This document shows, piece by piece, positions 1 through 64,000 of a DNA stretch of 64,000 nucleotides. Numbering within the stretch: the first letter of the stretch is position 1; the number at the start of each line of letters is the position of its first letter. This DNA is from Streptomyces rapamycinicus NRRL 5491 (GTDB lineage: Bacteria > Actinomycetota > Actinomycetes > Streptomycetales > Streptomycetaceae). The stretch is from assembly GCF_024298965.1 (NCBI RefSeq), contig NZ_CP085193.1:11966001-12030000 (forward strand), read 5' to 3'. The notes below the pieces were generated by a model. That model saw nothing but the letters and a program-made list of their open reading frames with translations, had not been told where the DNA came from and ran no database searches. A program made the translations under genes and the position numbers.

Positions 1-1
1 G

Positions 2-778
2 GCGATCACCGAGGCCGCGGTGGCCGCCGGGGACGTGGTCGTGGCCACCGCACGCCGGGTGGAGGCGCTGGGCGACCTCGTGGCCGCGCACCCCGACCAG
101 GTGGAGGCGCTGAGGCTGGACGTCACCGACACCGCCGGGATCGAGGCCACCGTGCGGGATGTGGTGAGCCGTCACGGCAGGATCGACGTCCTGGTCAACA
201 ACGCGGGGCGCGGCCACGTCGGCGCGGCCGAGGAGACCACCGACGGCGAACTGCGCTCGCTGTTCGACCTGCATGTCTTCGGCCCCGCCGCCCTGGTCAG
301 GGCCGTGCTTCCCACCATGCGGGCCCGGCGCTCCGGCGCGATCGTCCAGCTGAGCAGCATGGGCGGCCAGATGTCCTTCGCCGGGTTCTCCGCCTACAGC
401 GCCACCAAATTCGCCCTGGAGGGATTCTCGGAGGCGCTGGTGGAGGAGGTCCGCCCGCTCGGCATCAAGGTGCTGATCGTGGAGCCCGGCGCCTTCCGCA
501 CCAGCCTGATGGACAACACCGGCGCCAGCGAGGAGATCGCCGACTACGCCGGGACGGTCGGGCCCACCCGGCGGATGACCCGGACCGCCGGGGGCGCGGA
601 GCCGGGCGACCCGGCCAGGGCCGCGGCGGCGATCCTGACCGCCCTGGACGCCGAGCGGACGCCGCTGCGGCTGCCCCTGGGCAGCGACGCCGTCGACGCG
701 GTCCTCACTCACCTCGACGCCATCCGATCCGACGTCACCACCTGGGAGAAGACCGCTCGCGACACCGCCTACCCGTAG
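2..778 (+). CDS. Short-chain dehydrogenase/reductase, 5' end outside window
   Basis: A classical SDR oxidoreductase whose start lies left of the window; the frame is open from base 2, so the Gly-rich TGxxxGxG loop is missing here only because of the window edge. Visible motifs are the NNAG segment (LVNNAGRG), an active-site serine in QLSSMGG, and the catalytic YSATK. The C-terminal part carries the usual PGAF stretch after the last core strand. SDRs of this subgroup reduce or oxidise hydroxyl/carbonyl groups with NAD(P)H; the substrate cannot be read from the sequence. It converges on the degraded polyprenyl synthase to its right. Confidence 0.9.
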   Translation, partial: AITEAAVAAGDVVVATARRVEALGDLVAAHPDQVEALRLDVTDTAGIEATVRDVVSRHGRIDVLVNNAGRGHVGAAEETTDGELRSLFDLHVFGPAALVRAVLPTMRARRSGAIVQLSSMGGQMSFAGFSAYSATKFALEGFSEALVEEVRPLGIKVLIVEPGAFRTSLMDNTGASEEIADYAGTVGPTRRMTRTAGGAEPGDPARAAAAILTALDAERTPLRLPLGSDAVDAVLTHLDAIRSDVTTWEKTARDTAYP

Positions 779-780
779 TA

Positions 781-1617
781 GACGCCACCTCGAACGTTCA
801 GCGTTGGAGGATGTGGTCCGTCTCCCGCTGGAGCGCTCCCGGAGGGCGTCGCGCAGGCGCCGGCGGTCGGCCGCGTCGAGGAGGCCGGTGGCGTGGGCCA
901 CGGGGTAGGTGACCTCGCCGTTGCGCAGGTCTTCGGCGGGGGAGCGGGTGGTGATGCCCCGCTGGTGTTCGTCGGGGGTGGACTGCCCGTACAGGTCGGC
1001 GACGTCGTCGGTGATCTGGTAGGCGACGCCGACGGCCTCGAAGTACTCGCAGATCGCGGCGAGTTGGGTCTCGTCGGCGCCGCCGAGGATCGCGGAGACC
1101 TCGGCGGTGCTGCGGACGAGCATGCCCGTCTTGAGCCGGTGGGCGGTGCGGATCTGGTCGAGGAGGGCGCGGGCGTCACCGGTTGCCACGGCTTCGTCGA
1201 ACGCGGCGTGGTGCCCGGCGAGGTCGAGGGCCTGACCGGCGTGGGGGCGCGCAGGTCCCGCAGATAGAGCGGGTAGATGCGCAGCATGGTGCCGGGGTCG
1301 GCCTGCGGGACGCGCTGATGAGGGCATCGAAGGTGTAGTAGCCGAGGGTGCCGGCGGTGATCGCGGGAGCGGTGCCGAAGACCTCGTGGACGCTCGGACG
1401 GCCGCGCCGGGTGGGGGAGTTGTCCTGGATGTCATCGATGACCAGCGCCGAGACATGGAGGAGCTCGGTGACCGCCGTCAGCGGCCGGTAGGGCTCGGGG
1501 TCCGCGCCGAGGAGGCAGAGCACGGCCGCGGCCACGTAGGGGCGCCACGAGCGCCCGGGGTTGTCCAGCAGATGCAGAAGGGGAGCGGCGACCCCCTGGT
1601 GGAGGCGGGTACGGGCG
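781..1617 (-). pseudogene. Polyprenyl (FPP/GGPP-type) synthase remnant, truncated and frameshifted
   Basis: Class I polyprenyl synthases condense isopentenyl diphosphate with allylic diphosphates at two Asp-rich motifs. Both survive here: DDIQDNSPTRRGR near 1430 (first DDxxD) and YQITDDVADLYGQ near 1030 (second), but in different frames. A base appears lost near 1304-1307, after FDALISAS, and another near 1242-1247, after YLRDLRAP; restoring both gives one continuous reading. About 50-80 N-terminal residues are absent: the homologous part begins near 1617, inside the end of the neighbouring hydrolase frame. The C-terminus also runs out without a convincing family ending. I read it as a decayed gene; sequencing error could explain the shifts but not the missing 5' end. 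Confidence 0.7.
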
Positions 1618-2304
1618 CACCTCCTTGTGCCTGCCCGCGTTGGCGTGCAACGTCTTCTCCTTCGAGGCGAAGGCGTCGAACAACGCCAGACCCGACTGGC
1701 GCGGGATGTGCTCGTCGTTCCACTGGAGCACGAACTCTACCGGGATGGTGATCCGCTGCGCCGTCTCGGCCAAGTCGTGCCAGAAGACGCCGAAGACCGC
1801 GGCGGTGATCCTGGGATCGGCCGCCGCTAGCGGTACCCCGATCGAGGTGCCCATGTTCAGACCGAAGTAGCCGACCGGCCCGTCCGCGCCGATCTCCGGC
1901 AACGCCTGGAGGGCGTCCAGTGTCGCCCGCCACTCCGGTACGGCACGCTCGGCCAGGTGGGCGTTGTAGCGGACGACGGTCGGGCCGACCGGCTCGCCCG
2001 CCGCCATCGCCCGCCGCATCGCGGCGATCTCCCGCTCGTCGACCGCCGTACGCGGTCGGCCGCCGTGACCGGGCGCGTTGATGACGGCGACGTGGAAACC
2101 GCAGTCGGCGATGAGGCGTTCGGTACGGCCCGACATCGCCGGTGCCTTCTTGTGGGTGCCGCCACCGTGCCCCATGAGCACCAGCGGCGCGCGCTCGGGA
2201 CCGGACGCGGGTGACCAGAGCACACCGGGGACCTCACCGACGGTGAAGTCGCGTTCCATCACACCGCCGGCCGATGTCTCCGCGGTGAACTGCACAGAAT
2301 TCAT
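1432..2304 (-). CDS. Alpha/beta hydrolase (dienelactone-hydrolase-like) with a replaced C-terminus
   Basis: Cytosolic alpha/beta hydrolase. The start is the ATG of MNSVQFTAE, with AAAGG upstream. Strand-helix elements include LVLMGHGGGTHKK (oxyanion region), NAPGHGG, and GYFGLNMGTS at the nucleophile elbow, where the usual Ser/Cys is replaced by Asn or displaced. The final histidine lies in the HANAGRHKEV segment. After that point (about base 1617) the family resemblance stops and the frame runs on through polyprenyl-synthase DNA as Pro/Arg-rich sequence to a stop at 1432. The last 15-20 native residues therefore look replaced by a rearrangement. It may still fold but activity is doubtful. 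Confidence 0.6.
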   Translation of the reverse strand: MNSVQFTAETSAGGVMERDFTVGEVPGVLWSPASGPERAPLVLMGHGGGTHKKAPAMSGRTERLIADCGFHVAVINAPGHGGRPRTAVDEREIAAMRRAMAAGEPVGPTVVRYNAHLAERAVPEWRATLDALQALPEIGADGPVGYFGLNMGTSIGVPLAAADPRITAAVFGVFWHDLAETAQRITIPVEFVLQWNDEHIPRQSGLALFDAFASKEKTLHANAGRHKEVRPYPPPPGGRRSPSASAGQPRALVAPLRGRGRALPPRRGPRALPAADGGHRAPPCLGAGHR

Positions 2305-2354
2305 AGGGTGTTGCCTTTCGGGAGTGCCTGTTGTCGAGGCGCTCCCGGCGACAC

Positions 2355-2414
2355 CTACCTCAATCGCCCGACCGTGACGAAGCGGGGGAGCACCCACACG
2401 GATACAGCGTTCAT
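2355..2414 (-). CDS. Possible 19-residue leader peptide upstream of the hydrolase
   Basis: A short frame starting MNAVSVW and ending in TAG. It is preceded by a good ribosome-binding sequence (GGGAGGTGAGACCC immediately before the ATG), better than the site of the hydrolase gene 50 bases downstream. No residue run suggests amino-acid attenuation. It could be a translated leader or chance; no homologue is recognised. Confidence 0.25.
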   Translation of the reverse strand: MNAVSVWVLPRFVTVGRLR

Positions 2415-2533
2415 GGGTCTCACCTCCCGGCTCGTTGCCACGGTCGCCCGCACGCTACCAACCCGGACGTCAACCCGCCCAGCCCTTTTCCCGCGGGCGG
2501 TACGGCGTCGTCGATCGTCGTCGGCCTCGGCGC

Positions 2534-4717
2534 CTACCCCGCCCAGGCGAAGGTGGCGGTTCCACGCACCCCCTCGAAGACGACCGTATCGCCCACCCGG
2601 TGGGCGCCCCGGCCCGCGTCCCCCGACGGGCGGCCGTTGCGCCAGGCGATCCGGCCGTCCACGGCGATGGTGCGGTCCTTGTGGAGGAGGGGAACCGCGA
2701 CCCGGCCGGCCGTGCCTTCCGGTGCCCGGACGGTGAGGACGAACGAGTCATCGCCCGCCCCGCGCCGCCACCGCACGGACAACGTGCCCGGCGGCACCGG
2801 GACGTCGCCCTGTGCCCAGCCCAGGTCGATCGGATCGGGCTCCACCGCCCATCTGCGGTAGCCGTCGGCGATCGGGCGGACGCCGAGCACGTGCATCGAC
2901 AGCGCGGGCACCGCGGTACTCCAGGCGTGGGCCATGCCGACGTGCCCGCCCCAGGCCAGTGATGTGCCGGGCCGGGGCACGGCCGGCTTCCCGTCGGCAC
3001 CGGCCTCCTCCCACGGTGTGCCGGGACCCTTGCGGATCATGTGGTCCCATGCGGTGCGGATCAGCCCGAGCGCTCCGGCGCCGTCCCCGTGGCGGAACCG
3101 GCCCAGGCTCTCCTGGGCCATCACATACGGGGAGATGTACCGCGTCATGTAGGGGTTGCCGGTGTGCCGGGTGGTGAGCGTGCCGTACGGACCGCTGAGG
3201 TGCGTGTCCAGGTATGCGATGGCGCGCCGGGCCCGCGGGCGGTCGAGCACCCCGAAGGCGAGGGCGGCGGCGTTGGCGTCGGCGGTGTGGTCGCGGCGCG
3301 GATCGTCGGTGTTGAGCGTCATGGCCCCCGCCGCCGGATCCCACAGCCTGCTGAGGAGCGCGGCCCGGACCCGGTCCGCCCGGCGGTCGAGCGCCGCCGC
3401 GGCGCCCCGGTCGCCCGCCACGGACTGTTCGAGCCGGGCCAGCGAGCGCAGCGCCGCGTAGTAGGCGGCGTTGGTGGTGGCGTCGAGGCCGGCGGCCCGG
3501 TCCGGGGTGTGCCAGTTCTGGGCGGGCAGCCCGCCGTAGTCGGCGGTCCGGAACAGCCCGCCGTCGGCGTCCGGGGCGTGTTCGCCGAAGAACCGCAGGG
3601 CGCGGCGGGCGACGGGGAGGAGCGGCCGTACGAAGGCCCTGTCCCCGGTGAAACGCAGGTAGTCGGCCACGCTGACGACCCACAGGAGGGTGAAGCTGTC
3701 GAGCCTGACCTGCCCGGCCGCGCCCGGCGGTTCGAACCCGGCCGGTGACCCGTCCGGCGGGCCCGGGTCGCCGGGCTCGCACGGCACATCGATCAGGCTG
3801 GTGGCCGGAAGCGTGCCGTCGGGCCGCTGCTGGCAGGCGAACAGGTTGATGGTGTCGCGCAGCACGCGGCGGTAGGCGCCGCCCTGCTGGTACGCGGCCA
3901 GGGCCACGAGCTGGACGTCGCCCGCGTACACCGTGCGGTCCCGCTTGGGGCCGTCCATGACGACCCACGGCCGCCCCGCGGCGGTACGGCGTCCACGGGC
4001 CGTCGACAGCTCCAGGCCGTAGGCGCTCGCGTACCAGGCACGGTTGAGCACCGGATCGCTGGAGAGGAAGTGCCCGTCGTACGCCCCGGGGAAGGCCGTC
4101 TGCCGCACCCGTACGAAGTCCAGAGCGAGCGAACCGGGTCCGTCCAGCGTGATCGCGACATACCGCTGGGAGCCGCGCAGACCGGGGCTGCGCAGCACGG
4201 TGGCTCCGCGCGGCGGGGCGTAGACGTCCGCCCGTCCGTCGGGATCGTCGTCGGTGCCCAGGGACCGGCCCCCGTAGAAGAAGCCGTCGGGGTCGGGATC
4301 GGCGTCCCCGGCCGGGCCCAGGTACTGGCGCGCCTCCGCGTACGACGCCCTGATCGGCGCGCCCGACGCCCGCCGGACCCCCAACTCGACGTACCCTCCG
4401 GCCAGTACGCCGAGGTCGATCACCAGCCGCGCGCCCCGTGGCGCGCTCGTGGTGAGGATCGCCGCCGCGCCGCCCTCCCGTAACGCCCCGTCTGCGCCGG
4501 TGACGGTGCCACCGTCTCCCTCGACGGTCACCGATGTGGGCCGCACGAAGGCGCCGGGGACGTGCAGCACCTGCTGTCGCCAGGCCGGATCCATGCCGAC
4601 CGGCTCCCGGGACAGGGCCACTGCCCGGTTCTGAGGTCCGGCGGCGAGAGTCCCGGAGAGGGTGGCGGCGAGACAGGCGAGGACCATGGTTGAACGAGTC
4701 ATTCGGTTCAATTTCAT
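2534..4717 (-). CDS. Secreted alpha-L-rhamnosidase-like glycosidase (GH78-type six-hairpin)
   Basis: Predicted secreted enzyme of 727 residues that would remove alpha-L-rhamnose from plant or microbial glycans. A basic N-terminus and hydrophobic stretch (TMVLACLAATLSG) form a signal peptide ending near AAG. Beta-sandwich domains precede an (alpha/alpha)6 barrel. The segment MDGPKRDRTVYAGD corresponds to the conserved DGPKRDR region of bacterial rhamnosidases, with Tyr where many have Trp; a Trp/Gly-rich barrel and a C-terminal beta domain follow. ATG at 4717 is used; ATG at 4702 (MTRSTM) is an alternative. It is divergent from a TetR gene across 57 bases containing a palindrome, so TetR control is likely. 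Confidence 0.75.
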   Translation of the reverse strand: MKLNRMTRSTMVLACLAATLSGTLAAGPQNRAVALSREPVGMDPAWRQQVLHVPGAFVRPTSVTVEGDGGTVTGADGALREGGAAAILTTSAPRGARLVIDLGVLAGGYVELGVRRASGAPIRASYAEARQYLGPAGDADPDPDGFFYGGRSLGTDDDPDGRADVYAPPRGATVLRSPGLRGSQRYVAITLDGPGSLALDFVRVRQTAFPGAYDGHFLSSDPVLNRAWYASAYGLELSTARGRRTAAGRPWVVMDGPKRDRTVYAGDVQLVALAAYQQGGAYRRVLRDTINLFACQQRPDGTLPATSLIDVPCEPGDPGPPDGSPAGFEPPGAAGQVRLDSFTLLWVVSVADYLRFTGDRAFVRPLLPVARRALRFFGEHAPDADGGLFRTADYGGLPAQNWHTPDRAAGLDATTNAAYYAALRSLARLEQSVAGDRGAAAALDRRADRVRAALLSRLWDPAAGAMTLNTDDPRRDHTADANAAALAFGVLDRPRARRAIAYLDTHLSGPYGTLTTRHTGNPYMTRYISPYVMAQESLGRFRHGDGAGALGLIRTAWDHMIRKGPGTPWEEAGADGKPAVPRPGTSLAWGGHVGMAHAWSTAVPALSMHVLGVRPIADGYRRWAVEPDPIDLGWAQGDVPVPPGTLSVRWRRGAGDDSFVLTVRAPEGTAGRVAVPLLHKDRTIAVDGRIAWRNGRPSGDAGRGAHRVGDTVVFEGVRGTATFAWAG

Positions 4718-4721
4718 TGTT

Positions 4722-4736
4722 TATGCTGTACGCATA
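4722..4736. promoter_or_regulatory. Inverted repeat in the rhamnosidase/TetR divergent promoter
   Basis: TATGC-TGTAC-GCATA, a perfect 5-base inverted repeat with 5-base spacer in the 57-base gap between the divergent genes. Its position just upstream of the rhamnosidase start suits repression by the adjacent TetR protein. Assignment is inference. Confidence 0.5.
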
Positions 4737-4774
4737 CGCTGAGTGGCGGTCAACGTTTGGCGGGGTGATGGCGG

Positions 4775-5677
4775 ATGAAATCCGGCCATGGCGAGGAAAC
4801 GAACGCCGTGCGCGGCCTGGAACTGCTCTGGGGCCTGGGCGAGCGCCCGAACCGAGGCCGGCGCCCCGCCTTCACCCTTGAGCAGATCGTGCGCACCGCC
4901 GTCGGGATCGCCGACGCACAAGGACTCGCCGCCGTGTCCATGCGCCGGATCGCCGAACGGCTCGGCTGCACCACGATGTCGCTCTACCGTTACGTGCCCG
5001 GCAAGGCCGAACTGCTCGACCTCATGACGGACGCCGTGATGGGCGAAGTCCCGCCGGCCGATGCCGCGCCGGGCGACTGGCGGACCCGGCTGGAACTGTC
5101 CGCCCGCGCCGACTGGGGCCTCTACCACCGCCACCCGTGGATCCTGCGCCTTCCGGCCGGGCGTCCCGCCCTGGGCCCCCACGGCTTCGCCTGGTACGAG
5201 TCCGTCCTGCGAGTGCTCACCGCGACCGGTCTGCCCCCGGCGGCCCTGGTCCACGTGTTCGACACGGTCGACGCCTATGTGCGTGGCGCCGCCCGCGACG
5301 CCCTCGACGCGGCCGCCGTCGAGCGCCATTCCGGCCTGACCGACGAGCAGTGGTGGGCCGCCCGCGCCCACTTCTGGGACGCCGTCTTCGTCCCGGCGCG
5401 CTATCCCATGGTGGCGAGCCTCCGCGCCGCGGGTGCCCTGCATCACCCCCGCGACCGTGGCTTCGAGTTCGGCCTCCGGCTCGTGCTGGACAGCATCGGG
5501 ACGTTCGTCCGGAACCAGGCCAATGGCCGCGACGAAACACCAAAGCGTTACGAAACTCCCTGTCCGCAATGCGGCAACCCCATCCCTCGCCCCGCTTCCA
5601 CCGGCCGCCCGCGTACCTACTGCTCCGACGCCTGCCGCCAACGCGCCTACCGCGCCCGCCGGCCCCGCCCGGCGTAG
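4775..5677 (+). CDS. TetR-family repressor with C-terminal cysteine-rich (zinc-finger-like) tail
   Basis: DNA-binding regulator of 300 residues. The helix-turn-helix spans about residues 28-75 (TLEQIVRTAVGIA... MRRIAERLGCTTMSLYRYVPGK), followed by a TetR_C_1-like ligand domain (HPWILRLPAGRPALGP). Unlike ordinary family members of about 200-250 residues, it ends in a tail with CPQCGNPIP then TYCSDACRQRAYR: a CxxC...CxxxC arrangement in a basic context that could bind zinc and contact DNA. It probably represses the divergent secreted rhamnosidase gene and itself. The start is the ATG at 4775; the site before it is weak. Confidence 0.85.
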   Translation: MKSGHGEETNAVRGLELLWGLGERPNRGRRPAFTLEQIVRTAVGIADAQGLAAVSMRRIAERLGCTTMSLYRYVPGKAELLDLMTDAVMGEVPPADAAPGDWRTRLELSARADWGLYHRHPWILRLPAGRPALGPHGFAWYESVLRVLTATGLPPAALVHVFDTVDAYVRGAARDALDAAAVERHSGLTDEQWWAARAHFWDAVFVPARYPMVASLRAAGALHHPRDRGFEFGLRLVLDSIGTFVRNQANGRDETPKRYETPCPQCGNPIPRPASTGRPRTYCSDACRQRAYRARRPRPA

Positions 5678-5789
5678 GAGGCCCAGTGCCGAAAGTCCAG
5701 CCAGGAGTAGCAAGGCAAGACCAGATCATCTCGATCACCGAAGGCTCCGCGTTCCCTTTTCCGTGCCCGCGGCTACGCTCGTCCCCGTG

Positions 5790-6590
5790 ATGCAGCCGTG
5801 GAAAGACCACGTCATCCGTCATCCACTGTGGGGCGCGGTGGAGTTGACGTTCGCATGGCACACCGTGCTGCTGCTCTTCGCCAAGGTCATCCTGCCCCCA
5901 CTGGCCCCCTCCTGGTACCCGGACCTCGGCGCCACCCTGGTCAACGTCATCTGCGCCGCGGGGGTATGGCTCGTGCTGTGGCGGTGGGGCTGGCTGCGCG
6001 TCTCCGGGGTGGCCACGCCCGGCCGTCCGCGCCGCTGGTGGCTCGCCGCGCCCATGCTGCTGGTCGCCTGCTCGTACACCGTGGCCGGCCTCGACGGCAG
6101 CGCGACCGTGGTCGTCAGCGGCCTGGTGTCGCTGCTGTGGGTCGGCGTCAACGAGGAGATGTACAGCCGGGGACTCGTCCAGCAGGCCCTCGGCCCACTC
6201 GGTCCGATGCGCGCGGCCATCGCCGTCGCCGTCCTCTTCGGAGCGGGCCACATCCAGAACTACCTGTTCTTCGGCGATCCGCTCGACGACACCCTGTGGC
6301 AGATGCTGTCCGCCGGCTTCTTCGGCTTCACCTGCGCCGCCCTGCGCTACGCGATCGGCTCGATCTGGCCGATGGTGGCCGTCCACGGACTCGACGACTT
6401 CTTCCAGATCCGCTCTCCCGGCTCGGCCCCGGACTGGTGGCAGGTGAGCGTGTACGCCTTCCACTTGGCGTACGGTCTGTGGCTGCTGCGCCGGTACGGC
6501 GCCGAAGGCGTCCACTCATCCGCCGAGACCGTCCGCGTCGGCCCCGACGAGACGCCGGGAACGGAGGCGCGGCGCACCGGACCGCGCTGA
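5790..6590 (+). CDS. CPBP-family intramembrane metalloprotease (CAAX protease-like)
   Basis: Polytopic membrane protein of 266 residues with hydrophobic helices along its length. The family's catalytic motifs are present: NEEMYSRG (EExxxR), a histidine in FGAGHIQN, and HGLDDFF in a later helix. Members cleave peptides within the membrane or act in prenyl-protein processing, bacteriocin immunity or signalling. A TACGCT -10 element at 5774-5779 sits about 8 bases before a GTG at 5787 directly preceding the ATG, suggesting a leaderless transcript. Its last 75 bases overlap the 3' end of the convergent gene. Confidence 0.85.
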   Translation: MQPWKDHVIRHPLWGAVELTFAWHTVLLLFAKVILPPLAPSWYPDLGATLVNVICAAGVWLVLWRWGWLRVSGVATPGRPRRWWLAAPMLLVACSYTVAGLDGSATVVVSGLVSLLWVGVNEEMYSRGLVQQALGPLGPMRAAIAVAVLFGAGHIQNYLFFGDPLDDTLWQMLSAGFFGFTCAALRYAIGSIWPMVAVHGLDDFFQIRSPGSAPDWWQVSVYAFHLAYGLWLLRRYGAEGVHSSAETVRVGPDETPGTEARRTGPR

Positions 6591-7742
6591 ACGTGCCCGG
6601 TACTCCCCGGCCAGGGCCCGGAAGGATTCCTTGGGCTCCCAGTGCCAGGGGGAATCCGGCTCCGCCGGACGGTCCCGGACCACTTTCACCAGGCTGTAGG
6701 CGGCCATGTCCAGGTCGAGTCGCGGCTCGCGGCGGTGAGGGGCGTCGGGCGTGACGAAGGTGTAGGCCATGGCCGCGTACAGGTTCATCGACTCGAAAAC
6801 GTCCAGCACATCGGTCAGATACGCCGCCTGTGTGTGCTCGCTGCGCACCAGCCCCTTCTTCACCCGCGGCGGCGTCTTGGCGTAGTCGACGACGTCCCAG
6901 CCCATACCGCCCAGGCGGGGCGCGCCCTCGAAGGTGCAGCAGCCGAACTCGGTGATCGCGAGCGGCTTGCCGTGACGCTGGTACTTACGCAGCTCCTTGA
7001 CGTGTCCGGCGCGGTTCGGAAACCAGCCGTAGTAGTCGATGCACACCAGGTCGAACAGGTCCCAGTCCACGTCCTCGTCCTGCGCGGCCCCGTATGACAG
7101 CGGCCCGCGGAAGACCGCGCGGCCGACGGCGGCGGCCCGTGCGGTGAAGCGGCGCAGTCGCCGGGCGGTCTTCACCGGATCGTAGTTGCCCTTGACCAGG
7201 TTCTCGATCCGCTCGGTCGCGGTGGCGCCGGGCACGATCCCGGGGACGAACAGCAGGAACTCACAGCCCACGTTGAGATGCACCCGCACACCCTGCCGAC
7301 GCAGCCGTTCCGCGAACCGTCCGGTCTCCGCGAGGTGGTCGAGGATGTCCGAAGCGGGCACATCGCCGAGGGTCGGCTCCAGCCAGACACGCAGACCGTT
7401 CTCGGCCGCCTCGGCCGCGGTACGGGTGAGCCGCTCGACGCCGTCGCCGGTGATCTTCACCGTGTCGGCGTGCAGTTGGTGGCGGATCGCCCGCAGATCG
7501 GTGCGGGCACGAGCCGCGCTCCACGCCGTGGCCGGCGTCTCGCCCTCTCCTACTTCGTAGACGACCCCGCGATAACGCACCCCTCCCGGCCCGGCGTCCC
7601 CCGCCCGCTTCCGACCGGCCGGGGCGCGCGGGCTGTCGTGCCACTCCGACGCGGCGGCGTACCCGGCGGGCAGTGCCGCGCCGACTGCGACGGCCCCCGC
7701 GAGCCGCAGAAACCGCGCCCTGCTGACCTGGACTGCACCCAT
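6516..7742 (-). CDS. Secreted TIM-barrel glycoside-hydrolase-like protein, unknown substrate
   Basis: A 408-residue protein with an N-terminal basic-hydrophobic signal (RARFLRLAGAVAVGAALPAG). The rest looks like a (beta/alpha)8 barrel: VWLEPTLGDV, HLNVGCEFLLF, VCIDYYGWF, and AITEFGCCTF, where the Glu sits at the position typical of a clan-A nucleophile. I do not recognise a named family with confidence; relatives in Streptomyces are usually left hypothetical. Its 3' end overlaps the CPBP protease gene in antisense for 75 bases. A short linker (APAGRKRAGDAG) separates signal and barrel. Confidence 0.7.
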   Translation of the reverse strand: MGAVQVSRARFLRLAGAVAVGAALPAGYAAASEWHDSPRAPAGRKRAGDAGPGGVRYRGVVYEVGEGETPATAWSAARARTDLRAIRHQLHADTVKITGDGVERLTRTAAEAAENGLRVWLEPTLGDVPASDILDHLAETGRFAERLRRQGVRVHLNVGCEFLLFVPGIVPGATATERIENLVKGNYDPVKTARRLRRFTARAAAVGRAVFRGPLSYGAAQDEDVDWDLFDLVCIDYYGWFPNRAGHVKELRKYQRHGKPLAITEFGCCTFEGAPRLGGMGWDVVDYAKTPPRVKKGLVRSEHTQAAYLTDVLDVFESMNLYAAMAYTFVTPDAPHRREPRLDLDMAAYSLVKVVRDRPAEPDSPWHWEPKESFRALAGEYRARSARSGAPRLRSRRLVGADADGLGG

Positions 7743-7908
7743 CTCGTTCTCTCCCGTCTTCCGGATGACAGCAGCCTGCGGGAGCCACCCGGGTCGGCAC
7801 CATTCGCCGAATGTCCAGGAGGAAATGGCGGGGGTCAGACCGATGGCCGAGGGACGTCTGGCCGGTTGGCCGATGTGCCGCCCTTCGCGGCCCGCATACC
7901 CTCACCAC

Positions 7909-9117
7909 ATGACCAACGGCCTCGACCTCGCCCTCCCGGCCGGGCGTACCTGGCGCGACCGGGCGGTGGACGCGGGGCTCTTCTGCGCGGCCGTCTTCCT
8001 CGGCATGGTCGTCCTCGGCGTGGTGAAGGAGCAGGGCGGCCTGCCGGGGTGGGCGGCGGAACTGGACCCGCTGCTGGGGCTCCTGGCCTGCTGTGCGCTG
8101 TGGTGGCGGCGTGGTTTCCCGCTCACCGTGGCGCTGATCGGACTGCCCGCGGTGGCGCTGGCGACCAGCGCCCTGCCTGCCGGTGCGGTGATCGTCACCA
8201 ACCTCGCGCTCCGTCTGCGCTGGCGGCGGGCGCTGTTGATGCTCGGTGCGTACATGGCCTGCATGGTGCCCTCCGGTCTGCTGCTCTCAGGAGCGGCTGA
8301 CGACCTGTGGCTCGATGCCGCGTTCTCGCTGGCCTACCTCCTGGCCGCCTTCGCCTCGGGCAGCGCCCTGCGTTCCCGGCGGCTGCTCGTCGAGCGGCTG
8401 CGCGTGGACGCCGAGCGGGCCCGGACCGAAGAGGAGCGCCGGCTCGCCGACGCCCGCCGCGGCGAACGACAGGCCATCGCCCGCGAGATGCACGACGTGC
8501 TGGCGCACCGCATCTCCCTGCTCTCCGTGCACGCGGGCGCGCTGGCCTACCGCACCCGGCAGGCGGAGGCGGGCGCCGGTCCCGCGCTGAGCGGCGCCGA
8601 GGTCGCCGAGAGCGCCGAGGTGATCCGGGGCAACGCGCACCAGGCCGTGGAGGAGTTGCAGGAGGTGCTGCACCTGCTGCGGGCGGAGGACGGCGGAGAG
8701 CCGGTGTCGCTGCTGCCACGGATCGCGGACATCGGCGGTCTGGTCGCGGACGCCCGTGCCACGGGGCAGCCGGTGGACTTCCGTACCGAGCTGACCGCCG
8801 ACGCCGTCCGCGCCCTGCGGGGGCAGGTTCACCGGACCGTCTACCGCGTGGCGCAGGAGGGTCTGACCAACGCCCGCAAGCACGCGCCCGGCACGCCCGT
8901 CAGCGTACGGCTGGCCGGCGGCCCCGGCGGCGGCCTCACGGTGGAGGTCCGCAACGGACTGCCCGCCGCGCCACGCGCCGACGGGGCGGTCCCGGGCACC
9001 GGCGCCGGTCTGACCGGGCTCGCCGAACGGGTCCGGCTCGACGGCGGCACCCTCGACCACGCCGCCACCGACGGCACCTTCACGCTGCGCGCCCGGCTAC
9101 CGTGGCCCGCGAGGTGA
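7909..9117 (+). CDS. Two-component sensor histidine kinase (NarL-partner type)
   Basis: Membrane sensor kinase of 402 residues. Several N-terminal hydrophobic helices lie in residues 20-150, followed by a coiled dimerisation segment and the phospho-acceptor box REMHDVLAHRISL (HisKA_3 class). The ATPase domain follows (VAQEGLTNARKHAPG as N-box, GTGAGLTGLAERV as G-box). The ATG at 7909 is chosen because it is preceded by CATACC at 7895-7900, giving a probable leaderless start. The response regulator gene begins 4 bases after the stop, so the two are co-transcribed and form a pair. The signal is unknown. Confidence 0.92.
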   Translation: MTNGLDLALPAGRTWRDRAVDAGLFCAAVFLGMVVLGVVKEQGGLPGWAAELDPLLGLLACCALWWRRGFPLTVALIGLPAVALATSALPAGAVIVTNLALRLRWRRALLMLGAYMACMVPSGLLLSGAADDLWLDAAFSLAYLLAAFASGSALRSRRLLVERLRVDAERARTEEERRLADARRGERQAIAREMHDVLAHRISLLSVHAGALAYRTRQAEAGAGPALSGAEVAESAEVIRGNAHQAVEELQEVLHLLRAEDGGEPVSLLPRIADIGGLVADARATGQPVDFRTELTADAVRALRGQVHRTVYRVAQEGLTNARKHAPGTPVSVRLAGGPGGGLTVEVRNGLPAAPRADGAVPGTGAGLTGLAERVRLDGGTLDHAATDGTFTLRARLPWPAR

Positions 9118-9121
9118 CGCG

Positions 9122-9775
9122 ATGATCCGAGTGCTGCTGGCCGACGACGACCCCCTGGTGCGGACCGGGCTGAAGATGATGCTGCGCGGGGCGGACGGTA
9201 TCGAGGTCGTTGGGGAGGCGGCGGACGGCGCCGAGGTGGCCACCGCCGTCCGCGAACACGCGCCCGATGTGGTCCTGATGGACATCCGGATGCCGGTCAT
9301 GGACGGCCTCGCGGCCACTCGTGAGCTCATCCGGCGCGGTGCCCAGGCCCCGCAGGTGATCGTGCTGACCACCTTCGACGAGCACGGCCTGGTGCTGGAG
9401 GCGATGCGCGCCGGTGCCGCCGGATACCTCGTCAAGCACGCCGTACCCGAGGAAATCGTCGAGGCGGTACGGCGGGCGGCCCGGGGTGAGCCCGCGCTGT
9501 CGCCGTCCGCCGCGCGTGTCCTCATCCGGCACGCGGCGGGCGGACCGGACGACCGGGCCGAACACGCCCGGCAGCGGCTGGCGTCGCTCACCGAACGCGA
9601 GCGCGAGGTGGCCGAGGCGGTCGCCGAGGGCCTGTCCAACACCGACATCGGCACCCGCCTGCACCTCTCCCTCGGCACGGTCAAGGCCCACCTCTCCAGC
9701 GCCCTGGCCAAACTGGGCCTGGACAACCGCGTCCAGCTCGCCCTCCTCACCCACGACGCCCATCCGCGGCCCTGA
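9122..9775 (+). CDS. LuxR/NarL-family response regulator
   Basis: Cytoplasmic regulator of 217 residues paired with the kinase just upstream. The receiver domain shows acidic DDD near residues 8-10, phospho-acceptor Asp in VVLMDIRMPVMDG, conserved Thr in LTTFDE and Lys in YLVKHA. The C-terminal LuxR helix-turn-helix reads LTEREREVAEAVAEGLSN then GTVKAHLSSALAKL. No target operon can be assigned; two-component systems of this type often control nearby transport or stress genes. Confidence 0.93.
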   Translation: MIRVLLADDDPLVRTGLKMMLRGADGIEVVGEAADGAEVATAVREHAPDVVLMDIRMPVMDGLAATRELIRRGAQAPQVIVLTTFDEHGLVLEAMRAGAAGYLVKHAVPEEIVEAVRRAARGEPALSPSAARVLIRHAAGGPDDRAEHARQRLASLTEREREVAEAVAEGLSNTDIGTRLHLSLGTVKAHLSSALAKLGLDNRVQLALLTHDAHPRP

Positions 9776-9818
9776 CCGGCGGGTGTACGGATCCGGCCGC
9801 CGGGCTACGCCACTGGCG

Positions 9819-10409
9819 TCAGGGCTGACCGGTGAGGATCGGGGTCTGCCAGTTCCGCCATTCGGCCAGGTTGCCCGCCTTCTTGCCCGAGACCCTGAAC
9901 ACGCCGGGGTCGTTCCCCGTCCTCAGCAGGAACTTCCGGATGTTCTGCTGCAGGGGAGCCTTCCACTCGGACCGGACGGCGCAGTGGTTGCCGTCCTGGA
10001 TGTCCGACCAGTAACTGATGTTGCTCTCCGCGCCGAGCGCCTTGTAGACCTCCGCCCCGCCCAGGGCTGCCACGCTTCCGGACCTGGCTCCCAGCCAGTC
10101 GATGTGCGGGTTCTCCATGATGAACAGCCCCCGCGGCGCGACCATGGCCACGATCTCGTGGGTGTCCACCGGCAGCGTGGCCGGGTCGCCCGTGAAGGAG
10201 CCGAACGCGTCGCCCAGCCACGGCTGTTCGGAGTAGGCTCTGCTCAGCGGCTGTGCGCCGCCCTCTCCCGGAACCCCGCGGTAGACGGGGAGACCGGCGG
10301 TGCCCGACTCGATCGGCATGGTCAGGGCGATGCGCTGGTCGAACGCGCCGACCGCGAAGGCGCCCTTCCCGTACCGCGAGCATCCCGTGACGCCGATCGC
10401 GTCCGCCTT
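9819..10409 (-). pseudogene. Glucuronoyl methylesterase (CE15) fragment, 5' half lost
   Basis: Glucuronoyl esterases cleave ester links between lignin alcohols and glucuronoxylan. The surviving C-terminal half keeps GVTGCSRYGKGA (nucleophile Ser in the GCSR-x-GK motif), PIESG (catalytic acid) and DGNHCA (catalytic His). An in-frame TAG at 10410-10412 immediately precedes the KADAIGVTG segment, and nothing resembling the signal peptide or N-terminal half is found between it and the flavin reductase. The first remaining ATG (10319) lies after the nucleophile, so the product cannot be active. It is a decayed secreted plant-polymer enzyme. Confidence 0.75.
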
Positions 10410-10494
10410 CTAGAAGCGGGCCGAGGGGCCGACAACGCCCGGAACGCGGGACCGTGAAGTTGGCCGTTTTCCTTCTGCCGCGGTCGCTCGCCGG

Positions 10495-11004
10495 TCACGC
10501 GGATACGAGGTGGTTGTAGCGGCTTCGGAAGAACAGCAGGGGTGCGGCCGTGCTGTCGGCGTCGAGGTCGTTGACCCGCCCGATGACGATGTAGTGGTCA
10601 CCGGCGTCGTGCACGGCTTCGATCCCGCAGTCGATCCAGGCGACCACGCCGTCGATGACCGGGTCTCCGTGCGGCCCCGGCTGCCAGGCCACCTCGGCGA
10701 ACTTGTCGCCGCCCGACACCGACAGGGCGCGGCAGATCCCCTCCTGGCCGGTGGCGAGGACGTTGACGCAGAAGGTGCCGCGTTCGGCGATGACCGGGAA
10801 GGTCGACGACGTCTTGCCGGGCAGGAACGCCACGAGTGGAGGCGTGAGTGAGACGGAGGTGAACGACGCGACGGTCATGCCCACCGGCCCGCCTTGTGCG
10901 TCACGCGAAGTGATGGCGGTGATGCCGCTGGGGAAGTGGCCGAGGACGGCCCGGAAACGTGCGGTGTCGGGGCCCGGCTGCTGGGAGCTCGTAGATGTAA
11001 GCAT
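10495..11004 (-). CDS. Flavin reductase (HpaC-type, FMN-binding split barrel)
   Basis: A 169-residue NAD(P)H:flavin oxidoreductase of the short-chain flavin reductase family, which hands reduced flavin to a separate monooxygenase. Family features are FPSGITAITSRD at the N-terminus, GMTVASFTSVSLTPPLVAF at the flavin site, and FCVNVLATGQE. The start codon lies inside a GCATGC palindrome; the promoter (TTGCAT ... TATTTT) would put the transcript start at or beside this ATG, so it is probably leaderless. The same triple operator precedes the catabolic operon starting at 18417, which encodes an LLM monooxygenase, its likely client. Divergent from marR. Confidence 0.88.
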   Translation of the reverse strand: MLTSTSSQQPGPDTARFRAVLGHFPSGITAITSRDAQGGPVGMTVASFTSVSLTPPLVAFLPGKTSSTFPVIAERGTFCVNVLATGQEGICRALSVSGGDKFAEVAWQPGPHGDPVIDGVVAWIDCGIEAVHDAGDHYIVIGRVNDLDADSTAAPLLFFRSRYNHLVSA

Positions 11005-11047
11005 GCTTATAAAATAGAAGCATGCTTAGCATCAATGCAAGCATGCT
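10998..11047. promoter_or_regulatory. Triple GCATGC operator of the flavin reductase/MarR divergon
   Basis: Three palindromes in 50 bases: TAAGCATGCTTA (10998-11009), AAGCATGCTT (11018-11027) and AAGCATGCT (11039-11047), with centres 19 and 21 bases apart. On the minus strand a TTGCAT/TATTTT promoter places the middle palindrome between -35 and -10, ideal for repression. The same arrangement recurs at 18462-18509. The adjacent MarR protein is the obvious ligand (inference). Confidence 0.75.
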
Positions 11048-11081
11048 GATGTTTCGGTCCCGCGGGCCGTATGCTGTACGG

Positions 11082-11603
11082 GTGTCCAGCGCTCTCCCCT
11101 ACATCAACCCGTTCGACGACGGTCGCTCGCCGAACGGGGCTGCCGCAGACATGGACGAAGCGTCCTCGATGATCGATGCGGTCTTCCGGTTCGAGCGGGC
11201 GGTCACCAGGATCGGGAACACCCGACTGCGTCCGTGGAAGATGACGCTGTCCAGCTACACCGCCCTGCGCATCCTGGCCAATCAGCCCCATCTCAGCCTC
11301 GCTCAGCTGTCCCGCCGTTGCTATGCGCGGCCGCAGACCATGACGCGGATGGTCACGCAGCTGGAGAACCGCGGTTTCGTGGCCCGCGCCGCGCATCCGG
11401 AGAGCGAACGGGCGCTCTCGCTCCAGGTCACCGAGGCAGGCCTGGCCGCCTTGGAGGAGATGAGCAACGAGGTTCTCAAGATCAGCGACACATTGAACGC
11501 CACACTGGGGCGGGACGACATCGTCGCCACCGACGGGCGTCTGCGGCAGGCCGCGCTCATGGTGGAGAACGAACTCCGGGACATGGGCCGCCCGGAGGAG
11601 TAG
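11082..11603 (+). CDS. MarR-family regulator of the adjacent catabolic regulon
   Basis: Winged-helix dimeric regulator. The wHTH core reads LSLAQLSRRCYARPQTMTRMVTQLENRGFVAR with wing HPESERALSLQVTEAG. I choose GTG at 11082 (VSSALPYINPF) because TATGCT at 11070-11075 lies 6 bases upstream, giving a leaderless start; the frame is open upstream to an ATG at 11022, but that would place codons in the operator. MarR proteins usually repress aromatic or organic-acid catabolic genes until a ligand binds. Here the triple GCATGC sites at both 11.0 and 18.5 kb argue that it controls the flavin reductase, itself and the minus-strand operon 18417-11688. A strong hairpin follows its stop. Confidence 0.85.
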   Translation: MSSALPYINPFDDGRSPNGAAADMDEASSMIDAVFRFERAVTRIGNTRLRPWKMTLSSYTALRILANQPHLSLAQLSRRCYARPQTMTRMVTQLENRGFVARAAHPESERALSLQVTEAGLAALEEMSNEVLKISDTLNATLGRDDIVATDGRLRQAALMVENELRDMGRPEE

Positions 11604-11618
11604 ACGCGCGGACGACCG

Positions 11619-11640
11619 CCCGCGGGGGAGTCCCCGCGGG
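11619..11640. terminator. Strong GC hairpin between convergent marR and FAD dehydrogenase genes
   Basis: Perfect 9-base stem CCCGCGGGG / CCCCGCGGG with loop GAGT. It is nested inside a wider pair GACGACC (11611-11617) / GGTCGTC (11663-11669). Located in the 84-base convergent gap, it probably terminates from both sides. Confidence 0.75.
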
Positions 11641-11687
11641 ACGGGTCCCCGGCCCGCGCGGTGGTCGTCGGGCCGGGTGAGTCGTCG

Positions 11688-13184
11688 TCAGGCCGGGTGC
11701 GGCGCCGGCGCGGCTTCGGTCGCGGCGGTGCGTCCGGCCGCGCGGCCGAACACCGCGGCGCGCATAAGGGCGGCGCCACCGGGATAGTCGCCGTAGAACA
11801 GACCGCCGATGGCCTCGCCCGCCGCGTACAGGCCGGGCACCGGCGCCCCGTTGGCCCCGAGCGCCCGTCCGTCCGGGTCGATCCGGATGCCGCCGAAGGT
11901 GAAGGTGAGCCCTGCGACCGCGGGGTAGGCGACGTACGGTGGCCGGTCGAGGGGCGCCGCCCAGTGGGACTTGGCCGGGGTGATGCCGGACGTGCCGCGG
12001 TCCTCGCTGACGGTGTCGCCGGGCGCGCAGGCGTTGTTGAACGCCTCGAGCGTGTGCGTCAGCCGGTCCGCGGGCACCCCGATCCGCTCCGCGAGCTCGA
12101 CGACCGTATGCGCGACGATGGGCACCGCCGCGCCGGCGAACTCATCGGCCACCCGGGCCGCGGTGCGCTGGTCGAAGATCTCGAATGCCTCGCACCCGGG
12201 CTGACTCATGATCGCCCTGCCCATCTTCGAGTAGTTCCTGACCCACGGGCCGGGGCTCTCGTCGACGAACCGCTCACCATCGCGGTTGACGAGCACGCCG
12301 AGCCAGAAGCCGTGCAGCGGGAACGGCGGCGAGTCCGCACTGCGCCCCGGTGACGGCACGCTCGGGTCGACCGCGGCCGAATGGCAGCTCGACCACGTCC
12401 CGGCCTTCTCCGCCCCGGCACGCAGCGCGGCGTGGATCCCGTCGCCCGTTGCCAGGCGGGTGCCGCGCAGGCGCACCGTCTCCCACTCCGCCCCCAGATG
12501 CCCGCGGCGCAGTTCACGGCTGGCCTGGAAGCCGCCGGTGGCGACCACCACGGCGTCGGCGGGCACGGTCCGGCTGCCGTCGCCGACCACGGCGCCCGTG
12601 ACCCGGCCATCGCCGCGCCGCACCTCCACCAGCGGTGTGGACCAGTGGATTTCCACGCCGATCCGCTCGGCGTGCGCGAGCAGCGGCCGGATCCCCTCGA
12701 ACCCGCGTGACATTCCCTCGCCGACGCAGGTCAGTATCTGGCCGGGCGGGATGTGCAGGACACTGTCGCGGACCTCGGCCCCCAGAGTGCGGTTGAACGT
12801 GAAGCGGACGCCCTTCGCGGCCAGCCAGCGCACCGTGTCCAACGACCGTTCGGCGAGCGCCCCGACCAGCCGCGGCTCGGCCCGGCCGCCGCTCATCGCC
12901 GACAGCTCGGCCGCGTAGGCATCGCGGGTGTAGGGAGGTGCCTCGATCCGGTCGGCCCTCATGCCCGGCTCGAAGTCCTCCGTGATCGAGGTCAGATCGT
13001 CCGGCCCGTCGTAGCAGAACAGGAACAGACCGCCGGAGAAGGCCGCGTTCCCGCCGACGTCCTCGCGGCTGCCCTTCTCCAGCAGCACCACGCGGGCGCC
13101 GGCCTCGCGGGCGGAGATCGCCGCCGAGAGGCCGGTCAGCCCGGCGCCGGCGACGACGATCGTGGGCGTACGGGTATGCGTCAC
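11688..13184 (-). CDS. FAD-dependent dehydrogenase (tricarballylate dehydrogenase TcuA-/fumarate reductase-like)
   Basis: Flavoprotein of 498 residues. The N-terminal Rossmann motif GAGLTGLSAAISAREAGARVVLLEK binds FAD; GGNAAFSGG is the second conserved contact seen in fumarate reductase/TcuA-type proteins. The C-terminal FAD loop reads GLYAAGEAIGGLFYGDYPGG. These enzymes desaturate dicarboxylic or ring substrates at CH-CH bonds. It is the last gene of the operon begun at 18417, 84 bases after the HMG-CoA lyase-like gene. The real substrate is unknown; a ketosteroid-dehydrogenase-like role is an alternative. Confidence 0.85.
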   Translation of the reverse strand: MTHTRTPTIVVAGAGLTGLSAAISAREAGARVVLLEKGSREDVGGNAAFSGGLFLFCYDGPDDLTSITEDFEPGMRADRIEAPPYTRDAYAAELSAMSGGRAEPRLVGALAERSLDTVRWLAAKGVRFTFNRTLGAEVRDSVLHIPPGQILTCVGEGMSRGFEGIRPLLAHAERIGVEIHWSTPLVEVRRGDGRVTGAVVGDGSRTVPADAVVVATGGFQASRELRRGHLGAEWETVRLRGTRLATGDGIHAALRAGAEKAGTWSSCHSAAVDPSVPSPGRSADSPPFPLHGFWLGVLVNRDGERFVDESPGPWVRNYSKMGRAIMSQPGCEAFEIFDQRTAARVADEFAGAAVPIVAHTVVELAERIGVPADRLTHTLEAFNNACAPGDTVSEDRGTSGITPAKSHWAAPLDRPPYVAYPAVAGLTFTFGGIRIDPDGRALGANGAPVPGLYAAGEAIGGLFYGDYPGGAALMRAAVFGRAAGRTAATEAAPAPHPA

Positions 13185-13268
13185 TGGTCCTCCTGGATTC
13201 GTGCTGCTGAACCGATGTGCGTGGGTCGGCGTGGCGGTGGCGCCTCGGGCGCGAGCTCTGGCCCGGTG

Positions 13269-14204
13269 TCACCAGGTGAAGGCGAGCGGATCGCCGGGGC
13301 GGGCCGTGCTCGGCACGCGGCCGGTGTGCCGGACGAACCCCTTACCGGGCACGCCGACCTCGCCGGTGAGCCAGTTCGCCGTCTCGATGAGGCGGGGCAG
13401 ATCGATACCGGTGTTCACACCGCACAGTTCGAGCATCTGTACGGCGTCCTCGGTGCACAGCCCCCCGCCCTGGGCGCCGGGCATCGCCGGGTGGCCGCCG
13501 CTGCCGGCGAGGGAGGTGTCGATGGCGCGGACGCCGAGTTCGAGGAGCGGGAGCAGGGCGGCGAGGCCCATGCCGCGGCCGTCGTGGATCTGTACGGTCA
13601 GGTTCCCGGGCGGTATGTGCGTGAGCGCGCTGGCGACGAGTTCACGGATCTGGGACGGTGCCGCGTAGCCGGAGGAATCCGCGAGGATCCAGTGCTCCAC
13701 CCCGATGTCGAGGAGCCGCCGGGCCAGCGGCTGGAGATCCTCGCCGGTGCGTGCGGGGCCGGTCGGCCCACCCCAGGCGAAGATGACGTAGGTGCCGAGC
13801 AGGATGTCCTTGTCCGCGGCGTACGCGGCCATGCGCTCCAGCTCGCGCAACGAGTCCGCCGTGGACCGTCCGATGTTGGCGCGGGCGAACTCCTCGTCGG
13901 CGGAGAGCAGGAAATGCGCCGTGTCGGCCCCCGCGTCGACCGCGCGGGCGAGCCCGCGCGCATTGCCGACACAGCAGCCGAGGCTGAGCCCGGGCACCCG
14001 CGGCACCCGGGCGAACACCTCCGCGGCGTCGGCGAGCCCAGGTACGAGATCGGGCCGGACGAAGGAGGACAGCTCGAACCCGCGGACGCCTGCATCGACC
14101 AGGCGCCGCATGAGTTCGATCTTGACGTCGGTCGGGACCGTATGGTCCTGGAAGGTCAACCGGGGCGCGATCTCGCGGATGCGCACTCCGTCGGGCAGGG
14201 GCAT
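13269..14204 (-). CDS. HMG-CoA lyase-family (DRE-TIM) protein with atypical active site
   Basis: A 311-residue TIM-barrel protein resembling hydroxymethylglutaryl-CoA lyase, which splits HMG-CoA to acetyl-CoA and acetoacetate. The overall frame fits (ELSSFVRPDLVPGLADAAEVF, DTAHFLLSADEEF). Key residues do not: the usual PRDGLQ metal/catalytic motif is PRLTFQ (residues 14-19), the HCHD metal pair is QIHD (205-208), and the catalytic Cys of GLGGCPY is His238 in GSGGHPA. It either uses different chemistry or is not a lyase of this type. It sits between acyl-CoA ligase (9-base gap) and FAD dehydrogenase in one operon, so a role in carbon-chain cleavage of the shared substrate remains likely. Confidence 0.75.
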   Translation of the reverse strand: MPLPDGVRIREIAPRLTFQDHTVPTDVKIELMRRLVDAGVRGFELSSFVRPDLVPGLADAAEVFARVPRVPGLSLGCCVGNARGLARAVDAGADTAHFLLSADEEFARANIGRSTADSLRELERMAAYAADKDILLGTYVIFAWGGPTGPARTGEDLQPLARRLLDIGVEHWILADSSGYAAPSQIRELVASALTHIPPGNLTVQIHDGRGMGLAALLPLLELGVRAIDTSLAGSGGHPAMPGAQGGGLCTEDAVQMLELCGVNTGIDLPRLIETANWLTGEVGVPGKGFVRHTGRVPSTARPGDPLAFTW

Positions 14205-14213
14205 GGTGGTTCC

Positions 14214-15857
14214 TCAGGAGTGGCGGGTGGGTGCGAGCCCGGCGGCCAGTGCGTCCCAGGCCCCGACGCGGCCCTGGTCACGCAGCCGGTGCTTGCGCAC
14301 CTTGCCGTTCGGGGTGATGGGAAGCCGGTCCACGACGCGGTAGTAGCGGGGGACCATGAAGTGCGGCATCGAGTGGTCGCAGTGGGCGAACAGCGTGGGG
14401 AAGTCCAGCTCATGGCCGGGTTCGGGCTGTACGACGACGAGGACCTCGTCCTCGCCCAGCTCCGACGGGGTGCCGATGGCGGCGGCGGCCATGACGCCGG
14501 GGCAGGCGAGCAGAACCGATTCGATCTCGTGGGAGGAGATGTTCTCACCGCGGCGGCGCAGCGCGTCCTTCTTGCGGTCGATGAAGTAGAAGTAGCCGTC
14601 CTGGTCCGTGTAGCCCAGGTCGCCGGTGTGCCACCAGAGATCCTTCATGGTCGCGAGTGTCGCTTCGGGATCGCGGTGGTAGCCGGAGAACATGATGTCC
14701 GGCAGGCGGGGCCGGTACACGATCTCCCCGGCCCGGCCGGGCGCGGCACGCTGCCCCGATTCGTCGTGGATCTCCAGAACGGACGATTCGGTGGGCAGTC
14801 CCAGCGACCCGGCCTTCCGGGCGTCAAGAGGGTTGTAGAGAACGTTCTTGATCTCGGTGAGCCCGTAGCCCTCGACGACATGGACGCCGAAGCGCTCCTC
14901 GAACGGATGCAGTACCTGCGGCGGGGCGGGCGCGGCGAACACCTTCGTCGCCCGGTGGTCGCGATCGCGGTCGGACGGGGGCTGCGCCAGGAGCATCGGC
15001 AGGACCGAGCCGAGCGCGTTGAACTGGGTGACCCGGTGGGTGCGCAGCTCGTCCCAGAACCTGCTGGCGCTGAACCGGCGCCCGAGGACCACGGTCGCCC
15101 CCGCGTAGAAGGCGTGCAGGGATATGTTGATCTGCGCGGCGCCGTGGAAGAGCGGCAGACAGGTGTAGAGCCGCTCATCGGCGGTCGTGGCCAGCTGCGC
15201 CGCGCATTCGCGCGCGGCGACCAGGGGCATCAGATGCGGGTGCACAACTCCCTTGCTGCGCCCGGTCGTTCCGGACGTGAGCATGATCGCGACCGGGTCC
15301 CGCGGCGCGACGCGGGGGAGCTCCGCCGCCGGGTCACCGGCCGCGAGCAGCTCGTTCCAGGTCCGTACCGTCACCCCGGGCGGGGTGCGGCGCCGGCGGT
15401 CGCCGTCGAGCAGGACGACGGTCTCGAGGGTGTGCGGTACGTCCGGCAGGTCGGCGACGAGTTCCAGCAGGGCCGCGTCGGTGACCAGCACCCGCACGCC
15501 GGTGCTGCGGAGCGCGTGGTCGAGGAAGGAGCCCTTGTAGGCGATGTTGATCGGGACCTCGACGGCCCCCGCGCGGGCCGCTCCCAGCCAGGCGAGCACG
15601 TATTCGGGCCGGTTGGGCAGGAAGATCCCGACCGAGCCGCCGGGGGCGGCGCCCGCCGATACCAGACCGCGAGCCACGTCGGTGACGGCGGCGTCGAGCG
15701 CGCCGTAGGTCAGCTCGCTGTCTTCGAAGACGAGCGCGGGCTTGTCGGGGTGCAGCGCGGCGCGGGCGGCGAGGAGCCCGCCGACCGTGCCGTCGGCGAG
15801 ATCGGAGAATCCCTCCAGGCCCGTGGCACCATTGCCCCGGGCGGTGGATACCGTCAT
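14214..15857 (-). CDS. Acyl-CoA ligase (AMP-forming; CaiC/FadD-like)
   Basis: ANL-superfamily enzyme of 547 residues that activates a carboxylic acid with ATP and CoA. The P-loop-like A3 motif is LTSGTTGRSKG (residues 193-203). Further core motifs are GYGLTEIKN, WHTGDLGYTDQDGYFYFIDRKKD and, near the C-terminus, the lysine-bearing TPNGKVRKHRLRD. It overlaps the upstream LLM monooxygenase gene by 4 bases (ATGA), so the two are translationally coupled. It probably supplies the CoA thioester for the downstream steps. Substrate class cannot be fixed; crotonobetaine/carnitine-CoA ligase-type sequences look closest. Confidence 0.87.
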   Translation of the reverse strand: MTVSTARGNGATGLEGFSDLADGTVGGLLAARAALHPDKPALVFEDSELTYGALDAAVTDVARGLVSAGAAPGGSVGIFLPNRPEYVLAWLGAARAGAVEVPINIAYKGSFLDHALRSTGVRVLVTDAALLELVADLPDVPHTLETVVLLDGDRRRRTPPGVTVRTWNELLAAGDPAAELPRVAPRDPVAIMLTSGTTGRSKGVVHPHLMPLVAARECAAQLATTADERLYTCLPLFHGAAQINISLHAFYAGATVVLGRRFSASRFWDELRTHRVTQFNALGSVLPMLLAQPPSDRDRDHRATKVFAAPAPPQVLHPFEERFGVHVVEGYGLTEIKNVLYNPLDARKAGSLGLPTESSVLEIHDESGQRAAPGRAGEIVYRPRLPDIMFSGYHRDPEATLATMKDLWWHTGDLGYTDQDGYFYFIDRKKDALRRRGENISSHEIESVLLACPGVMAAAAIGTPSELGEDEVLVVVQPEPGHELDFPTLFAHCDHSMPHFMVPRYYRVVDRLPITPNGKVRKHRLRDQGRVGAWDALAAGLAPTRHS

Positions 15858-16882
15858 GCCAGCTCCTTCTTCGCCCGGGCCAGGAAGCCCTCCAACGACG
15901 GGTCCCAGGCCGCTTCGGCGCCGGTCGTCACCAGAAACGTGTCGACCCCGAGCTCCCGGTACCTGCCGAGGGTGTCCAGGACGCGCTCCTCGGTGCCGAC
16001 GAGCGCCTGGGAGTTGGCGAAGCCGCCCAGGAGCTTGGTCAGGCCGGTCCAGAAGCAGTCGTCGTGCAGTTCGTGGTCGGTGAGCGCGAGAGCCCGTTGC
16101 CGCCCGACGGAGGTGTCGGTCGACGACGAGCGCAGGAAGGCCGGGGTTCCGGCGGCCTCGGCGATCTGCCGCTCCACGGCCCGGGCCCGGGCCCAGGCCT
16201 CGTCGTCGGTGTCACCGATGAACAGGCGCAGGCTCAGCGAGAACCGCATGGCACGGCCGTGGCCTTCGGCCGCCGCGGTGACCCGGTCGATGCGTTCCCT
16301 GGTGCCGGCGAGCGGCTCCCCCCACAGCATGTACAGGTCGGCGTGGCGGGCGCCGAAGTCCACGGCGTCGGCGCTCTCGCCGCCCATGAAGATGGGCACC
16401 TGGCCCTGCACCGGCTTGGTCCCCAGCTTCACCGCCTCGGCCGTGTAGTACTCGCCGTGGTGGTCGAAGGGCTCGGTCTCGGTCCAGGCGCGGCGGATGA
16501 TGTCGAGGTACTCGACCGCCCGCCGGTAGCGGTCGGCCTTGGGGAGGTCGTCCGACTCGCGGCGCAGATCCTTGTCGGAGCCGCCCACGACCACGTTGAC
16601 GGCGAGCCTGCCCCGCGCGAGTACGTCGAGGGTGGCGAAGTAGCGCGCGGCGGCCACCGGCGCCATCACGCCCGGACGGTGCGCGACGATGGGCGAGAAC
16701 CTCTCCGACGTCGCCAGCGCGAACGGCGCGGTGGCGTGGTTGTGCGGCCAGGTGGAGGAGTACCCGAGCAGGACCCGGTCGATGACCTGCGAGCGGTCCA
16801 GTTCCTGGATCCTGGAGATCATGAGGTCGGGGTCGGTTTCAGTGGTCTGAAGGGGCTGCAGCCCGGTGAGGAATTCGACCAT
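15854..16882 (-). CDS. LLM-class flavin-dependent monooxygenase (SsuD-like)
   Basis: Luciferase-like TIM-barrel monooxygenase of 342 residues using reduced FMN supplied in trans. The segments RPGVMAPVAAARYFATLDVLARGRLAVNVVVGG and HHGEYYTAEAV follow the alkanesulfonate monooxygenase pattern. Its likely reductant source is the flavin reductase at 10.5-11.0 kb, which carries the same operator although it is 5 kb away on the chromosome. The gene starts 7 bases after the thioesterase and overlaps the ligase. It may hydroxylate or desulfonate an organic acid; other LLM activities (Baeyer-Villiger, amine oxidation) are possible. Confidence 0.87.
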   Translation of the reverse strand: MVEFLTGLQPLQTTETDPDLMISRIQELDRSQVIDRVLLGYSSTWPHNHATAPFALATSERFSPIVAHRPGVMAPVAAARYFATLDVLARGRLAVNVVVGGSDKDLRRESDDLPKADRYRRAVEYLDIIRRAWTETEPFDHHGEYYTAEAVKLGTKPVQGQVPIFMGGESADAVDFGARHADLYMLWGEPLAGTRERIDRVTAAAEGHGRAMRFSLSLRLFIGDTDDEAWARARAVERQIAEAAGTPAFLRSSSTDTSVGRQRALALTDHELHDDCFWTGLTKLLGGFANSQALVGTEERVLDTLGRYRELGVDTFLVTTGAEAAWDPSLEGFLARAKKELA

Positions 16883-16889
16883 GGCGTTC

Positions 16890-17432
16890 TCAGCTTTCTG
16901 CGTGGGGTCCGTTGGGTGATGGTGATCGGCGGGCGAGCCAGGCTTCGTGGCGGGCGAAGTGGTCGGGTCGGCGGGTCCGCAGCTCGGCCCGGGCGGTGGC
17001 CAGCGCCGTACCGGCGAGCGTCATCCCGGCGGACACCTCCCACCGTCTGCCGGTGTGCCGCTCGATCCGCGCCAGGACGTCCACGGGCCGCCCGACCGGG
17101 ACCGGGCGGAGGTAGCGGACCGTCAGCGACTTGGTGACCAGCCGCGGTTCGATCCGCAGCGCGACGACGCTGAGCGCGTCGTCGAACACCGCGGCGGTCC
17201 AGCCGCCGTGCGCGACACCGGGCCCGCCGTGCCAGAACGGTGGGCAGACGACCTCGAACCGCACCGCGCCGTCGCGCACCTCGGCGATCTCGACGCCCAG
17301 GCGGCAGGCGTCGTGCGGAGCGCAGCCGCCGCACAGGAGCCGGCCCGACGGGGAGGGCTCGATCGTGAAGGCGTCGGGGTCGTCCGTGAGGGCGTCGGGA
17401 CCCTCCGCGAAGGTGTCGGGGTCCTCAGCCAC
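16890..17432 (-). CDS. PaaI-type hotdog-fold thioesterase
   Basis: A 180-residue protein whose C-terminal two-thirds is a hotdog domain: FWHGGPGVAHGGWTAAVFDDALSVVA contains the HGG and downstream acidic residue used by PaaI-like acyl-CoA thioesterases, followed by KSLTVRYLRPVPVGRPV. The first 30 residues are acidic and low-complexity (repeats of DPDAF/DALTDD), with a small Cys cluster CGGCAPHDAC that may bind metal or be structural. It overlaps the upstream dehydrogenase gene by 8 bases. It probably rescues CoA or releases a pathway intermediate. Confidence 0.8.
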   Translation of the reverse strand: MAEDPDTFAEGPDALTDDPDAFTIEPSPSGRLLCGGCAPHDACRLGVEIAEVRDGAVRFEVVCPPFWHGGPGVAHGGWTAAVFDDALSVVALRIEPRLVTKSLTVRYLRPVPVGRPVDVLARIERHTGRRWEVSAGMTLAGTALATARAELRTRRPDHFARHEAWLARRSPSPNGPHAES

Positions 17433-18417
17433 CCGCGGCCTCCTTGCGCAGGGCCGCCACCACCGCTTCGGGTACGTCGATGGCGCCGCGCCGGAGCGTC
17501 TCGTCCCGGCGGCTCGCCGAGCGGTCGAACGGCATCCGCACCGCGTGGCCGTCCTCGACGGGACGGGTGGCGCGGACCGATTCGGCGAAGGCCGCGACCC
17601 GCCGCCGGTAGTCGTCCGGGTCGGTGAGCACGCCCGGATCGACCAGTACGACGAAGAAGCCGCAGTCCGAAACGCCCGGCGGGTCGGCGGCCGCGCCGGT
17701 CATCATGCCGAGCAACTGGACGACCAGGGCGAGCCCGGAGCCCTTGTGCGCGCCCCATACGCCGAACGCGCCCCCGAGCGCGGCGGCCGGGTCGAGCGTC
17801 GGGGCCCCGGCCGCGTCGTAGGCCTGGCCGGGTGCCAGCTTCTCTCCGAGCCGCGCCTTCAGCCGCACCTCCCCGTACATCACGGCGGAGGTGCCGATGT
17901 CCCAGATGACCGGAGTCGGGGTGGCCGGGAACCCGAACGCGATCGGGTTGGTCCCGAACCGGGCTTCGGTGCCGCCGTGCGGGGCCACCACCGCCGGTCC
18001 GCTGCCCGCGATCATCCCGGCGAGCCCGGCGGCCGCGGCCTTCTCCAGGTAGTACGAGAACATCCCGGTGTACCAGGTGTTGTGCGCGCCGACGACCGCG
18101 ATTCCCTGGGCGCGGGCCTTCGCCATGGCCAGCCGCAACGCGTGCGTACCGACGAGGTAGCCCACCTGGTCGCCGCCGTCCACGGTGGCGGACACCGGCG
18201 TCTCGGCGACGATCCGGATCGGCCGCGGCGGCGCCTCGGTGGTGCGAATGCGCTCCGCTATGGACAGCGCGCGGGCGAGCCCGCCGAAGGACAGCCCGCG
18301 CAGTTCGCAGTCGACCAGATGATCGGCGATGGTCTCGGCGGCCTCGGCGGAATGCCCGCAGGAGGTCATCGCCGCCGCGACGAGTGCGCGGGCGTCGGGG
18401 AGGGACAGAGCCGTCAT
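17425..18417 (-). CDS. Ldh_2-family malate/L-lactate/ureidoglycolate-type dehydrogenase
   Basis: A 330-residue NAD(P)-dependent 2-hydroxyacid dehydrogenase of the non-Rossmann YlbC/AllD/MdhC family. Recognisable segments are AVVGAHNTWYTGMFSYYLEKAA, HGGTEARFGTNPIAFGFPA and GAFGVWGAHKGSGLALVVQLLG. ATG at 18417 is chosen over the open upstream frame because TGGAGG precedes it at good spacing. It is the first gene of the six-gene operon, about 50 bases below the inferred transcript start in the triple operator. It would interconvert a 2-hydroxy and a 2-keto acid of the pathway. Confidence 0.87.
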   Translation of the reverse strand: MTALSLPDARALVAAAMTSCGHSAEAAETIADHLVDCELRGLSFGGLARALSIAERIRTTEAPPRPIRIVAETPVSATVDGGDQVGYLVGTHALRLAMAKARAQGIAVVGAHNTWYTGMFSYYLEKAAAAGLAGMIAGSGPAVVAPHGGTEARFGTNPIAFGFPATPTPVIWDIGTSAVMYGEVRLKARLGEKLAPGQAYDAAGAPTLDPAAALGGAFGVWGAHKGSGLALVVQLLGMMTGAAADPPGVSDCGFFVVLVDPGVLTDPDDYRRRVAAFAESVRATRPVEDGHAVRMPFDRSASRRDETLRRGAIDVPEAVVAALRKEAAGG

Positions 18418-18461
18418 GAGCCGACCTCCACGGTGTGGGAGCTGGGGATTCGCCCGTCCGT

Positions 18462-18509
18462 AAGCATGCTGAGACAATATAAGCATGCGTACTGGATAGC
18501 AAGCATGCT
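18462..18509 (-). promoter_or_regulatory. Promoter and triple GCATGC operator of the catabolic operon
   Basis: Three AAGCATGC boxes (18462-18470, 18481-18488, 18501-18509) have centres 19 and 20 bases apart. On the minus strand TTGCTA, a 17-base spacer and TATTGT make a good sigma-70-like promoter, with the middle box inside the spacer. The layout copies the operator at 10998-11047 almost base for base around each box, which indicates shared control by the MarR protein encoded at 11082. Confidence 0.78.
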
Positions 18510-18567
18510 GATACCCGGGCGGGCTGTCGATGGGGGTGTGTACGCGCGCGGGGCGGCAGGGGGTGCG

Positions 18568-18598
18568 TCTCCGGGGATCGTCGGCCGATCCCCGGAGA
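18568..18598 (-). terminator. 13-base-stem hairpin after the NTF2-like gene
   Basis: Perfect stem TCTCCGGGGATCG / CGATCCCCGGAGA with a 5-base loop, 6 bases beyond the stop of the minus-strand NTF2-like gene. It is a convincing terminator that insulates it from the operon promoter to the left. Confidence 0.8.
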
Positions 18599-18603
18599 GG
18601 GGG

Positions 18604-19002
18604 TCACATCACGGCGTCGGTCTGGAGCGGGCCCGCGGTGATGCGCAGTGTCCGGACGCGAACCGGCTCTTCCTGGTCGAGGTAGAAGATGTGCATGAAC
18701 GGGGCGCGCACCACCTGGTCCGGCGCGCTCTTCCTGGCCATGGTCGCCTCGCCGCGCAGCAGGCGGACGCCGTCGCCCGCGGCCCAGAACTCCAGAACCT
18801 CGTGCGTGATGTTCAGCGGCTCGTCGATCTTGACGAAGAACGCCTTGATGGCCTCGGCGCCGTGGATGTGCGCGGTGCCGAAGTGCATCTCGGTGTCCTC
18901 GGTCAGCGGTGCGAAGCCCTCGTCGAACTCCAGGGTGTCGATGGCGTCCATGAACTTCAGGACCCAGCCGGGCACGGATGTCGCGTGTGCAGTGTCTGTC
19001 AT
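18604..19002 (-). CDS. SnoaL/NTF2-like small protein
   Basis: A 132-residue protein of the cone-shaped alpha+beta barrel (NTF2/SnoaL) type: FMDAIDTLEFDEGFAPLTEDTEMHFG, then IHGAEAIKAFFVKIDEPL and a C-terminal beta-sheet (MHIFYLDQEEPVRVRTLRI). Members act as isomerases, cyclases, dehydratases or ligand-binding proteins; nothing here selects one. The start codon is immediately downstream of a 23-base palindrome, and an HxlR regulator gene lies just upstream on the same strand, suggesting that HxlR controls it. Confidence 0.75.
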   Translation of the reverse strand: MTDTAHATSVPGWVLKFMDAIDTLEFDEGFAPLTEDTEMHFGTAHIHGAEAIKAFFVKIDEPLNITHEVLEFWAAGDGVRLLRGEATMARKSAPDQVVRAPFMHIFYLDQEEPVRVRTLRITAGPLQTDAVM

Positions 19003-19003
19003 G

Positions 19004-19026
19004 ACTAGTAGCGTAACGCTACTAGT
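19004..19026. promoter_or_regulatory. 23-base perfect palindrome, probable HxlR operator
   Basis: Two 11-base arms, ACTAGTAGCGT and ACGCTACTAGT, flank one central base, directly against the start codon of the NTF2-like gene. A related TAGTAGT motif recurs upstream of the HxlR gene at about 19530-19560. Perfect arms of this length are very unlikely by chance in 72% GC DNA. Confidence 0.75.
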
Positions 19027-19047
19027 TTCAATTCGCTATTAGCCTGA

Positions 19048-19509
19048 TCAGCGGGCGCCGTCTTCCTCGGCGGGCACCGGTCGCAGGGTCGACGCCTCGA
19101 CCGGCTGGTGGCAGCTGCTGCACGCGAGGTACGGATTGGTCGGGTTGCCGCACACCGTGTGCATCAGTGGGTGCCGGCTGATGTCGCTGTCGGTCGCATG
19201 GCTCTCGGCCCAGCGCGTGATGGCCGCGATGGCCGGGACGACGAGTTCACGGGCGCTGTCGGTGAGCTCGTACTCGTACCACGGCTTGTCCGCGCGGTAG
19301 GCGCGCTTGGTGAGCAGACCCAGTTCGGTCAGGCTGTTCAGCCGCGCGGTGAGGATGTTCGCCGAAATGCCCAGCGCTCGCTTGAGCTCGCCGAACCGGC
19401 CGACACCGAAGAACACCTCCCGCAGGATCTGGTAGTTCCAGCGCTCGGAGATCGCGGCCAGGAACTCCTGGCCGTGCTGGAAGGTGATGCGGCTCCCGCG
19501 GTCGGGCAC
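19048..19509 (-). CDS. HxlR-family transcriptional regulator with CxxC tail
   Basis: Winged-helix regulator of about 153 residues. The core reads AISERWNYQILREVFFGVGRFGELKRALGISANILTARLNSLTELGLLTK, typical of HxlR. The GTG at 19509 is chosen because AAGAGGAG sits 7 bases before it; the frame stays open to 19635 without a comparable site. The C-terminus carries NPYLACSSCHQPVE, a CxxC pair that could bind metal or sense redox/aldehyde stress, as in several HxlR proteins. It probably controls itself and the NTF2-like gene 45 bases downstream via the palindrome. Confidence 0.85.
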   Translation of the reverse strand: MPDRGSRITFQHGQEFLAAISERWNYQILREVFFGVGRFGELKRALGISANILTARLNSLTELGLLTKRAYRADKPWYEYELTDSARELVVPAIAAITRWAESHATDSDISRHPLMHTVCGNPTNPYLACSSCHQPVEASTLRPVPAEEDGAR

Positions 19510-19694
19510 GGCTTCTCCTCTTGGGTGATCCCGGTAGTAGTCTTGAATCGAAAGTAGTCCTGTAATGCTACCGGTGGCCGTGCCGACGTGCCCAAGCCCC
19601 GCCGCTTGGGCGGAAGTTGTGCCCATCGAGATCAAATCACTGCTTTAATTAGGTAGCTGATCTTGAGTCCCGGCCCCTCGGAAAGGCAGCCTTG

Positions 19695-20066
19695 ATGTCC
19701 CCGGTCCTCTACTCGTCCCGCTCCCGTTCCGAGGTTCCGTTCGAGGCTGCCGACGCCGGTGTTCTCCGCGTCATGTCCAACTCCCGAACCCCGGTGTTCT
19801 GCACCGTGCACGCGAGTGGACGACGCCGGTACGGCTACTGGCAGCCGTACGATTCCGTCACCAACAGGGGCGGCTGCTACGCCGCGCTGCCCACCCCCGT
19901 ATGCGACAGGCTGTACTCCCAGGGGCGGATCACTCTCGGTGAGCCCCTGGTGGATCCGGCCAAGACCACATACCGCGTGTGGCCCGCTCATGGCCCGGTC
20001 GCGCCGGTACGCATCCCGGCGGCGCCCCTGTCCGCGATGGCGGTGGCACAGGTGCTCGCCGCCTGA
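19695..20066 (+). CDS. Small orphan protein, unknown function
   Basis: A 123-residue protein starting MSPVLYSSRS with AAAGG eight bases upstream. It is soluble, with Tyr/Arg-rich stretches (HASGRRRYGYWQPYDSVTNRGGCYAAL) and a C-terminal Ala-rich helix. It has no recognised domain or signal peptide. The distribution of hydrophobic residues and high third-position GC support coding. It is divergent from the HxlR gene and converges on the MaoC gene. Confidence 0.6.
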   Translation: MSPVLYSSRSRSEVPFEAADAGVLRVMSNSRTPVFCTVHASGRRRYGYWQPYDSVTNRGGCYAALPTPVCDRLYSQGRITLGEPLVDPAKTTYRVWPAHGPVAPVRIPAAPLSAMAVAQVLAA

Positions 20067-20153
20067 GTCGAGGTTCCGGGAAGCCGGTCCGGCGGTGCGG
20101 TGGTCGGCGGCGTCGGCGGCCGGACTCGCCGGTCTTCTCCGTGGTGCGGCAGG

Positions 20154-20609
20154 TCAGACGTAGAAGCGGGACAGACTCTGCACCACGGCAGCGGGCTTCG
20201 TGCCGCCGTCCACCTCGATCGTGCCGTCGACGGTGATCTGGACGCCGCCGGGTACGTCCTCGACCGAGGTGAGCCGGGCCACCAGCCGTATGCGGGACCC
20301 GGCCTTCACCGGCGCCGGGAAGCGCACCTTGTTCAGGCCGTAGTTCACCTTGGTGGTCACGCCCCGTACGTCCAGGAGTTGGGTGAAGAGGGGGATGAAC
20401 AGGGACAACGTGAGGTAGCCGTGCGCGATCGGCGCGCCGAAGGGGCCCTGGGCCGCTCGCTCCGGGTCGGTGTGGATCCACTGGTGATCGTCGGTGGCAT
20501 CGGCGAAGGTGCCGATGCGGTCCTGGGTGACCTCGATCCACTCGCTGGTGCCGAGGTCCGCGTCGGCGAGCTTCTTCAGTTCGTCCAGACCGTTGACGGT
20601 GATGCTCAT
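20154..20609 (-). CDS. MaoC-like (R)-specific enoyl-CoA hydratase/dehydratase
   Basis: Hotdog-fold hydratase of 151 residues. The hydratase motif region is FADATDDHQWIHTDPERA, followed by GPFGAPIAHGYLTLSLFIPL. It would add water to a trans-2-enoyl-CoA, complementing the acyl-CoA synthetase and SDR of the same operon. Its ATG overlaps the stop of the synthetase gene (ATGA), so translation is coupled. It is the last gene of the operon running from 23953. Confidence 0.88.
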   Translation of the reverse strand: MSITVNGLDELKKLADADLGTSEWIEVTQDRIGTFADATDDHQWIHTDPERAAQGPFGAPIAHGYLTLSLFIPLFTQLLDVRGVTTKVNYGLNKVRFPAPVKAGSRIRLVARLTSVEDVPGGVQITVDGTIEVDGGTKPAAVVQSLSRFYV

Positions 20610-22132
20610 GAATCGGCTTCCTGTTCGGGGGCGGGCGTGCCGTAGCGGTCGCGCACCCGGGACTTGAGGAGCTTTCCGGAGGCGGTGCGCGGAAGTTCGT
20701 CCGCGACCACCACCGACTTGGGGATCTTGTACTTGGCGAGCCGCCCGGACAGTGATGCCAGCACCTGCTCCGGGTCGAGTCCGGTGCCCGCCGCCGGGAC
20801 GACGACCGCCCGTGGCACCTCGCCCCATGTGTCGTCCGGGACACCGATCACCGCGCACTCGGCGATGTCCGGGTGGGCGAGGAGGAGATCTTCGATCTCG
20901 GCGGGGTAGACGTTCTCGCCGCCGGAGATGATCATGTCCTTGATCCGGTCGACGATGTACACATAACCGTCTTCGTCGACCCGGGCCGCGTCCCCGCTGC
21001 GGAACCAGCCGCCCTCGAACGCGGCCTCCGTCTCCTCGGGCAGCCCCCAGTAGCCGGCCATCACATGTGGTCCGCGCACCACCACTTCGCCGGTCTCGCC
21101 GGTGCCGACCGGGGTGAGGCCGGGCCGTACGACCCGTACGTCGCTGAAGAAGTGCGGTACGCCCGCGGAGCCCGCCTTGTCGGCGGCGTGCTCGGCGTCC
21201 AGGAAGAGTGTGCCGGGCGCGGCCTCGGTCATGCCGTAGCCCTGGAGGAAGGTGAGCCCGCGTTCCTGGTAGGTGGCGATGAGCGGGGTCGGTACCGGGG
21301 ATCCGCCGCAGGTGAGGATGCGGAGCGAGGACAGATCGGCGTTCGCCCAGCGGGGATGCCGGGCCACCTGGCCGAACATCGCCGGCACCCCGAACATGAA
21401 GGTGATGCGATGCCGTTCGATCAGGTCCAGGGTCGTCCCCGGATCGAAGGCCTCCACCAGGACGCAGGTGCCGCCCTTGAGCAGTACCGGCAAGGTGATC
21501 ATGTTCAGCCCGGCGGTGTGGAACAGCGGGGCGGACACCAGGGCGCGCTCGTCGGCGAACAGATCGTGGTCGACCAGTACATTGACGGCGTTCCAGATGA
21601 TGTTGGAGTGGGTGAGCATCGCGCCCTTGGGGCGGCCGGTCGTCCCCGAGGTGTACATGATGAGGCAGGTGTCGTCGGGGGAGACCGGTTCATCGATCGG
21701 CTCGGCCGACGCGGCCGCCAGGGCCTGTTCGTATGTGTCGCCGATCTCGATACAGGTCCGTACATCGGTGTCGGCGGGCAGTCCGGCGACGAGCCCGGCT
21801 TGTGCGGCACCGTGGATGAGGGCTTTGGCGCCGGAGTCGGCGAGCTGGTACGCGATCTCGGGGCCGGTGAGCCGGGTGTTGAGGGGGACGAAGACGGCGC
21901 CGAGCAGGCCGGCGGCGAACAGGGTCTCCAGATAGGCGGGGTGGTTGGGGCCGAGGTGGGCGATGCGGTCGCCACGCCTGATGCCCCGGGCGCGCAGGGC
22001 ATGGGCGAGGCGGTTGGTACGGGTGTGCAGGGTGCGGTAGTCGGTCGACCGCTCGCCGTGGATCAGGGCCGTGCGGTTCGGGGTCTTACGGGCCCGGCGT
22101 GCGGGCCATGACCCCAGTCCCTCGTTGCGCAT
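20606..22132 (-). CDS. Fatty/aryl acyl-CoA synthetase (FadD-like)
   Basis: ANL enzyme of 508 residues. The A3 motif is MYTSGTTGRPKGAML; later motifs are GYGMTEAAP, GWFRSGDAARVDEDGYVYIVDRIKDMI and the catalytic-lysine segment LPRTASGKLLKSRVRD. It activates a carboxylic acid to its CoA thioester. It starts 10 bases after the amidohydrolase and overlaps the MaoC gene. With SDR and MaoC it makes a short beta-oxidation-like set; no thiolase or acyl-CoA dehydrogenase is in the operon. Confidence 0.9.
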   Translation of the reverse strand: MRNEGLGSWPARRARKTPNRTALIHGERSTDYRTLHTRTNRLAHALRARGIRRGDRIAHLGPNHPAYLETLFAAGLLGAVFVPLNTRLTGPEIAYQLADSGAKALIHGAAQAGLVAGLPADTDVRTCIEIGDTYEQALAAASAEPIDEPVSPDDTCLIMYTSGTTGRPKGAMLTHSNIIWNAVNVLVDHDLFADERALVSAPLFHTAGLNMITLPVLLKGGTCVLVEAFDPGTTLDLIERHRITFMFGVPAMFGQVARHPRWANADLSSLRILTCGGSPVPTPLIATYQERGLTFLQGYGMTEAAPGTLFLDAEHAADKAGSAGVPHFFSDVRVVRPGLTPVGTGETGEVVVRGPHVMAGYWGLPEETEAAFEGGWFRSGDAARVDEDGYVYIVDRIKDMIISGGENVYPAEIEDLLLAHPDIAECAVIGVPDDTWGEVPRAVVVPAAGTGLDPEQVLASLSGRLAKYKIPKSVVVADELPRTASGKLLKSRVRDRYGTPAPEQEADS

Positions 22133-22142
22133 CCGGCACCCC

Positions 22143-23018
22143 TTACGGTTGTGTCAGTCCGAGCAGCCGGGCCGCGTTCTCCTTGAGGATCTTCGGCTTG
22201 ACCGCGTCCTTGATGGAGAGCTTGTCGAAGTCGGCCAGCCATCGGTCCGGGGTGAGCACCGGGAAGTCCGAACCGAACAGGACCTTGTCCTTCAGCAGTG
22301 TGTTGGCGTACTGCACAAGCTGCGGCGGGAAGTACTTCGGCGACCAGCCGGACAGGTCGATGTGCACGCCGGGCTTGTGGGTCGCCACCGCCAGCGCCTC
22401 GTCCTGCCAGGGGAACGAGGGGTGCGCCAGGATGATCTTCAGATGCGGGAAGTCGGCGGCCACGTCGTCCACATGGAGCGGGTTGGAGTACTTCAGCCGG
22501 ATGCCGCCCCCGCCGGGCACGCCGGCGCCGATGCCGGTCTGGCCGGTGTGGAAGAGAGCGATGGTGCCGGTCTCCTCGATCACCTCGTACAGGCCGTACG
22601 CCACCGAGCGGTCGTCGGGGAAGAAACCCTGGACACTGGGGTGGAACTTGAAGCCCTTCACGCCGTACTCCTCGACCAGCCGCCGGGCCCGCCGTACCCC
22701 CGCCTTCCCCCGGAAGGGGTCGATGGAGGCGAAGGGGATGAGGACGTCCGCGTTGGCGGCGGCTGCCTCGGCGACCTCCTCGTTCGGGACGGGCTCGGTG
22801 CCGGTGGCGGACTCGGCGTCCACGGTGAAGATGACGGCGGCCATCCGCCGTTCGCGGTAGTAGGCGGCCGTTTCCTCGATGGTGGGCTTCCGTTTCCCCT
22901 CGACCTTGAAGTAGGCGGCGGAGGCGGCGTGCAGATCGTCGTCCAGGGAGGAGTGGCCCTTGGAGGACACCTCCGCGTGGGTGTGGACGTCGATGGCGAC
23001 CAGGTTCCGGAGGTCCAT
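22143..23018 (-). CDS. Amidohydrolase-2 family metal-dependent hydrolase/decarboxylase
   Basis: A 291-residue TIM-barrel metalloenzyme of the ACMSD/amidohydrolase-2 family. Metal-binding landmarks are DVHTHAE near the N-terminus, GFKFHPSVQGF, FHTGQTG, ILAHPSFPW and FGSDFPVLTPDRW, supplying the usual His and Asp ligands. Members hydrolyse C-N/C-O bonds or decarboxylate aromatic acids. The start overlaps the SDR stop (ATGA). A decarboxylase or ring-fission role before CoA activation is plausible but unproved. Confidence 0.85.
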   Translation of the reverse strand: MDLRNLVAIDVHTHAEVSSKGHSSLDDDLHAASAAYFKVEGKRKPTIEETAAYYRERRMAAVIFTVDAESATGTEPVPNEEVAEAAAANADVLIPFASIDPFRGKAGVRRARRLVEEYGVKGFKFHPSVQGFFPDDRSVAYGLYEVIEETGTIALFHTGQTGIGAGVPGGGGIRLKYSNPLHVDDVAADFPHLKIILAHPSFPWQDEALAVATHKPGVHIDLSGWSPKYFPPQLVQYANTLLKDKVLFGSDFPVLTPDRWLADFDKLSIKDAVKPKILKENAARLLGLTQP

Positions 23019-23953
23019 CACGCCTCCGGGGTCTTCGGCGCGGGGATGCCCACCGACTGCGGCTCGGCGCCGATCGATGTGGGCCAGGCGTCGGCGAGGG
23101 CCTCGGAGGTCCACCCGCCGTCCGCGTAGGCGGTCCGGATCTCCTGCGGATGTGACCAGAGCGCCACCTTGTCGCCGCCGATGCCGACGCACTGGCCGGT
23201 GATGCCGCGGGCGGCGTCGGAGGCCAGGAAGGGGACGAGGGCGGCGCAGTCCTCCGGGGTGCCGAATCCCTCGCCCTTGCGCAGGAAGTCCGGCAGCGGT
23301 TCGCCGTTCCTCAGGGCCTCCACATACGGGGCGAAGGCGGGAATGGTCTCGGTCATCGCGGTGGCGGCGACCGGCACGATCGCGTTGACGGTGATGTCCG
23401 CGCGGGACAGTTCCATGGACCAGGTGCGGGCCATGGCGGCGATTCCGGCCTTGGCGGCGGCGTAGTTGGTCTGGCCGAAGTTGCCGCGCTGCCCGGCCGG
23501 GGAGCCGACGAGGACGAGCGTGCCGCCCTCGCCCTGTTCGCGCATGCGCAACGAGGCGGCGCGGGCGCAGGTGAAGGTGGCTCGCAGATGGGTGGTGACG
23601 ACCGCGTCGAAGTCCTCGTCGGTCATCTTCCAGAGCACCTTGTCGCGCAGGATGCCCGCGTTGGTGACCAGGATGTCGAGCCGGCCGAACTCCGCTACGG
23701 CACGGTTCACCAGCCGGTCGGCGGCCTCCGCGGAGCCGACCGGGACCACCTCGGCCACGGCGGTGCCACCCGCCTCGGTGATGGATTTGACGGCCTGTTC
23801 GGCCACGGCTTCGTCGACATCGTTGACGACCACGGACGCGCCGTGGGCGGCGAGGGCGTGTGCGTAGGCGAGGCCGAGGCCCCGGCCGCTGCCGGTGACG
23901 ACGGCGGCCTTGCCGGTCAGATCGATGGTGGGCACGAGCGGATCCCTTCGCAT
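23018..23953 (-). CDS. SDR, (R)-3-hydroxyacyl-CoA dehydrogenase-like
   Basis: A 311-residue SDR of the type found in multifunctional beta-oxidation enzymes. Motifs are VTGSGRGLGLAYAHAL (cofactor loop), VNDVDEA, TNAGILRD, the active-site region VLVGSPAGQRG and NYAAAKAG (YxxxK). The long C-terminal extension after the Rossmann core resembles the HSD17B4 group. It is the first gene of the four-gene minus-strand operon and divergent from a MarR gene. It probably oxidises a hydroxyacyl-CoA formed by the MaoC hydratase. Confidence 0.88.
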   Translation of the reverse strand: MRRDPLVPTIDLTGKAAVVTGSGRGLGLAYAHALAAHGASVVVNDVDEAVAEQAVKSITEAGGTAVAEVVPVGSAEAADRLVNRAVAEFGRLDILVTNAGILRDKVLWKMTDEDFDAVVTTHLRATFTCARAASLRMREQGEGGTLVLVGSPAGQRGNFGQTNYAAAKAGIAAMARTWSMELSRADITVNAIVPVAATAMTETIPAFAPYVEALRNGEPLPDFLRKGEGFGTPEDCAALVPFLASDAARGITGQCVGIGGDKVALWSHPQEIRTAYADGGWTSEALADAWPTSIGAEPQSVGIPAPKTPEA

Positions 23954-24018
23954 GGGTGCGCCTGTCCGGCGCGGAGTGCGGCGGCGAGATCGAAGCTAAG
24001 CGCAATAATTGGTGTCGT

Positions 24019-24030
24019 CAACAGTTGTTG
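24019..24030. promoter_or_regulatory. Inverted repeat between SDR operon and divergent MarR gene
   Basis: CAACA-GT-TGTTG, perfect 5-base arms, inside an AT-richer stretch between the two divergent starts. It is a candidate operator for the neighbouring MarR protein (inference). Confidence 0.5.
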
Positions 24031-24047
24031 TTCGCCTCGGGTGCGCC

Positions 24048-24608
24048 ATGCTGGACTCTGCACACGAGACCCACCCTCCGGGGGAGAGCCGAGACCGGCG
24101 CCCCGGGGCCGAGACCAGGGAGCCCACCATCGCCCGCCGGCACACCGACACCCCGCCCCCCATCGACGCGGACGAACCGTGGATGCGGGCGCTGCACGCG
24201 GACACGGGCTATCTGCTGTACCGCCTCGGTCTGCGCTCCGGTCAGCTGTTCAACACCTTCCTCCAGGAGTCGGGGCTGCGGCTGCGGCACTACGCCGTGC
24301 TGCGCTACCTCGCCACCTGTGAGGGCGCGTTGCAGCGAGAGCTCAGCGCCCGGCTCGGTTATGACCCGAGCGCGATCGTCGGCCTGGTGGACGACCTGGA
24401 GAAGCTGGGCTTCGCCGAGCGCCGCCCCGCCCCCGACGACCGCCGCAGCCGCATCGTCGTCCTCACCGAGGACGGCCGCGCGTTCCTCCGCGGCACGCAC
24501 CAGGCGGGCAGGCGGGTGACCGACGAACTGCTCACCCCGCTCGCCCCCGCCGAACGGGAGACGCTGCACACGCTCCTGGTGCGCGTCGCCGGGAACGGGC
24601 TCGCCTGA
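24048..24608 (+). CDS. MarR-family regulator of the SDR/FadD/MaoC operon
   Basis: Winged-helix regulator. Core: LRLRHYAVLRYLATCEGALQRELSARLGYDPSAIVGLVDDLEKLGFAERRPAPDDRRSRIVVLTEDG. ATG at 24048 (MLDSAHE) is chosen because it follows the palindrome; the frame is open upstream to about 24009, so the start is uncertain. About 40 residues before the core are polar and probably disordered. Divergent orientation implies autoregulation and control of the minus-strand operon. Confidence 0.83.
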   Translation: MLDSAHETHPPGESRDRRPGAETREPTIARRHTDTPPPIDADEPWMRALHADTGYLLYRLGLRSGQLFNTFLQESGLRLRHYAVLRYLATCEGALQRELSARLGYDPSAIVGLVDDLEKLGFAERRPAPDDRRSRIVVLTEDGRAFLRGTHQAGRRVTDELLTPLAPAERETLHTLLVRVAGNGLA

Positions 24609-24682
24609 CCCGCCGGACGGCCGGCGACAACCGCCGCCGGGTGCCGGCTGCCGCGTGTGCGGGGGCCTCGTAATGTATGCGT

Positions 24683-25501
24683 GTGACCGGTCCAGCCCTC
24701 CGCCCCCAGTCCCTCCTGCTCAGCTTCCTCGGTGACGAAGTGCTGGGCCGCGGGGTGTGCGTGTACACGGGGAGCGTCATCGAGGTGTTCCGGCGCGCCG
24801 GAGTCGGAGAGCAGGCCACCCGGTCCACCCTCACCCGCATGGTCGGCCGTGGCCTGCTGAGTCGCCGGCGTGAGGGCCGGCGGACCTACATCGGCCTCAC
24901 CGGCCGCTCGGAGGCGATCCTCCGTGACGGTGAGCGGCGCATCTGGAAGACGGGCGCGGTCAACCGCGAATGGGACGGCACCTGGACCCTGCTCGGCTTC
25001 TCACTCCCGGAGTCCTGGCAGCGCCAGCGGCACGATCTGCGCTCCCAGCTGACCTGGGCGGGCTTCGGCGCGCTGTTCAGCGGACTGTGGATCGCGCCGG
25101 GCGAGGTCGACGTCTCCGAGATCGTCGCCGAGCTGGGCCTGGCCGCGCATGTGAAGGTCTTCCGCGCCCACGCGGACGCCGGCATGGACATCGCCGAGAT
25201 GGTCGACGACACCTGGGACCTGCGCGCACTGGGCGCCGGTTACCGGGACTTCGACGCGTCCTGGCGGCCGTACGCCTCGGGTGGGGTGGACCCGGCCGGA
25301 GAGGACGCCCTCGCGCTGCGTCTCCGATTGACCGCCGAGTGGCTCCAGGTCATCCGCAGCGATCCCCGGTTGCCCGTACGGCATCTGCCGGAGGACTGGC
25401 CTGCGGCCGGGGCGGAGGAGACGTTCCGCGCGGTCCACGGCCTGTTGGAGGCGCCCGCCCGGGACGCGGCGCGCCGGTCGATCGAAACCGTTCCGGCGTA
25501 G
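24683..25501 (+). CDS. PaaX-family transcriptional regulator
   Basis: A PaaX-like repressor of about 272 residues. The N-terminal winged helix is QSLLLSFLGDEVLGRG...VGEQATRSTLTRMVGRGLLSRRREGRRTYIGLTGR; the PaaX central domain follows (WDGTWTLLGFSLPESWQRQRHDLRSQLTWAGFG), with C-terminal domain FDASWRPY. The best-studied PaaX senses phenylacetyl-CoA. TAATGT at 24671-24676 is 6 bases before GTG 24683, suggesting a leaderless start there; ATG 24677 is the alternative. Its operon partner is not obvious; the CoA-ligase operon to the left or the secreted hydrolase to the right are candidates. Confidence 0.88.
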   Translation: MTGPALRPQSLLLSFLGDEVLGRGVCVYTGSVIEVFRRAGVGEQATRSTLTRMVGRGLLSRRREGRRTYIGLTGRSEAILRDGERRIWKTGAVNREWDGTWTLLGFSLPESWQRQRHDLRSQLTWAGFGALFSGLWIAPGEVDVSEIVAELGLAAHVKVFRAHADAGMDIAEMVDDTWDLRALGAGYRDFDASWRPYASGGVDPAGEDALALRLRLTAEWLQVIRSDPRLPVRHLPEDWPAAGAEETFRAVHGLLEAPARDAARRSIETVPA

Positions 25502-25664
25502 CCGTCCGCACACGCGCCACGCCAGGGCACGCTCTCAGGCGAAATTGTGCATTGCGTTGACGGCTGCAAGAAATCAGCCCTACATTCCTCCACACCTTCA
25601 TTCAGCGCGCTGAGCACGCGCCCCGGGTTCCCCGCTCCGCAGCCGCCCACAAGGAGCCACTTCC

Positions 25665-27047
25665 ATGTCCGCTCGCACCCGTCCGCGCATCGCCCTGGCC
25701 GCCCTGGCGTCCGTCGTCCTCGCAGCCCTTCCCTGGTCAGCCGCCCGGGCGGACCCGACGGCCACCGCCCACCTCACCGGCACCCTCGCCGACGGCGCCA
25801 CCTGGATCGCGGACGTCCCCGACCGCTGGAACGGCACTCTGCTGCTGTTCAGCCACGGCTTCGGCCCCACCGTCGCCCAGGACGCCCCCTCCGACGCGGT
25901 ACGCACCGAGTTGCTCTCCGAGGGCTATGCGATGGCCGGTTCGTCGTACGACCCCCATGGCTCGATGTGGGCCCTGAACAGCGCGGAAGCCGATCAGTTC
26001 GCCACGCTCGACGCCGTCGCCGCGAAGATCGGCACCCCGCGGCGCACCCTGGCCGTCGGCCAGTCCATGGGCGGACTCGTCAACGCGCAGATCGCCCGCG
26101 ACGGCGCCGGCCGTGTCGACGGCGCGCTCGGCCTGTGCGGCCTGGTCGCGGGCGGCACCGACCTGGACAACTACCAACTCGACGCCGAGTACACCATCTC
26201 CCGGCTGCTCCTGCCGGGGCAGGACGTCGGTCTGGTGCGCTTCGGCTCCGCCGAGGACGCGGCCGCCACCGCCGGGAAGCTCACCGACGCCGTCACCGCC
26301 GCGCAGGCCACTCCGCGGGGCCGGGCCCGGATCGCGCTGGCCGCGGCCTTCCTCAACCTGCCCGCCTGGGCGCCCGGAAGGGACCGGCCCGCCCCGGCCG
26401 ACTGGGCGGGCCAGGAGGAGCAGCAGTACACATGGTTCGCGCAAGGCATCCTGTCGTTCGTCGAGGGCGGCCGGTTCGCCATGGAGCAGTCCGTCGGTGG
26501 CAACAACTCCTGGAACCGGGGCGTCGACTACGCCCGCCTGCTCGCCGGATCCGCTCACGCCCCGCAGGTCCGCGCGCTGTACCGGACGGCCGGACTCGAC
26601 CTGCGGGCCGACCTGACGTCCCTGACCCGGGGTGCCTCGATCGCCGCCGACCCCGCCGCGGTCCGTACCGCGCGGCGCACCTCGTCCGCCGGTCAGGGCC
26701 TCGGCGTACCACTGCTGGACGTGCACACGATCGCCGACAACCTCGTACCCGCGGAGCAGGAACGGCGGTTCGGCGACCGGGTGCGCACGGCCGGGGGCGG
26801 CGCGCTGCTGCGGCAGGCCTACGTCACACGACAGGGCCACTGCGCGTTCACCACCGCCGAGACCGTGGCCGCCCTGCACGCACTCGAACACCGCGTCGTC
26901 ACCGGCCGCTGGGACGACGCCGCGACCCCGGCCGCGCTGCAGCGGTCCGCCACCGCGCTCGGCCTGGACGGGGCGGCGTACGCCCCGTACCGCCCGGCAC
27001 GTCTGACGGTCGGCCGCGATCGCCCGGCGCCTCCCGTCCGCCACTGA
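25665..27047 (+). CDS. Secreted alpha/beta hydrolase
   Basis: Exported serine hydrolase of 460 residues. The signal peptide is basic then hydrophobic (RIALAALASVVLAALPWSAARA). The nucleophile elbow is AVGQSMGGL (GxSxG), the oxyanion region LLLFSHGFGP, and the catalytic His lies in RQGHCAFT. The Asp is probably in VPLLDVHTIADNLVP. It likely cleaves small esters or oligomers outside the cell. Start ATG 25665 follows AAGGAG. The MFS exporter gene begins 15 bases later, so both belong to one transcript. Confidence 0.82.
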   Translation: MSARTRPRIALAALASVVLAALPWSAARADPTATAHLTGTLADGATWIADVPDRWNGTLLLFSHGFGPTVAQDAPSDAVRTELLSEGYAMAGSSYDPHGSMWALNSAEADQFATLDAVAAKIGTPRRTLAVGQSMGGLVNAQIARDGAGRVDGALGLCGLVAGGTDLDNYQLDAEYTISRLLLPGQDVGLVRFGSAEDAAATAGKLTDAVTAAQATPRGRARIALAAAFLNLPAWAPGRDRPAPADWAGQEEQQYTWFAQGILSFVEGGRFAMEQSVGGNNSWNRGVDYARLLAGSAHAPQVRALYRTAGLDLRADLTSLTRGASIAADPAAVRTARRTSSAGQGLGVPLLDVHTIADNLVPAEQERRFGDRVRTAGGGALLRQAYVTRQGHCAFTTAETVAALHALEHRVVTGRWDDAATPAALQRSATALGLDGAAYAPYRPARLTVGRDRPAPPVRH

Positions 27048-27062
27048 CGTTGGGACCCTCGC

Positions 27063-28691
27063 ATGTCCGACGCATCCGCCTCTTCTCCGTCCGCATCCCC
27101 TTCCGCATCCCCGGTCCCGCGTCTCCCGCTGGGTACGCTCGTCGCCGGCTGTCTCGCCGTCTGCCTCGCCCAGATCGGCCTCGCGATACCGGCCACCCTC
27201 AATGGCCTGTTCCAGGAACACCTCCACCCCGTCGGCGCCCAACTCACCTGGATCTCCGACGCGTTCCTGTTGCCCGTCACCGTCCTCGAACTCTCCTTCG
27301 GCGTGCTGGGCGACCTCTTCGGCCGCAAACGGCTGCTCGTCGGCGGGGCCGCGCTGGTGTGCGCGGGCGAGGTCGTCGCCGCGAGCGCGTCCGGCATCCA
27401 TCAGCTGTGGGCGGGGCAGGCGCTGGCCGGTCTCGGCGCCGCCGCGCTCTTCCCCACCTCGCTCGCCATGATCGCGGCCGGTACGCACACCGGTGCCCAG
27501 CGGGCCCGCGTCATCGCCCTCTGGGCCTCCAGTCTGTCCGCGGGCGGCTTCCTCGCGCCGCTGCTCGGCGGCATCACCGGCACCTACGGCTCGTGGCGCT
27601 CGGCGTTCGTGGTGGTCGCCGTGCTGGCCGCGGTCAGCGCCCTGGTGAGCCTGTGGCTCGCCGCCAACTCCCGGGCCCCAGAGGGACGTTCACTCGACAT
27701 CGGCGGCCAGGTCACCATCGGCGTCGGTCTGTTCGCCCTGCTGTACGCCGTCATCCAGGGGCCGGCCGACGGCTGGGGATCGACCCCCGTGGTCGTGGCG
27801 TTCGTGATCGCCGCGGTGTTCCTGGGCCTGTTCGTGGCCGCGGAGTGCCGGGCCCGCTCGCCCCTCCTGCGCCTGGATCTGTTCCGCAACCGTTCCTTCG
27901 CGATCGCGTCGGTCGTCGCGGTGGTGGGCATGTTCAGCTTCCTGGGCACGGCCTACGCGGCGAGCATCCGGCTCGGCCCCATCCAGCACCAGAGCCCGAT
28001 GCGCACCGCCTTCGCGTTCCTGCTGCTCAACGGCATCACCCCGGTGCTCACCCCGCTGACCTCCCGGCTGCTGAACCGGCTGCCCGCACGGGCGCTGCTC
28101 ACCTCCGGGCTGGCACTGATCGCCGTGGGCGACTTCCTGGCCGCCGGGCTCGACGTCGGCGACCGGAGCCTGGCCTCGCTGATCCTGCCGCTCGGCCTGG
28201 TCGGCATCGGCTTCGCCTTCACGGTGTCGTCCATCACCGCGACCGCGGTCAACACGGTGCCGCTGCCGCTCGCGGGCATGGCCAGCGCGGCCACCAACCT
28301 GCTGCGCGACTTCGGCTTCACCCTCGGCCCCGCGGTCATCGGCGCCGTCGCACTGAGCCAGGCGACGTCCCGGGTGACCTCGTCGCTGGCCACCTCGTCG
28401 TCCCTGACCGCGGAGTCGAAGGCGGCGGCGCACGACGTGCTGAGGGAGGGCGGCCCCCTCGCCCTGAACTCCGTCCCCGCCACCTCCCCGCCGGGCGCGG
28501 CCCGCGCACACGCCCTCGACGCCCTCGGCCACGGCTACGCGATCGGCTTCGTGGTGTGCGGCTCGGCCGCCGTGTTCTCGGCGCTGCTGGTGGTGACGGC
28601 CCTGCGGGGGCACACGGCGGAGAAGAGCGCGCCGCGAGCGGAGGACGGTGTGCGACCGTGGCCCGCCGGAGAGTCTCAGGCAGCCGGTTGA
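27063..28691 (+). CDS. MFS transporter, DHA2/EmrB-QacA type
   Basis: Polytopic membrane protein of 542 residues with up to 14 hydrophobic helices. A Ser/Pro-rich N-terminus precedes the first helix. The A motif between helices 2 and 3 is GVLGDLFGRKRLLV; motif C-like AGGFLAPLLGGITG lies in helix 5. The family exports drugs and small organic molecules by proton antiport. It follows the secreted hydrolase gene by 15 bases. Its 3' end overlaps the convergent VOC fragment by 16 bases. Confidence 0.88.
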   Translation: MSDASASSPSASPSASPVPRLPLGTLVAGCLAVCLAQIGLAIPATLNGLFQEHLHPVGAQLTWISDAFLLPVTVLELSFGVLGDLFGRKRLLVGGAALVCAGEVVAASASGIHQLWAGQALAGLGAAALFPTSLAMIAAGTHTGAQRARVIALWASSLSAGGFLAPLLGGITGTYGSWRSAFVVVAVLAAVSALVSLWLAANSRAPEGRSLDIGGQVTIGVGLFALLYAVIQGPADGWGSTPVVVAFVIAAVFLGLFVAAECRARSPLLRLDLFRNRSFAIASVVAVVGMFSFLGTAYAASIRLGPIQHQSPMRTAFAFLLLNGITPVLTPLTSRLLNRLPARALLTSGLALIAVGDFLAAGLDVGDRSLASLILPLGLVGIGFAFTVSSITATAVNTVPLPLAGMASAATNLLRDFGFTLGPAVIGAVALSQATSRVTSSLATSSSLTAESKAAAHDVLREGGPLALNSVPATSPPGAARAHALDALGHGYAIGFVVCGSAAVFSALLVVTALRGHTAEKSAPRAEDGVRPWPAGESQAAG

Positions 28692-29014
28692 GTGAAGCGG
28701 ATGCGGTTGCCGAACGGGTCACGCAGGCCGCAGTCGATCCCGTACGGGCGCTCAGTGGGTTCCTCGGTGAACTCCACGCCTTGCGCCAGCAGGGTCTCGT
28801 AGGTCTTGCGGCAGTCGGGGGTGGTCAAGATCAGCCAGCCGCCCATCACCCCCCTGGTCACCAGCTCACGGACCTGCTCCGCCGTCTCCTCCGACATCGC
28901 CGGGGCGCCCGGCTTCTCCAGCAGGATCTGCCGCTCGGGGTGACCGGGATCGCTGACGGCGAGCCAGCGCATGAAGCCCAGGCGTGGGGGAGATCGGCGA
29001 AGGAGCTCATGCAC
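28676..29014 (-). pseudogene. VOC/glyoxalase-fold protein lacking the first beta-alpha module
   Basis: The C-terminal 100 residues match a vicinal-oxygen-chelate protein: FMRWLAVSDPGHPERQILLEKPGA, GGWLILTTPDCRKTYETLLAQGVEF and the ending YGIDCGLRDPFGNRIRFTQP. A complete family member has about 40 more N-terminal residues with the first metal/ligand residue (H..FYRD.LGF). Those are absent; the frame runs straight into the preceding RraA-like gene with an 8-base overlap. It is probably a non-functional remnant, although a shortened domain could still dimerise. Confidence 0.65.
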
Positions 29015-29648
29015 GGGCCTCCTGGTTCTGGTGTTCCTGGTGGGCGGACCGCCACGCCTCGTATGCCCGCAGCGTCTCGGCGCTGGGCGGGTAGGTGCCC
29101 CACAGCGGTTCCCCGTCCCGCACCCGCTGGTGCAGCCATGCCTCCAGCCGCTCCTGCTCGACGGAGGGCCGGGCTATCCCGGCGGCGAGGGACCGGGGCA
29201 CGACGATGACCCCGTCGCGGTCGCCCACGAGGATGTCTCCGGGGTGGACCGCGACATTCGCGCAGGCGATGGGCGCGTTGAGGTCGGCCACGTGGAAGGC
29301 GGCCGGCCTGGTGGTGGCCGTGGTGGCACGGGCGTAGGCCGGAAAGCCGAGTGCGGCGATCGCGGCGCCGTCCCGGAACGCCCCGTCGGTGACGAAGTCG
29401 GCCGCGCCGCGCTTCATGGCCCGGGTCAGGAGCATGTCGCCGGCCGACGCCGCCGAGGTGTCGTTGCGGCTGTCGACGACGAGCACCTGGCGGGGTCCGA
29501 CGCTCTCGACCGCCTCCCACTGAAGGACGTTTCCGGTCCGGTAGGGGTCGCCCACCGGGTCGATGTCCTCGCGGGAGGGGATGAAGCGCATGGTGAACGC
29601 CTCTCCCACGAACCCGCGGAAGCCGTCGCCGACGGGGGAGAGCCCCAC
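29007..29648 (-). pseudogene. RraA/HMG-aldolase-like protein, N-terminally truncated
   Basis: A 213-residue frame of the RraA-like family (4-hydroxy-4-methyl-2-oxoglutarate aldolases, demethylmenaquinone-methyltransferase-like). Recognised parts are GEAFTMRF, VLVVDSRNDTSAASAGDMLLTRAMKRGAADFVTDGAFRDG and VHPGDILVGDRDGVIVVPRS (metal/substrate loop with RD). Family members begin with another 25-50 residues containing a DAL.LG helix; here resemblance stops near 29665, where divergent DNA of an enolase-superfamily gene begins. The catalytic region is intact, so residual function is possible if a GTG at 29648 is used. Confidence 0.6.
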
Positions 29649-29671
29649 CAGGCACGGCTGCCGGATCCCGC

Positions 29672-30330
29672 GTGCTGGAGAACATCGACCTCGCCCGGGC
29701 CCGCGGCGTCGGCGGCATCAAACTCAAGGTCGGCTCACCGGACCCGGCCGTCGACCTCAAGCGGGTCGAGGCGGTCCGCGAACACCTCGGCGACGGCGTT
29801 CCGCTGATGGTCGACGCCAACCAGCAGTGGGACCGGATCACCGCCACCCGTGCCGGCCGGGTGCTGGAGAGGTTCAACCTCACCTGGATCGAGGAACCTC
29901 TCGACGCCTACGACGCCGAGGGGCATGCCGCGCTCGCGGCGACGCTGGACACCCCGGTCGCCACCGGTGAGATGCTGACCAGCGTCGGCGAGCACGCGGC
30001 GCTCATCGAGGCGGGCTCCTCCGACTTCGTACAGCCCGACGCGCCGCGGGTGGGCGGCATCACCCCGTTCCTGCGGATCTCCGCCCTCGCGGACTACAAC
30101 GGCCGTGCCCTGGCACCGCACTTCGTGATGGAGATCCACCTCCATCTGTCCGCCGCCTATCCGCGCACGGCCTGGGTGGAGCACTTCGAGTGGCTGGAGC
30201 CGATGTTCAACGAGCGCCTCGAGCTGAGGGACGGCCGCATGGTCCTCCCGAACCGTGGTGGGCTCGGCCTCTCCCTCAGCGAGCAGGCCGCCGCGTGGAC
30301 CAGGGAGGCGGCGGTCTTCGCAGCGGCCCC
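29672..30330 (+). pseudogene. Enolase-superfamily dehydratase/racemase C-terminal fragment
   Basis: The frame carries the barrel domain of a mandelate racemase/galactarate-dehydratase-like enzyme: GGIKLKVGSPD (KxK catalytic lysines), LMVDANQQWD (metal Asp), WIEEPLDAYD (metal Glu), VATGEMLTS, then the DFVQPDAPRVGGI and LAPHFVMEIH segments. The N-terminal capping domain (about 120 residues) is missing: readable homology begins at MLENIDLARARGVGG, just right of the truncated RraA-like gene. After about 30330 the frame continues as Arg/Pro-rich sequence to 30526, antisense to the MFS gene. It is inactive without its capping domain. Confidence 0.7.
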
Positions 30331-30386
30331 CGGTGACCGCCGCCACCCGCGAGGTGCCCTTCCTCGGCGCCATGTGACCGGCGCGC

Positions 30387-31751
30387 TCACGCCGAGGGCC
30401 GCTGCCCGGACGTCGAGGCGAGGTCGGTGTCGAGCAGCGACTCCGTGCTGGTCTCCGGTGCCCACACCCAGCAGACCAGTCCGCCGACGAGGAGAATCAC
30501 CACGCATCCGACGAGGGCGGTGTTGATGCCGTGGCCCGCCTCGACGACGGGGAGCAGGAAGGTGCTGGCGGCCGATCCGAGCCGGCTGGCGGCCGTCGCG
30601 ATGCCCACGCCCGAGGCCCGCAGATCGGTGGGGAACAGCTCCGGTGGGTAGACGAACTCCAGGTTCACCGCGGCCGACATGAGGAAGGCGAAGGCGGCGA
30701 ACAGTCCGATGACGACGATGGCGGACGCGCCCGCGTCGGCGAACAGGATGAGCACGGTGAGCAGTGCCGCGCCGATGAAGAAGGTTCCCACCAGGAACCG
30801 GCGGCGGCTGATGCGGTCGATCAGCATCAGGCCGACCACGGCCCCGATGAGCAGGAACACGTTGTAGAGAGCTCCGGCGCCCATCTTGCTGGTGACGCCG
30901 AGGGCCTCCATCACCTGGGAGGAGAAGGTGCCGAGCGCGAAGAAGGGGATGACCTGACAGACGTAGAAGAGTGCGCCCACGGCGGTCCGCCTGCGGTAGG
31001 CGGGTCCGAAGAGGGCCGTGAGGCCGCGGTGTCGGCTCAGCGGGGGAGCGGTGGGTGGAAGGACACCCGGGCCGAGGTGGCGGCGGACGACATCGGCGGC
31101 TTCGGCGTTCCGCTGATGCCTGGCGAGCCAGAGCGGGGACTCGGGCACTCCCAGGCGGAAGCCGAAGACGAGCAGGGCCGGGAGGGCGCTGATGGCGAGC
31201 ATGTACCGCCAGGCGTCGTCCCCGTGTCCGGTCAGCAGGAAACCGATGAGATACGCGAAGACGTAACCGGCGGCCCAGGCGACGGCCAGCAGACTCATGA
31301 GGCGGCCGCGGAACTTGCGCGGTGAGTGCTCGGTGACGAGGGACTTGCTCACGACGTAGTCGGCGCCGAGCACGAGTCCGAGGAGCAGCCGCAGGGTCAG
31401 AAGCTGTCCGGGGGTCTGCACGAAGAACTGAAGGAGCGACAGAACGGCGAAGAAGAGCATGTCCCAGCCGAAGATCCATCTGCGGCCGATCCGGTCCGCG
31501 ACCGGGCCCACGGCGATGGCACCGGCGAACAGGCCGGTCAGGGTCGCCGCGCCCAGCGCGCCGGTCCACAGCGGAGTGAGCCCGAGGGTGTCGCCGGCCG
31601 CGGCGATGACGATGCCGATGATGCCGAGGATGAACCCGTCGCTGAACTGGCCGCCCGTCCCGGCGACGGCGATCCTGATGTGGAAACGCGTGAGCGGGGC
31701 GTCGTCGTAGGCGATGGACGCGGGCTGGGTGGGGGAGAGGGGAGTGGTCAT
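30387..31751 (-). CDS. MFS transporter, sugar-porter/metabolite:H+ symporter-like
   Basis: Twelve-helix transporter of about 454 residues. Motif A-like GPVADRIGRRWIFG lies between helices 2 and 3; VLGADYVVSKSLVTEHSPRKFRGRL in the middle and VYPPELFPTDLRASGVG before helix 11 are typical of sugar-porter/aromatic- or organic-acid symporters. ATG 31751 has GGAGG upstream and overlaps the aspartase stop (ATGA). Together they look like uptake and deamination of an amino-dicarboxylate or a related acid. Confidence 0.88.
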   Translation of the reverse strand: MTTPLSPTQPASIAYDDAPLTRFHIRIAVAGTGGQFSDGFILGIIGIVIAAAGDTLGLTPLWTGALGAATLTGLFAGAIAVGPVADRIGRRWIFGWDMLFFAVLSLLQFFVQTPGQLLTLRLLLGLVLGADYVVSKSLVTEHSPRKFRGRLMSLLAVAWAAGYVFAYLIGFLLTGHGDDAWRYMLAISALPALLVFGFRLGVPESPLWLARHQRNAEAADVVRRHLGPGVLPPTAPPLSRHRGLTALFGPAYRRRTAVGALFYVCQVIPFFALGTFSSQVMEALGVTSKMGAGALYNVFLLIGAVVGLMLIDRISRRRFLVGTFFIGAALLTVLILFADAGASAIVVIGLFAAFAFLMSAAVNLEFVYPPELFPTDLRASGVGIATAASRLGSAASTFLLPVVEAGHGINTALVGCVVILLVGGLVCWVWAPETSTESLLDTDLASTSGQRPSA

Positions 31752-33022
31752 CGTGCCGTTCCTCCATCGCTTCCGCCCGCCCGCAGTTCGGCGGTGGCCG
31801 GCTCGTAGCCGCGGGTCGCCGCCATCTCGACCCACCGGTCGAGCGCCCCGGCGAGGTTGCGCTCGCGGTGGGGGCCGTTCCAGTCCAGACCGAGGACGCA
31901 GCGCTCGGTGAAGGTCGTGGCGGCCGCGGCCAGGTCGTCGAAGATGTTGCTCAGGGCGTCGAGGATCACCGGTTCCATGACGTTGAGTTCGAGTTCACCG
32001 GCGGCGACGGCGCACTCAACGGTGTGGGCGCTTCCCCTGACGCGATAGCTGAGCTGCATCACATACTCCGGTATCACCGGATTGACCTTGGCCGGCATGA
32101 TGGAGGATCCGGCCTGGACCGCCGGGATCGTCAGCTCGCCGAACCCGCCCCGCGGCCCGGAGGACAGCAGCCGGACATCGGCGGCGATCTTCGCCATGGT
32201 GATCGCCGCCCGCGCGCCCGCCGAGGCGATCCGGGCGTAGGGATCGAAATGCGCCAGGCTGTCGTACGGGTTCCCGGACGCGCTGATGGGCAGCCCCGTG
32301 AGCCGCGCCAGTTCCCCGGCGCAGCGTTCCGCGAAGCGGGCGGGCGCGCCGATCCCGGTACCCACCGCCGTCGCTCCGATCGGAACGGTGGTCAGAGCAT
32401 GGGTGGCCGCATCGAGGATGCCGGTCGTACGGCGGACGGCCGCCGCCTGTGCCCGGTGGGTGTCACCGGCGGTCAGCGTGACCGCGTCCTGGAGACATGT
32501 ACGGCCCAGGCGAGGAGTCGTCTCGAACTCGGCCGCCTTCGACTCCAAGGCGTCCGCGAGCCGGTTCAGAGCGGCCACCGGCGCGTCGGCCTGGCTCAGC
32601 AGCGCGAGCGCCATGGCGGTCGGATAGGTGTCGTTGGTGGACTGGGACGCGTTCACATGGTCATTGGGATGGACCATGGATCCGGCCAGCTCACCGGCGC
32701 GTGCCGCGATCACCTCATTGACGTTCATGTTGGCGGTGGTCCCGCCGCCACCGTGCACCAGCGCGGTGGGGAAGTGGTCGGCGTGCTCGCCGTCGAGGAT
32801 CTCCTGACACGCCTTGGTGATGGCGTCGCAGCGCTGTTCGTCCAGCACACCGAGGGCCTGGTTGGCGCGCGCCGCGGCCAGCTTCACCTGGGCGTATCCG
32901 CGCACCAGGGGCGGGAAGTCGCCGAAGGTGCGGCCACGGGACGGGAAGTTGTCCATGGCCAGCTCGGTCTGCGCTCCGTACAGGGGCGCCCACGTCGAAT
33001 CCGGATGGATGCCGGTGCTCAC
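31748..33022 (-). CDS. Aspartate ammonia-lyase/fumarase superfamily lyase
   Basis: Cytosolic tetrameric lyase of about 424 residues. It has the superfamily signature GSSIMPAKVNP with the flexible catalytic Ser, the region VHPNDHVNASQSTNDTYPTAM and GGGGTTANMNVNEVI. It eliminates ammonia (or another leaving group) from an aspartate-like substrate to give a fumarate. GTG at 33022 (VSTGIHPDSTW) has GGAG upstream and is preferred to ATG 33055. It forms a two-gene operon with the MFS transporter and is divergent from an IclR gene. Confidence 0.85.
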   Translation of the reverse strand: MSTGIHPDSTWAPLYGAQTELAMDNFPSRGRTFGDFPPLVRGYAQVKLAAARANQALGVLDEQRCDAITKACQEILDGEHADHFPTALVHGGGGTTANMNVNEVIAARAGELAGSMVHPNDHVNASQSTNDTYPTAMALALLSQADAPVAALNRLADALESKAAEFETTPRLGRTCLQDAVTLTAGDTHRAQAAAVRRTTGILDAATHALTTVPIGATAVGTGIGAPARFAERCAGELARLTGLPISASGNPYDSLAHFDPYARIASAGARAAITMAKIAADVRLLSSGPRGGFGELTIPAVQAGSSIMPAKVNPVIPEYVMQLSYRVRGSAHTVECAVAAGELELNVMEPVILDALSNIFDDLAAAATTFTERCVLGLDWNGPHRERNLAGALDRWVEMAATRGYEPATAELRAGGSDGGTAR

Positions 33023-33174
33023 AAACTGCTCCGTTCTTCGGGGAGAGGGTTCCATTACCGCGTCTGCGGTGCGCGTCACCCTAGGCACCGATATGCGGCC
33101 TGAACAGGGACGATGCTCTCTCAGCAACAACCTTGTGGCATCGTGGCAGGTGGGATAGAAAAGCGATGACCGTA

Positions 33175-33190
33175 TGTTGCTGTGGCAACA
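33175..33190. promoter_or_regulatory. Palindrome upstream of the IclR gene
   Basis: TGTTGC-TGTG-GCAACA, perfect 6-base arms with 4-base spacer, 20 bases before the IclR start and in the divergent region facing the aspartase operon. A related but imperfect GCAACAACCTTGTGGC lies at 33124-33139. These are candidate IclR operators. Confidence 0.6.
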
Positions 33191-33210
33191 ACAAGTGGAA
33201 GGTGGCGGGT

Positions 33211-34002
33211 ATGGACTCGGCAGCCGAACGCGTGGCCGCGCTCCTGCTGGCCTTCGGGCGCCGCGGCACCACCGGGGATCACTCCGTCAGCGACCTGGCC
33301 AGAGCCGTCGGCCGTGAACGCAGCCAGGTCTCCCGCATGCTCCAGGCACTCGGCCGCGGCGGTCTCGTCGAGCAGGACAGCCACACCAAGCGCTACCGCC
33401 TGAGCTGGAACATGCTGGTCCTGGCCGCCGGTGCCGGAGACGGCTCACTCCTGCGGGCGGCCAGACCCGTGCTGCGCGCGCTCGTCGCACGCACCGGTGA
33501 GGTGGCGCTGCTGTCCGTGCAACGCGGCAACCGGTCGTTGACCGTACTGCGCGAAGAGTCGAACCAGTCCCTCCGGGCCGGTGGATGGGTCGGCCGCAGC
33601 TCACCTCTGCACTGCACGGCCTCCGGCCGGGCCCTGCTCTTCGACACCGACGACGATCTCGTGGCGGAGCTCGTCGCGGCGGATCTGACGACTCCCATGT
33701 CGGGGCTGTCCGCGCCCCGGACCATCGAGGACGTTCTCGAACGCCTGCGGATCGAACGTGACCGTGGCTACAGCATGGCGAGCGAAGAGGTCGAGATCGG
33801 CCTGACCTCGGTCGGAGTTCCGGTGCGTACACCGGCCGGTGAGCTGGTCGGCGTGATCAACGTATCCGGCCCCACATCACGGATGATCAACCGCCTCGAT
33901 GACGCGGCCCGGCGGCTCCGCACCGCCGCCACCGCCATCGAGGGCACCCTCGGGCGCATTCCGCCGGCTCAGACGGCGCTGCCGGCGCCGGACGGGGCGT
34001 AG
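33211..34002 (+). CDS. IclR-family regulator of the aspartase/MFS operon
   Basis: A 263-residue protein with N-terminal winged helix (VSDLARAVGRERSQVSRMLQALGRGGLVEQD) and the IclR effector domain (LHCTASGRALLFDTDDD ... GYSMASEEVEIGLTSVGVPVRTPAGELVGVINVSGPTSRM). ATG 33211 is preceded by GGAAGG; the frame is open further upstream through the palindrome, which argues against an earlier start. Divergent to the lyase-transporter pair, so the ligand is probably its substrate. Confidence 0.87.
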   Translation: MDSAAERVAALLLAFGRRGTTGDHSVSDLARAVGRERSQVSRMLQALGRGGLVEQDSHTKRYRLSWNMLVLAAGAGDGSLLRAARPVLRALVARTGEVALLSVQRGNRSLTVLREESNQSLRAGGWVGRSSPLHCTASGRALLFDTDDDLVAELVAADLTTPMSGLSAPRTIEDVLERLRIERDRGYSMASEEVEIGLTSVGVPVRTPAGELVGVINVSGPTSRMINRLDDAARRLRTAATAIEGTLGRIPPAQTALPAPDGA

Positions 34003-34009
34003 AGGTCCA

Positions 34010-34195
34010 GACGGCCTGGCCGAGAGCCGGGTCGTCCCGGCACATGGCGCGGACCGCCGTGGCGTCGAATTCGCAGGCCAGCACGGGTGTTGTCGCCGTG
34101 GCCTCCCCATGCCACCCCCGCGGCGCGAGGTTCCTTGCGGCCCAGCTCGACCATACGGGCGCCCGGTATGGGGGGGGAAGAGGCCGAACGGTCAT
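34010..34195 (-). pseudogene. Cyclic-nucleotide-binding (Crp-like) domain fragment
   Basis: A short frame that begins in an ATGA overlap with the preceding gene. Its part PPPYRAP, then EATATTPVLACEFDATAVRAMCRDDPALGQAVW, resembles the phosphate-binding cassette tail and C-helix entry of Streptomyces CNB-domain proteins (PPYRW...A.EFDA.AVR.LC..DPALG). Everything before and after is missing, and the remaining frame to 33887 is low-complexity. An 8-G run at about 34171-34178 may mark a slip. It looks like a relic of a CNB-type sensor beside the flavohemoprotein. Confidence 0.45.
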
Positions 34196-34686
34196 GACGG
34201 TTCCCGGCCAGCGGTCCCGTGCCTGGCCCCTCGCGGCCAGATCACCTCAACATCGGCCCCGTGACTGCGCGCGTAGGCCACCAGATGCGCCGTGACGTCC
34301 CGGCCGTTGGACGGCGAGCCGTCCCATACCGCGAGCACGCGGGCGCAGTGGCGCAGCAAGCTCTCGTCCGCGGTCACGCACGAGCCGCGGTCGCCGGGGT
34401 CGTACTCCACCAGCCGCACGCGCTCCGACAGCAGCAGTTCGCCGGCGGCCCTGCGGTCGAGCTCGGCCAACTGCGTGGGCACGCCGTTCCGCGACGGCAG
34501 GACCGTCACCAGGGCCAGCCCGGCCTTACGGGCGGCTCTCCCAAACGCCGTCGGCAACCCCTTCCCGGCGCGGACCAGACCGGCTCTGCCCACCCGGGCG
34601 AACTCGGCCAGCCGCGCACGCAGTTCGTCCTCCACCAGCACGAGCGTCGACGTGCTGAGATCGGGATGCCCCACGACAGCGATCAT
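34192..34686 (-). CDS. Conserved hypothetical protein, SLOG/Rossmann-like
   Basis: A 164-residue protein. MIAVVGHPDLSTSTL at the N-terminus and LRHCARVLAVWDGSPSNGRDVTAHLVAYARSHGADVEVIWP at the C-terminus look like a nucleotide-binding Rossmannoid of the SLOG type (nucleotide sensing/processing): a Gly-rich first loop, then a VWDGSP motif with a later GxxVxVI strand. No catalytic assignment is possible. It is divergent from the flavohemoprotein gene with a DevR-box-like palindrome between them, so it may belong to the same stress response. ATG 34686 is the conserved-looking start. Confidence 0.6.
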   Translation of the reverse strand: MIAVVGHPDLSTSTLVLVEDELRARLAEFARVGRAGLVRAGKGLPTAFGRAARKAGLALVTVLPSRNGVPTQLAELDRRAAGELLLSERVRLVEYDPGDRGSCVTADESLLRHCARVLAVWDGSPSNGRDVTAHLVAYARSHGADVEVIWPRGARHGTAGREPS

Positions 34687-35033
34687 CCCCGGCTGTCCTT
34701 CCTTCCCACTGCCCACTGGTCTGCTTGATCGTCTCCGGGCCCGGGGGCGGCTCGCCAGAGCCGAGCGGAACGAGGAAAGGGCCGGTCGGCCCTTGTGCGG
34801 GCGGAGCGCCGCGCATGTCCCTCGGGGGTGGATCTTCCTCTCTCGCCGCGTTGAGCACAGCAGCGACGGGCCTCACCTCCGTCCGGCCCGACGGGCCCTG
34901 GCAGCAAGGAAGTTCGGCCCTATTCGGGGGCACGTCGCCACCGGAACGATCGATGTACCGCTGCGCTCCACACGACGGACCCCGGCTGTGGCGGTGAGCG
35001 CCGTCCCCCTACGTGCCCGCACAGAGGAGAGCC
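34687..35033. other. Intergenic region between SLOG-like gene and flavohemoprotein gene
   Basis: 347 bases without a credible gene; open frames here are shadows. It contains the palindrome at 34777-34794 and, next to the flavohemoprotein start, the ribosome-binding site AGAGGAGAGCC. Confidence 0.6.
34777..34794. promoter_or_regulatory. DevR/DosR-box-like palindrome
   Basis: AAGGGCC-GGTC-GGCCCTT, perfect 7-base arms with 4-base centre. Its geometry equals that of the mycobacterial DosR box (GGGAC-N4-GTCCC). It lies between divergent 5' ends, not after a gene, so an operator is more likely than a terminator. The linked flavohemoprotein and DevS-like kinase fragment support an oxygen/NO-responsive role. 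Confidence 0.5.
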
Positions 35034-36239
35034 ATGCTTTCGCTTGAATCGGCCGCTGTCATTCGAGCCACCCTGCCCGTTGTCAGCGAGGCCCTGGACG
35101 AGATCACGGCGCATTTCTACGGCACCATGTTCGCCGAGCGGCCCGAGCTGCTGGACGGACTGTTCAACCGCGGCAACCAGGCCAGCGGCGAGCAGCGCAA
35201 GGCCCTGGCGGGGTCGATCGCGGCCTTTGCCCAGGCGCTGCCGGCCGACCCCGACGCCCGTCCCGACGCGCTGCTGTCCCGGATCGCCCACAAGCACGCC
35301 GCACTCGGCGTCACCGAGGACCAGTACACGATCGTCCACAAGTACCTCTTCCAGGCCATCGGCGATGTGCTGGGCGATGCCGTCACCGCTGAGGTCGCCT
35401 CCGCCTGGGACGAGGTGTACTGGCTGATGGCCGGTGCCCTCATGGCCCAGGAGGCCCGCCTCTACCAGGAAGCCCAGGTCGACCCGCGGTACCCGTGGCG
35501 TCAGTGGACCGTCGTGGAGCGGCGGGAGGAGACCGCCAACGTGGCATCCTTCCTGCTGCGCCCGGCTGATGACGGCCCGCTGCCCGCTGCCCGCGCCGGT
35601 CAGTACGTCAGTGTCCGGGTGCTCATGCCCGACGGAATCCACCAGACCCGCCAGTACAGCCTGTCCGGCGCCCCCGGCGACCGGCTGCGGCGCATCACCG
35701 TCAAGCGCGTGGCGGGCGTGGCGGGCGCCCCCGAGGGCGAGGTGTCCGGCCAACTGCACCGCACCGTCCGGACCGGCGTCGAACTCACCCTGTCGGCCCC
35801 GTTCGGAGACGTGGTCCTCGATGACCGCGACACCCCGCTCGTGCTGGTGTCCGCAGGCATCGGCTGCAACCCCATGGTCGGCATGCTCGAACACCTCGCC
35901 GCCACCGGTTCGGCCCGTCCGGTCCGTGTCCTGCACGCCGACCACGCCCCGGCCGACCACGCCCTGCGCGCCGACACCCGCCGTCTCGTGGCCCAGCTTC
36001 CCGACGCGCGAGCGGAGTTCTGGTACGAACGGGACGCGGCCGGGGAAGCCGGTGCGCGCACGGGCCTGATGGACTTCGACGGCCTGGACCTGTCCGCCGA
36101 CGCCGATGTGTACCTATGCGGTCCGCTCCCCTTCATGCGCGCCGTCCGGGCCCTGCTGCGCCGGGCCGGTGTCCCCGCGTGCCACATCCGCTACGAGGTC
36201 TTCGGCCCCGACCTGTGGCTGCCCCACGGCGAGGGCTGA
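35034..36239 (+). CDS. hmp: Flavohemoprotein, nitric oxide dioxygenase
   Basis: A 401-residue NO-detoxifying enzyme: globin domain, then FAD- and NAD-binding reductase domains. The globin has the proximal His region SRIAHKHAALGV and Tyr in the B-helix HFYGTMF. The reductase has the FAD motif TRQYSLSG, the NAD ribose/phosphate loop LVSAGIGCNPMVGML and the terminal YLCGPLPFM with EVFGPD. ATG 35034 follows AGAGGAGAGCC. It converts NO and O2 to nitrate using NAD(P)H. A DevR-box-like palindrome 240 bases upstream suggests regulation by a DevR-type system. Confidence 0.95.
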   Translation: MLSLESAAVIRATLPVVSEALDEITAHFYGTMFAERPELLDGLFNRGNQASGEQRKALAGSIAAFAQALPADPDARPDALLSRIAHKHAALGVTEDQYTIVHKYLFQAIGDVLGDAVTAEVASAWDEVYWLMAGALMAQEARLYQEAQVDPRYPWRQWTVVERREETANVASFLLRPADDGPLPAARAGQYVSVRVLMPDGIHQTRQYSLSGAPGDRLRRITVKRVAGVAGAPEGEVSGQLHRTVRTGVELTLSAPFGDVVLDDRDTPLVLVSAGIGCNPMVGMLEHLAATGSARPVRVLHADHAPADHALRADTRRLVAQLPDARAEFWYERDAAGEAGARTGLMDFDGLDLSADADVYLCGPLPFMRAVRALLRRAGVPACHIRYEVFGPDLWLPHGEG

Positions 36240-36378
36240 GACGCCCCGACCGCCCGGCGGCAGGAAGCAGGCCCACGGACCACAGCCGGCCCCCGCCCCG
36301 GCGCCCTCGACCGGCCAATGGCACGCGCCCGGCGCCGTAACCGCGTGTGCACCCCTGCCGAACTGCTGGAGGGTCACG

Positions 36379-36558
36379 GTGCTGCGGCTGAAGGTAGCGG
36401 ACGACGGCCGCGGCATCGACCCGGCCGTCACCCGCCGAAGCGGCCTGGCCAACCTCCAGCGACGCGCCGAGGAGCTGGGCGGCTCGTTCTCCCTCCGCCC
36501 GAACGAGCCGAACGGCACCCTCTTGGAATGGGCCGCGCCGCTGCACGCCGCCCCATGA
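36379..36558 (+). pseudogene. Histidine kinase C-terminal ATPase fragment (DevS/NarX-type)
   Basis: Sixty residues, VLRLKVADDGRGIDPAVTRR then SGLANLQRRAEELGGSF, matching the G1 (DGRGI) and G2 (GLxNLxxRAxxLGG) boxes of HATPase domains in DevS/NarX-like kinases, and ending LLEWAAPL as those proteins do. GAF, HisKA_3 and N-box portions are absent, so this is a relic. Position right after the flavohemoprotein suggests that the original locus encoded its own haem- or NO-sensing kinase. Confidence 0.65.
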
Positions 36559-36592
36559 CATCCCGGCCGCCGTCCGCGGCGCGCCGCGCTGT

Positions 36593-38212
36593 TCAGGGAA
36601 CGCGGCTGGGAATCACACAGTTCTTCGGCTGTTCCCGGCCGGTGGGCCAGCCCAGACCGACGAACTTCAGCTTGCCGCGGCCTTCCCGGCCCGGATCCAG
36701 CTGGACCACCGCGACGGGTTTGTCGTATGCGTTCCCGCTGCTGGTCAGGCAGATCAGGCCGCTCGTACCGCGCACCCGGTGCCGGGACTGGAGCAGCGAC
36801 CACTGAGCACCGACGTCCTCACGGCTGGGCACCGCCCCGGCGCCTCCCTCCTGCGCCTGGTGCAGCGCCTTTCCGATGGTGATGAGGCCGTCGTACACGA
36901 GCATCGTCCGGGAGTCCTCCAGGTTCGGGGCGGAGCCGAGGTCGATGCCCTCCTCGTGTGTTGTCCCGACGCGTTTCTTCAGGGTGTCCAGGGCCGCCCT
37001 CGGCTCGGTGAGGTACTGGGGGAGTTCCGTCTTGGTGGGCTCGCGGTCGTGGTGGGCTCGCCACTCCCGCTTCCAGTCGGCCAGCTCGGTACTCCAGGCG
37101 TCCGGGTGCGCGGGGGCGGCGTACTCCACCGTCACCTTCGCCTTGCCGTCCGCGCCGCGCAGCTGTTGCCAGTCCTTCTCCGTCATGTCCTGCCTCAGCG
37201 AGGCCGCGTCGGAACCGCTGACGATCGTGTAGTGCCGGTTCTGGCAGTCCACCTGGGCGAGCTTGAGCGCGAAGATCCGCAGGTGCAGCGTGCGGCCCGC
37301 GAAGTAGATGGTGCTGGCACCGGAGTCGCATATGTTGTTGGCCGTCCGGGTGAACTGGTTGCCGGTCGAGCCGGGCTCGTCGATGGCCGGGGATTCGAAG
37401 GGCATCGCGGCGGGACCGGGCGGGCCCTTCTCGTCGATGCCGCTGAACGCCTTCGCCAGCGACTCGTTGTAGGCGTCGCTGCGCTTGTCGTAGACCAGCA
37501 CCGTCCTCTGGTTCTCCCGGCCCCGTTCGCCGCTGAAGTTGGCCAGTGCCTGGGCCGCGTCGTGGTTGGTGGGGATCAACCGGGCCAGGCCGGGGAACGG
37601 CAGATCGGCCGTCCCGTCCGTCCGGTCCTCGTTCGCGATCTCGTCTCCGCTGATCCGCGAGGCGAGGACCGGGACCTTGTGCTCCGTCAGGCGCTGGACC
37701 GCCGCTCGCGTGTCATCGAGGCTGAGGTTGAAGCCCGTGACCGCGCGTAGCCGGTCCTTGGGCGAGTCGGCCATCCGCAGCAGGGTGTCCACGACCTTCT
37801 CCTGCTGCTTGTACGCCCGTCCGGGGTTGGCCAGCACCAGCCGGATCCTCGGCGGTTCGCCCTCGCCCTCGTTGGCCTGCCGCTGCCCCAGATACGCCCC
37901 TTGGAGGTCGCTGCGCATCTGCCGACGCTGCGCGACCTTGTCCGACTGGAGTGGCAGCATCACCGCCACGGTGACATGCGGCTGGCCGTCGATCCTCTTG
38001 TTCTCGCGTGCGATGGCCCGGGAGACGTCATGGATCTCCGGTGTGCCGAAATCGTAGCCCTCGCCGTTGACGCCGACGCACTCGCCGCCGGTCCGCTCGA
38101 CCCCGTCGGCGCAGGTGTCCGGCTTCTGGATGAAGTACAGCGCGAGCCAGACACATACCGTGACCGCGCCCGCGGCCAGCAGCACGTAGAGCATCTTCTT
38201 CCACCTGGGCAT
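36593..38212 (-). CDS. Membrane-anchored type 1 periplasmic-binding-protein receptor
   Basis: A 539-residue protein with one N-terminal membrane anchor (MLYVLLAAGAVTVCVWLALYF, residues 7-27) and a large extracellular domain. It resembles the Leu/Ile/Val-binding (receptor family ligand-binding) fold: VTVAVMLPLQS at the first strand, LRAVTGFNLSLDDTRAAVQRLTEHKVPVLASR, ARLIPTNHDAAQALANF and STIYFAGRTLHLRIFALKLAQ. An early CADGVERTGGEC pair may form a disulfide. No permease or ABC ATPase is near. It starts 5 bases after the P-loop NTPase gene, so the two are co-expressed and probably act together in sensing. Confidence 0.75.
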   Translation of the reverse strand: MPRWKKMLYVLLAAGAVTVCVWLALYFIQKPDTCADGVERTGGECVGVNGEGYDFGTPEIHDVSRAIARENKRIDGQPHVTVAVMLPLQSDKVAQRRQMRSDLQGAYLGQRQANEGEGEPPRIRLVLANPGRAYKQQEKVVDTLLRMADSPKDRLRAVTGFNLSLDDTRAAVQRLTEHKVPVLASRISGDEIANEDRTDGTADLPFPGLARLIPTNHDAAQALANFSGERGRENQRTVLVYDKRSDAYNESLAKAFSGIDEKGPPGPAAMPFESPAIDEPGSTGNQFTRTANNICDSGASTIYFAGRTLHLRIFALKLAQVDCQNRHYTIVSGSDAASLRQDMTEKDWQQLRGADGKAKVTVEYAAPAHPDAWSTELADWKREWRAHHDREPTKTELPQYLTEPRAALDTLKKRVGTTHEEGIDLGSAPNLEDSRTMLVYDGLITIGKALHQAQEGGAGAVPSREDVGAQWSLLQSRHRVRGTSGLICLTSSGNAYDKPVAVVQLDPGREGRGKLKFVGLGWPTGREQPKNCVIPSRVP

Positions 38213-38217
38213 CCCCG

Positions 38218-40386
38218 TTACCCCCTTCGCCCGAGTTGTTCGGTGCAGGCACAGCGCAGCAATGGTTGCTCGTTCGCCGCCAGTCCGTTCCAGTGGGTGG
38301 CCACCTTGCCGAGCTGTCCCGCCCCGTCGAACTCCATGATCGATAGAAGCTCCAGCAGCTTGGCCAGTGTGCGGGCCGTCTCCTGCCCGGTCGGCCTGGT
38401 CCGTTCCTCGCACAGCCACACCGCGTGCAGCAGCTGGTCGACGGTGCGGCGCAGCGCGGGTCCCTCCGGCGTCACCAGGCCCTGGGCGCGCTCCCGCCGG
38501 GCGTCCGCGCCACCCGGATACGGTGCCTGGGCGATTTCCAGCAGCTCCGCGCACCACTCCCGGGGGCGCCCGGGCAGCGTGGCGGCCAGATGGTCGGCCA
38601 CGTCGTCCGTACCGCCGGACACCAGATGGTGGTTCATACGGTGTGCGATGACCGAACCGAACGCCGCACTGTCCGGCGCTCTCCCGTCTGCCGCCCGTTC
38701 CGCGTAATGGTCCCGCAGGAGGTGGTGGTCGGCGTACCAGGCGGCGCCGTCGGGGCGCAGCCCGTACAGCCGGTGCACCAGCATCTGGCGCAGCCCGAAG
38801 TCCCCCACGAAGTGCCGTGCGCAACTGGGCCATCCGGTGTCGGTGAGCAGCTTCGACACCTGGTGCGCGGTGAGGCGGTTCACATGGCCGGACTGATGGT
38901 GTCGCAGCAGGACATCGGCGCATTCCTCGTCGTGTGCCACCGACAGATGGGTGAGCAGATCCAGCCACTCGCCGCGGTGCTCGCTCGGCAGCCCCACCGG
39001 CAACTGGTCCATGAGCAGTTCCTGGAGCAGCACGTCCACCACCGGCCGCTCGGGGGCGCCGTCGCCGGGGAGCCGCAGCGGAGCCTCCAGCAGGTCCCGG
39101 TCGTTGGCGTCCGCCGACATCCGGAAGGCGGCGGCAGCGTCGGCCAGCCGGATCACCGTGTGCGGCCGGCCGCCGCTCAGCCGCGCCACGGCAGCGTCGA
39201 TGCGACGGCGGTTCGCGCCGTCCTCCGGCTCCCCGCGCGTCTGTCTGCGCTCGGTCTCCCGGCGCAGCTGGTCCCCGGTGAGGAAGGGCATCCGCAGCAG
39301 TAGCACCCCATCGGCCAGCGGAGCCCGTTCCGACCCTCCGCCCAGGCGCGGGGACCACTCGGGCGGGCCGCAGTCAGAGGGACGGAACTCCGCCGGGGGC
39401 ACCACCTCCTCCGGCGGCAGGCCGCCGTGCAGGAAGGCGCCGCCGTCCGCCCGGCGCGCCGTGCCCACGATCACCACGCGGTCGCGCTGCCCGCCCCGGC
39501 GGTCGGTGAGCACGGCGCGCAGCAGCCGTTCCCCCAGCAACGACTCGGCGTGGTCCAGCAGCAGCGCCGGGCGACCCACCCGGCGCAGCCAGCCGGACGC
39601 CGAGGCGTACGCCGCCTCCAGATCCTCGCGCAGCGCCCGGAAGAGGAAGCCCTCCGCCAGCCCCCGTGCCTCGCCGCGGGCCTGGAAGTCGGCGGCCAGA
39701 TTGCTCAGCCCGTGCATGGGCTGGCCGGCCGCGCCGGGATAGCCGCCGTAGATCCGCTCCAGTTCCACCCTGCCCCGGGGCGCCAAGGACTGGAAGAGGG
39801 CTTCCAGCAGCGCGTTGCCCACTGCCGCGGAGTACGGGTCGAACGCTTGCCCGGCCATGGCCGTCAGGAGGTTCTGGAGGGATCCGGAGATCACGCCCTT
39901 CCAGAAGTCACCCGTCCTCAGGCCGGGCAGGCGCCGCTTCTGGGGCAGCTCCTCGTACCGTTCGACTTCCGTCGCGACCGCCGCGGGGGTGCCTCCCTCG
40001 GCGCCGGTCGCGATCACCGCGAGGCCCGCGAAGAGCCGGGGGAAGGCGAACGAGCCGCCCGTTCCCTGCCAGGTGCACAGCCGCCGGGCCATCTCGACCA
40101 GGGCCTCGGTCGCGGCCGAGCGGGCGCCCGGCTCCGGTCCCGCCCGGTGCGCGTACACCGGGGAGCCGCAGTCCAGACGGACTACCGGTACTTTGGTCGC
40201 GAAATGGTCCTGCACGGCGTGCAACAGCCGTCCCTTGCCCATGCCGGGCCCACCGGTGAGCAGCACCACTGGCAGATCGGGGCCGTACAGCGGATCGCGG
40301 CCGGCGCCCGACGGTGACCGCCCGAGCAGATGCGAGAAGAAACCCTCCTCGCCGAGCAGCTTCTCGAACCCCAAGTCCTCATGCAC
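38218..40386 (-). CDS. Large P-loop NTPase (AAA/STAND-like), partner of the receptor
   Basis: A 722-residue cytosolic protein. GTG 40386 is chosen for its strong site GGGGGAGGAG. Walker A is GGPGMGKG (residues 45-52); Walker B is probably ALLLDHAE (274-281) and the following VVIVGTARR (304-312) resembles sensor 1. A 200-residue insert of low similarity separates A and B. After the NTPase core a winged-helix-like segment (LSGGRPHTVIRLAD) and a helical C-terminal half follow, with no recognised effector domain or membrane helix. The layout suggests a STAND-type signalling ATPase. It is the first gene of the pair with the receptor-like binding protein. Confidence 0.75.
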   Translation of the reverse strand: MHEDLGFEKLLGEEGFFSHLLGRSPSGAGRDPLYGPDLPVVLLTGGPGMGKGRLLHAVQDHFATKVPVVRLDCGSPVYAHRAGPEPGARSAATEALVEMARRLCTWQGTGGSFAFPRLFAGLAVIATGAEGGTPAAVATEVERYEELPQKRRLPGLRTGDFWKGVISGSLQNLLTAMAGQAFDPYSAAVGNALLEALFQSLAPRGRVELERIYGGYPGAAGQPMHGLSNLAADFQARGEARGLAEGFLFRALREDLEAAYASASGWLRRVGRPALLLDHAESLLGERLLRAVLTDRRGGQRDRVVIVGTARRADGGAFLHGGLPPEEVVPPAEFRPSDCGPPEWSPRLGGGSERAPLADGVLLLRMPFLTGDQLRRETERRQTRGEPEDGANRRRIDAAVARLSGGRPHTVIRLADAAAAFRMSADANDRDLLEAPLRLPGDGAPERPVVDVLLQELLMDQLPVGLPSEHRGEWLDLLTHLSVAHDEECADVLLRHHQSGHVNRLTAHQVSKLLTDTGWPSCARHFVGDFGLRQMLVHRLYGLRPDGAAWYADHHLLRDHYAERAADGRAPDSAAFGSVIAHRMNHHLVSGGTDDVADHLAATLPGRPREWCAELLEIAQAPYPGGADARRERAQGLVTPEGPALRRTVDQLLHAVWLCEERTRPTGQETARTLAKLLELLSIMEFDGAGQLGKVATHWNGLAANEQPLLRCACTEQLGRRG

Positions 40387-40657
40387 GAACTCCTCCCCCG
40401 TGGAGTGCTCTCCCGCCCGGGACCGGGCGGCTGGCGCTGATGAGTCAGGAAGATTAGTGGAAAGTTCGACCGATTTTTGTGGACAATGATAAATCCCTGG
40501 AGGGGAGTTGACGGATCGGTTGTGGCAGCATATTCCGGCCGACACCGCAATTGTGGCCGCGCTGTTATGGCTCCTTCTCATCAGTCCGGGCGGCGGGCCG
40601 GAATTTCAGCCCCTCTCCTCGCGCGCTCCGGCGTCGCCGACGCACCGCGGCGCCGCG
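40387..40657. other. AT-rich upstream region of the NTPase/receptor pair
   Basis: 271 bases without a gene. The part from about 40440 to 40620 is noticeably richer in A/T than its surroundings (for example TTTTTGTGGACAATGATAAAT near 40474-40494), which suits a promoter region for the leftward NTPase gene. No clean -35/-10 pair or palindrome stands out. Confidence 0.45.
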
Positions 40658-42823
40658 TCAGGCCGGGACCACCGTCAGCCCCTCCGGTGCCGTCACGTTC
40701 ACCGTTCCGTCCGCCGTCAGCGTGATGTCCAGCCCGGCCCCGCCGACCTGGAGACCCGTCACCGTCAGCGGGGCGTACGCCGCGGCGAAGGCGGGGGCCA
40801 CCGTGACCGTGCCGCCCGGGACGTCCGCGTCCAGGCCGAGGGCCGAGCGCAGCACCAGGACCGAGGCAGCGGCCGCCCAGGCCTGCGGGCGACACGACGC
40901 GGGGTAGGGGGCGGGGTGCGGGCCCGCCGCTCCGCCGTGGCCTGCGAAGAGCTCGGGCAGGCGGCCGGCGAACCCCGCAGACGCCGTCAGCAGGCCCGCC
41001 GCCAGCGGCGCCGCCGCGTCCGGGAACCCGGCCCTGACCAGGCCGTGCACGGCGATCGCGGTGTCGTGCGGCCAGATGGAACCAATGTGGTAGCCGTACG
41101 GGTTGAAGCCGACCGAGTCGCTGCTCAAGGTGCGCAGACCGTGGCCCGAGTCGAGGTCGGGGCCGGTCAGCCGGGACGCCAGCACCGCGCTCTCCTCCTG
41201 GTTGAGCAGGCCCGTCCCGAGAAGGTGGCCGAAGCCCGAGGTGACCGAGTCCACCGGCCGGCCGTCGCGGTCCAGCGCGACCGCCGGGTACGGGCCCGCC
41301 GCGTCCTCCACCCAGAAGCGCTTCCGGAAGCGGGTGGCGAGCCCGTCCGCCCATTCCTCCCACGCGTCCGCACCCGGCCGCCCGAAGGCGCGCAGCAGCG
41401 CCGCTCCGCCCCGCGCCGCCTCGTACGCGTACGCCTGCACCTCGCACAGCGCGATCGGCGGGTCGGCGAGCCGGCCGTCGCGGTGGCGGATGGCGTCGCC
41501 GGAGTCCTTCCAGCCCTGGTTGGCCAGGCCCCGTCCGGTCCGGTCGACGTACCTGAGGAAGCCGTCGCCGCCCGCGTCCGCCTGGTCGCGCAGCCACGCG
41601 AGCGCCGACTCGGTGTGCGGCAGCAGCTGTTCCACTTGCTCGGGGGCCAGACCCCAGCGCCAGGCGTCATGGAGCAGGGTGATCCACAGGGGGGTCGCGT
41701 CGACCGTGCCGTAGTACACCGGCGGGACGGCGAACGTGTCGGTGAAGTTCTGGGTGCCGCGCCGCACTTCGTGCAGGATCTTCCCCGGCTGTTCCTCCGT
41801 GGCCGGGTCGGCCACCGCCCCCTGGCGGCGGGCGAGGGTGCGCAGCGTACCGGCCGCGAGCTCGGTGCCGAGCGGCAGCAGCATGCGGGCGGCCCACAAC
41901 GAATCGCGGCCGAAGAGGGTCAGGAACCACGGGGCTCCGGCGGCCAGGAACTGGTCGACGCCGCCCGTGCGCCCCTCCGCGGACCGGGGGTCCATCAGAC
42001 GCAGCCGGTCCGCGTCGGCGACCGACTGGTCCAGCCAGTGGTCGAAGCGCCGGTCCGCGCTGCGCAGGGCCGGGCCGCGCCAGGGTACGGCGTCCGCCGG
42101 GGCGGCCGGGAACTGGTCGCCGTCCGCGTACGCCGCCGTGCAGCGCAGCGTCACCGTCCATGAGGCGCCGGGGTCCAGTCCGACGTCGTACGACAGCCGG
42201 CCCTCCGGCGCCGCCAGGGTGTCCGGCGCGGGCTCGCTGACCAGGCGTACGGCGAATCCGTCGCGGGACCACACCAGACCGCTGTCCACGGTGCCCTCCG
42301 CGCCTCCGGCCCGGGCCGGCACCGGGTCCAGGGCGTGGCCCGACTTCACCCGTTCCATCGGGGCGAGGTCCGTACCGGCCGTGACCGTGAGCCGGAAGCC
42401 GACCCGCTGGGTGCCCGCGTTGGTGACCTCGAAGCTCTCCTCCAACCGCCCGGAGGCGACGGTCCGGCGGCGGTCAAGGGCGACCGCCGGGTCGGGCGTC
42501 ACCTCGCCGAGCCCCCGCAGGATCGCCCGGAAGTCCGCCCGGTCGGCTCCCCTGAGCCCGCCGCCCACCGGCGCCAGGGCGATGGACTCCACCGTGACGG
42601 TCAGATGGGACAGCGCCCTGCCGTCGCCGTGGTAGAAGCCGTCCGCACCCCCGTTGAGCTGCCCGTCCGCGCGCGAGATCACAAAGCTCGGCGCGTACAG
42701 CGTGACGACCGCGTCGTGCAGGAACGGCTGCAGATCCGGGGCCGCCGAAGTGGAGGTCGTGACCGGTCCGTTGGTGTCCTGGGCCTTGACAGTGGTGTCC
42801 AAAGGAGTAGAACCTCTCAGCAT
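40658..42823 (-). CDS. Amylo-alpha-1,6-glucosidase-like glycogen-debranching protein
   Basis: A 721-residue intracellular enzyme: N-terminal GDE_N_bis beta domain (LQPFLHDAVVTLYAPSFVISRADGQLNG) and an (alpha/alpha)6 glucosidase barrel (WFLTLFGRDSLWAARMLLPLG, GTVDATPLWITLLHDAWRWG, NQGWKDSGDAIRHRDG, NPYGYHIGSIWPHDTAIA). Catalytic acids are likely in KDSGD and a later Glu. It trims branched or isomalto-type glucans. It is divergent from lacI-type gene 42936 with a LacI-like operator covering its start, so it belongs to the sugar-uptake regulon at 42.9-47.5 kb. Confidence 0.85.
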   Translation of the reverse strand: MLRGSTPLDTTVKAQDTNGPVTTSTSAAPDLQPFLHDAVVTLYAPSFVISRADGQLNGGADGFYHGDGRALSHLTVTVESIALAPVGGGLRGADRADFRAILRGLGEVTPDPAVALDRRRTVASGRLEESFEVTNAGTQRVGFRLTVTAGTDLAPMERVKSGHALDPVPARAGGAEGTVDSGLVWSRDGFAVRLVSEPAPDTLAAPEGRLSYDVGLDPGASWTVTLRCTAAYADGDQFPAAPADAVPWRGPALRSADRRFDHWLDQSVADADRLRLMDPRSAEGRTGGVDQFLAAGAPWFLTLFGRDSLWAARMLLPLGTELAAGTLRTLARRQGAVADPATEEQPGKILHEVRRGTQNFTDTFAVPPVYYGTVDATPLWITLLHDAWRWGLAPEQVEQLLPHTESALAWLRDQADAGGDGFLRYVDRTGRGLANQGWKDSGDAIRHRDGRLADPPIALCEVQAYAYEAARGGAALLRAFGRPGADAWEEWADGLATRFRKRFWVEDAAGPYPAVALDRDGRPVDSVTSGFGHLLGTGLLNQEESAVLASRLTGPDLDSGHGLRTLSSDSVGFNPYGYHIGSIWPHDTAIAVHGLVRAGFPDAAAPLAAGLLTASAGFAGRLPELFAGHGGAAGPHPAPYPASCRPQAWAAAASVLVLRSALGLDADVPGGTVTVAPAFAAAYAPLTVTGLQVGGAGLDITLTADGTVNVTAPEGLTVVPA

Positions 42824-42836
42824 TAGATCGATCCAA
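42823..42836. promoter_or_regulatory. LacI-type operator over the debranching gene start
   Basis: TTAGATCGATCCAA: a 14-base near-perfect palindrome around a central CG, the form expected for LacI/GalR proteins. It overlaps the last base of the debranching gene's start codon, so binding would block initiation. The LacI gene starts 100 bases to the right. Confidence 0.65.
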
Positions 42837-42935
42837 AGACACTAACGGCCTCTTCAGAGCGCTGACAATGCCTTTGGAACGCTCAAATCAAGCTCGTAGA
42901 ACCAGGCTTCAGACCCTCGTACGCCGGAGACCCGT

Positions 42936-44000
42936 ATGCCCCGCTCCACCACCAGTCCCTCGCCCAAGGGCGGCCCGGTGACCCTTGCCATGGTCGCCCG
43001 CCGGGCCGGTGTCTCCCCGCAGACCGTGTCCAACGCGATCAACTCGCCGGACCTGCTGCGCCCCGAGACCCTGGAGCGGGTCCGCGGGGTGATCGACGAG
43101 ATGGGCTACCGTCCGAGCCGTGCCGCGCAGACCCTGCGCACCCGCTCCAGCAAGCTGATCGGCTACGGCATCCAGCCAACTCCGGGCGGCGACACGGCCC
43201 CGGTCATGGACCGCTTTCTGCACGCCCTGTCGCAGGCCGCCGACGAGGCCGGCTACCGGATGCTGCTGTTCGCCTGCCCGCCCGGCGGCCCGAGCCTGGA
43301 AGGGTACGAGGAACTGCTCGGCCGGCACGACGTCGACGGCTTCGTGCTCAGCAACACCGCCCGCCAGGATCCGCGCCAGGCGTGGCTGGCCAAACGGGGT
43401 GTACCGTTCGTCGGCTTCGGCCGGATGTGGTCGGGGCGGCAGATCGGTGATTGGGCCGACGTCGACGGCGCCTCCGGCACGGACGCCGCCGTGGAGCATC
43501 TGGTCGCCCTCGGGCACCGCGGGATCGCCTTCCTGGGCTGGCCGCGCGGCTCCGGCGTCGGTGACGACCGCGCCGCGGGCTGGCAGCGGGCCATGCGCCG
43601 GCACGGGCTCCCGACACGAGGGCGGCGCGCGGAGAGCGCGGGGGACGTCGAGGCGGCCCGTATCGCCGTGAAGCCCTTACTGGACGCGGGTGTCACGGCC
43701 GTGGTCGCGGCCAGCGACACGCTGGCGCTCGGCTGCTACCACGCGCTGCGCGAGCGGAACGCGACCCCGGGCCGGGACATCGCCGTGGTCGGCTTCGACG
43801 ACTCGCCGACCGCCGGGATCCTCTCGCCCTCCCTGTCCACGGTGGCCCAGCCGCTGGAGGCGGCCGGCAGGGAGTGCGTGCGGCTGCTGCTGGCCCGGAT
43901 GGCCAACCCGGCCGCGCCACCGGAGCGCGTCCTGCTGGAGCCGTCCCTCGTCGTCCGCGACAGCACCCCGGCGCCGGATTCCGACGCACCGGCGCCCTGA
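42936..44000 (+). CDS. LacI-family repressor
   Basis: A 354-residue regulator: N-terminal helix-turn-helix TLAMVARRAGVSPQTVSNAINSPDLLRPETLERV, hinge RPSRAAQTLRTRSSKLIGYG (minor-groove hinge helix), and a sugar-binding periplasmic-type core ending AVVGFDDSPTAGILSPSLSTVAQPLEAAGR. It probably represses the divergent debranching-type glycosidase and the downstream sugar importer, induced by an oligosaccharide. A GGCGCC-GTGC-GGCGCC hairpin follows the stop, so the ABC genes may have their own promoter. Confidence 0.92.
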   Translation: MPRSTTSPSPKGGPVTLAMVARRAGVSPQTVSNAINSPDLLRPETLERVRGVIDEMGYRPSRAAQTLRTRSSKLIGYGIQPTPGGDTAPVMDRFLHALSQAADEAGYRMLLFACPPGGPSLEGYEELLGRHDVDGFVLSNTARQDPRQAWLAKRGVPFVGFGRMWSGRQIGDWADVDGASGTDAAVEHLVALGHRGIAFLGWPRGSGVGDDRAAGWQRAMRRHGLPTRGRRAESAGDVEAARIAVKPLLDAGVTAVVAASDTLALGCYHALRERNATPGRDIAVVGFDDSPTAGILSPSLSTVAQPLEAAGRECVRLLLARMANPAAPPERVLLEPSLVVRDSTPAPDSDAPAP

Positions 44001-44036
44001 CGACCGGCGCTCGCAGCACCGGCCCTCCGCCGCGTT

Positions 44037-44052
44037 GGCGCCGTGCGGCGCC
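44037..44052 (+). terminator. Hairpin after the LacI gene
   Basis: GGCGCC-GTGC-GGCGCC, 6-base stem and 4-base loop, 37 bases after the LacI stop and 71 before the binding-protein start. It could terminate or attenuate transcription entering the importer genes. Confidence 0.4.
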
Positions 44053-44122
44053 GCGCCCCCGGCATCACCTCTCCTCCACCCCCCCCGAGCCGCACGTACC
44101 ATCCCGAATCCACGGAGGAATC

Positions 44123-45367
44123 ATGGCCCCCCGCACGGCCACCGCCGCCCTCGTCACCTGCGCGGCGCTCCTTGCCGCCACCGGCTGCTCGTCGAGCTTC
44201 GGCGACGACAAGGAGACGAAGCAGGACACCGGCGCCGAACAGCACCTCAAGGTCCTGATAGCCACCTCGGGCGACGCCGAGACCAAGGCGGTCAAGGAGG
44301 CCGCGGCCGCGTACGAGAAACGGTCCGGCAACAAGGTGACCGTCGAGGCCGCCAAGGACATGAACCAGCAGCTGGCCCAGTCCTTCGCCGGGCACCGGCC
44401 GCCGGACGTCTTCTACGTCAACTCCGACCAGTTCGCGAACTACGCCAAGGGCGGCTCCCTGTACCCGTACGGCGACAAGATCAAGGACGCGGACGACTTC
44501 GCCGAGCCGCTGCGCACCTCCTTCACCTACGACGGGAAGCTGGTGTGCCTGCCCAAGGACACCTCCACCCTCGCCCTCGCCATCAACACCGACCTGTGGC
44601 AGAAGGCGGGGCTGACCGAGAAGGACTACCCCACCTCCTGGGACGAACTGAGGAAGGTCGCCGGCGAACTCACCGGCGACGGGGTCACCGGCCTGGTCAC
44701 CAGCGACGAGTACCAGCGACTCGGCGTCTTCATGAAGCAGGCGGGCGGATGGATCACCGACACCGGGCAGACGAAGATGACCGCGGACAGCGCGAAGAAC
44801 GCCGAGGGGCTCGGCTTTGTGAGGTCGCTGCTGCGGTCCGGCTCGATGAAGTACGCCAAGCAGGTCGACACCAGCTGGGGCGGCGAGGCCCTCGGCAAGG
44901 GCAAGGCCGCCATGACCATCGAGGGCAACTGGCTGACCGGCGGCATGAAGCTCGACTACCCGAAGGTGAACTACAAGGTGGTCCCGCTGCCCGCGGGACC
45001 GGCCGGGAAGGCCACGCTGGCCTTCAGCAACTGCTGGGGCGTGGCCGCCGAGAGCGCCCACCGGTCGGCGGCCGTGGACCTGGTGAAGTACCTCAGCTCC
45101 GGTGAGCGGCAGCTGAAGTTCGCCGACGGATTCGGGGTGATGCCCTCGCGCACCAGCGCCCTCGCCGACTACGCGAAGCAGGCGCCGGACGCCAAGGCAT
45201 GGGTCGACGCAGGCGCCTACGCGCAGGGCCCGGTGACCATCGCCGGGTTCGACAAGGTGCTCAGCCAGTTCAACACCCAACTCCAGTCGCTGCGCACCAC
45301 GGACCCGAAGAAGATCCTCGCCGAACTGCAGCGCAACGGCGAACAGACCCTCGCGAAGGGCGACTGA
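44123..45367 (+). CDS. Sugar ABC transporter substrate-binding lipoprotein
   Basis: A 414-residue extracellular binding protein of the SBP_bac_1 (CUT1) family. The signal ends in a lipobox LAATGC, so Cys is lipid-anchored. Mature domains include LKVLIATSGDAETKAVKEAAAAYEKRSGNKVTVE, the region PPDVFYVNSDQ, and GKAAMTIEGNWLTGGMK. It captures an oligosaccharide for the two permeases downstream. Start ATG 44123 has GGAGGAATC. It is the first gene of the importer operon. Confidence 0.92.
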   Translation: MAPRTATAALVTCAALLAATGCSSSFGDDKETKQDTGAEQHLKVLIATSGDAETKAVKEAAAAYEKRSGNKVTVEAAKDMNQQLAQSFAGHRPPDVFYVNSDQFANYAKGGSLYPYGDKIKDADDFAEPLRTSFTYDGKLVCLPKDTSTLALAINTDLWQKAGLTEKDYPTSWDELRKVAGELTGDGVTGLVTSDEYQRLGVFMKQAGGWITDTGQTKMTADSAKNAEGLGFVRSLLRSGSMKYAKQVDTSWGGEALGKGKAAMTIEGNWLTGGMKLDYPKVNYKVVPLPAGPAGKATLAFSNCWGVAAESAHRSAAVDLVKYLSSGERQLKFADGFGVMPSRTSALADYAKQAPDAKAWVDAGAYAQGPVTIAGFDKVLSQFNTQLQSLRTTDPKKILAELQRNGEQTLAKGD

Positions 45368-45373
45368 GCCGCC

Positions 45374-46591
45374 ATGCCCTTCCGCACCACCCCCCGCACG
45401 GCGCGCCACATCCCCCGTGGCGCGTCGTCCGGTCCCCGCCCGGCCCCCGGGCCCGTCGGCGGGGACCCCCGTACGGCCGGTTCGCCGGGAGCACCTGACG
45501 CGCCCGGCGGGTCCGGCCCCAAGGCGGCGCCCCGCACCCCGAACACCCCGCCCGCGGGGCGCCGCCGCGGCGAAGCGACCTGGGGCTGGCTGTTCGTCAG
45601 CCCCATGGTGCTGATCCTCGGCCTGTTCCTGATGCTGCCGATCCTGATGGCCCTGTGGGTCAGCCTGCTGGACTGGAACGGCCAATCCAACCCGTTCACC
45701 GGACAGGCGAAGTTCGTGGGCCTGGACAACTACCGGGCGCTGCTCACCGAGGACGGCCTCGACCGCACCCTCTTCGCCACCTCGCTGCGCAACAACGTCT
45801 ACTACGTGGCGCTGACCGTGCCGCTGCAGACCGGGCTCGCGCTGGTGCTGGCGCTGATCGTCAACCAGCGGCTGCTGCGCGCCCGGGGTGCCCTGCGCAC
45901 CACGTTCTTCTTCCCGTCGGTCACCAGCTCGATCGCGGTCTCCACGGTCTTCCTCTTCCTCTTCCAGGGCAGTGGTGCCGTCAACACGCTGCTGTCCTGG
46001 ATCGGGGTGAAGGGCCCCAACTGGTTCGCCGACCCGCGCGGGGTCCTGTCGACACTGCTCGGCGGTCTGGGGATCGTCGACCCCGACCACCCCACGGGTG
46101 TGCTGGCCGACCACTCCTTCATGGGCCTTTCCTGGTACGAGTGGCTGTCCGGTCCGTCCGTCGCGATGTGCACGATCATTCTGCTGGCCGTGTGGACGAC
46201 CTCCGGCACCTTCATGCTGATCTTCCTCGCGGCCCTCCAGGACATCCCGCGCGAGTTGGAGGAGGCGGCCGCCATCGAGGGCGTGAACCGCCGCCAGATG
46301 CTGCGCCACATCATGCTGCCCGCGCTGCGGCCGGTGCTCTTCCTCGTCCTCACCCTGGGAACGATCGCCACCTGGCAGGTCTTCGACCAGGTGTATGTGA
46401 TGGGCCAGGGCGCTCCGGGCAACACGACGCTGACGCCGGCCTTCCTGTCGTACTCGACGGCCTTCGACGACGCCGACTTCGGACAGGGCGCCGCCATCGC
46501 CTTCATCCTGCTCGCGCTGATCCTGTTCATTACCGCCCTGCAGCGCTGGGCGCTGCGGGAGCGCCGTCCCCGCCCCGGGAGGAATCGATGA
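45374..46591 (+). CDS. Sugar ABC transporter permease (MalF-type)
   Basis: Inner-membrane permease of 405 residues. A proline-rich, probably cytosolic N-terminus of about 65 residues precedes the first helix (WLFVSPMVLILGLFLMLP). The EAA loop that contacts the ATPase is ELEEAAAIEGVNRRQMLRHIMLPALRP. Six helices and the extracellular loop fit CUT1 permeases. It pairs with the permease overlapping its stop. No ATPase gene is in the operon; Streptomyces CUT1 importers usually share the general ATPase MsiK. Confidence 0.92.
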   Translation: MPFRTTPRTARHIPRGASSGPRPAPGPVGGDPRTAGSPGAPDAPGGSGPKAAPRTPNTPPAGRRRGEATWGWLFVSPMVLILGLFLMLPILMALWVSLLDWNGQSNPFTGQAKFVGLDNYRALLTEDGLDRTLFATSLRNNVYYVALTVPLQTGLALVLALIVNQRLLRARGALRTTFFFPSVTSSIAVSTVFLFLFQGSGAVNTLLSWIGVKGPNWFADPRGVLSTLLGGLGIVDPDHPTGVLADHSFMGLSWYEWLSGPSVAMCTIILLAVWTTSGTFMLIFLAALQDIPRELEEAAAIEGVNRRQMLRHIMLPALRPVLFLVLTLGTIATWQVFDQVYVMGQGAPGNTTLTPAFLSYSTAFDDADFGQGAAIAFILLALILFITALQRWALRERRPRPGRNR

Positions 46592-47517
46592 ACGCCACGG
46601 CCACGGCCGCCCCCAAGGCCAGGGCCAAGGCCTCCGCCCCGGCGCGGCGGGGGCGCCCGGTGCTCGGCCGGTTCCCGCTGCCGCTGCGGGTGCTGGGATA
46701 CGCCCTGGTGGTGGGGGTCGCGCTGATGTACCTGCTGCCGTTCGCACTCCAGCTGGTGACCGGGTTCAAGACGGACCCGGATGCGGCGGCGCATCCCCTC
46801 GGAGTGGTGCCCACCACCCCGACGACCGCCGCCTACCAGCGGCTGTTCGGGCTGAGCCGGGCCGGGGACGGGGTGCCGTTCCTGCGTTGGCTGGGCAACT
46901 CGACCCTGGTCGCGGTCCTGGTCACCGCCGGACGGGTGCTGTTCGACTCGATGGCGGGGTACGCCCTGGCGCGACTGCGTTTCCGGGGCCGCTCGCTGCT
47001 GTTCGGCTTCGTCCTCGGGGTGATGGCGGTGCCCGGGGTGGCGCTGCTGATCCCGAAGTTCCTGGTGCTGAACACCTTCGGGCTGTTCGACACCTACACC
47101 GGCATGGTCCTTCCGCTGATGGTGGACGCGGCCGGGATCTTCATCATGAAGCAGTTCTTCGAATCGATCCCCCGGGAGGTCGAGGAGGCCGCGCGGGTGG
47201 ACGGCGCCGGGGTGATCCGGACCTTCTGGTCGGTGGTGCTGCCGATGGCCCGGCCCGCGCTGATCACCCTGACGATCCTGTCGTTCCAGGGCTCGTGGAA
47301 CGAGTTCACCCACTTCCTGGTGGCCACGCAGTCCGGCCAGTACGAGACGCTGACGACCGGGCTCGCGCGGTTTGTCTCGGGCGGGCTGGGCGGTGGTACG
47401 CAGTACCCGCTGAAGCTGGCGGCGGCCCTGCTGGCGACCCTGCCGGTAGCGGCGCTGTTCTTCTGCTTCCAGCGCTACTTCGTGCAGGGGGCGAATTCGG
47501 GGGCGGTCAAGGAATAG
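46588..47517 (+). CDS. Sugar ABC transporter permease (MalG-type)
   Basis: A 309-residue permease with six helices. The EAA loop reads EVEEAARVDGAGVIRTFWSVVLPMARPA. The start ATG 46588 overlaps the stop of the MalF-type gene and has GGGAGGAATCG. It ends the importer operon. It also has the conserved FFESIPREVEEAARVDG and SWNEFTHFLV segments of MalG relatives. Confidence 0.92.
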   Translation: MNATATAAPKARAKASAPARRGRPVLGRFPLPLRVLGYALVVGVALMYLLPFALQLVTGFKTDPDAAAHPLGVVPTTPTTAAYQRLFGLSRAGDGVPFLRWLGNSTLVAVLVTAGRVLFDSMAGYALARLRFRGRSLLFGFVLGVMAVPGVALLIPKFLVLNTFGLFDTYTGMVLPLMVDAAGIFIMKQFFESIPREVEEAARVDGAGVIRTFWSVVLPMARPALITLTILSFQGSWNEFTHFLVATQSGQYETLTTGLARFVSGGLGGGTQYPLKLAAALLATLPVAALFFCFQRYFVQGANSGAVKE

Positions 47518-47575
47518 CTCCACCCCGCTCGCCGCCTGCCCGAGCCGGTGCCGCGCGGTCGGCCCGGCCGCAACG

Positions 47576-48685
47576 TCATCCCGTCAGATCGCCCTCCCGC
47601 TCGTTCACCGCCGAGTAGTGCCGCAGCTTCTCCTCGTCGACGCGCACGCCCAGGCCCGGGCCCTGCGGGACGGCGAGGCTGCCGTCGATGAGCGGGATCG
47701 GGTCGGCGATGTCGTCGGCGTGCAGGTAGTACATGCTGTCGATGGCGCGGCTGAGCAACGGAGTGCTGGCGACCACGGCGAGGTGGGCGGCGGTGGCGAT
47801 GCCGAGTTCGCCGCCGCTGTGCAGGTTCATCCCGAGGCCGAAGGTCTCGCAGTGCGCGGCGAGGGCCTTGGTCGGCGCGATGCCGCCCCACTTGTAGACG
47901 TCGCCGTGGACGACGTCCACCGCGCCGAGCCGCACCGCCGGGGCGAAGTCCTCGAAGCGGACCACACACATGTTCGTGCACAGCGGGATGCGTACCTTGG
48001 ACCGCACCTGGCTCATGCCCTCGATACCGGGACACGGGTCCTCCAGGTACTCCAGGTCCAGCTCCTCCAGCTTGATGCCCGCCCTTACCGAATCCGGCAC
48101 CGACCAGGCGGCGTTGGGGTCGACGCGCAGCTCGGTGTCCGGCAGCGCGGCACGCAGCGCGCGGAGGTTGGCGACATCCCCGTCCACGTCGCCGGTGCCC
48201 TTGAGCTTGACCGCCGGGAAACCACCCTCGGCCACCACCCGGGTGGCGTGTTCGGCCAGGGCCGCCGGGGTGGCGCCGTCGGCGCGGGTGACCAGCGCGG
48301 TGAGCGGGACGGTGTCGCGTACCGCCCCGCCGAGCAGGTCGGTGAGCGAGTGACCGGTGGCCTTGCCCATGGCGTCCCAGCAGGCGACGTCCAGGGCGGC
48401 GATGGCGGCGTAGCCGAGGTAGCCGTGGAAGAACGGCACCATGTGCTGCTTGCGGTGGAAGGACTCCAGGGCGAACGGACTGGTGCCGATGAGGTCGGGC
48501 GCGAGCTTGCGGACCAGCGCGGCCACCGGCTGCCCCCACATCGTCTCGCCCCAGCCGTCCACCCCCTCGTCGGTCCGGATCCGGACCACGGTGCGGGTCT
48601 CGCCGGTCTTGGTCTCGAAGGAACTGGTGAACGGGGAGGTGAGGGGGAGGTTCACAACCCAGACGTCGATGTGCGTGACCTTCAT
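47576..48685 (-). CDS. Mandelate racemase/muconate lactonizing enzyme-family protein
   Basis: Complete enolase-superfamily enzyme of 369 residues with N-terminal capping domain (MKVTHIDVWVVNLPLTSPF) and barrel. Catalytic landmarks are KLKGTG (KxK-type lysines), RVDPNAAWS (metal Asp), YLEDPCPG (metal Glu), HGDVYKWGG and the C-terminal MNLHSGGELGI (Ser/Glu motif). It abstracts the alpha-proton of a carboxylate for dehydration, racemisation or epimerisation; sugar-acid dehydratase or dipeptide epimerase are both possible. ATG 48685 has GGAGG. The creatininase gene ends 13 bases upstream, suggesting an operon. Confidence 0.87.
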   Translation of the reverse strand: MKVTHIDVWVVNLPLTSPFTSSFETKTGETRTVVRIRTDEGVDGWGETMWGQPVAALVRKLAPDLIGTSPFALESFHRKQHMVPFFHGYLGYAAIAALDVACWDAMGKATGHSLTDLLGGAVRDTVPLTALVTRADGATPAALAEHATRVVAEGGFPAVKLKGTGDVDGDVANLRALRAALPDTELRVDPNAAWSVPDSVRAGIKLEELDLEYLEDPCPGIEGMSQVRSKVRIPLCTNMCVVRFEDFAPAVRLGAVDVVHGDVYKWGGIAPTKALAAHCETFGLGMNLHSGGELGIATAAHLAVVASTPLLSRAIDSMYYLHADDIADPIPLIDGSLAVPQGPGLGVRVDEEKLRHYSAVNEREGDLTG

Positions 48686-48698
48686 GTACGAGGCCTCC

Positions 48699-49460
48699 TC
48701 AGATGGCACCGGGGGCGGTTGCTTCGGCGAACGCCCGGATCGCCCGGGCCAGTTCGGTGGCGCGGATGGACAGCTCGCCCGGGTCGGGGCGAGCGGTGGA
48801 CGGGTCGTCGGTCATCCCGCCCACCCGTGCCCACTCGCCGTGCCGCTCGGCGGTGAGGCCGGGGTGCGGCGGGGCGTTGAAGAGCGGTGGGGCGGCGACG
48901 GGACGGTGTGGCTCGATGGGCGTACGCACCAGGTCCGGGTGGGCGGTGAGCATGAGGGAGGTCTCGTAGCGGCCGGCATGCCCGGGGTTCTCCGGCGCCT
49001 CGCCGAGGCTCCAGTAGGAGCAGGCCGCGAACGCGCCCTCGGCACGCAGCGCGTGTTCCTTGACCGCCAGGCGCATGATCTCGTCATTGCCACCGTGGCC
49101 GTTGACGATCATGACGCGGTGGAAGCCGCTCTCGGTGAGGGACCGCAGAATGTCGGCGAGGACCGCCCCCAGGGTGCCCGCCGACAGTGACACCGCGGCC
49201 GCGAAGAGGTGGTGCGGGCTGTGCCCGTACGGCAGCGCGGGAAGGCGTACGACCGGCGGCCCGGCCTCCGCCAGCAGCTCGGCCGCCCGGTCCACCACCG
49301 CCGTGACCAGCAGCGTGTCGGTGCCCATCGGCAGGTGGGCGGCGTGCTGTTCCTGCGAGCCGATGGGCAGCAGGGCGATGGCGTCCGCGCCCGCGGCCCG
49401 GGCCTCGCGCCAGGTGAGTTCGGTCAGCCGGAGCAATGTGGTACTACCTCCTGGGTTCAT
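48699..49460 (-). CDS. Creatininase-family amidohydrolase
   Basis: A metal-dependent amidohydrolase of about 253 residues. The metal-site motif LLPIGSQEQHAAHLPMGTDT and NGHGGND are diagnostic, as is the helix AHPDLVR. Members open cyclic amides or lactams, or hydrolyse peptides of cofactors. Start uncertain: ATG 49460 has no ribosome site, whereas AGGAGG lies 10 bases before a TTG at 49436, so translation may start there (LLRLTELTW). It is divergent from the ROK gene and co-directional with the enolase-family gene. Confidence 0.86.
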   Translation of the reverse strand: MNPGGSTTLLRLTELTWREARAAGADAIALLPIGSQEQHAAHLPMGTDTLLVTAVVDRAAELLAEAGPPVVRLPALPYGHSPHHLFAAAVSLSAGTLGAVLADILRSLTESGFHRVMIVNGHGGNDEIMRLAVKEHALRAEGAFAACSYWSLGEAPENPGHAGRYETSLMLTAHPDLVRTPIEPHRPVAAPPLFNAPPHPGLTAERHGEWARVGGMTDDPSTARPDPGELSIRATELARAIRAFAEATAPGAI

Positions 49461-49479
49461 GGCGTGGCAGAGTCTGCGC

Positions 49480-50445
49480 ATGGCCGCACTCGCCCCCGAC
49501 GGCGGACGCCCCCGGCTCCGCCTGGTGCCCGATCCCCCGGTCGCCCCCGCACGCCCGCTGCTGGGCGCGGTGGAGGTGCTGCCCGGACAGGTGCGCGCGG
49601 CGCTGGTCGACCACTCCGGGAAGCTGCTGCGGCGCACCGCGGCCGGCTTCGACCCGGCGGAGCGGGAGGCGGCCGGAGTGGACGCGGCGGTGCGGCAAGC
49701 CGCCCGGGAGTGCTTCGACGGGCGTGAGCTGACCGGGGTCGGGGTGGCCGCGACCGGCCTCGTGGACCCGGAGCGGGGCACGTTCATCGAGGTCAACGAC
49801 GTGCCGGCGCTGCGCGGCTACCCGGTCGCGGAGGTGCTGCGGCGGGCGCTGGGGGTGCCGGTGTACGTCGAGCACCGGGCCCGGCTCCAGGTGCTGGGCG
49901 ACCGGTGGTTCGGCGCGGGCCGGGGCCTTCGGTCCTTCGCCTCGGTGTCCACCGGCGAGGTGCTGGGCGTCGGGGTGTTCTTCGGCGGCGAGTTGCTGGC
50001 CCCGCACGGTGGCCGCAGCGGGGCCCATATGACCGTGCTGGCCGGTGGCGAGCCGTGCACCTGCGGGGCGCGCGGCTGCTGGAAGACCGTGGCCACGACG
50101 CGCTGGCTGCGGCGGCGGGCGCAGGCGGCGGGACTGGGCACCGGAATGACGCTCGAGGCGCTGGTACGGCACGGGGAGGGCGGTCGGCCGGTGGTCGAGG
50201 AGTACGCCGACAACCTCGCACTCGGCCTGGTCAACATCCAGCAGCTCTTCGCCCCCGGTCTGTTCGTGCTGCACGGCGAGGCCGTCGAGGGAGGAGAGGG
50301 GTTCCGGGCCCGGGTCGAGGAGCGGCTGCGGCGGGACAGCGGCTGGTCGACGGCCGCCCCGCCGCGGGTGGTGCTGGGCGAGGCGGGCCGGCCGGACGAC
50401 GTGGCGCTGCTCGGGGGCGCGGGGCTGGTCCTCACGCACCGGTAG
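49480..50445 (+). CDS. ROK-family protein without kinase signature
   Basis: A 321-residue ROK protein lacking an N-terminal DNA-binding domain. The ATP-binding-like ATGLVDPERG and the zinc site (H183, CTCGARGC at 193-200) are present. The kinase catalytic Asp normally in NDANAA is missing: the segment reads EHRARL (131-136). It is likely a pseudo-kinase or ligand-binding regulator. ATG 49480 is chosen, with CAGAGT at 49468-49473 compatible with a leaderless start. The 3' end overlaps the OppF-type ATPase gene by 14 bases. Confidence 0.8.
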   Translation: MAALAPDGGRPRLRLVPDPPVAPARPLLGAVEVLPGQVRAALVDHSGKLLRRTAAGFDPAEREAAGVDAAVRQAARECFDGRELTGVGVAATGLVDPERGTFIEVNDVPALRGYPVAEVLRRALGVPVYVEHRARLQVLGDRWFGAGRGLRSFASVSTGEVLGVGVFFGGELLAPHGGRSGAHMTVLAGGEPCTCGARGCWKTVATTRWLRRRAQAAGLGTGMTLEALVRHGEGGRPVVEEYADNLALGLVNIQQLFAPGLFVLHGEAVEGGEGFRARVEERLRRDSGWSTAAPPRVVLGEAGRPDDVALLGGAGLVLTHR

Positions 50446-51295
50446 TCCCGCCGGTCCTGGCCCCGGTCCCGGTCCTGGTCCGGTACGCGTCGGGGCGTGG
50501 CACGGCGGCCAGCAGCTCACGGGTGTACGGGTGCCGGGGCGCGCCCAGCACGGCGGCGGTCTCCCCGCACTCGACCACTCTGCCGCGCCGCAGCACCGCC
50601 ACCCGGTCCGCGATCTGCCGGACCACGGCGAGGTTGTGCGAGACGAACACGTAGGTCAGTCCGTGCTGTCGCTGCAGCTCCGCCAGCAGATCGAGGACCT
50701 GCGACTGGACGGAGACGTCGAGCGCGCTGGTCGGCTCGTCGAGCACCACGAGCCGTGGCGAGGACGCCAGCGCACGGGCGATGGAGACGCGCTGGCGCTG
50801 CCCGCCGGAGAACTCGTGCGGGTACCGGTCCTGCAACCGCGCCGGCAGCCCGACCGACTCCAGCAGCTCGCCGACCCGCTCCCGCAGCCGCGTCCTGGCG
50901 CGCCGTCCGCGGTAGGTGACGTCATGGGTGACCAGCGGCTCGGCCACGATATCGGTGACTTTCATGCGTGGGTTCATGCTCGAATACGGGTCCTGGAGCA
51001 CGACCTGAATCCCGGCCCGCAGCGCGCGCATCTCGGCGGCCGACAGCCCGGCGAGGTCGTGGCCCTCGAAGCGGACGGTCCCGGCGGTGGGGTCCAGCAG
51101 CCCCAGCAGCAGCCGGGTCAGGGTCGTCTTCCCGGAGCCGGACTCGCCGACGAGGGCGAGGGTCTCGCCGTCCTCGACGGTGAGCGTGACCTCGTCGACG
51201 GCGAGGGTGCGGGTGGCACCGGGTCCGGTGAACTCCTTTGTCAGACCGTCGAGTTCGAGCAGCGTCGTCCTCCGGGACGTTTTGGTGGTGGTCAT
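50432..51295 (-). CDS. Peptide ABC transporter ATPase (OppF/DppF-type)
   Basis: A 287-residue ATPase: Walker A GESGSGKT, signature FSGGQRQR, Walker [12 protein letters not shown] and D-loop, switch His in VSHNLAV. The C-terminal [12 protein letters not shown] segment is typical of oligopeptide ATPases. It overlaps the OppD-type gene by 4 bases. Together with the two permeases and the binding protein it makes one importer operon. Confidence 0.94.
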
Positions 51296-52101
51296 GACGT
51301 CGGCTCCAGTCGCGGGGTGGCGGCCAGCAGGTCGCGGGTGTACTGCTGCCGGGGCGTCTCGAATACCTCGGCGATGGTGCCGTGCTCCACGACCCGGCCG
51401 GTGTTCATCACCACGACCCGGTCGGCGGTCTCCGCGACCACCCCGAGGTCGTGGGTGACCAGCACCACCGCCATCCCGTGCCGGGCGCGCAGCTCGGCGA
51501 GGAGGTCCAGGATCTGCCGCTGCACGGTGACGTCCAGGGCGGTGGTCGGCTCGTCGGCGATGAGCACCCGCGGCCGGCCGACCAGCGCCGTCGCGATCAT
51601 CACGCGCTGGCGCAGCCCGCCGGACAGCTCGTGCGGGTACTGCCGTGCCCGCAGTTCCGGATCCGGGATGCCGACCTCGTCCAGCGCCCGTACCGCCTCC
51701 GCCCGGGCCCCGGCGCGGGAGGCCCCGCGGTGCGTGCGCAGCACCTCGGCCACCTGGTTGCCGACCCGCTGGAGCGGGTCGAGGCTGGTCATCGGGTCCT
51801 GGAAGACCATCGCGACGTCGTTGCCGCGCACCTGGCGCAACCGCTTCTCCGGCAGCGCGAGCAGGTCGCGGCCGTCGAGGAGGATCTCGCCGCCGGGGTA
51901 GACGCACGGCGGCTCGGGGTTGAGCCGCAGCGCGGCGAGCATGGTGGCCGACTTGCCGCTGCCGGATTCTCCGACGACGGCCAGGGTCTCTCCGGCGTGT
52001 GCCGTGAGGCTCACGCCGCGCACGGCGTGCACGGGGCCGGTGGCGAGCCGGAAGTCGACGTGCAGATCGCGGATCTCGAGCACGGGAGCTTGTGTGGTCA
52101 T
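51292..52101 (-). CDS. Peptide ABC transporter ATPase (OppD/DppD-type)
   Basis: A 269-residue ATPase with Walker A GESGSGKS, signature LSGGLRQR, Walker [13 protein letters not shown] and switch THDLGVV. OppD-type features include [18 protein letters not shown] [14 protein letters not shown] and the C-terminal [12 protein letters not shown]; the longer Fe-S-binding tail found in some homologues is not present. It overlaps both neighbours by 4 bases. Confidence 0.94.
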
Positions 52102-52934
52102 CGGCGGTACGCCTTCGGGTCCGCGACGTCGCGCAGCGCGTCGCCGGTGATGTTGATGGCCAGGGAGGTGAGCATCAGCGCCAGCCCGGGGAAGACCGCG
52201 ACCCACCACGAGGTGCCGAGATAGAGCTGGCCGTCGGCGAGCATCGAGCCCCAGGTGACGGTCTCCTTGGGCACACCGAGGCCGAGGTAGCTGAGCGACG
52301 CCTCGGCGACGATGGCCGCCGCGATGTGCAGCGTGGCGATGGTGGCCAGGTGCGGCAGGACGTTGGGGAGCAGATGCCGGCGCATGATGGTGAGGTCCGT
52401 GACGCCGGTCGCCCGGGCCTGGGTCACATAGTCCCGGGTGCGCAGCGACAGCACCTCGGAGCGGACCACGCGGGCGTACGCCACCCAGCCGGTGAAGCCG
52501 AGCACCAGGACGACGTTCCACAGCCCGGAGCCGAGGAAGCCGACGATGGCGAGCGCCAGCAGCAGTGAGGGGAAGGCGAGCTGGATGTCGGCGAAGCGCA
52601 TCAGTATCCGGTCCGGCCACCCGCCGCGGAACCCGGCGAACAACCCGCACCCCGCCCCCACCACCCCCGCGAGCAGCGCCGCCCCGATGCCGACGAGGAG
52701 CGAGACCCGGGAGCCGTAGATGACGCGGGACAGCACATCGCGGCCCAGCTGGTCGGTGCCCAGCGGGTGCGCGAGGCTGCCGCCGCCCTCCCAGGCGGGG
52801 GGTGTGAGCCGGGCGAGGAGTTGCTGCTTGGCCGGGTCGTCCGGGGCGAGCAGCGGCGAGAAGACGGCGGCGATCACCAGCAGCGCGAGGACGCCGAGGG
52901 CCACCAGGGCGAGCCGGTTGCGTACGACGGTCAT
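52098..52934 (-). CDS. Peptide ABC transporter permease (OppC/DppC-type)
   Basis: A 278-residue permease. After an N-terminal helix, LGTDQLGRDVLSRVIYGSRVSL is diagnostic of DppC-type permeases. The EAA-type loop reads QARATGVTDLTIMRRHLLPNVLPH. It ends [15 protein letters not shown]. The start overlaps the stop of the upstream permease gene (ATGA). Confidence 0.94.
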   Translation of the reverse strand: MTVVRNRLALVALGVLALLVIAAVFSPLLAPDDPAKQQLLARLTPPAWEGGGSLAHPLGTDQLGRDVLSRVIYGSRVSLLVGIGAALLAGVVGAGCGLFAGFRGGWPDRILMRFADIQLAFPSLLLALAIVGFLGSGLWNVVLVLGFTGWVAYARVVRSEVLSLRTRDYVTQARATGVTDLTIMRRHLLPNVLPHLATIATLHIAAAIVAEASLSYLGLGVPKETVTWGSMLADGQLYLGTSWWVAVFPGLALMLTSLAINITGDALRDVADPKAYRR

Positions 52935-53905
52935 GACTGGGCCCGCACTCTCGGGTCGAGGAGGCTGTAGGACAGGTCGACGAGGAGGTTGACGATCACG
53001 AAGGCGGCGGCGAAGAACAGGACGGCCGCCTGCACCAGTGGGAAGTCCCGGTGCGAGATGGCCTCCACGGTCAGCCGTCCGATGCCCGGCCAGGAGAAGA
53101 CCTGCTCGGTGAGGATCGCCCCGCCGAGCAGCCCGCCGAACTCCAGGCCGATCACGGTGACGGTCGGCAGGGAGGCGTTGCGCAGCCCGTGGGCGAGCAC
53201 CACCTTCGCCGGGCCGAGTCCCTTGGCCTTCGCGGTGCGGATGTGGTCCGAGCCGAGGACGTCGATGAGCGAGGAGCGCAGCAGCCGGGCGATGACCGCG
53301 ATGGAGTAGACGGACAGCGTGACGGCGGGCAGCACCAGATGTGCGAAGGTGCCGTAGCCGGAGGCCGGAAGCACCTTGAGCCGCACCGAGAAGAGCAGGA
53401 CCAGCAGGATGCCGACCCAGAACGGCGGAGTGGACTGGCCGAGCAGCACCGCCGTCATCACGCCCGTGTCGCCGGCCCGGCCACGGCGCGTGGCGGCGTA
53501 GATCCCGGCGGGGATGGCGATGACGAGGCTGAGCACCAGGGCGCCGGCGGCGAGTTCGAGGGTGGCCGGGACGCGGTCGGCGATGACCTGGCTGACCGGT
53601 TCGTGGTAGACGAGCGAGTCGCCGAGGTCGAACCGGAGCAGCCCCCACAGGAAGTCGCCGTACTGCGCGATCAGGGGCTGGTCCAGGCCGAGTTGGGAGC
53701 GCAGCGTGGCCTCTTGGGCGGCGGTGGCGTCCGGGGGCAGCAGTTGCTTGACCGGGTCGCCGGAGAGCCGGACCAGGAGAAAGGCCAGGGTGGCGGCGGC
53801 GAAGAGCACGCCGACGGCGGTGGCGAGGCGGACCAGGACATGGCGGAGGAGGCCGGACTTCGGTTTCCGGACGGTGACCGTCGGCTGGACGGAGGCGGCC
53901 GTCAT
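52931..53905 (-). CDS. Peptide ABC transporter permease (OppB/DppB-type)
   Basis: A 324-residue permease with six helices. The N-terminal helix (VLVRLATAVGVLFAAATLAFLLVRL) and the region LGLDQPLIAQYGDFLWGLLRFDLGDSL are DppB features. The EAA loop is TAKAKGLGPAKVVLAHGLRNASLP. It overlaps the stop of the binding-protein gene by 4 bases. Confidence 0.94.
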   Translation of the reverse strand: MTAASVQPTVTVRKPKSGLLRHVLVRLATAVGVLFAAATLAFLLVRLSGDPVKQLLPPDATAAQEATLRSQLGLDQPLIAQYGDFLWGLLRFDLGDSLVYHEPVSQVIADRVPATLELAAGALVLSLVIAIPAGIYAATRRGRAGDTGVMTAVLLGQSTPPFWVGILLVLLFSVRLKVLPASGYGTFAHLVLPAVTLSVYSIAVIARLLRSSLIDVLGSDHIRTAKAKGLGPAKVVLAHGLRNASLPTVTVIGLEFGGLLGGAILTEQVFSWPGIGRLTVEAISHRDFPLVQAAVLFFAAAFVIVNLLVDLSYSLLDPRVRAQS

Positions 53906-55445
53906 GCCCTCACCTCCGCGCTCTCCATGGCCAGCGAGCCGTTGACGACCGGTGTCCAGTGCACCCGGGTGGTCCGGGCGAGGATGATGTCCTGCTGGTA
54001 GAGCGGTACGAACGGGGCCTCGCGCCTGATCAGGCGCTGGAGCGCGGTGAACGCGCGCTGCCGGTCTTCGGGGTCCATGGACAGCTCCTCGGCGTCGATG
54101 AGCCGGTCGGCCTCCTTCGACACCCACCGGCTCTGCCGGCGGTCATGACGCACGTTCGACTGCACCATGGACGCGCCGTCGAGCGTCCAGGCGGTGGAGG
54201 CGGCGAGGTAGATGGGGCCGAGCGCGTGCCGGTTGTCGGAGGTGAGGCGGCGGAGAAGGTGCCGGGGTCGAGAAGCTCGACGCGGGCCCGGATGCCGGCG
54301 CGGTCGAGCAGGCCGGAGATGGCCTCGGCGACCTGGGCGTCGTCGTTGGAGGCGGTGAGCGTGGTGGTGAGGCCGTGCGGGTGGCCGGCCTCGGTGAGCA
54401 GTCGCCGGGCGGTGCGTATCGAGCGCCGGAAGGGCTCGACGGACGCGTCGAAACCGACGACGCCGCGCGGCAGCATCGCGGGCACCTCGCGCGCCTTGCC
54501 GTCCAGCACGGCCTTGATGAGCAGCGGTACGTCGATGGCGTGGTTGAGCGCCTGGCGCACGCGGCGGTCGCGCAGCGGCCCGGAGGTGGTGTCGAGGTTG
54601 AGGTACGCGGTCCTGACGCCCCGGTGGCTCTCCAGTTCCACGCCCGCGTAGCCGGACAGCTGCCGGGCGGCGTCCGGGGTGAGCCCGGTGACCAGGTCGA
54701 CCTCGTCGCTCTGCAACGCGGCCAGCGCGGAGGCGGGGTTGGGCAGCGCGCGGAAGACGAGGCGGTCGGCCCCGGGGGAGCCGTGGAAGTGGCGGCGGTT
54801 GGCGCGCAGCCGTAGCTCGCGGTCGCGCCGGAAGGACTGGAAGACGAACGGCCCGGTGCCGACCGGCCGTTTGGCGAAGGCGGCGTCGCCGACGTCGGCG
54901 AGGTACTTCGGCGGCACGATCACGCCGCCGAAGAGCGACAGCTTCGCGGGCAGGATCGGGTCGTGCAGCGTGGTGTGCACATCGACGGTGTGGCGGTCGA
55001 TCACGCGGACCGAGGTCACATACCGCAGTTCGACGATCGGTGACCGCGTCTTCGGGTCGAGGACCCGCTCGATGGAGAACTTGACGGCATCGGCGTCGAA
55101 TTCCTCCCCGTTGTGGAAGCGCACCCCGTCGCGGAGGCGGAAGCGCCATACGGTCCTGGAGCGGGGCTCCCAGGAGGTGGCGAGCCGGGCGGCGAGCCGG
55201 CCGGAGGCGTCCCGGGTGGTGAGGGTGTCGAAGATGTTGATCAGGACGTTCATGGAGACCATGTCGCCCTGCTTGTGTGGATCGAGCGTGGTGGGGTCGG
55301 TCGGCTGCGCCACCCGGAGGGTGCCGTCGCCGCCCGCGCCCGCGGCCGTTCCGCATCCGGTGAGCGCTGTCGGCGCGGCGATGACAGGTAGTGCGAGTCC
55401 GCCCAGCCGAAGGGCCCTGCGGCGCGACATTGATGGAGGAGTCAC
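53902..55445 (-). pseudogene. Peptide/nickel-type substrate-binding lipoprotein, frameshifted
   Basis: SBP_bac_5 family. GTG 55445 has GGAGGGCAGATC upstream; the signal ends in lipobox LTGC. Residues up to LLDPGTFS are in one frame (TLRVAQPTDPTTLDPHKQGD, WRFRLRDGVRFHNGEEFDADAV); the remainder (RRLTSDNRHALGPIYLAAS ... RREAPFVPLYQQDIILA) is in the next. One base is missing at about 54254, in a GGCGGCGG context. Unshifted, the product stops in unrelated sequence at 54030. The rest of the operon is intact, so this is either a sequencing slip, recent inactivation or, less likely, programmed frameshifting. Confidence 0.8.
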
Positions 55446-55463
55446 GATCTGCCCTCCGCGTGA

Positions 55464-55477
55464 TGTTCCATTGAACA
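55464..55477. promoter_or_regulatory. Palindrome between the Dpp operon and IclR gene
   Basis: TGTTC-CATT-GAACA, perfect 5-base arms, 19 bases upstream of the binding-protein start and 48 from the divergent IclR start. A reasonable IclR-type operator. Confidence 0.55.
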
Positions 55478-55525
55478 GTGCGTCCATTCCGGGAGCCGGA
55501 ACGATGATGCGTTAAGCTAGGCGAC

Positions 55526-56359
55526 ATGCCGAAGCCGGTCAATACCTCCGCCTCCCACCGTGCGGAGCCGTCCGCCGCCGCGACGGGTCCCGTGGACAAG
55601 GCGCTCGCGGTGCTGGACGCGCTGGTCCAGCCCGATGCCCCGCACCGTCTGGCCGACCTCGCGGCCCGCACGGGACTGCCGAAGCCGACCGTCCACCGCC
55701 TGCTGCACACCTTCGCCGAGGCCGGGTACGCGGTCCCGGGTCCCGGCGGGAACTATCAGGCCGGGCCGCGCCTGCTCGGGCTCGCCGCCACGGCGCTGGC
55801 CGCCAGCAGCGAGCTGCGGCTGGCCCGCCCGGTCCTGGACGACCTGCGGCTGCGCACCGGCCACTTGGCCCACTTCTCGGTACGGGACGGCGCCGTGGCG
55901 GTGCATGTGACGCAGTCGGAACCGTCGTCCACGTACCGCATGCCGCTGACCGCGGGCGGCGAAGTCCCGCTGTACTGCTCGGCGGTGGGGTGGGCGATGC
56001 TGTCGGCCCTGCCGTCACCGGCGGCGGCGGAGCTTCTGGGCGGCGAGCCGCTCCCGGCCCGTACGTCACGGACGGTGCGGGACCCCGCGGCCGTGCTCGC
56101 CGCTCTGCCCGCCGTGCGCGAGCGAGGCTACGCGGTCGATGACGAATACGCGGAGCAGGACGTCCGCGCCATCGCGGCCCCGGTGCTGGGGCCGGGCGAC
56201 CGGGTCGCCGGCGCGGTCGGCATCGTCGGGCTGACGTTCACGCTGGACGAGGAGAGCGTGGCGGTGCTGGGGCCGATGGTGCGGGCCGCCGCCGGTACGG
56301 TGTCGGCGGCGTTGCGCGGCGGGGCGGGGACGCTGGGGATCGTGCGGGGGCAGGAGTGA
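55526..56359 (+). CDS. IclR-family regulator of the peptide importer
   Basis: A 277-residue regulator: winged helix PHRLADLAARTGLPKPTVHRLLHTFAEAGYAVPG and effector domain (PLYCSAVGWAMLSALPSP ... GYAVDDEYAEQDVRAIAAPVLGPGDRVAGAVGIVGLTF). TTAAGCT at 55512-55518 lies just before ATG 55526, indicating leaderless transcription. Its stop overlaps the serine-hydrolase start (GTGA), so both are made together. Divergent to the Dpp operon, which it probably controls. Confidence 0.9.
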   Translation: MPKPVNTSASHRAEPSAAATGPVDKALAVLDALVQPDAPHRLADLAARTGLPKPTVHRLLHTFAEAGYAVPGPGGNYQAGPRLLGLAATALAASSELRLARPVLDDLRLRTGHLAHFSVRDGAVAVHVTQSEPSSTYRMPLTAGGEVPLYCSAVGWAMLSALPSPAAAELLGGEPLPARTSRTVRDPAAVLAALPAVRERGYAVDDEYAEQDVRAIAAPVLGPGDRVAGAVGIVGLTFTLDEESVAVLGPMVRAAAGTVSAALRGGAGTLGIVRGQE

Positions 56360-57528
56360 GCGGGGCCGAGGGCGGCCGGGTCCCACAGGGTGCGGAGCGG
56401 ACGGGAGCGGCCTGCCCGCCCCCGGCGGACCGGCCGACACGGCTCGCGGCGCTCCTGGCGGCCGGCCGCCGGGCCGGGATCTACTCCGCGGCCGCCTGGT
56501 CGGTGGGCACCGCGGCCGGGCGGGGGACACACGGGTATCTGGGCACACGTCGTTGGGGCGGGGCGGAGCTGAACGGCACCGAGCTGTGGGATCTGGCCTC
56601 GGTGACGAAACCGATCGTGGGCCTGGCCGCACTGCGGCTGGTGGAGACAGGAGCGCTCCGACTGGACGACACGGTCGGCGCGTATCTGCCGGAGTACCGC
56701 CGAGTGCCGGGCAAGGCGGACATCACCGTCGCCCAGCTGCTCACCCATACCTCCGGCCTGCCCGGCGGCACCCCGCTCTGGCGCGCGCGCTCCGACCGGA
56801 ATGGGCTGCTGGCCGCCCTCCGCGGGCTGCCGCTCCGCGGGGCGCCGGGCACGGTGGTGGAGTACTCCTCGGCGGGCTTCGTCCTGCTCGGACTGATCCT
56901 CGAACAGGCCACCGCGACCGGCCTGGACGAGCTGGTGGCCAAGCAGGTGTGCGAGCCGCTCGGCATGCGCGAGACGGTCTTCGCACCCGGCCCCGCGGCC
57001 CGTGAACGCGCGGTCTCCACGGAGCTGTGCACCTGGCGCGGCCGCCTGGTGACCGGCCAGGTGCACGACGAGAACGCGGTGGTGCTCGGCGGAGTCTGCG
57101 GCCACGCCGGCCTGTTCGCACCACTGGCCGACATGGACCGGCTGGGCCGGGCGCTCGCGGCGGGCGGCGACGGCCTGCTGAGCGCGCCCGGCTTCGCCCG
57201 TATGACCGCATGTCATACGGAGGGCCTTCCGCTGCGCCGCTGCCTCGGCTGGCAGGGGCGGGACGCGGTGGGGTCGCCGGTCGGTACGGCGATGGGACCG
57301 ACCTCGTACGGCCACACGGGCTTCACGGGGACGAGCCTGTGGGTGGAGCCCGCAGCGGACGGGGCGGGGGCGGAAGGCCGCTATTACGTCCTCCTCACCA
57401 ACCGAGTCCACCCCAGCCGCGACCCCCGCCGCTTCCCGGCGGTCCGCCGCGCCTTCCACCACCACGCGGCGGCCCTCGTCCGCTGCGGTCCGGCTCAGCT
57501 TCGGTGTCTGCCGGCCGAGAGGAAGTGA
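56356..57528 (+). CDS. Serine hydrolase, beta-lactamase/D-aminopeptidase-like
   Basis: A 390-residue penicillin-recognising-fold enzyme without a clear signal peptide. Active-site motifs: SVTK (SxxK), YSSAG (in the YxN position) and HTGFTG (KTG-like third motif). This class includes esterases, D-amino-acid peptidases and cephalosporinase-like proteins. Coupled to the IclR gene and divergent from a peptide importer, so hydrolysis of an imported peptide or amide is plausible. GTG 56356 start sits in the GTGA overlap. Confidence 0.85.
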   Translation: MSGAEGGRVPQGAERTGAACPPPADRPTRLAALLAAGRRAGIYSAAAWSVGTAAGRGTHGYLGTRRWGGAELNGTELWDLASVTKPIVGLAALRLVETGALRLDDTVGAYLPEYRRVPGKADITVAQLLTHTSGLPGGTPLWRARSDRNGLLAALRGLPLRGAPGTVVEYSSAGFVLLGLILEQATATGLDELVAKQVCEPLGMRETVFAPGPAARERAVSTELCTWRGRLVTGQVHDENAVVLGGVCGHAGLFAPLADMDRLGRALAAGGDGLLSAPGFARMTACHTEGLPLRRCLGWQGRDAVGSPVGTAMGPTSYGHTGFTGTSLWVEPAADGAGAEGRYYVLLTNRVHPSRDPRRFPAVRRAFHHHAAALVRCGPAQLRCLPAERK

Positions 57529-57900
57529 GGAAGTACTGACGGCCGTGGCCGAAGAGGTGTTCACCCGGAGCGCTTTTGTTGCCCGTCACGCCCGCGCAGG
57601 TCAGGGCCCGTACTATGGTGCCGCGCTGACACCCTCGACTGCGACGACCAAGGTGATCCCGTGGTAACGCTCTTGCCGTTGGCCGGGGACAACCTGGCTG
57701 CCGCGCACCGGGTGGTGAGCCTCTGTCCCGAACGGGTGCCGAGGATCGAAGACCACGGCTGTCACATCCCCGGTCGTTGAGACGCCCCGTCAGCCACGAC
57801 GGGTCCGCCGTCAGCAGCCGCCATGCCGATTCCGTTCGCTCGCCGAGGGGACCGGGATCAGTGCGGGGCCCCCTTATCCGACCTCGGAGGTACCACGGCG
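57529..57900. other. Gap before the P450 gene, with possible small frame
   Basis: 372 bases. A 39-codon plus-strand frame at 57661-57780 (starting VVTLLPLAGD, ending HIPGR) has GC-rich third positions but no homologue I recognise and only an AAGGTG ribosome-site candidate. It could be a relic of a lost gene. GGAGG at 57884-57888 serves the P450. Confidence 0.3.
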
Positions 57901-59229
57901 ATGACGCCGACCGACCCCACCGCTCAGAGCTCCGAAGCGCCCGCCCCGCCACCCGGGTGTCCCGCACATCGAAGCGGTGAGCCCCCGCACGGCGGGGACC
58001 ATGTCAGCCCTGTCGCCGTGCCCCTGAGCGGCCCCCGCTTCCATGTCGAACCCAACCTCCTCTACCAGGAGATGCGCCGCGAACACGGTGCGGTCGCCCC
58101 CATCGTGCTCGAGGGCGGCATCCCGGCGTGGCTGGTTCTCGGCTACCGTGAACTGCATCAGGTCACCGCCGACCACGTGCTCTTCACCCGTGACTCCGAA
58201 CTCTGGAACCAGTGGGACCGCATCCCGGAGGACTGGCCGCTGGCCCCGCTGATCGGCCGTGGTCAGCCATCCATTCTGTACACGACCGGTGAGCGGCACC
58301 GCGTACGGGCTTCGATGATCAGCGACGCGCTGGAGTCGGTCGACCCCTTCGAGATCCGGCAGCACGCCGAGCGGCTGGCCGACGAACTGATCGACGGCTT
58401 CTGCGCCGAGGGCAGTGCGGACGTCATCGCCCGGTACGCGATGCCCTTCCCGGTGCGCGTCCTGGCGAAGATCTACGGCTTTCCCGACGAGCAGGGGCCC
58501 GGACTGGCCGCGGCGGCCATCGACCTGGCCGACGGCGGCGACCTGGCCCAGGCGGCCCAGGTCCGCCTCGCCGAGGCCGCGGCGGCCCTGATGGCCGAGC
58601 GGAAGGCGGGGAACGGCCCCCGGGACATCGCCGCCCAACTGGTCGGCAACACCCTCGGCTTCACGGACGAGGAGATCCTCCACGACCTGATCGTGCTGGT
58701 CATCGCGGGCCACACCCTGACCGCGGACTGGATCGGCAACTCGCTGCGGCTGATGTTCACGGACGAACGGTTCGTCATGTCCCTGGCCGGCGGACGCAAG
58801 AGTGTCTCGGAGGCCATGAACGAGGTGCTCTGGGAGGACACCCCCGCCCAGAACGGCGTCGGCCGGTGGGCGTCCCGCGACACCATGCTCGGCAACCGCC
58901 GGATCAAGGCGGGCGACATGGTGTGCCTCGGACTCGCCGCCGCCAACAAGGATCCGCAGATACGCCCCGACGGCACGAGCCTGACCGGCGGCAACAACGC
59001 GTTCCTCTCGTTCGGGCACGGTGAGCACCGCTGCCCGGTCGCCGCGCAGGAGATCGCCGAGACCATCGCCCGTACCGCCATCGAGGTGCTGCTCGACCGG
59101 CTGCCCGACATCGACCTCGCCATCCCGGCCGAAGAACTCACCCGCCGTCCCTCCCCCTGGGCGCGGGGGATGACGACACTGCCCGTGCACTTCACCCCGA
59201 CGCCGACGGTGAGCCAGACGGCCGGCTGA
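57901..59229 (+). CDS. Cytochrome P450 lacking the ExxR arginine (CYP157-like)
   Basis: A 442-residue P450. The haem loop is FGHGEHRCP (residues 371-379, Cys378); the I-helix oxygen-activation site is AGHTLTAD (269-276). The normally invariant ExxR is EVLW (308-311), with Trp for Arg, a trait known for Streptomyces CYP157 enzymes, which usually sit in conservon operons. No conservon genes (kinase, roadblock, DUF742, GTPase) or ferredoxin are beside it. Start ATG 57901 has GGAGG 11 bases upstream. Redox partners and substrate unknown. Confidence 0.87.
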   Translation: MTPTDPTAQSSEAPAPPPGCPAHRSGEPPHGGDHVSPVAVPLSGPRFHVEPNLLYQEMRREHGAVAPIVLEGGIPAWLVLGYRELHQVTADHVLFTRDSELWNQWDRIPEDWPLAPLIGRGQPSILYTTGERHRVRASMISDALESVDPFEIRQHAERLADELIDGFCAEGSADVIARYAMPFPVRVLAKIYGFPDEQGPGLAAAAIDLADGGDLAQAAQVRLAEAAAALMAERKAGNGPRDIAAQLVGNTLGFTDEEILHDLIVLVIAGHTLTADWIGNSLRLMFTDERFVMSLAGGRKSVSEAMNEVLWEDTPAQNGVGRWASRDTMLGNRRIKAGDMVCLGLAAANKDPQIRPDGTSLTGGNNAFLSFGHGEHRCPVAAQEIAETIARTAIEVLLDRLPDIDLAIPAEELTRRPSPWARGMTTLPVHFTPTPTVSQTAG

Positions 59230-59595
59230 GCCCGTCCTCACCCCTCGACGAGGCTCCTCGGCCTGATGAGCACTGCGGGGCGCCTTTGAAGGCCGAGGCC
59301 CGTAGCCCGTGCACGGGGCGGGCCCAGCCCGTGGCGTGCGCCGATGAGCATCTCGGCCCGAACTGCCCAATCCCACCGCATCCTCAACCGCGGAGCGGGT
59401 CGCTAGCAGACCGATCGGCGACCGCGCAATCCGTGAGATGCCGACGGCGGTGAATCCGCTTGTGGTGCCCGGGGCCATGGCGACGGGCTCAGCCCGACTC
59501 TACGGTTTCGGCCACGCCTGGTGCTTCCGGCACACAGCGACAGGCGTCTGCCACCTCAGGAACACAGGGAGCGCATCAACCGAAGGAGCACTTCC
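59230..59595. other. 366-base gap between P450 and depolymerase genes
   Basis: No frame here has a convincing start, ribosome site or domain; a frame from 59438 reads as chance sequence. Only the ribosome-binding site AAGGAG before 59596 is clear. I see no strong hairpin. Confidence 0.5.
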
Positions 59596-60615
59596 ATGTC
59601 AGTCCCCCCACACCACGTACCGCCACGGAGCCGGTGGAGCCGCATCACAGCCCGGCTTCTCGCCGTCGCCGCCCTCGTGCTCGGAGCGGGTCTCGCCGGG
59701 CCCGCGCCCGCCGCGAACGCCGCGGTCACCCTCACCAAGGTGACCGACTTCGGCTCCAACCCCGGCGCGTTGACCATGTACGTGTACAAGCCCGCGTCGC
59801 TGCCCGCGAACGCGCCCGTGGTCGTGGCGCTCCACGGGTGCACGCAGAGCGCCCAGGTCTACGCCGACAACTCGGGGCTGCCCGAGCTCGCGGACCGTGA
59901 CAAGTTCGTCCTGGTGCTCGCGGAGACCACCTCGTCGAACAATCTCAGCAAGTGCTTCAACTGGTTCCAGGCGGGCGACAATCGGCGTGACCAGGGCGAG
60001 GCCCTGTCGATCCGGCAGATGGCCGGCCACGCCGTCTCGGCCTACGGCGGGGACTCCAAGCGGGTCTACGTCACGGGACTGTCGGCGGGTGGTGCCATGA
60101 CCTCGGTCATGCTCGCCACCTACCCCGACGTCTTCTCCGCCGGCGCGGTCGTCGCGGGCCTGCCCTACAACTGCACCAAGAACAACAGCCCTTACCAGTG
60201 CATGAACCCCGGGCTCGATCTCAGCCCGAGCGAGTGGGCCCAGCGGGTGCGCGAGGCGTACCCGTCGTACGGGGGACCGTGGCCGCGCACCGCCGTCTGG
60301 TACGGCGATCGGGACACGACGGTCGTGCCGCGCAACGCCACCGAACTGCGCGACCAGTGGACCGCGTTGCACGGACTGTCCCAAACGCCCACCCGTACCT
60401 CCAGCATCGGTCCCAACGCCACCCAGCACGACGAGTACGTGGCGTCCGACGGCACGGTGGCGGTCGAGGTCAACAAGGTCCCCGGCATCAACCACGGCAC
60501 CCCGGTCGACCCCGGCACCGGCGCCGAACAGTGCGGCAGCACCGGCGCCCCGTACTTCCTGGACTCGATCTGCTCCAGCTACTGGATCACCAAGTTCTTC
60601 GGCCTCGGCGGCTAG
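59596..60615 (+). CDS. Secreted PHB-depolymerase-family esterase (type 1 catalytic domain)
   Basis: A 339-residue secreted esterase. Signal peptide: RITARLLAVAALVLGAGLAGPAPAANA. Nucleophile elbow TGLSAGGAMT (GxSxG); oxyanion region VALHGCTQSA; catalytic His in INHGTPVD with Asp earlier in YGDRDTTV. This fold includes extracellular polyhydroxybutyrate depolymerases, feruloyl and acetylxylan esterases; no separate substrate-binding domain follows. ATG 59596 follows AAGGAG. The next esterase gene begins 10 bases after it. Confidence 0.88.
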   Translation: MSVPPHHVPPRSRWSRITARLLAVAALVLGAGLAGPAPAANAAVTLTKVTDFGSNPGALTMYVYKPASLPANAPVVVALHGCTQSAQVYADNSGLPELADRDKFVLVLAETTSSNNLSKCFNWFQAGDNRRDQGEALSIRQMAGHAVSAYGGDSKRVYVTGLSAGGAMTSVMLATYPDVFSAGAVVAGLPYNCTKNNSPYQCMNPGLDLSPSEWAQRVREAYPSYGGPWPRTAVWYGDRDTTVVPRNATELRDQWTALHGLSQTPTRTSSIGPNATQHDEYVASDGTVAVEVNKVPGINHGTPVDPGTGAEQCGSTGAPYFLDSICSSYWITKFFGLGG

Positions 60616-60625
60616 GAGGAAACGG

Positions 60626-62071
60626 ATGTTCCCACCCCGTACGGCCACCGCCCCACCCCGCGGACGGCCCGGACGGCGTGCCGCTCTCGGAGCACTGTCA
60701 CTCGCGGGCGCCTGTTCGCTCGTCGTCGCGTCGGCCGCGGTGGTGCCCGCGGCCGGTGCGGCGGGGACACCGGGCGGCCGTTGCCCCGGGTACGCCCTGC
60801 CGCACGTAACCGGCGCCGCCCACCAACAGGCCCTCTGCCTGGACGAGTTGACCACAGCCGGAACGGTGGCCTCGGGCCACACCGACCCGGCCGACTTCGC
60901 GGGGCTCACCCCCGAGGGTCTGCCCACGCCGAGCGGCGTTCCCGGGATCCAGATCGACGGCTACTTCCCCGACACATCGACCACCAACACCAACCACGGC
61001 TGGAACCACGACGCGCAGTTCGTCATCCGGCTGCCCGACCACTGGAACGGCGGTCTGGTGGTATCCGGCACACCGGCCAACCGCGAGCAGTACGCCAACG
61101 ACCGCGCCATCTCCGACTGGGTGCTCTCCCGCGGCTACGCCTTCGCCGCCACCGACAAGGGCAACACCGGCCCTGCCTTCCACCGCGACGGCCGCGGGCC
61201 CGGTGACGCCATCGCCGAGTGGAACAAGCGCGTCACCCAGCTCACCCGCGCCGCCGGAGCCGTCGTCGCCCAGCGGTACCACCGGCCCCCGGCCCGCACC
61301 CTCGCCACCGGCCTGTCCAACGGCGGCTACCTGGTGCGCTGGCAGTTGGAGAACCACCCCGAGCTGTACGACGGGGGAGTGGACTGGGAGGGCACCCTGT
61401 GGCGCTCCGACGGCCCCAACCCGCTCACCTTCCTGCCGCCCGCGCTGCGCGCGTACCCGGTGTACGCCGCCGGTGGGGCCGGGGCCGAGGACGCCCGGAA
61501 GGCCATGCGCGAGGCCGGCTACCCGGCGGGTTCGGAGTTTCTGTGGCCGTACCACCACAGGGTCTACTGGGACCTGACGCAGCGCGTCTATCGCGAGGAA
61601 GTCGACCCGGGCTTCGACGGAGCGACCGAGGCGGGCACCCCCTACTGCGCGCCGGGCACTCCCGGCTGTGACGCCGACTACGACTACGCCGCCCGGCCGC
61701 CCGCGGTCCACCTCGCCGTCGACCGCATCGCACTGACCGGGCGCATCGGCAAACCTCTGATCACCCTGCACGGCACGCTCGACGTGTTGCTGCCCATCGC
61801 CGAGGACTCGGACGTCTACGCCCGCATGGTGCACCGGGCCGGTCGGGGCGCGCTGCTGCGCTACTACCGCATCGAGGACGGCACCCACGTCGACTCCCTC
61901 GTCGACGCCTTCCCCGAGGAACTCCGCCCGATGGTCCCCTGCCACCGCTCCGCCTTCGAGGCACTGGAACGGTGGCTGGCCGGAGACCGCCGGCCCCCGG
62001 CGGACCACACGGTCCGGCGCCCGGCCGACGCGGATCCCGCGACACTGCGCGAGAGCTGCCCGCTGGACTAG
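60626..62071 (+). CDS. Secreted alpha/beta hydrolase, possible 3-hydroxybutyrate-oligomer hydrolase
   Basis: A 481-residue secreted enzyme. An Arg-rich start and hydrophobic run (ALGALSLAGACSLVVASAAVVPAAGAAG) form the signal. The nucleophile is in ATGLSNGGYLVR, the oxyanion strand LPDHWNGGLVVSG, and the His probably in EDGTHVDS. The overall pattern suits oligomer hydrolases or tannase-like esterases. Directly downstream of the depolymerase-family gene (10-base gap), a division of labour between polymer and oligomer is plausible. Family assignment is tentative. Confidence 0.7.
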   Translation: MFPPRTATAPPRGRPGRRAALGALSLAGACSLVVASAAVVPAAGAAGTPGGRCPGYALPHVTGAAHQQALCLDELTTAGTVASGHTDPADFAGLTPEGLPTPSGVPGIQIDGYFPDTSTTNTNHGWNHDAQFVIRLPDHWNGGLVVSGTPANREQYANDRAISDWVLSRGYAFAATDKGNTGPAFHRDGRGPGDAIAEWNKRVTQLTRAAGAVVAQRYHRPPARTLATGLSNGGYLVRWQLENHPELYDGGVDWEGTLWRSDGPNPLTFLPPALRAYPVYAAGGAGAEDARKAMREAGYPAGSEFLWPYHHRVYWDLTQRVYREEVDPGFDGATEAGTPYCAPGTPGCDADYDYAARPPAVHLAVDRIALTGRIGKPLITLHGTLDVLLPIAEDSDVYARMVHRAGRGALLRYYRIEDGTHVDSLVDAFPEELRPMVPCHRSAFEALERWLAGDRRPPADHTVRRPADADPATLRESCPLD

Positions 62072-62286
62072 CGGAAACCCCTGCTCACTGTCGTGTGGTC
62101 CGCCTTGCAGGACTGGGGTGGCGGACGAATCTGGACTCGCCGGTTCCGCTGCGCCTAGCCTTGGCCACGACCTGACGTCCCATCATGTGGCATGAGCGGG
62201 GCCGTCACCGTGCCCTGCCGTGATGCCCTGTGCCATGGGCGCGTGCGGCCGGTGACCGCCGCCGCGCGCCCAGGAAGCAGTCCGTC

Positions 62287-63507
62287 ATGACGACCACCCC
62301 CTCCACGGCGCCCGACGTCCTCTCCCCGGAGTTCGCGGCGGACCCGTACCCCGCCTACCGGACCATGCGCGAGGACTTTCCGCTGATCCACCACCACACG
62401 ACCGGCGGCTACATCATCTCCCGCTACGAGGACGTCGCCCGGGCCTTCAAGGATCCCGTGTTCACCAGCCACAACTACGACTGGCAGATCGAGCCGGTGC
62501 ACGGCCGGACCATTCTCCAGATGGACGGGCGTGAGCACTCCGTGCGCCGCGCGCTGGTGGCGCCCGCCTTCCGCGGGAAGGACTTACGGGAGAAGTTCCT
62601 GCCCGTCATCGAGCGCAACTCCCGGGACCTCATCGACGCCTTCCGGGACGCGCCGGAAGCCGATCTGGTGGGACAGTACGCGACCCGCTTCCCGATCAAC
62701 GTGATCGTCGACATGCTCGGTCTTGACCGGGCGGACCACGGCCGGTTCCACGTCTGGTACACCTCGATGATCGACTTCCTGGGCAATCTGAGCCAGGACC
62801 CCGAGGTCGCGGCGGCGGGGCTGCGCACCCGGGACGAACTCGCCGCCTACATGATCCCGATCATCCAGGACCGGCGCGCGCACCCGGGTGACGATCTGCT
62901 CTCCGTCCTGTGCACCGCCGAGATCGACGGCACGCGGATGAGCGACGAGGACATCAAGGCGTTCGTCAGCCTGCTGCTCGCGGCGGGCGGGGAGACGACG
63001 GACAAGGCCATCGCCGGTCTGTTCCGCAATCTGCTGGCCCATCCGGAGCAACTGGCGGCCGTGCGCGAGGACCGTGCGCTCATCCCGGCGGCCTTCGCCG
63101 AGACGCTGCGCTTCACGCCTCCGGTGCACATGATCTTCCGTCAGCCTCGCGAGGACGTGGAGGTGAGCGGTGGCACGATTCCGGCGGGTGCCACCGTCAC
63201 CTGTCTGATCGGGGCGGCCAACCGCGACGGGAGCCGCTACGCCGACCCCGACACCTTCAACATCTTCCGCGAGGACCTGACGACCGGCAGCGCCTTCTCG
63301 GCAGCCGCGGACCATCTGGCGTTCGCGCTCGGACGGCACTTCTGCGTGGGCGCCCTGCTGGCGAAGACCGAGGTCGAGGTGGGCGTCAACGACCTGCTGG
63401 ACGCCTTCCCGACGATGGCCTTCGCCGATGGTGAGGTCCCCGCCGAGACAGGGGTGTTCACCCGGGGCCCCGGCTCGCTGCGGGTGCGGCTCGCCCGGCG
63501 GGCCTAG
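62287..63507 (+). CDS. Cytochrome P450 (canonical motifs)
   Basis: A 406-residue soluble P450. I-helix AGGETTDK, ExxR as ETLR in FAETLRFTPPV, and haem loop FALGRHFCVG with its Cys are all normal. ATG 62287 is chosen with AGGAAG upstream. No ferredoxin or ferredoxin-reductase gene is adjacent. Substrate unknown; the convergent acyl-CoA dehydrogenase gives no hint. Confidence 0.92.
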   Translation: MTTTPSTAPDVLSPEFAADPYPAYRTMREDFPLIHHHTTGGYIISRYEDVARAFKDPVFTSHNYDWQIEPVHGRTILQMDGREHSVRRALVAPAFRGKDLREKFLPVIERNSRDLIDAFRDAPEADLVGQYATRFPINVIVDMLGLDRADHGRFHVWYTSMIDFLGNLSQDPEVAAAGLRTRDELAAYMIPIIQDRRAHPGDDLLSVLCTAEIDGTRMSDEDIKAFVSLLLAAGGETTDKAIAGLFRNLLAHPEQLAAVREDRALIPAAFAETLRFTPPVHMIFRQPREDVEVSGGTIPAGATVTCLIGAANRDGSRYADPDTFNIFREDLTTGSAFSAAADHLAFALGRHFCVGALLAKTEVEVGVNDLLDAFPTMAFADGEVPAETGVFTRGPGSLRVRLARRA

Positions 63508-63559
63508 GCGCGGACCGGGGACGCGGTCTCCAAGACGGCGGCTCCCGGAGCCGTCCGGG

Positions 63560-64000
63560 TCAGCGGAAGGCCGCGTGTCCGGTCAGCGCCTGGCCGAGCG
63601 CGAGGGTATGCATCTCGGATGTGCCCTCGTAGGTGAGGACCGACTCCAGGTTGTTCATATGGCGGATGACCGGGAATTCGAGGGAGATGCCGTTGGCGCC
63701 GAGGATCGTCCTGGCCGTGCGGCAGATCTCGAGGGCCTCCCGTACGTTGTTCAGCTTGCCGAGGCTGATCTGCGCCGGGTGGACGCCTTCGGCGGAATCC
63801 TTCAGGTCCGCCAGCCGCATCGCGGTCATCGTCGCCTTGTGCAGTTCCAGGGCCATGTCGACCAGCTTCTGCTGGGTGAGCTGGAAGGCCGCCAGGGGCT
63901 TGCCGAACTGCTCGCGGTGGGCCGCGTAGTCGGCGGCTGTCCGCCAGGCTGAGCGGGCCGCGCCGGTGACGCCCCAGACGATGCCGTACCGCGCCTCGTT
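63560..64000 (-). CDS. Acyl-CoA dehydrogenase (glutaryl-CoA dehydrogenase-like), 5' part outside window
   Basis: C-terminal 146 residues only; the frame is open to the window edge. Readable parts: ARYGIVWGVTGAARSAWRTAADYAAHREQFGKPLAAFQLTQQKLVDMALELHKA, then ILGANGISLEFPVIRHMNNLESVLTYEGTSEMHTLALGQALTG, where Glu in TYEGTSE is the catalytic base of glutaryl/isovaleryl-type enzymes. It would oxidise an acyl-CoA with FAD. Its operon continues beyond the window. Confidence 0.92.
   Translation of the reverse strand, partial: NEARYGIVWGVTGAARSAWRTAADYAAHREQFGKPLAAFQLTQQKLVDMALELHKATMTAMRLADLKDSAEGVHPAQISLGKLNNVREALEICRTARTILGANGISLEFPVIRHMNNLESVLTYEGTSEMHTLALGQALTGHAAFR

Follow-up and report, generated by a model that had tools for sequence, protein, structure and literature searches.

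Two three-box arrays in Streptomyces rapamycinicus as probable operators of one MarR-type repressor serving a flavin reductase gene and a separated catabolic operon

The window (the whole 64,000-nucleotide stretch of Streptomyces rapamycinicus NRRL 5491 DNA analysed here) carries a MarR-family repressor gene (marR) divergent from a flavin reductase gene (flavR) and, convergent with marR, six co-directional genes in the order Ldh2, 4HBT, LLM, CoA ligase, HMGL-like and FAD oxidoreductase (Table 1). A reductase and a luciferase-like monooxygenase are thus encoded together, as expected of a two-component FMNH2-dependent monooxygenase (PF01613, PF00296), and the product of operon gene 3 is the likely partner of the flavR product. 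Its nearest solved sequences are alkanesulfonate monooxygenases, though its scores miss the cutoffs of all NCBIfam equivalogs listed. Several other specific models were also missed: the flavR product scored 189 bits against NCBIfam HsaB (cutoff 230), gene 5 scored 199.5 bits against NF004283 (cutoff 246), and gene 6 scored 210.9 bits against the other TcuA model, TIGR02485 (cutoff 372.55). The marR product contains a winged-helix MarR domain (also PF12802, 40.8 bits versus a cutoff of 27), and its identification as HpaR was rejected (TIGR02337, 44.1 bits versus an equivalog cutoff of 121.2). A TcuC-like transporter scored below cutoff, and the MmgE/PrpD homologue in this genome is only 31% identical; TcuA, the TcuC-like protein and MmgE/PrpD (in relatives) hint at a tricarboxylic or branched acid substrate, too weakly for one to be claimed.

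Direct reading of the sequence places AAGCATGC at 10999, 11018 and 11039 (steps of 19 and 21) in the intergenic region shared by flavR and marR, and at 18462, 18481 and 18501 (steps of 19 and 20) upstream of the operon. The two arrays span 10999-11046 and 18462-18508, and the 7.5 kb that separate them are occupied by marR and the convergent operon. The extended consensus of 36 distinct boxes, RTAAGCATGCTTAY, is a palindrome of 12-14 bp, within the ~12-20 bp expected of a MarR operator; the box matrix was derived from exact boxes, so its scores favour exact boxes. The initial annotation had described triple boxes at 19-21 bp steps at both sites, with the middle box between -35 and -10, and both points were confirmed, the former by direct reading and the latter in the predicted hexamers (TTGCAT-18-TATTTT and TTGCTA-17-TATTGT).

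Table 1 Features of the two arrays and the genes around them.
Feature	Coordinates	Strand	Sequence or basis
flavR, flavin reductase (HsaB/HpaC/StyB-like reductase component)	10495..11004	-	Pfam PF01613 146.9 bits
Operator box 1, site 1	10997..11010		GTAAGCATGCTTAT (sequence)
Operator box 2, site 1	11016..11029		AGAAGCATGCTTAG (sequence)
Operator box 3, site 1	11037..11050		GCAAGCATGCTGAT (sequence)
Predicted flavR promoter	11011..11040	-	-35 TTGCAT (11040-11035), 18-bp spacer holding box 2, -10 TATTTT (11016-11011)
Predicted marR -10 (TATGCT) and leaderless GTG start at 11082	11070..11084	+	inferred from sequence
marR, MarR-family repressor (P0001, 173 aa)	11082..11603	+	Pfam MarR PF01047 50.7 bits vs cutoff 24.6
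Operon gene 6, FAD-dependent dehydrogenase, tricarballylate-dehydrogenase-like (TcuA)	11688..13184	-	NF006130 418.9 bits vs cutoff 369
Operon gene 5, HMG-CoA lyase-like	13269..14204	-	PF00682 83.1 bits
Operon gene 4, acyl-CoA ligase	14214..15857	-	PF00501 243.1 bits
Operon gene 3, luciferase-like monooxygenase	15854..16882	-	PF00296 167.6 bits
Operon gene 2, 4HBT thioesterase	16890..17432	-	PF03061 43.7 bits
Operon gene 1, Ldh_2-family 2-hydroxyacid dehydrogenase	17425..18417	-	PF02615 271.3 bits; ATG 18417, GGAGG upstream
Putative leaderless mini-ORF	18414..18467	-	MLTDGRIPSSHTVEVGS; ATG inside box 1; TGA stop overlaps Ldh2 ATG
Operator box 1, site 2	18460..18473		GTAAGCATGCTGAG (sequence)
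Operator box 2, site 2	18479..18492		ATAAGCATGCGTAC (sequence)
Operator box 3, site 2	18499..18512		GCAAGCATGCTGAT, same as site 1 box 3 (sequence)
Predicted operon promoter	18474..18502	-	-35 TTGCTA (18502-18497), 17-bp spacer holding box 2, -10 TATTGT (18479-18474)

At both the flavR and the operon arrays, with transcription units and start points inferred from these elements, the boxes extend over the -35, the spacer and the start point of a predicted promoter that is conserved. Hexamers of the form TTG(C/T)NN and TANNNT stand at the expected positions in 28/28 main arrays, and three second-copy arrays have the -35 displaced by one base. The flavR ATG (11004-11002) lies inside box 1 of site 1, and since its A is only 7 nt downstream of the predicted -10, flavR is probably leaderless; the gene begins M-L-T from the box 1 ATG in 19/19 flavR arrays tabulated. 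On the marR side, the predicted -10 is kept in the Streptomyces orthologues printed (L020 has TATCCT), and the predicted -35 is weak and overlaps box 3. At the operon, the ATGA overlap between the mini-ORF stop and the Ldh2 start is kept in 8/12 operon arrays, and the mini-ORF is possibly a relic of a flavR start.

Single hexamers and decamers were rejected as evidence, with counts in the window that show no clear excess: GCATGC occurs 15 times (24 expected), and AAGCATGCTT with ≤2 mismatches occurs 8 times (6.5 expected; at least 8 in 36 of 100 shuffles). Same-orientation triplets of AAGCATGC at steps of 17-23, in contrast, are expected 1e-9 times per 64 kb, as calculated from a first-order Markov model of the window. 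AAGCATGC-N8-14-AAGCATGC has five matches in the 12.47-Mb genome, all inside the two arrays, and a search for the 19-bp-spaced pair with ≤2 mismatches found no place beyond them, while AAGCATGCTK has two places outside the arrays. The loose pair GCATGC-N10-18-GCATGC has 13 places (four in the arrays and nine elsewhere, one of them a GCATGC microsatellite). Controls were the same patterns read backwards (CGTACGAA type), which gave 1 match for the first search, 3 and 5 for the 19-bp pair, 14 and 7 for AAGCATGCTK, and 139 per strand for the loose pair. Since the backward word is commoner in the genome, raw loose-pair counts are no evidence; AAGCATGC pairs at fixed spacing are. A genome-wide scan for triplets had been named in advance as a check, and across the 12.47 Mb it did not turn up many unrelated copies. 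Two single AAGCATGCTG places lie elsewhere in the genome: L106, covered by open frames, was rejected as a further target, and L105, unpaired and weaker (16.2 bits), was not accepted. L105 occupies what may be a gene start, its ATG falling inside the box as in flavR.

The same array adjoins MarR orthologues in Streptomyces, Nocardia, Amycolatopsis and the genome G003. Among 392 Streptomyces genomes, the box pair was present in 10/10 with the MarR versus 5/382 without it (Fisher p 1.4e-16, uncorrected for relatedness); the five MarR-less genomes held six pairs with spacings of 21, 22, 27, 28, 36 and 41, of which only 21 falls within the range of real arrays. Many of the 392 also matched the backward control, so part of the rarity seen for the true pattern is that of a rare word. 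In a phylum sample, no orthologue was found except in the window's own genome (1/396).

Of 28 orthologous arrays from 17 genomes, 26 have a good box 3 at a distance of 39 or 40 bp from box 1. Exact GCATGC cores number three in 14 arrays, two in 12 and one in two, so three exact boxes are not obligatory. Conservation was 0.96-0.98 at boxes 1 and 3 versus 0.51-0.61 in the flanks and in the spacer between boxes 3 and 2 (21/23 arrays of 39-bp spacing), and RPQTMTR, within the presumed recognition helix, is identical in 16/17 aligned MarR sequences. Box 2 is decayed in several arrays, and box 3 is decayed at flavR of G448 and absent from the three second-copy arrays, which argues that three dimers are not always needed. 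Other arrays also depart from the pattern: Sciscionella (L025) has a MarR 77% identical, yet a single good box in its flavR/marR array; G425, with a MarR 53% identical, has an array at flavR, one weak box only between marR and Ldh2, and a single box between Ldh2 and LLM; and the operon array of G566 has no adjoining marR and would need one in trans, 7.8 Mb away. In relatives, boxes also precede MmgE/PrpD-NIPSNAP genes and ribBA next to the cluster; the ribBA boxes, seen in Nocardia and Sciscionella, suggest a regulon for flavin supply.

Gene order bears on why there should be two arrays. Outside Streptomyces, flavR and the operon appear to form one unit with a single array: flavR and the catabolic genes are co-directional behind a single array in Nocardia, Amycolatopsis and G003 and behind a single decayed one in Sciscionella, with flavR first in all four and in the second copies. 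Within the clade to which the window belongs, flavR and the operon are separated, and each half has its own array. A flavR relic lies behind the operon array in two relatives (76-78% over 59 bp, E about 1e-8); the same comparison gave short matches only in the window and in L022. We propose that the second array goes back to a split, probably in this direction, of an ancestral flavR-first operon, in which case the operon would have retained the old flavR promoter and array while the in-place flavR copy decayed. It looks as if one repressor continued to control both halves after the split, thanks to the operator-bearing promoter that the operon retained. The earlier suggestion that two separated units form one MarR regulon is strongly supported by these comparisons (MarR co-occurrence, one-array gene orders and flavR relics).

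We consider it very probable that both arrays are operators of the MarR encoded at 11082-11603, repressing until an inducer is present, and that the second array arose through the operon split. The protein is proposed to bind all six boxes. Without inducer, its dimers would occupy the RTAAGCATGCTTAY palindromes, lying at the catabolic promoters such that box 3 overlaps the -35, box 2 sits within the spacer next to the -10 and the start point is covered by box 1, which at flavR would also cover the start codon. Together the boxes take up ~55 bp, and RNA polymerase would be blocked at the flavR and operon promoters; overlap with the marR promoter would add autorepression. The inducer, probably the substrate of the pathway or else a CoA or oxidised intermediate from its early steps, would free the DNA of MarR, and the flavin reductase and FMNH2-dependent monooxygenase operon would therefore come on together.

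That a different regulator owns the boxes, with the MarR at 11082 incidental, appears highly unlikely. Several regulators do lie within 14 kb, namely an HxlR (19048-19635), a second MarR (24009-24608) and a PaaX (24677-25501), and the operon array adjoins SnoaL/HxlR genes; but the ~20-kb loci of Nocardia, Amycolatopsis, Sciscionella and G003 contain no homologue of these three (tblastn E<=1e-8), a MarR orthologue adjoins the array in each of the four, and the pattern tracks the MarR in every Streptomyces genome that has it. Still less likely, in our judgement, is that the MarR binds the boxes as an activator or with mixed effect: some MarR proteins do activate, such as AcsR at one target (in passages of PMC13118786), but boxes overlapping the -35, the -10 spacer and the start point of both predicted catabolic promoters are placed to occlude polymerase.

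The boxes might instead be promoter and start-codon sequence kept by descent (GCATGCTTAC containing the ATG-CTT-AC of flavR, with -35 and -10 nearby) and no operator, which we regard as the least likely of these alternatives. The M-L-T start shared by all tabulated lineages and the probable derivation of the operon array from a flavR promoter are consistent with it. However, boxes 2 and 3 lie upstream of the start point and keep their palindrome in most arrays, the flanks and the spacer between boxes 3 and 2 have diverged, and paired boxes 19 bp apart occur at unrelated non-flavR genes (MmgE/PrpD-NIPSNAP in Amycolatopsis, MmgE/PrpD in S465 and ribBA in Nocardia).

Comparison with relatives indicates that flavR and a six-enzyme breakdown operon are switched together by one MarR-type repressor, a well supported and fairly ordinary form of control. 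A broader proposal, less likely than not, is that the operator of this MarR clade is a fixed set of three palindromes (19 + 20/21 bp) that places a co-operative row of dimers over the -35, spacer and leaderless start codon, and that the clade governs a movable flavin-supply regulon. Such a regulon would tie riboflavin synthesis (through ribBA in Nocardia and Sciscionella) to the flavin reductase and to the FMNH2-dependent monooxygenase operon, and would have kept its members together after the operon split. The ribBA box in two relatives suggests that extra flavin is made alongside the flavin-using enzymes. These results give an uncharacterised flavin-dependent catabolic pathway, found in a few actinomycetes, an operator and a regulon that can be tested; with its inducer in hand, the regulator and array could become an inducible promoter.

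No published account of this operator was found by title or abstract in the open-licence literature. The initial annotation regarded short palindromes in triplets as unusual for MarR, which our analysis does not support: the full box resembles in length the sites of SCO3205 and SlyA, and, in passages of the respective papers, three-operator promoters are already known for NadR (PMC2791445) and Agrobacterium fabrum PecS (PMC6391409). The comparisons that follow likewise draw on passages of the cited papers. SCO3205 of Streptomyces coelicolor is an actinobacterial MarR with an operator of similar size, a 12-bp pseudopalindromic consensus, and has two operators upstream of its own gene, with others elsewhere in the genome; its consensus TTnAAnnnTCAA is unrelated in sequence to ours, and the passages describe no conserved triple array (PMC3737563). 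NadR, which is released by a small aromatic acid, likewise has three operators at one promoter, but these surround a repeat tract with proposed looping rather than forming a 19 + 20 bp row, in another host and at another target, and AGCATGCT as an operator was not found in the passages (PMC2791445). The A. fabrum PecS reportedly binds three palindromic sites between divergent genes, comparable to the triple array, and the V. vulnificus protein shows co-operative binding that can come to occupy all of the intergenic region; PecS differs in its 18-bp consensus and efflux-pump target, and in A. fabrum two of the sites overlap (PMC6391409).

SlyA recognises a palindrome of the same length (12 bp, TTAGCAAGCTAA), with several motifs per promoter, but acts by H-NS counter-silencing at AT-rich promoters, whereas the geometry here suggests simple occlusion (PMC2156107). 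ForZ of Streptomyces formicae has its site on the divergent gene's start point, with a leaderless transcript discussed, but that site is one 16-bp imperfect palindrome genome-wide and concerns antibiotic export (PMC12421854). CrtR of Corynebacterium glutamicum is divergent from its repressed operon and autoregulated, with a small local regulon and a crtR transcript reported as leaderless, but probably has one operator, whose TTAA motif precedes the start point by 25-28 bp (PMC5401885). In Variovorax, IadR (MarR_73) is a MarR repressor adjoining its catabolic locus and released by the pathway substrate, though the substrate is an auxin and the gene set differs (PMC9613470).

Direct reading of the sequence confirmed that three AAGCATGC boxes recur at two sites 7.5 kb apart: site 1, between the divergent genes for a flavin reductase (flavR) and a MarR-family repressor (marR), and site 2, upstream of a six-gene operon. 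Single copies show no enrichment in the window (GCATGC, 15 found vs. 24 expected; AAGCATGCTT with up to two mismatches, 8 vs. 6.5). The clustering, by contrast, far exceeds chance: under a first-order Markov model, 1e-9 AAGCATGC triplets at steps of 17–23 are expected per 64 kb. A weight-matrix scan of the window found no box of at least 12 bits outside the two arrays. In the whole genome (a single contig of 12,466,108 bases), AAGCATGC-N8-14-AAGCATGC was restricted to sites 1 and 2, as was the 19-bp box pair with up to two mismatches; the many unrelated copies that the initial annotation had named as grounds for refutation were not found. The looser GCATGC-N10-18-GCATGC pair occurred at nine further places, one of them a GCATGC microsatellite.

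The control for these searches was the same pattern read backwards. Control and true counts were 0 and 1 vs. 4 and 1 for AAGCATGC-N8-14-AAGCATGC, 3 and 5 vs. 2 and 2 for the 19-bp pair when two mismatches were allowed, 14 and 7 vs. 6 and 3 for single boxes, and 139 vs. 13 per strand for the loose GCATGC pair. In the loose searches the control outnumbers the true pattern, since the backward word occurs often in these genomes, and loose counts are therefore evidence neither for nor against.

Positions of boxes and associated features (unprefixed positions, the window; L, loci; G000, the genome carrying the window)
Feature	Position	Strand	Remark
Site 1, AAGCATGC boxes	starts 10999, 11018, 11039		sequence read directly
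Site 2, AAGCATGC boxes	starts 18462, 18481, 18501		sequence read directly
flavR start codon	11001-11006 / 11004	-	inside box 1 (GC-ATG-C)
Putative leaderless mini-ORF MLTDGRIPSSHTVEVGS	18414-18467	-	stop overlaps Ldh2 start (ATGA)
Neighbouring genes	18604-25501		SnoaL, HxlR, MaoC, CoA ligase, amidohydrolase, SDR, second MarR, PaaX; parts accompany operon in relatives
FAD dehydrogenase gene at operon end	L019 10640-11243 (S. rugosispiralis); L020 10646-11127 (S. violaceusniger)		only partly matched
Operon copy of G566	L097 2811-9661		keeps array
MmgE/PrpD-like genes at cluster edge	L021 10927-12378		box pair
MmgE/PrpD-like and NIPSNAP at cluster edge	L025 1219-3228 (Sciscionella)		single box
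Divergent NIPSNAP and MmgE/PrpD at cluster edge	L058 10228-12224 (Amycolatopsis)		box pair between them, 19 bp apart
ribBA directly after marR	L023 10511-11766 (Nocardia); L025 10539-11775 (Sciscionella)		boxes at start
Lone weaker box, 16.2 bits	L105 1501 (G000:C1:2171565-2171574)		ATG inside opens frame MLLRLFRRHPREWG...; flavR-like arrangement but unpaired
Short GCATGC microsatellite	G000:C1:11920568-11920589		~56 kb from site 1; no connection with the arrays

The gene order is flavR (-), marR (+) and then six (-) genes, encoding an FAD dehydrogenase (which exceeds the cutoff of one TcuA model and falls short of another's), an HMG-CoA-lyase-like protein, an acyl-CoA ligase, a luciferase-like monooxygenase (LLM; closest solved sequences, alkanesulfonate monooxygenases), a thioesterase and an Ldh_2 dehydrogenase (Ldh2); marR and this operon alone fill the 7.5 kb between the arrays. 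From established knowledge of two-component systems, we take the flavR product to be the natural FMNH2 source for the monooxygenase.

Our table covers 28 orthologous arrays, 16 of them at flavR and 12 at the operon, in 17 genomes; three second-copy arrays were kept apart. Box 2 was placed 19 bp, and box 3 39 or 40 bp (selected per array), from box 1, the one with the ATG. A good box 3 lay at the expected step in 26 of 28 arrays (exceptions: the G448 flavR array, where it is weak, and Sciscionella, with none). Exact GCATGC cores numbered three in 14 arrays, two in 12 and one in 2; good boxes numbered three in 21, two in 6 and one in 1 by a weight matrix that was built from exact boxes and leans toward them. 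Box 3 is missing from the second-copy arrays (genomes S465, G545 and G566), which have boxes 1 and 2; the G448 operon array has an additional box past box 3. Of the 23 arrays with 39-bp spacing, 21 (all but G261 flavR and Sciscionella) were compared for mean majority identity, which was 0.98, 0.83 and 0.96 in boxes 3, 2 and 1, 0.61 in the box 3–2 spacer, 0.51–0.55 in the flanks and 0.81 in the box 2–1 spacer, where the -10 sits, which accounts for its value.

All 28 arrays fit a predicted promoter on the box 3 to box 1 strand: TTG(C/T)NN at box 3, TANNNT after 17 or 18 bp, and an ATG whose A lies 7 nt downstream of that. This ATG opens the flavR frame (M-L-T) in all 19 flavR arrays tabulated (box 1 of G261 is inexact), so that the operator dictates the first residues of the protein, and we infer that the flavR transcript is leaderless. 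Operon arrays still contain the ATG; the putative mini-ORF that begins there has a stop codon overlapping the Ldh2 ATG in 8 of 12 (without overlap: S465, G545, L022 and G297).

Comparison with relatives strongly supports the proposal of the initial annotation that the two separated units form one MarR regulon. Named genomes with relatives of the MarR are five Streptomyces, one Nocardia, one Amycolatopsis and one Sciscionella. Across the phylum sample, MarR occurred in 1 of 396 genomes, the window's own, and the clade is therefore rare; across the family sample, it occurred in 2 of 200, the window's own and G003, from another genus of the family (70% identity). Among 392 Streptomyces genomes, 10 carried MarR (E<=1e-20) and 15 the pair pattern AAGCATGC-N8-33-AAGCATGC, and all 10 fell within the 15 (Fisher p 1.4e-16, relatedness ignored). 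The backward control was present in many of these genomes, and the true pattern is therefore already a rare word. The five pattern-bearing genomes without MarR (G247, G390, G427, G452 and G548) hold six pairs, spaced 21, 22, 27, 28, 36 and 41 bp, each crossed by open frames; the 21-bp pair, in G548, lies inside the spacing range of real arrays. Searched individually, 8 of 9 relatives' genomes had the pattern, Sciscionella being the exception.

Gene order in relatives suggests how the proposed regulon may have come to have two arrays. In Nocardia, Amycolatopsis (with a transporter gene after flavR), Sciscionella and G003, and in the second copies of S465, G545 and G566, flavR heads a run of catabolic genes on one strand and points away from marR, a single array lying between the two; the thioesterase was not matched in these loci of Sciscionella and G003, nor the FAD dehydrogenase in G003, and the second copies gave a fragment of the latter or none. 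In the window's Streptomyces clade, flavR is separate from the operon, and each has an array. Behind the operon array, S465 and G545 retain flavR-like DNA (76–78% over 59 bp, E 7e-8 and 6e-9); the same comparison gave short matches only in the window and L022. In the simplest reading, the old flavR promoter survives as the operon array, a direction of change that we infer. The G566 operon copy has no adjacent marR and its flavR is only partly matched; the sole MarR homologue (E<=1e-20) lies 7.8 Mb off, in the second cluster copy. In G425 (MarR 53% identical), flavR is separate and has the array; the region between the divergent marR and Ldh2 genes contains one weak box.

If MarR is the repressor, dimers on the boxes would cover the -35, spacer and start point, occluding polymerase until a pathway ligand released them. 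The 19–21 bp steps correspond to two helical turns or slightly less, which would place neighbouring dimers end to end on roughly one DNA face. Rival readings are not fully exclusive, in that a MarR acting as activator would bind the same boxes. That the boxes are merely conserved promoter text is disfavoured relative to a real operator by sites that are not flavR promoters: those at NIPSNAP and MmgE/PrpD (including a pair 19 bp apart before MmgE/PrpD in S465), at ribBA, and in G425 (one box at a transporter gene start, another between Ldh2 and LLM). No box of at least 12 bits was seen by weight-matrix scan at the Nocardia NIPSNAP. Before ribBA (DHBP synthase plus GTP cyclohydrolase II; riboflavin synthesis), boxes at the marR end number two in Nocardia (one weak) and one in Sciscionella; these sites are compatible with a flavin-using pathway, and this flavin-supply link is testable. 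Counting against a shared regulon are the decayed Sciscionella array despite a MarR 77% identical, the single weak box between marR and Ldh2 in G425, and the loss of the middle box in several arrays; weighed together, the sequence comparisons still argue strongly for it.

The consensus RTAAGCATGCTTAY (36 distinct boxes in exact pairs, from the window and 19 loci) is a 12–14 bp palindrome, a normal length for MarR proteins, as shown by SCO3205, with operator TTnAAnnnTCAA and two operators upstream of its own gene (PMC3737563), and SlyA, with operator TTAGCAAGCTAA (PMC2156107). NadR is reported to have three operators at one promoter (PMC2791445), and A. fabrum PecS to have three palindromes (PMC6391409), so the earlier suggestion that short palindromes in triplets are unusual for MarR is not supported. 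Co-operativity of neighbouring dimers is plausible by analogy with V. vulnificus PecS, for which it is reported (PMC6391409). The close, regular succession of boxes (fixed 19 + 20/21 spacing) is still less common, and no counterpart to it was found in the portions of open-licence literature searched. Three-operator MarR promoters are already published; this locus comes with a neat evolutionary story.
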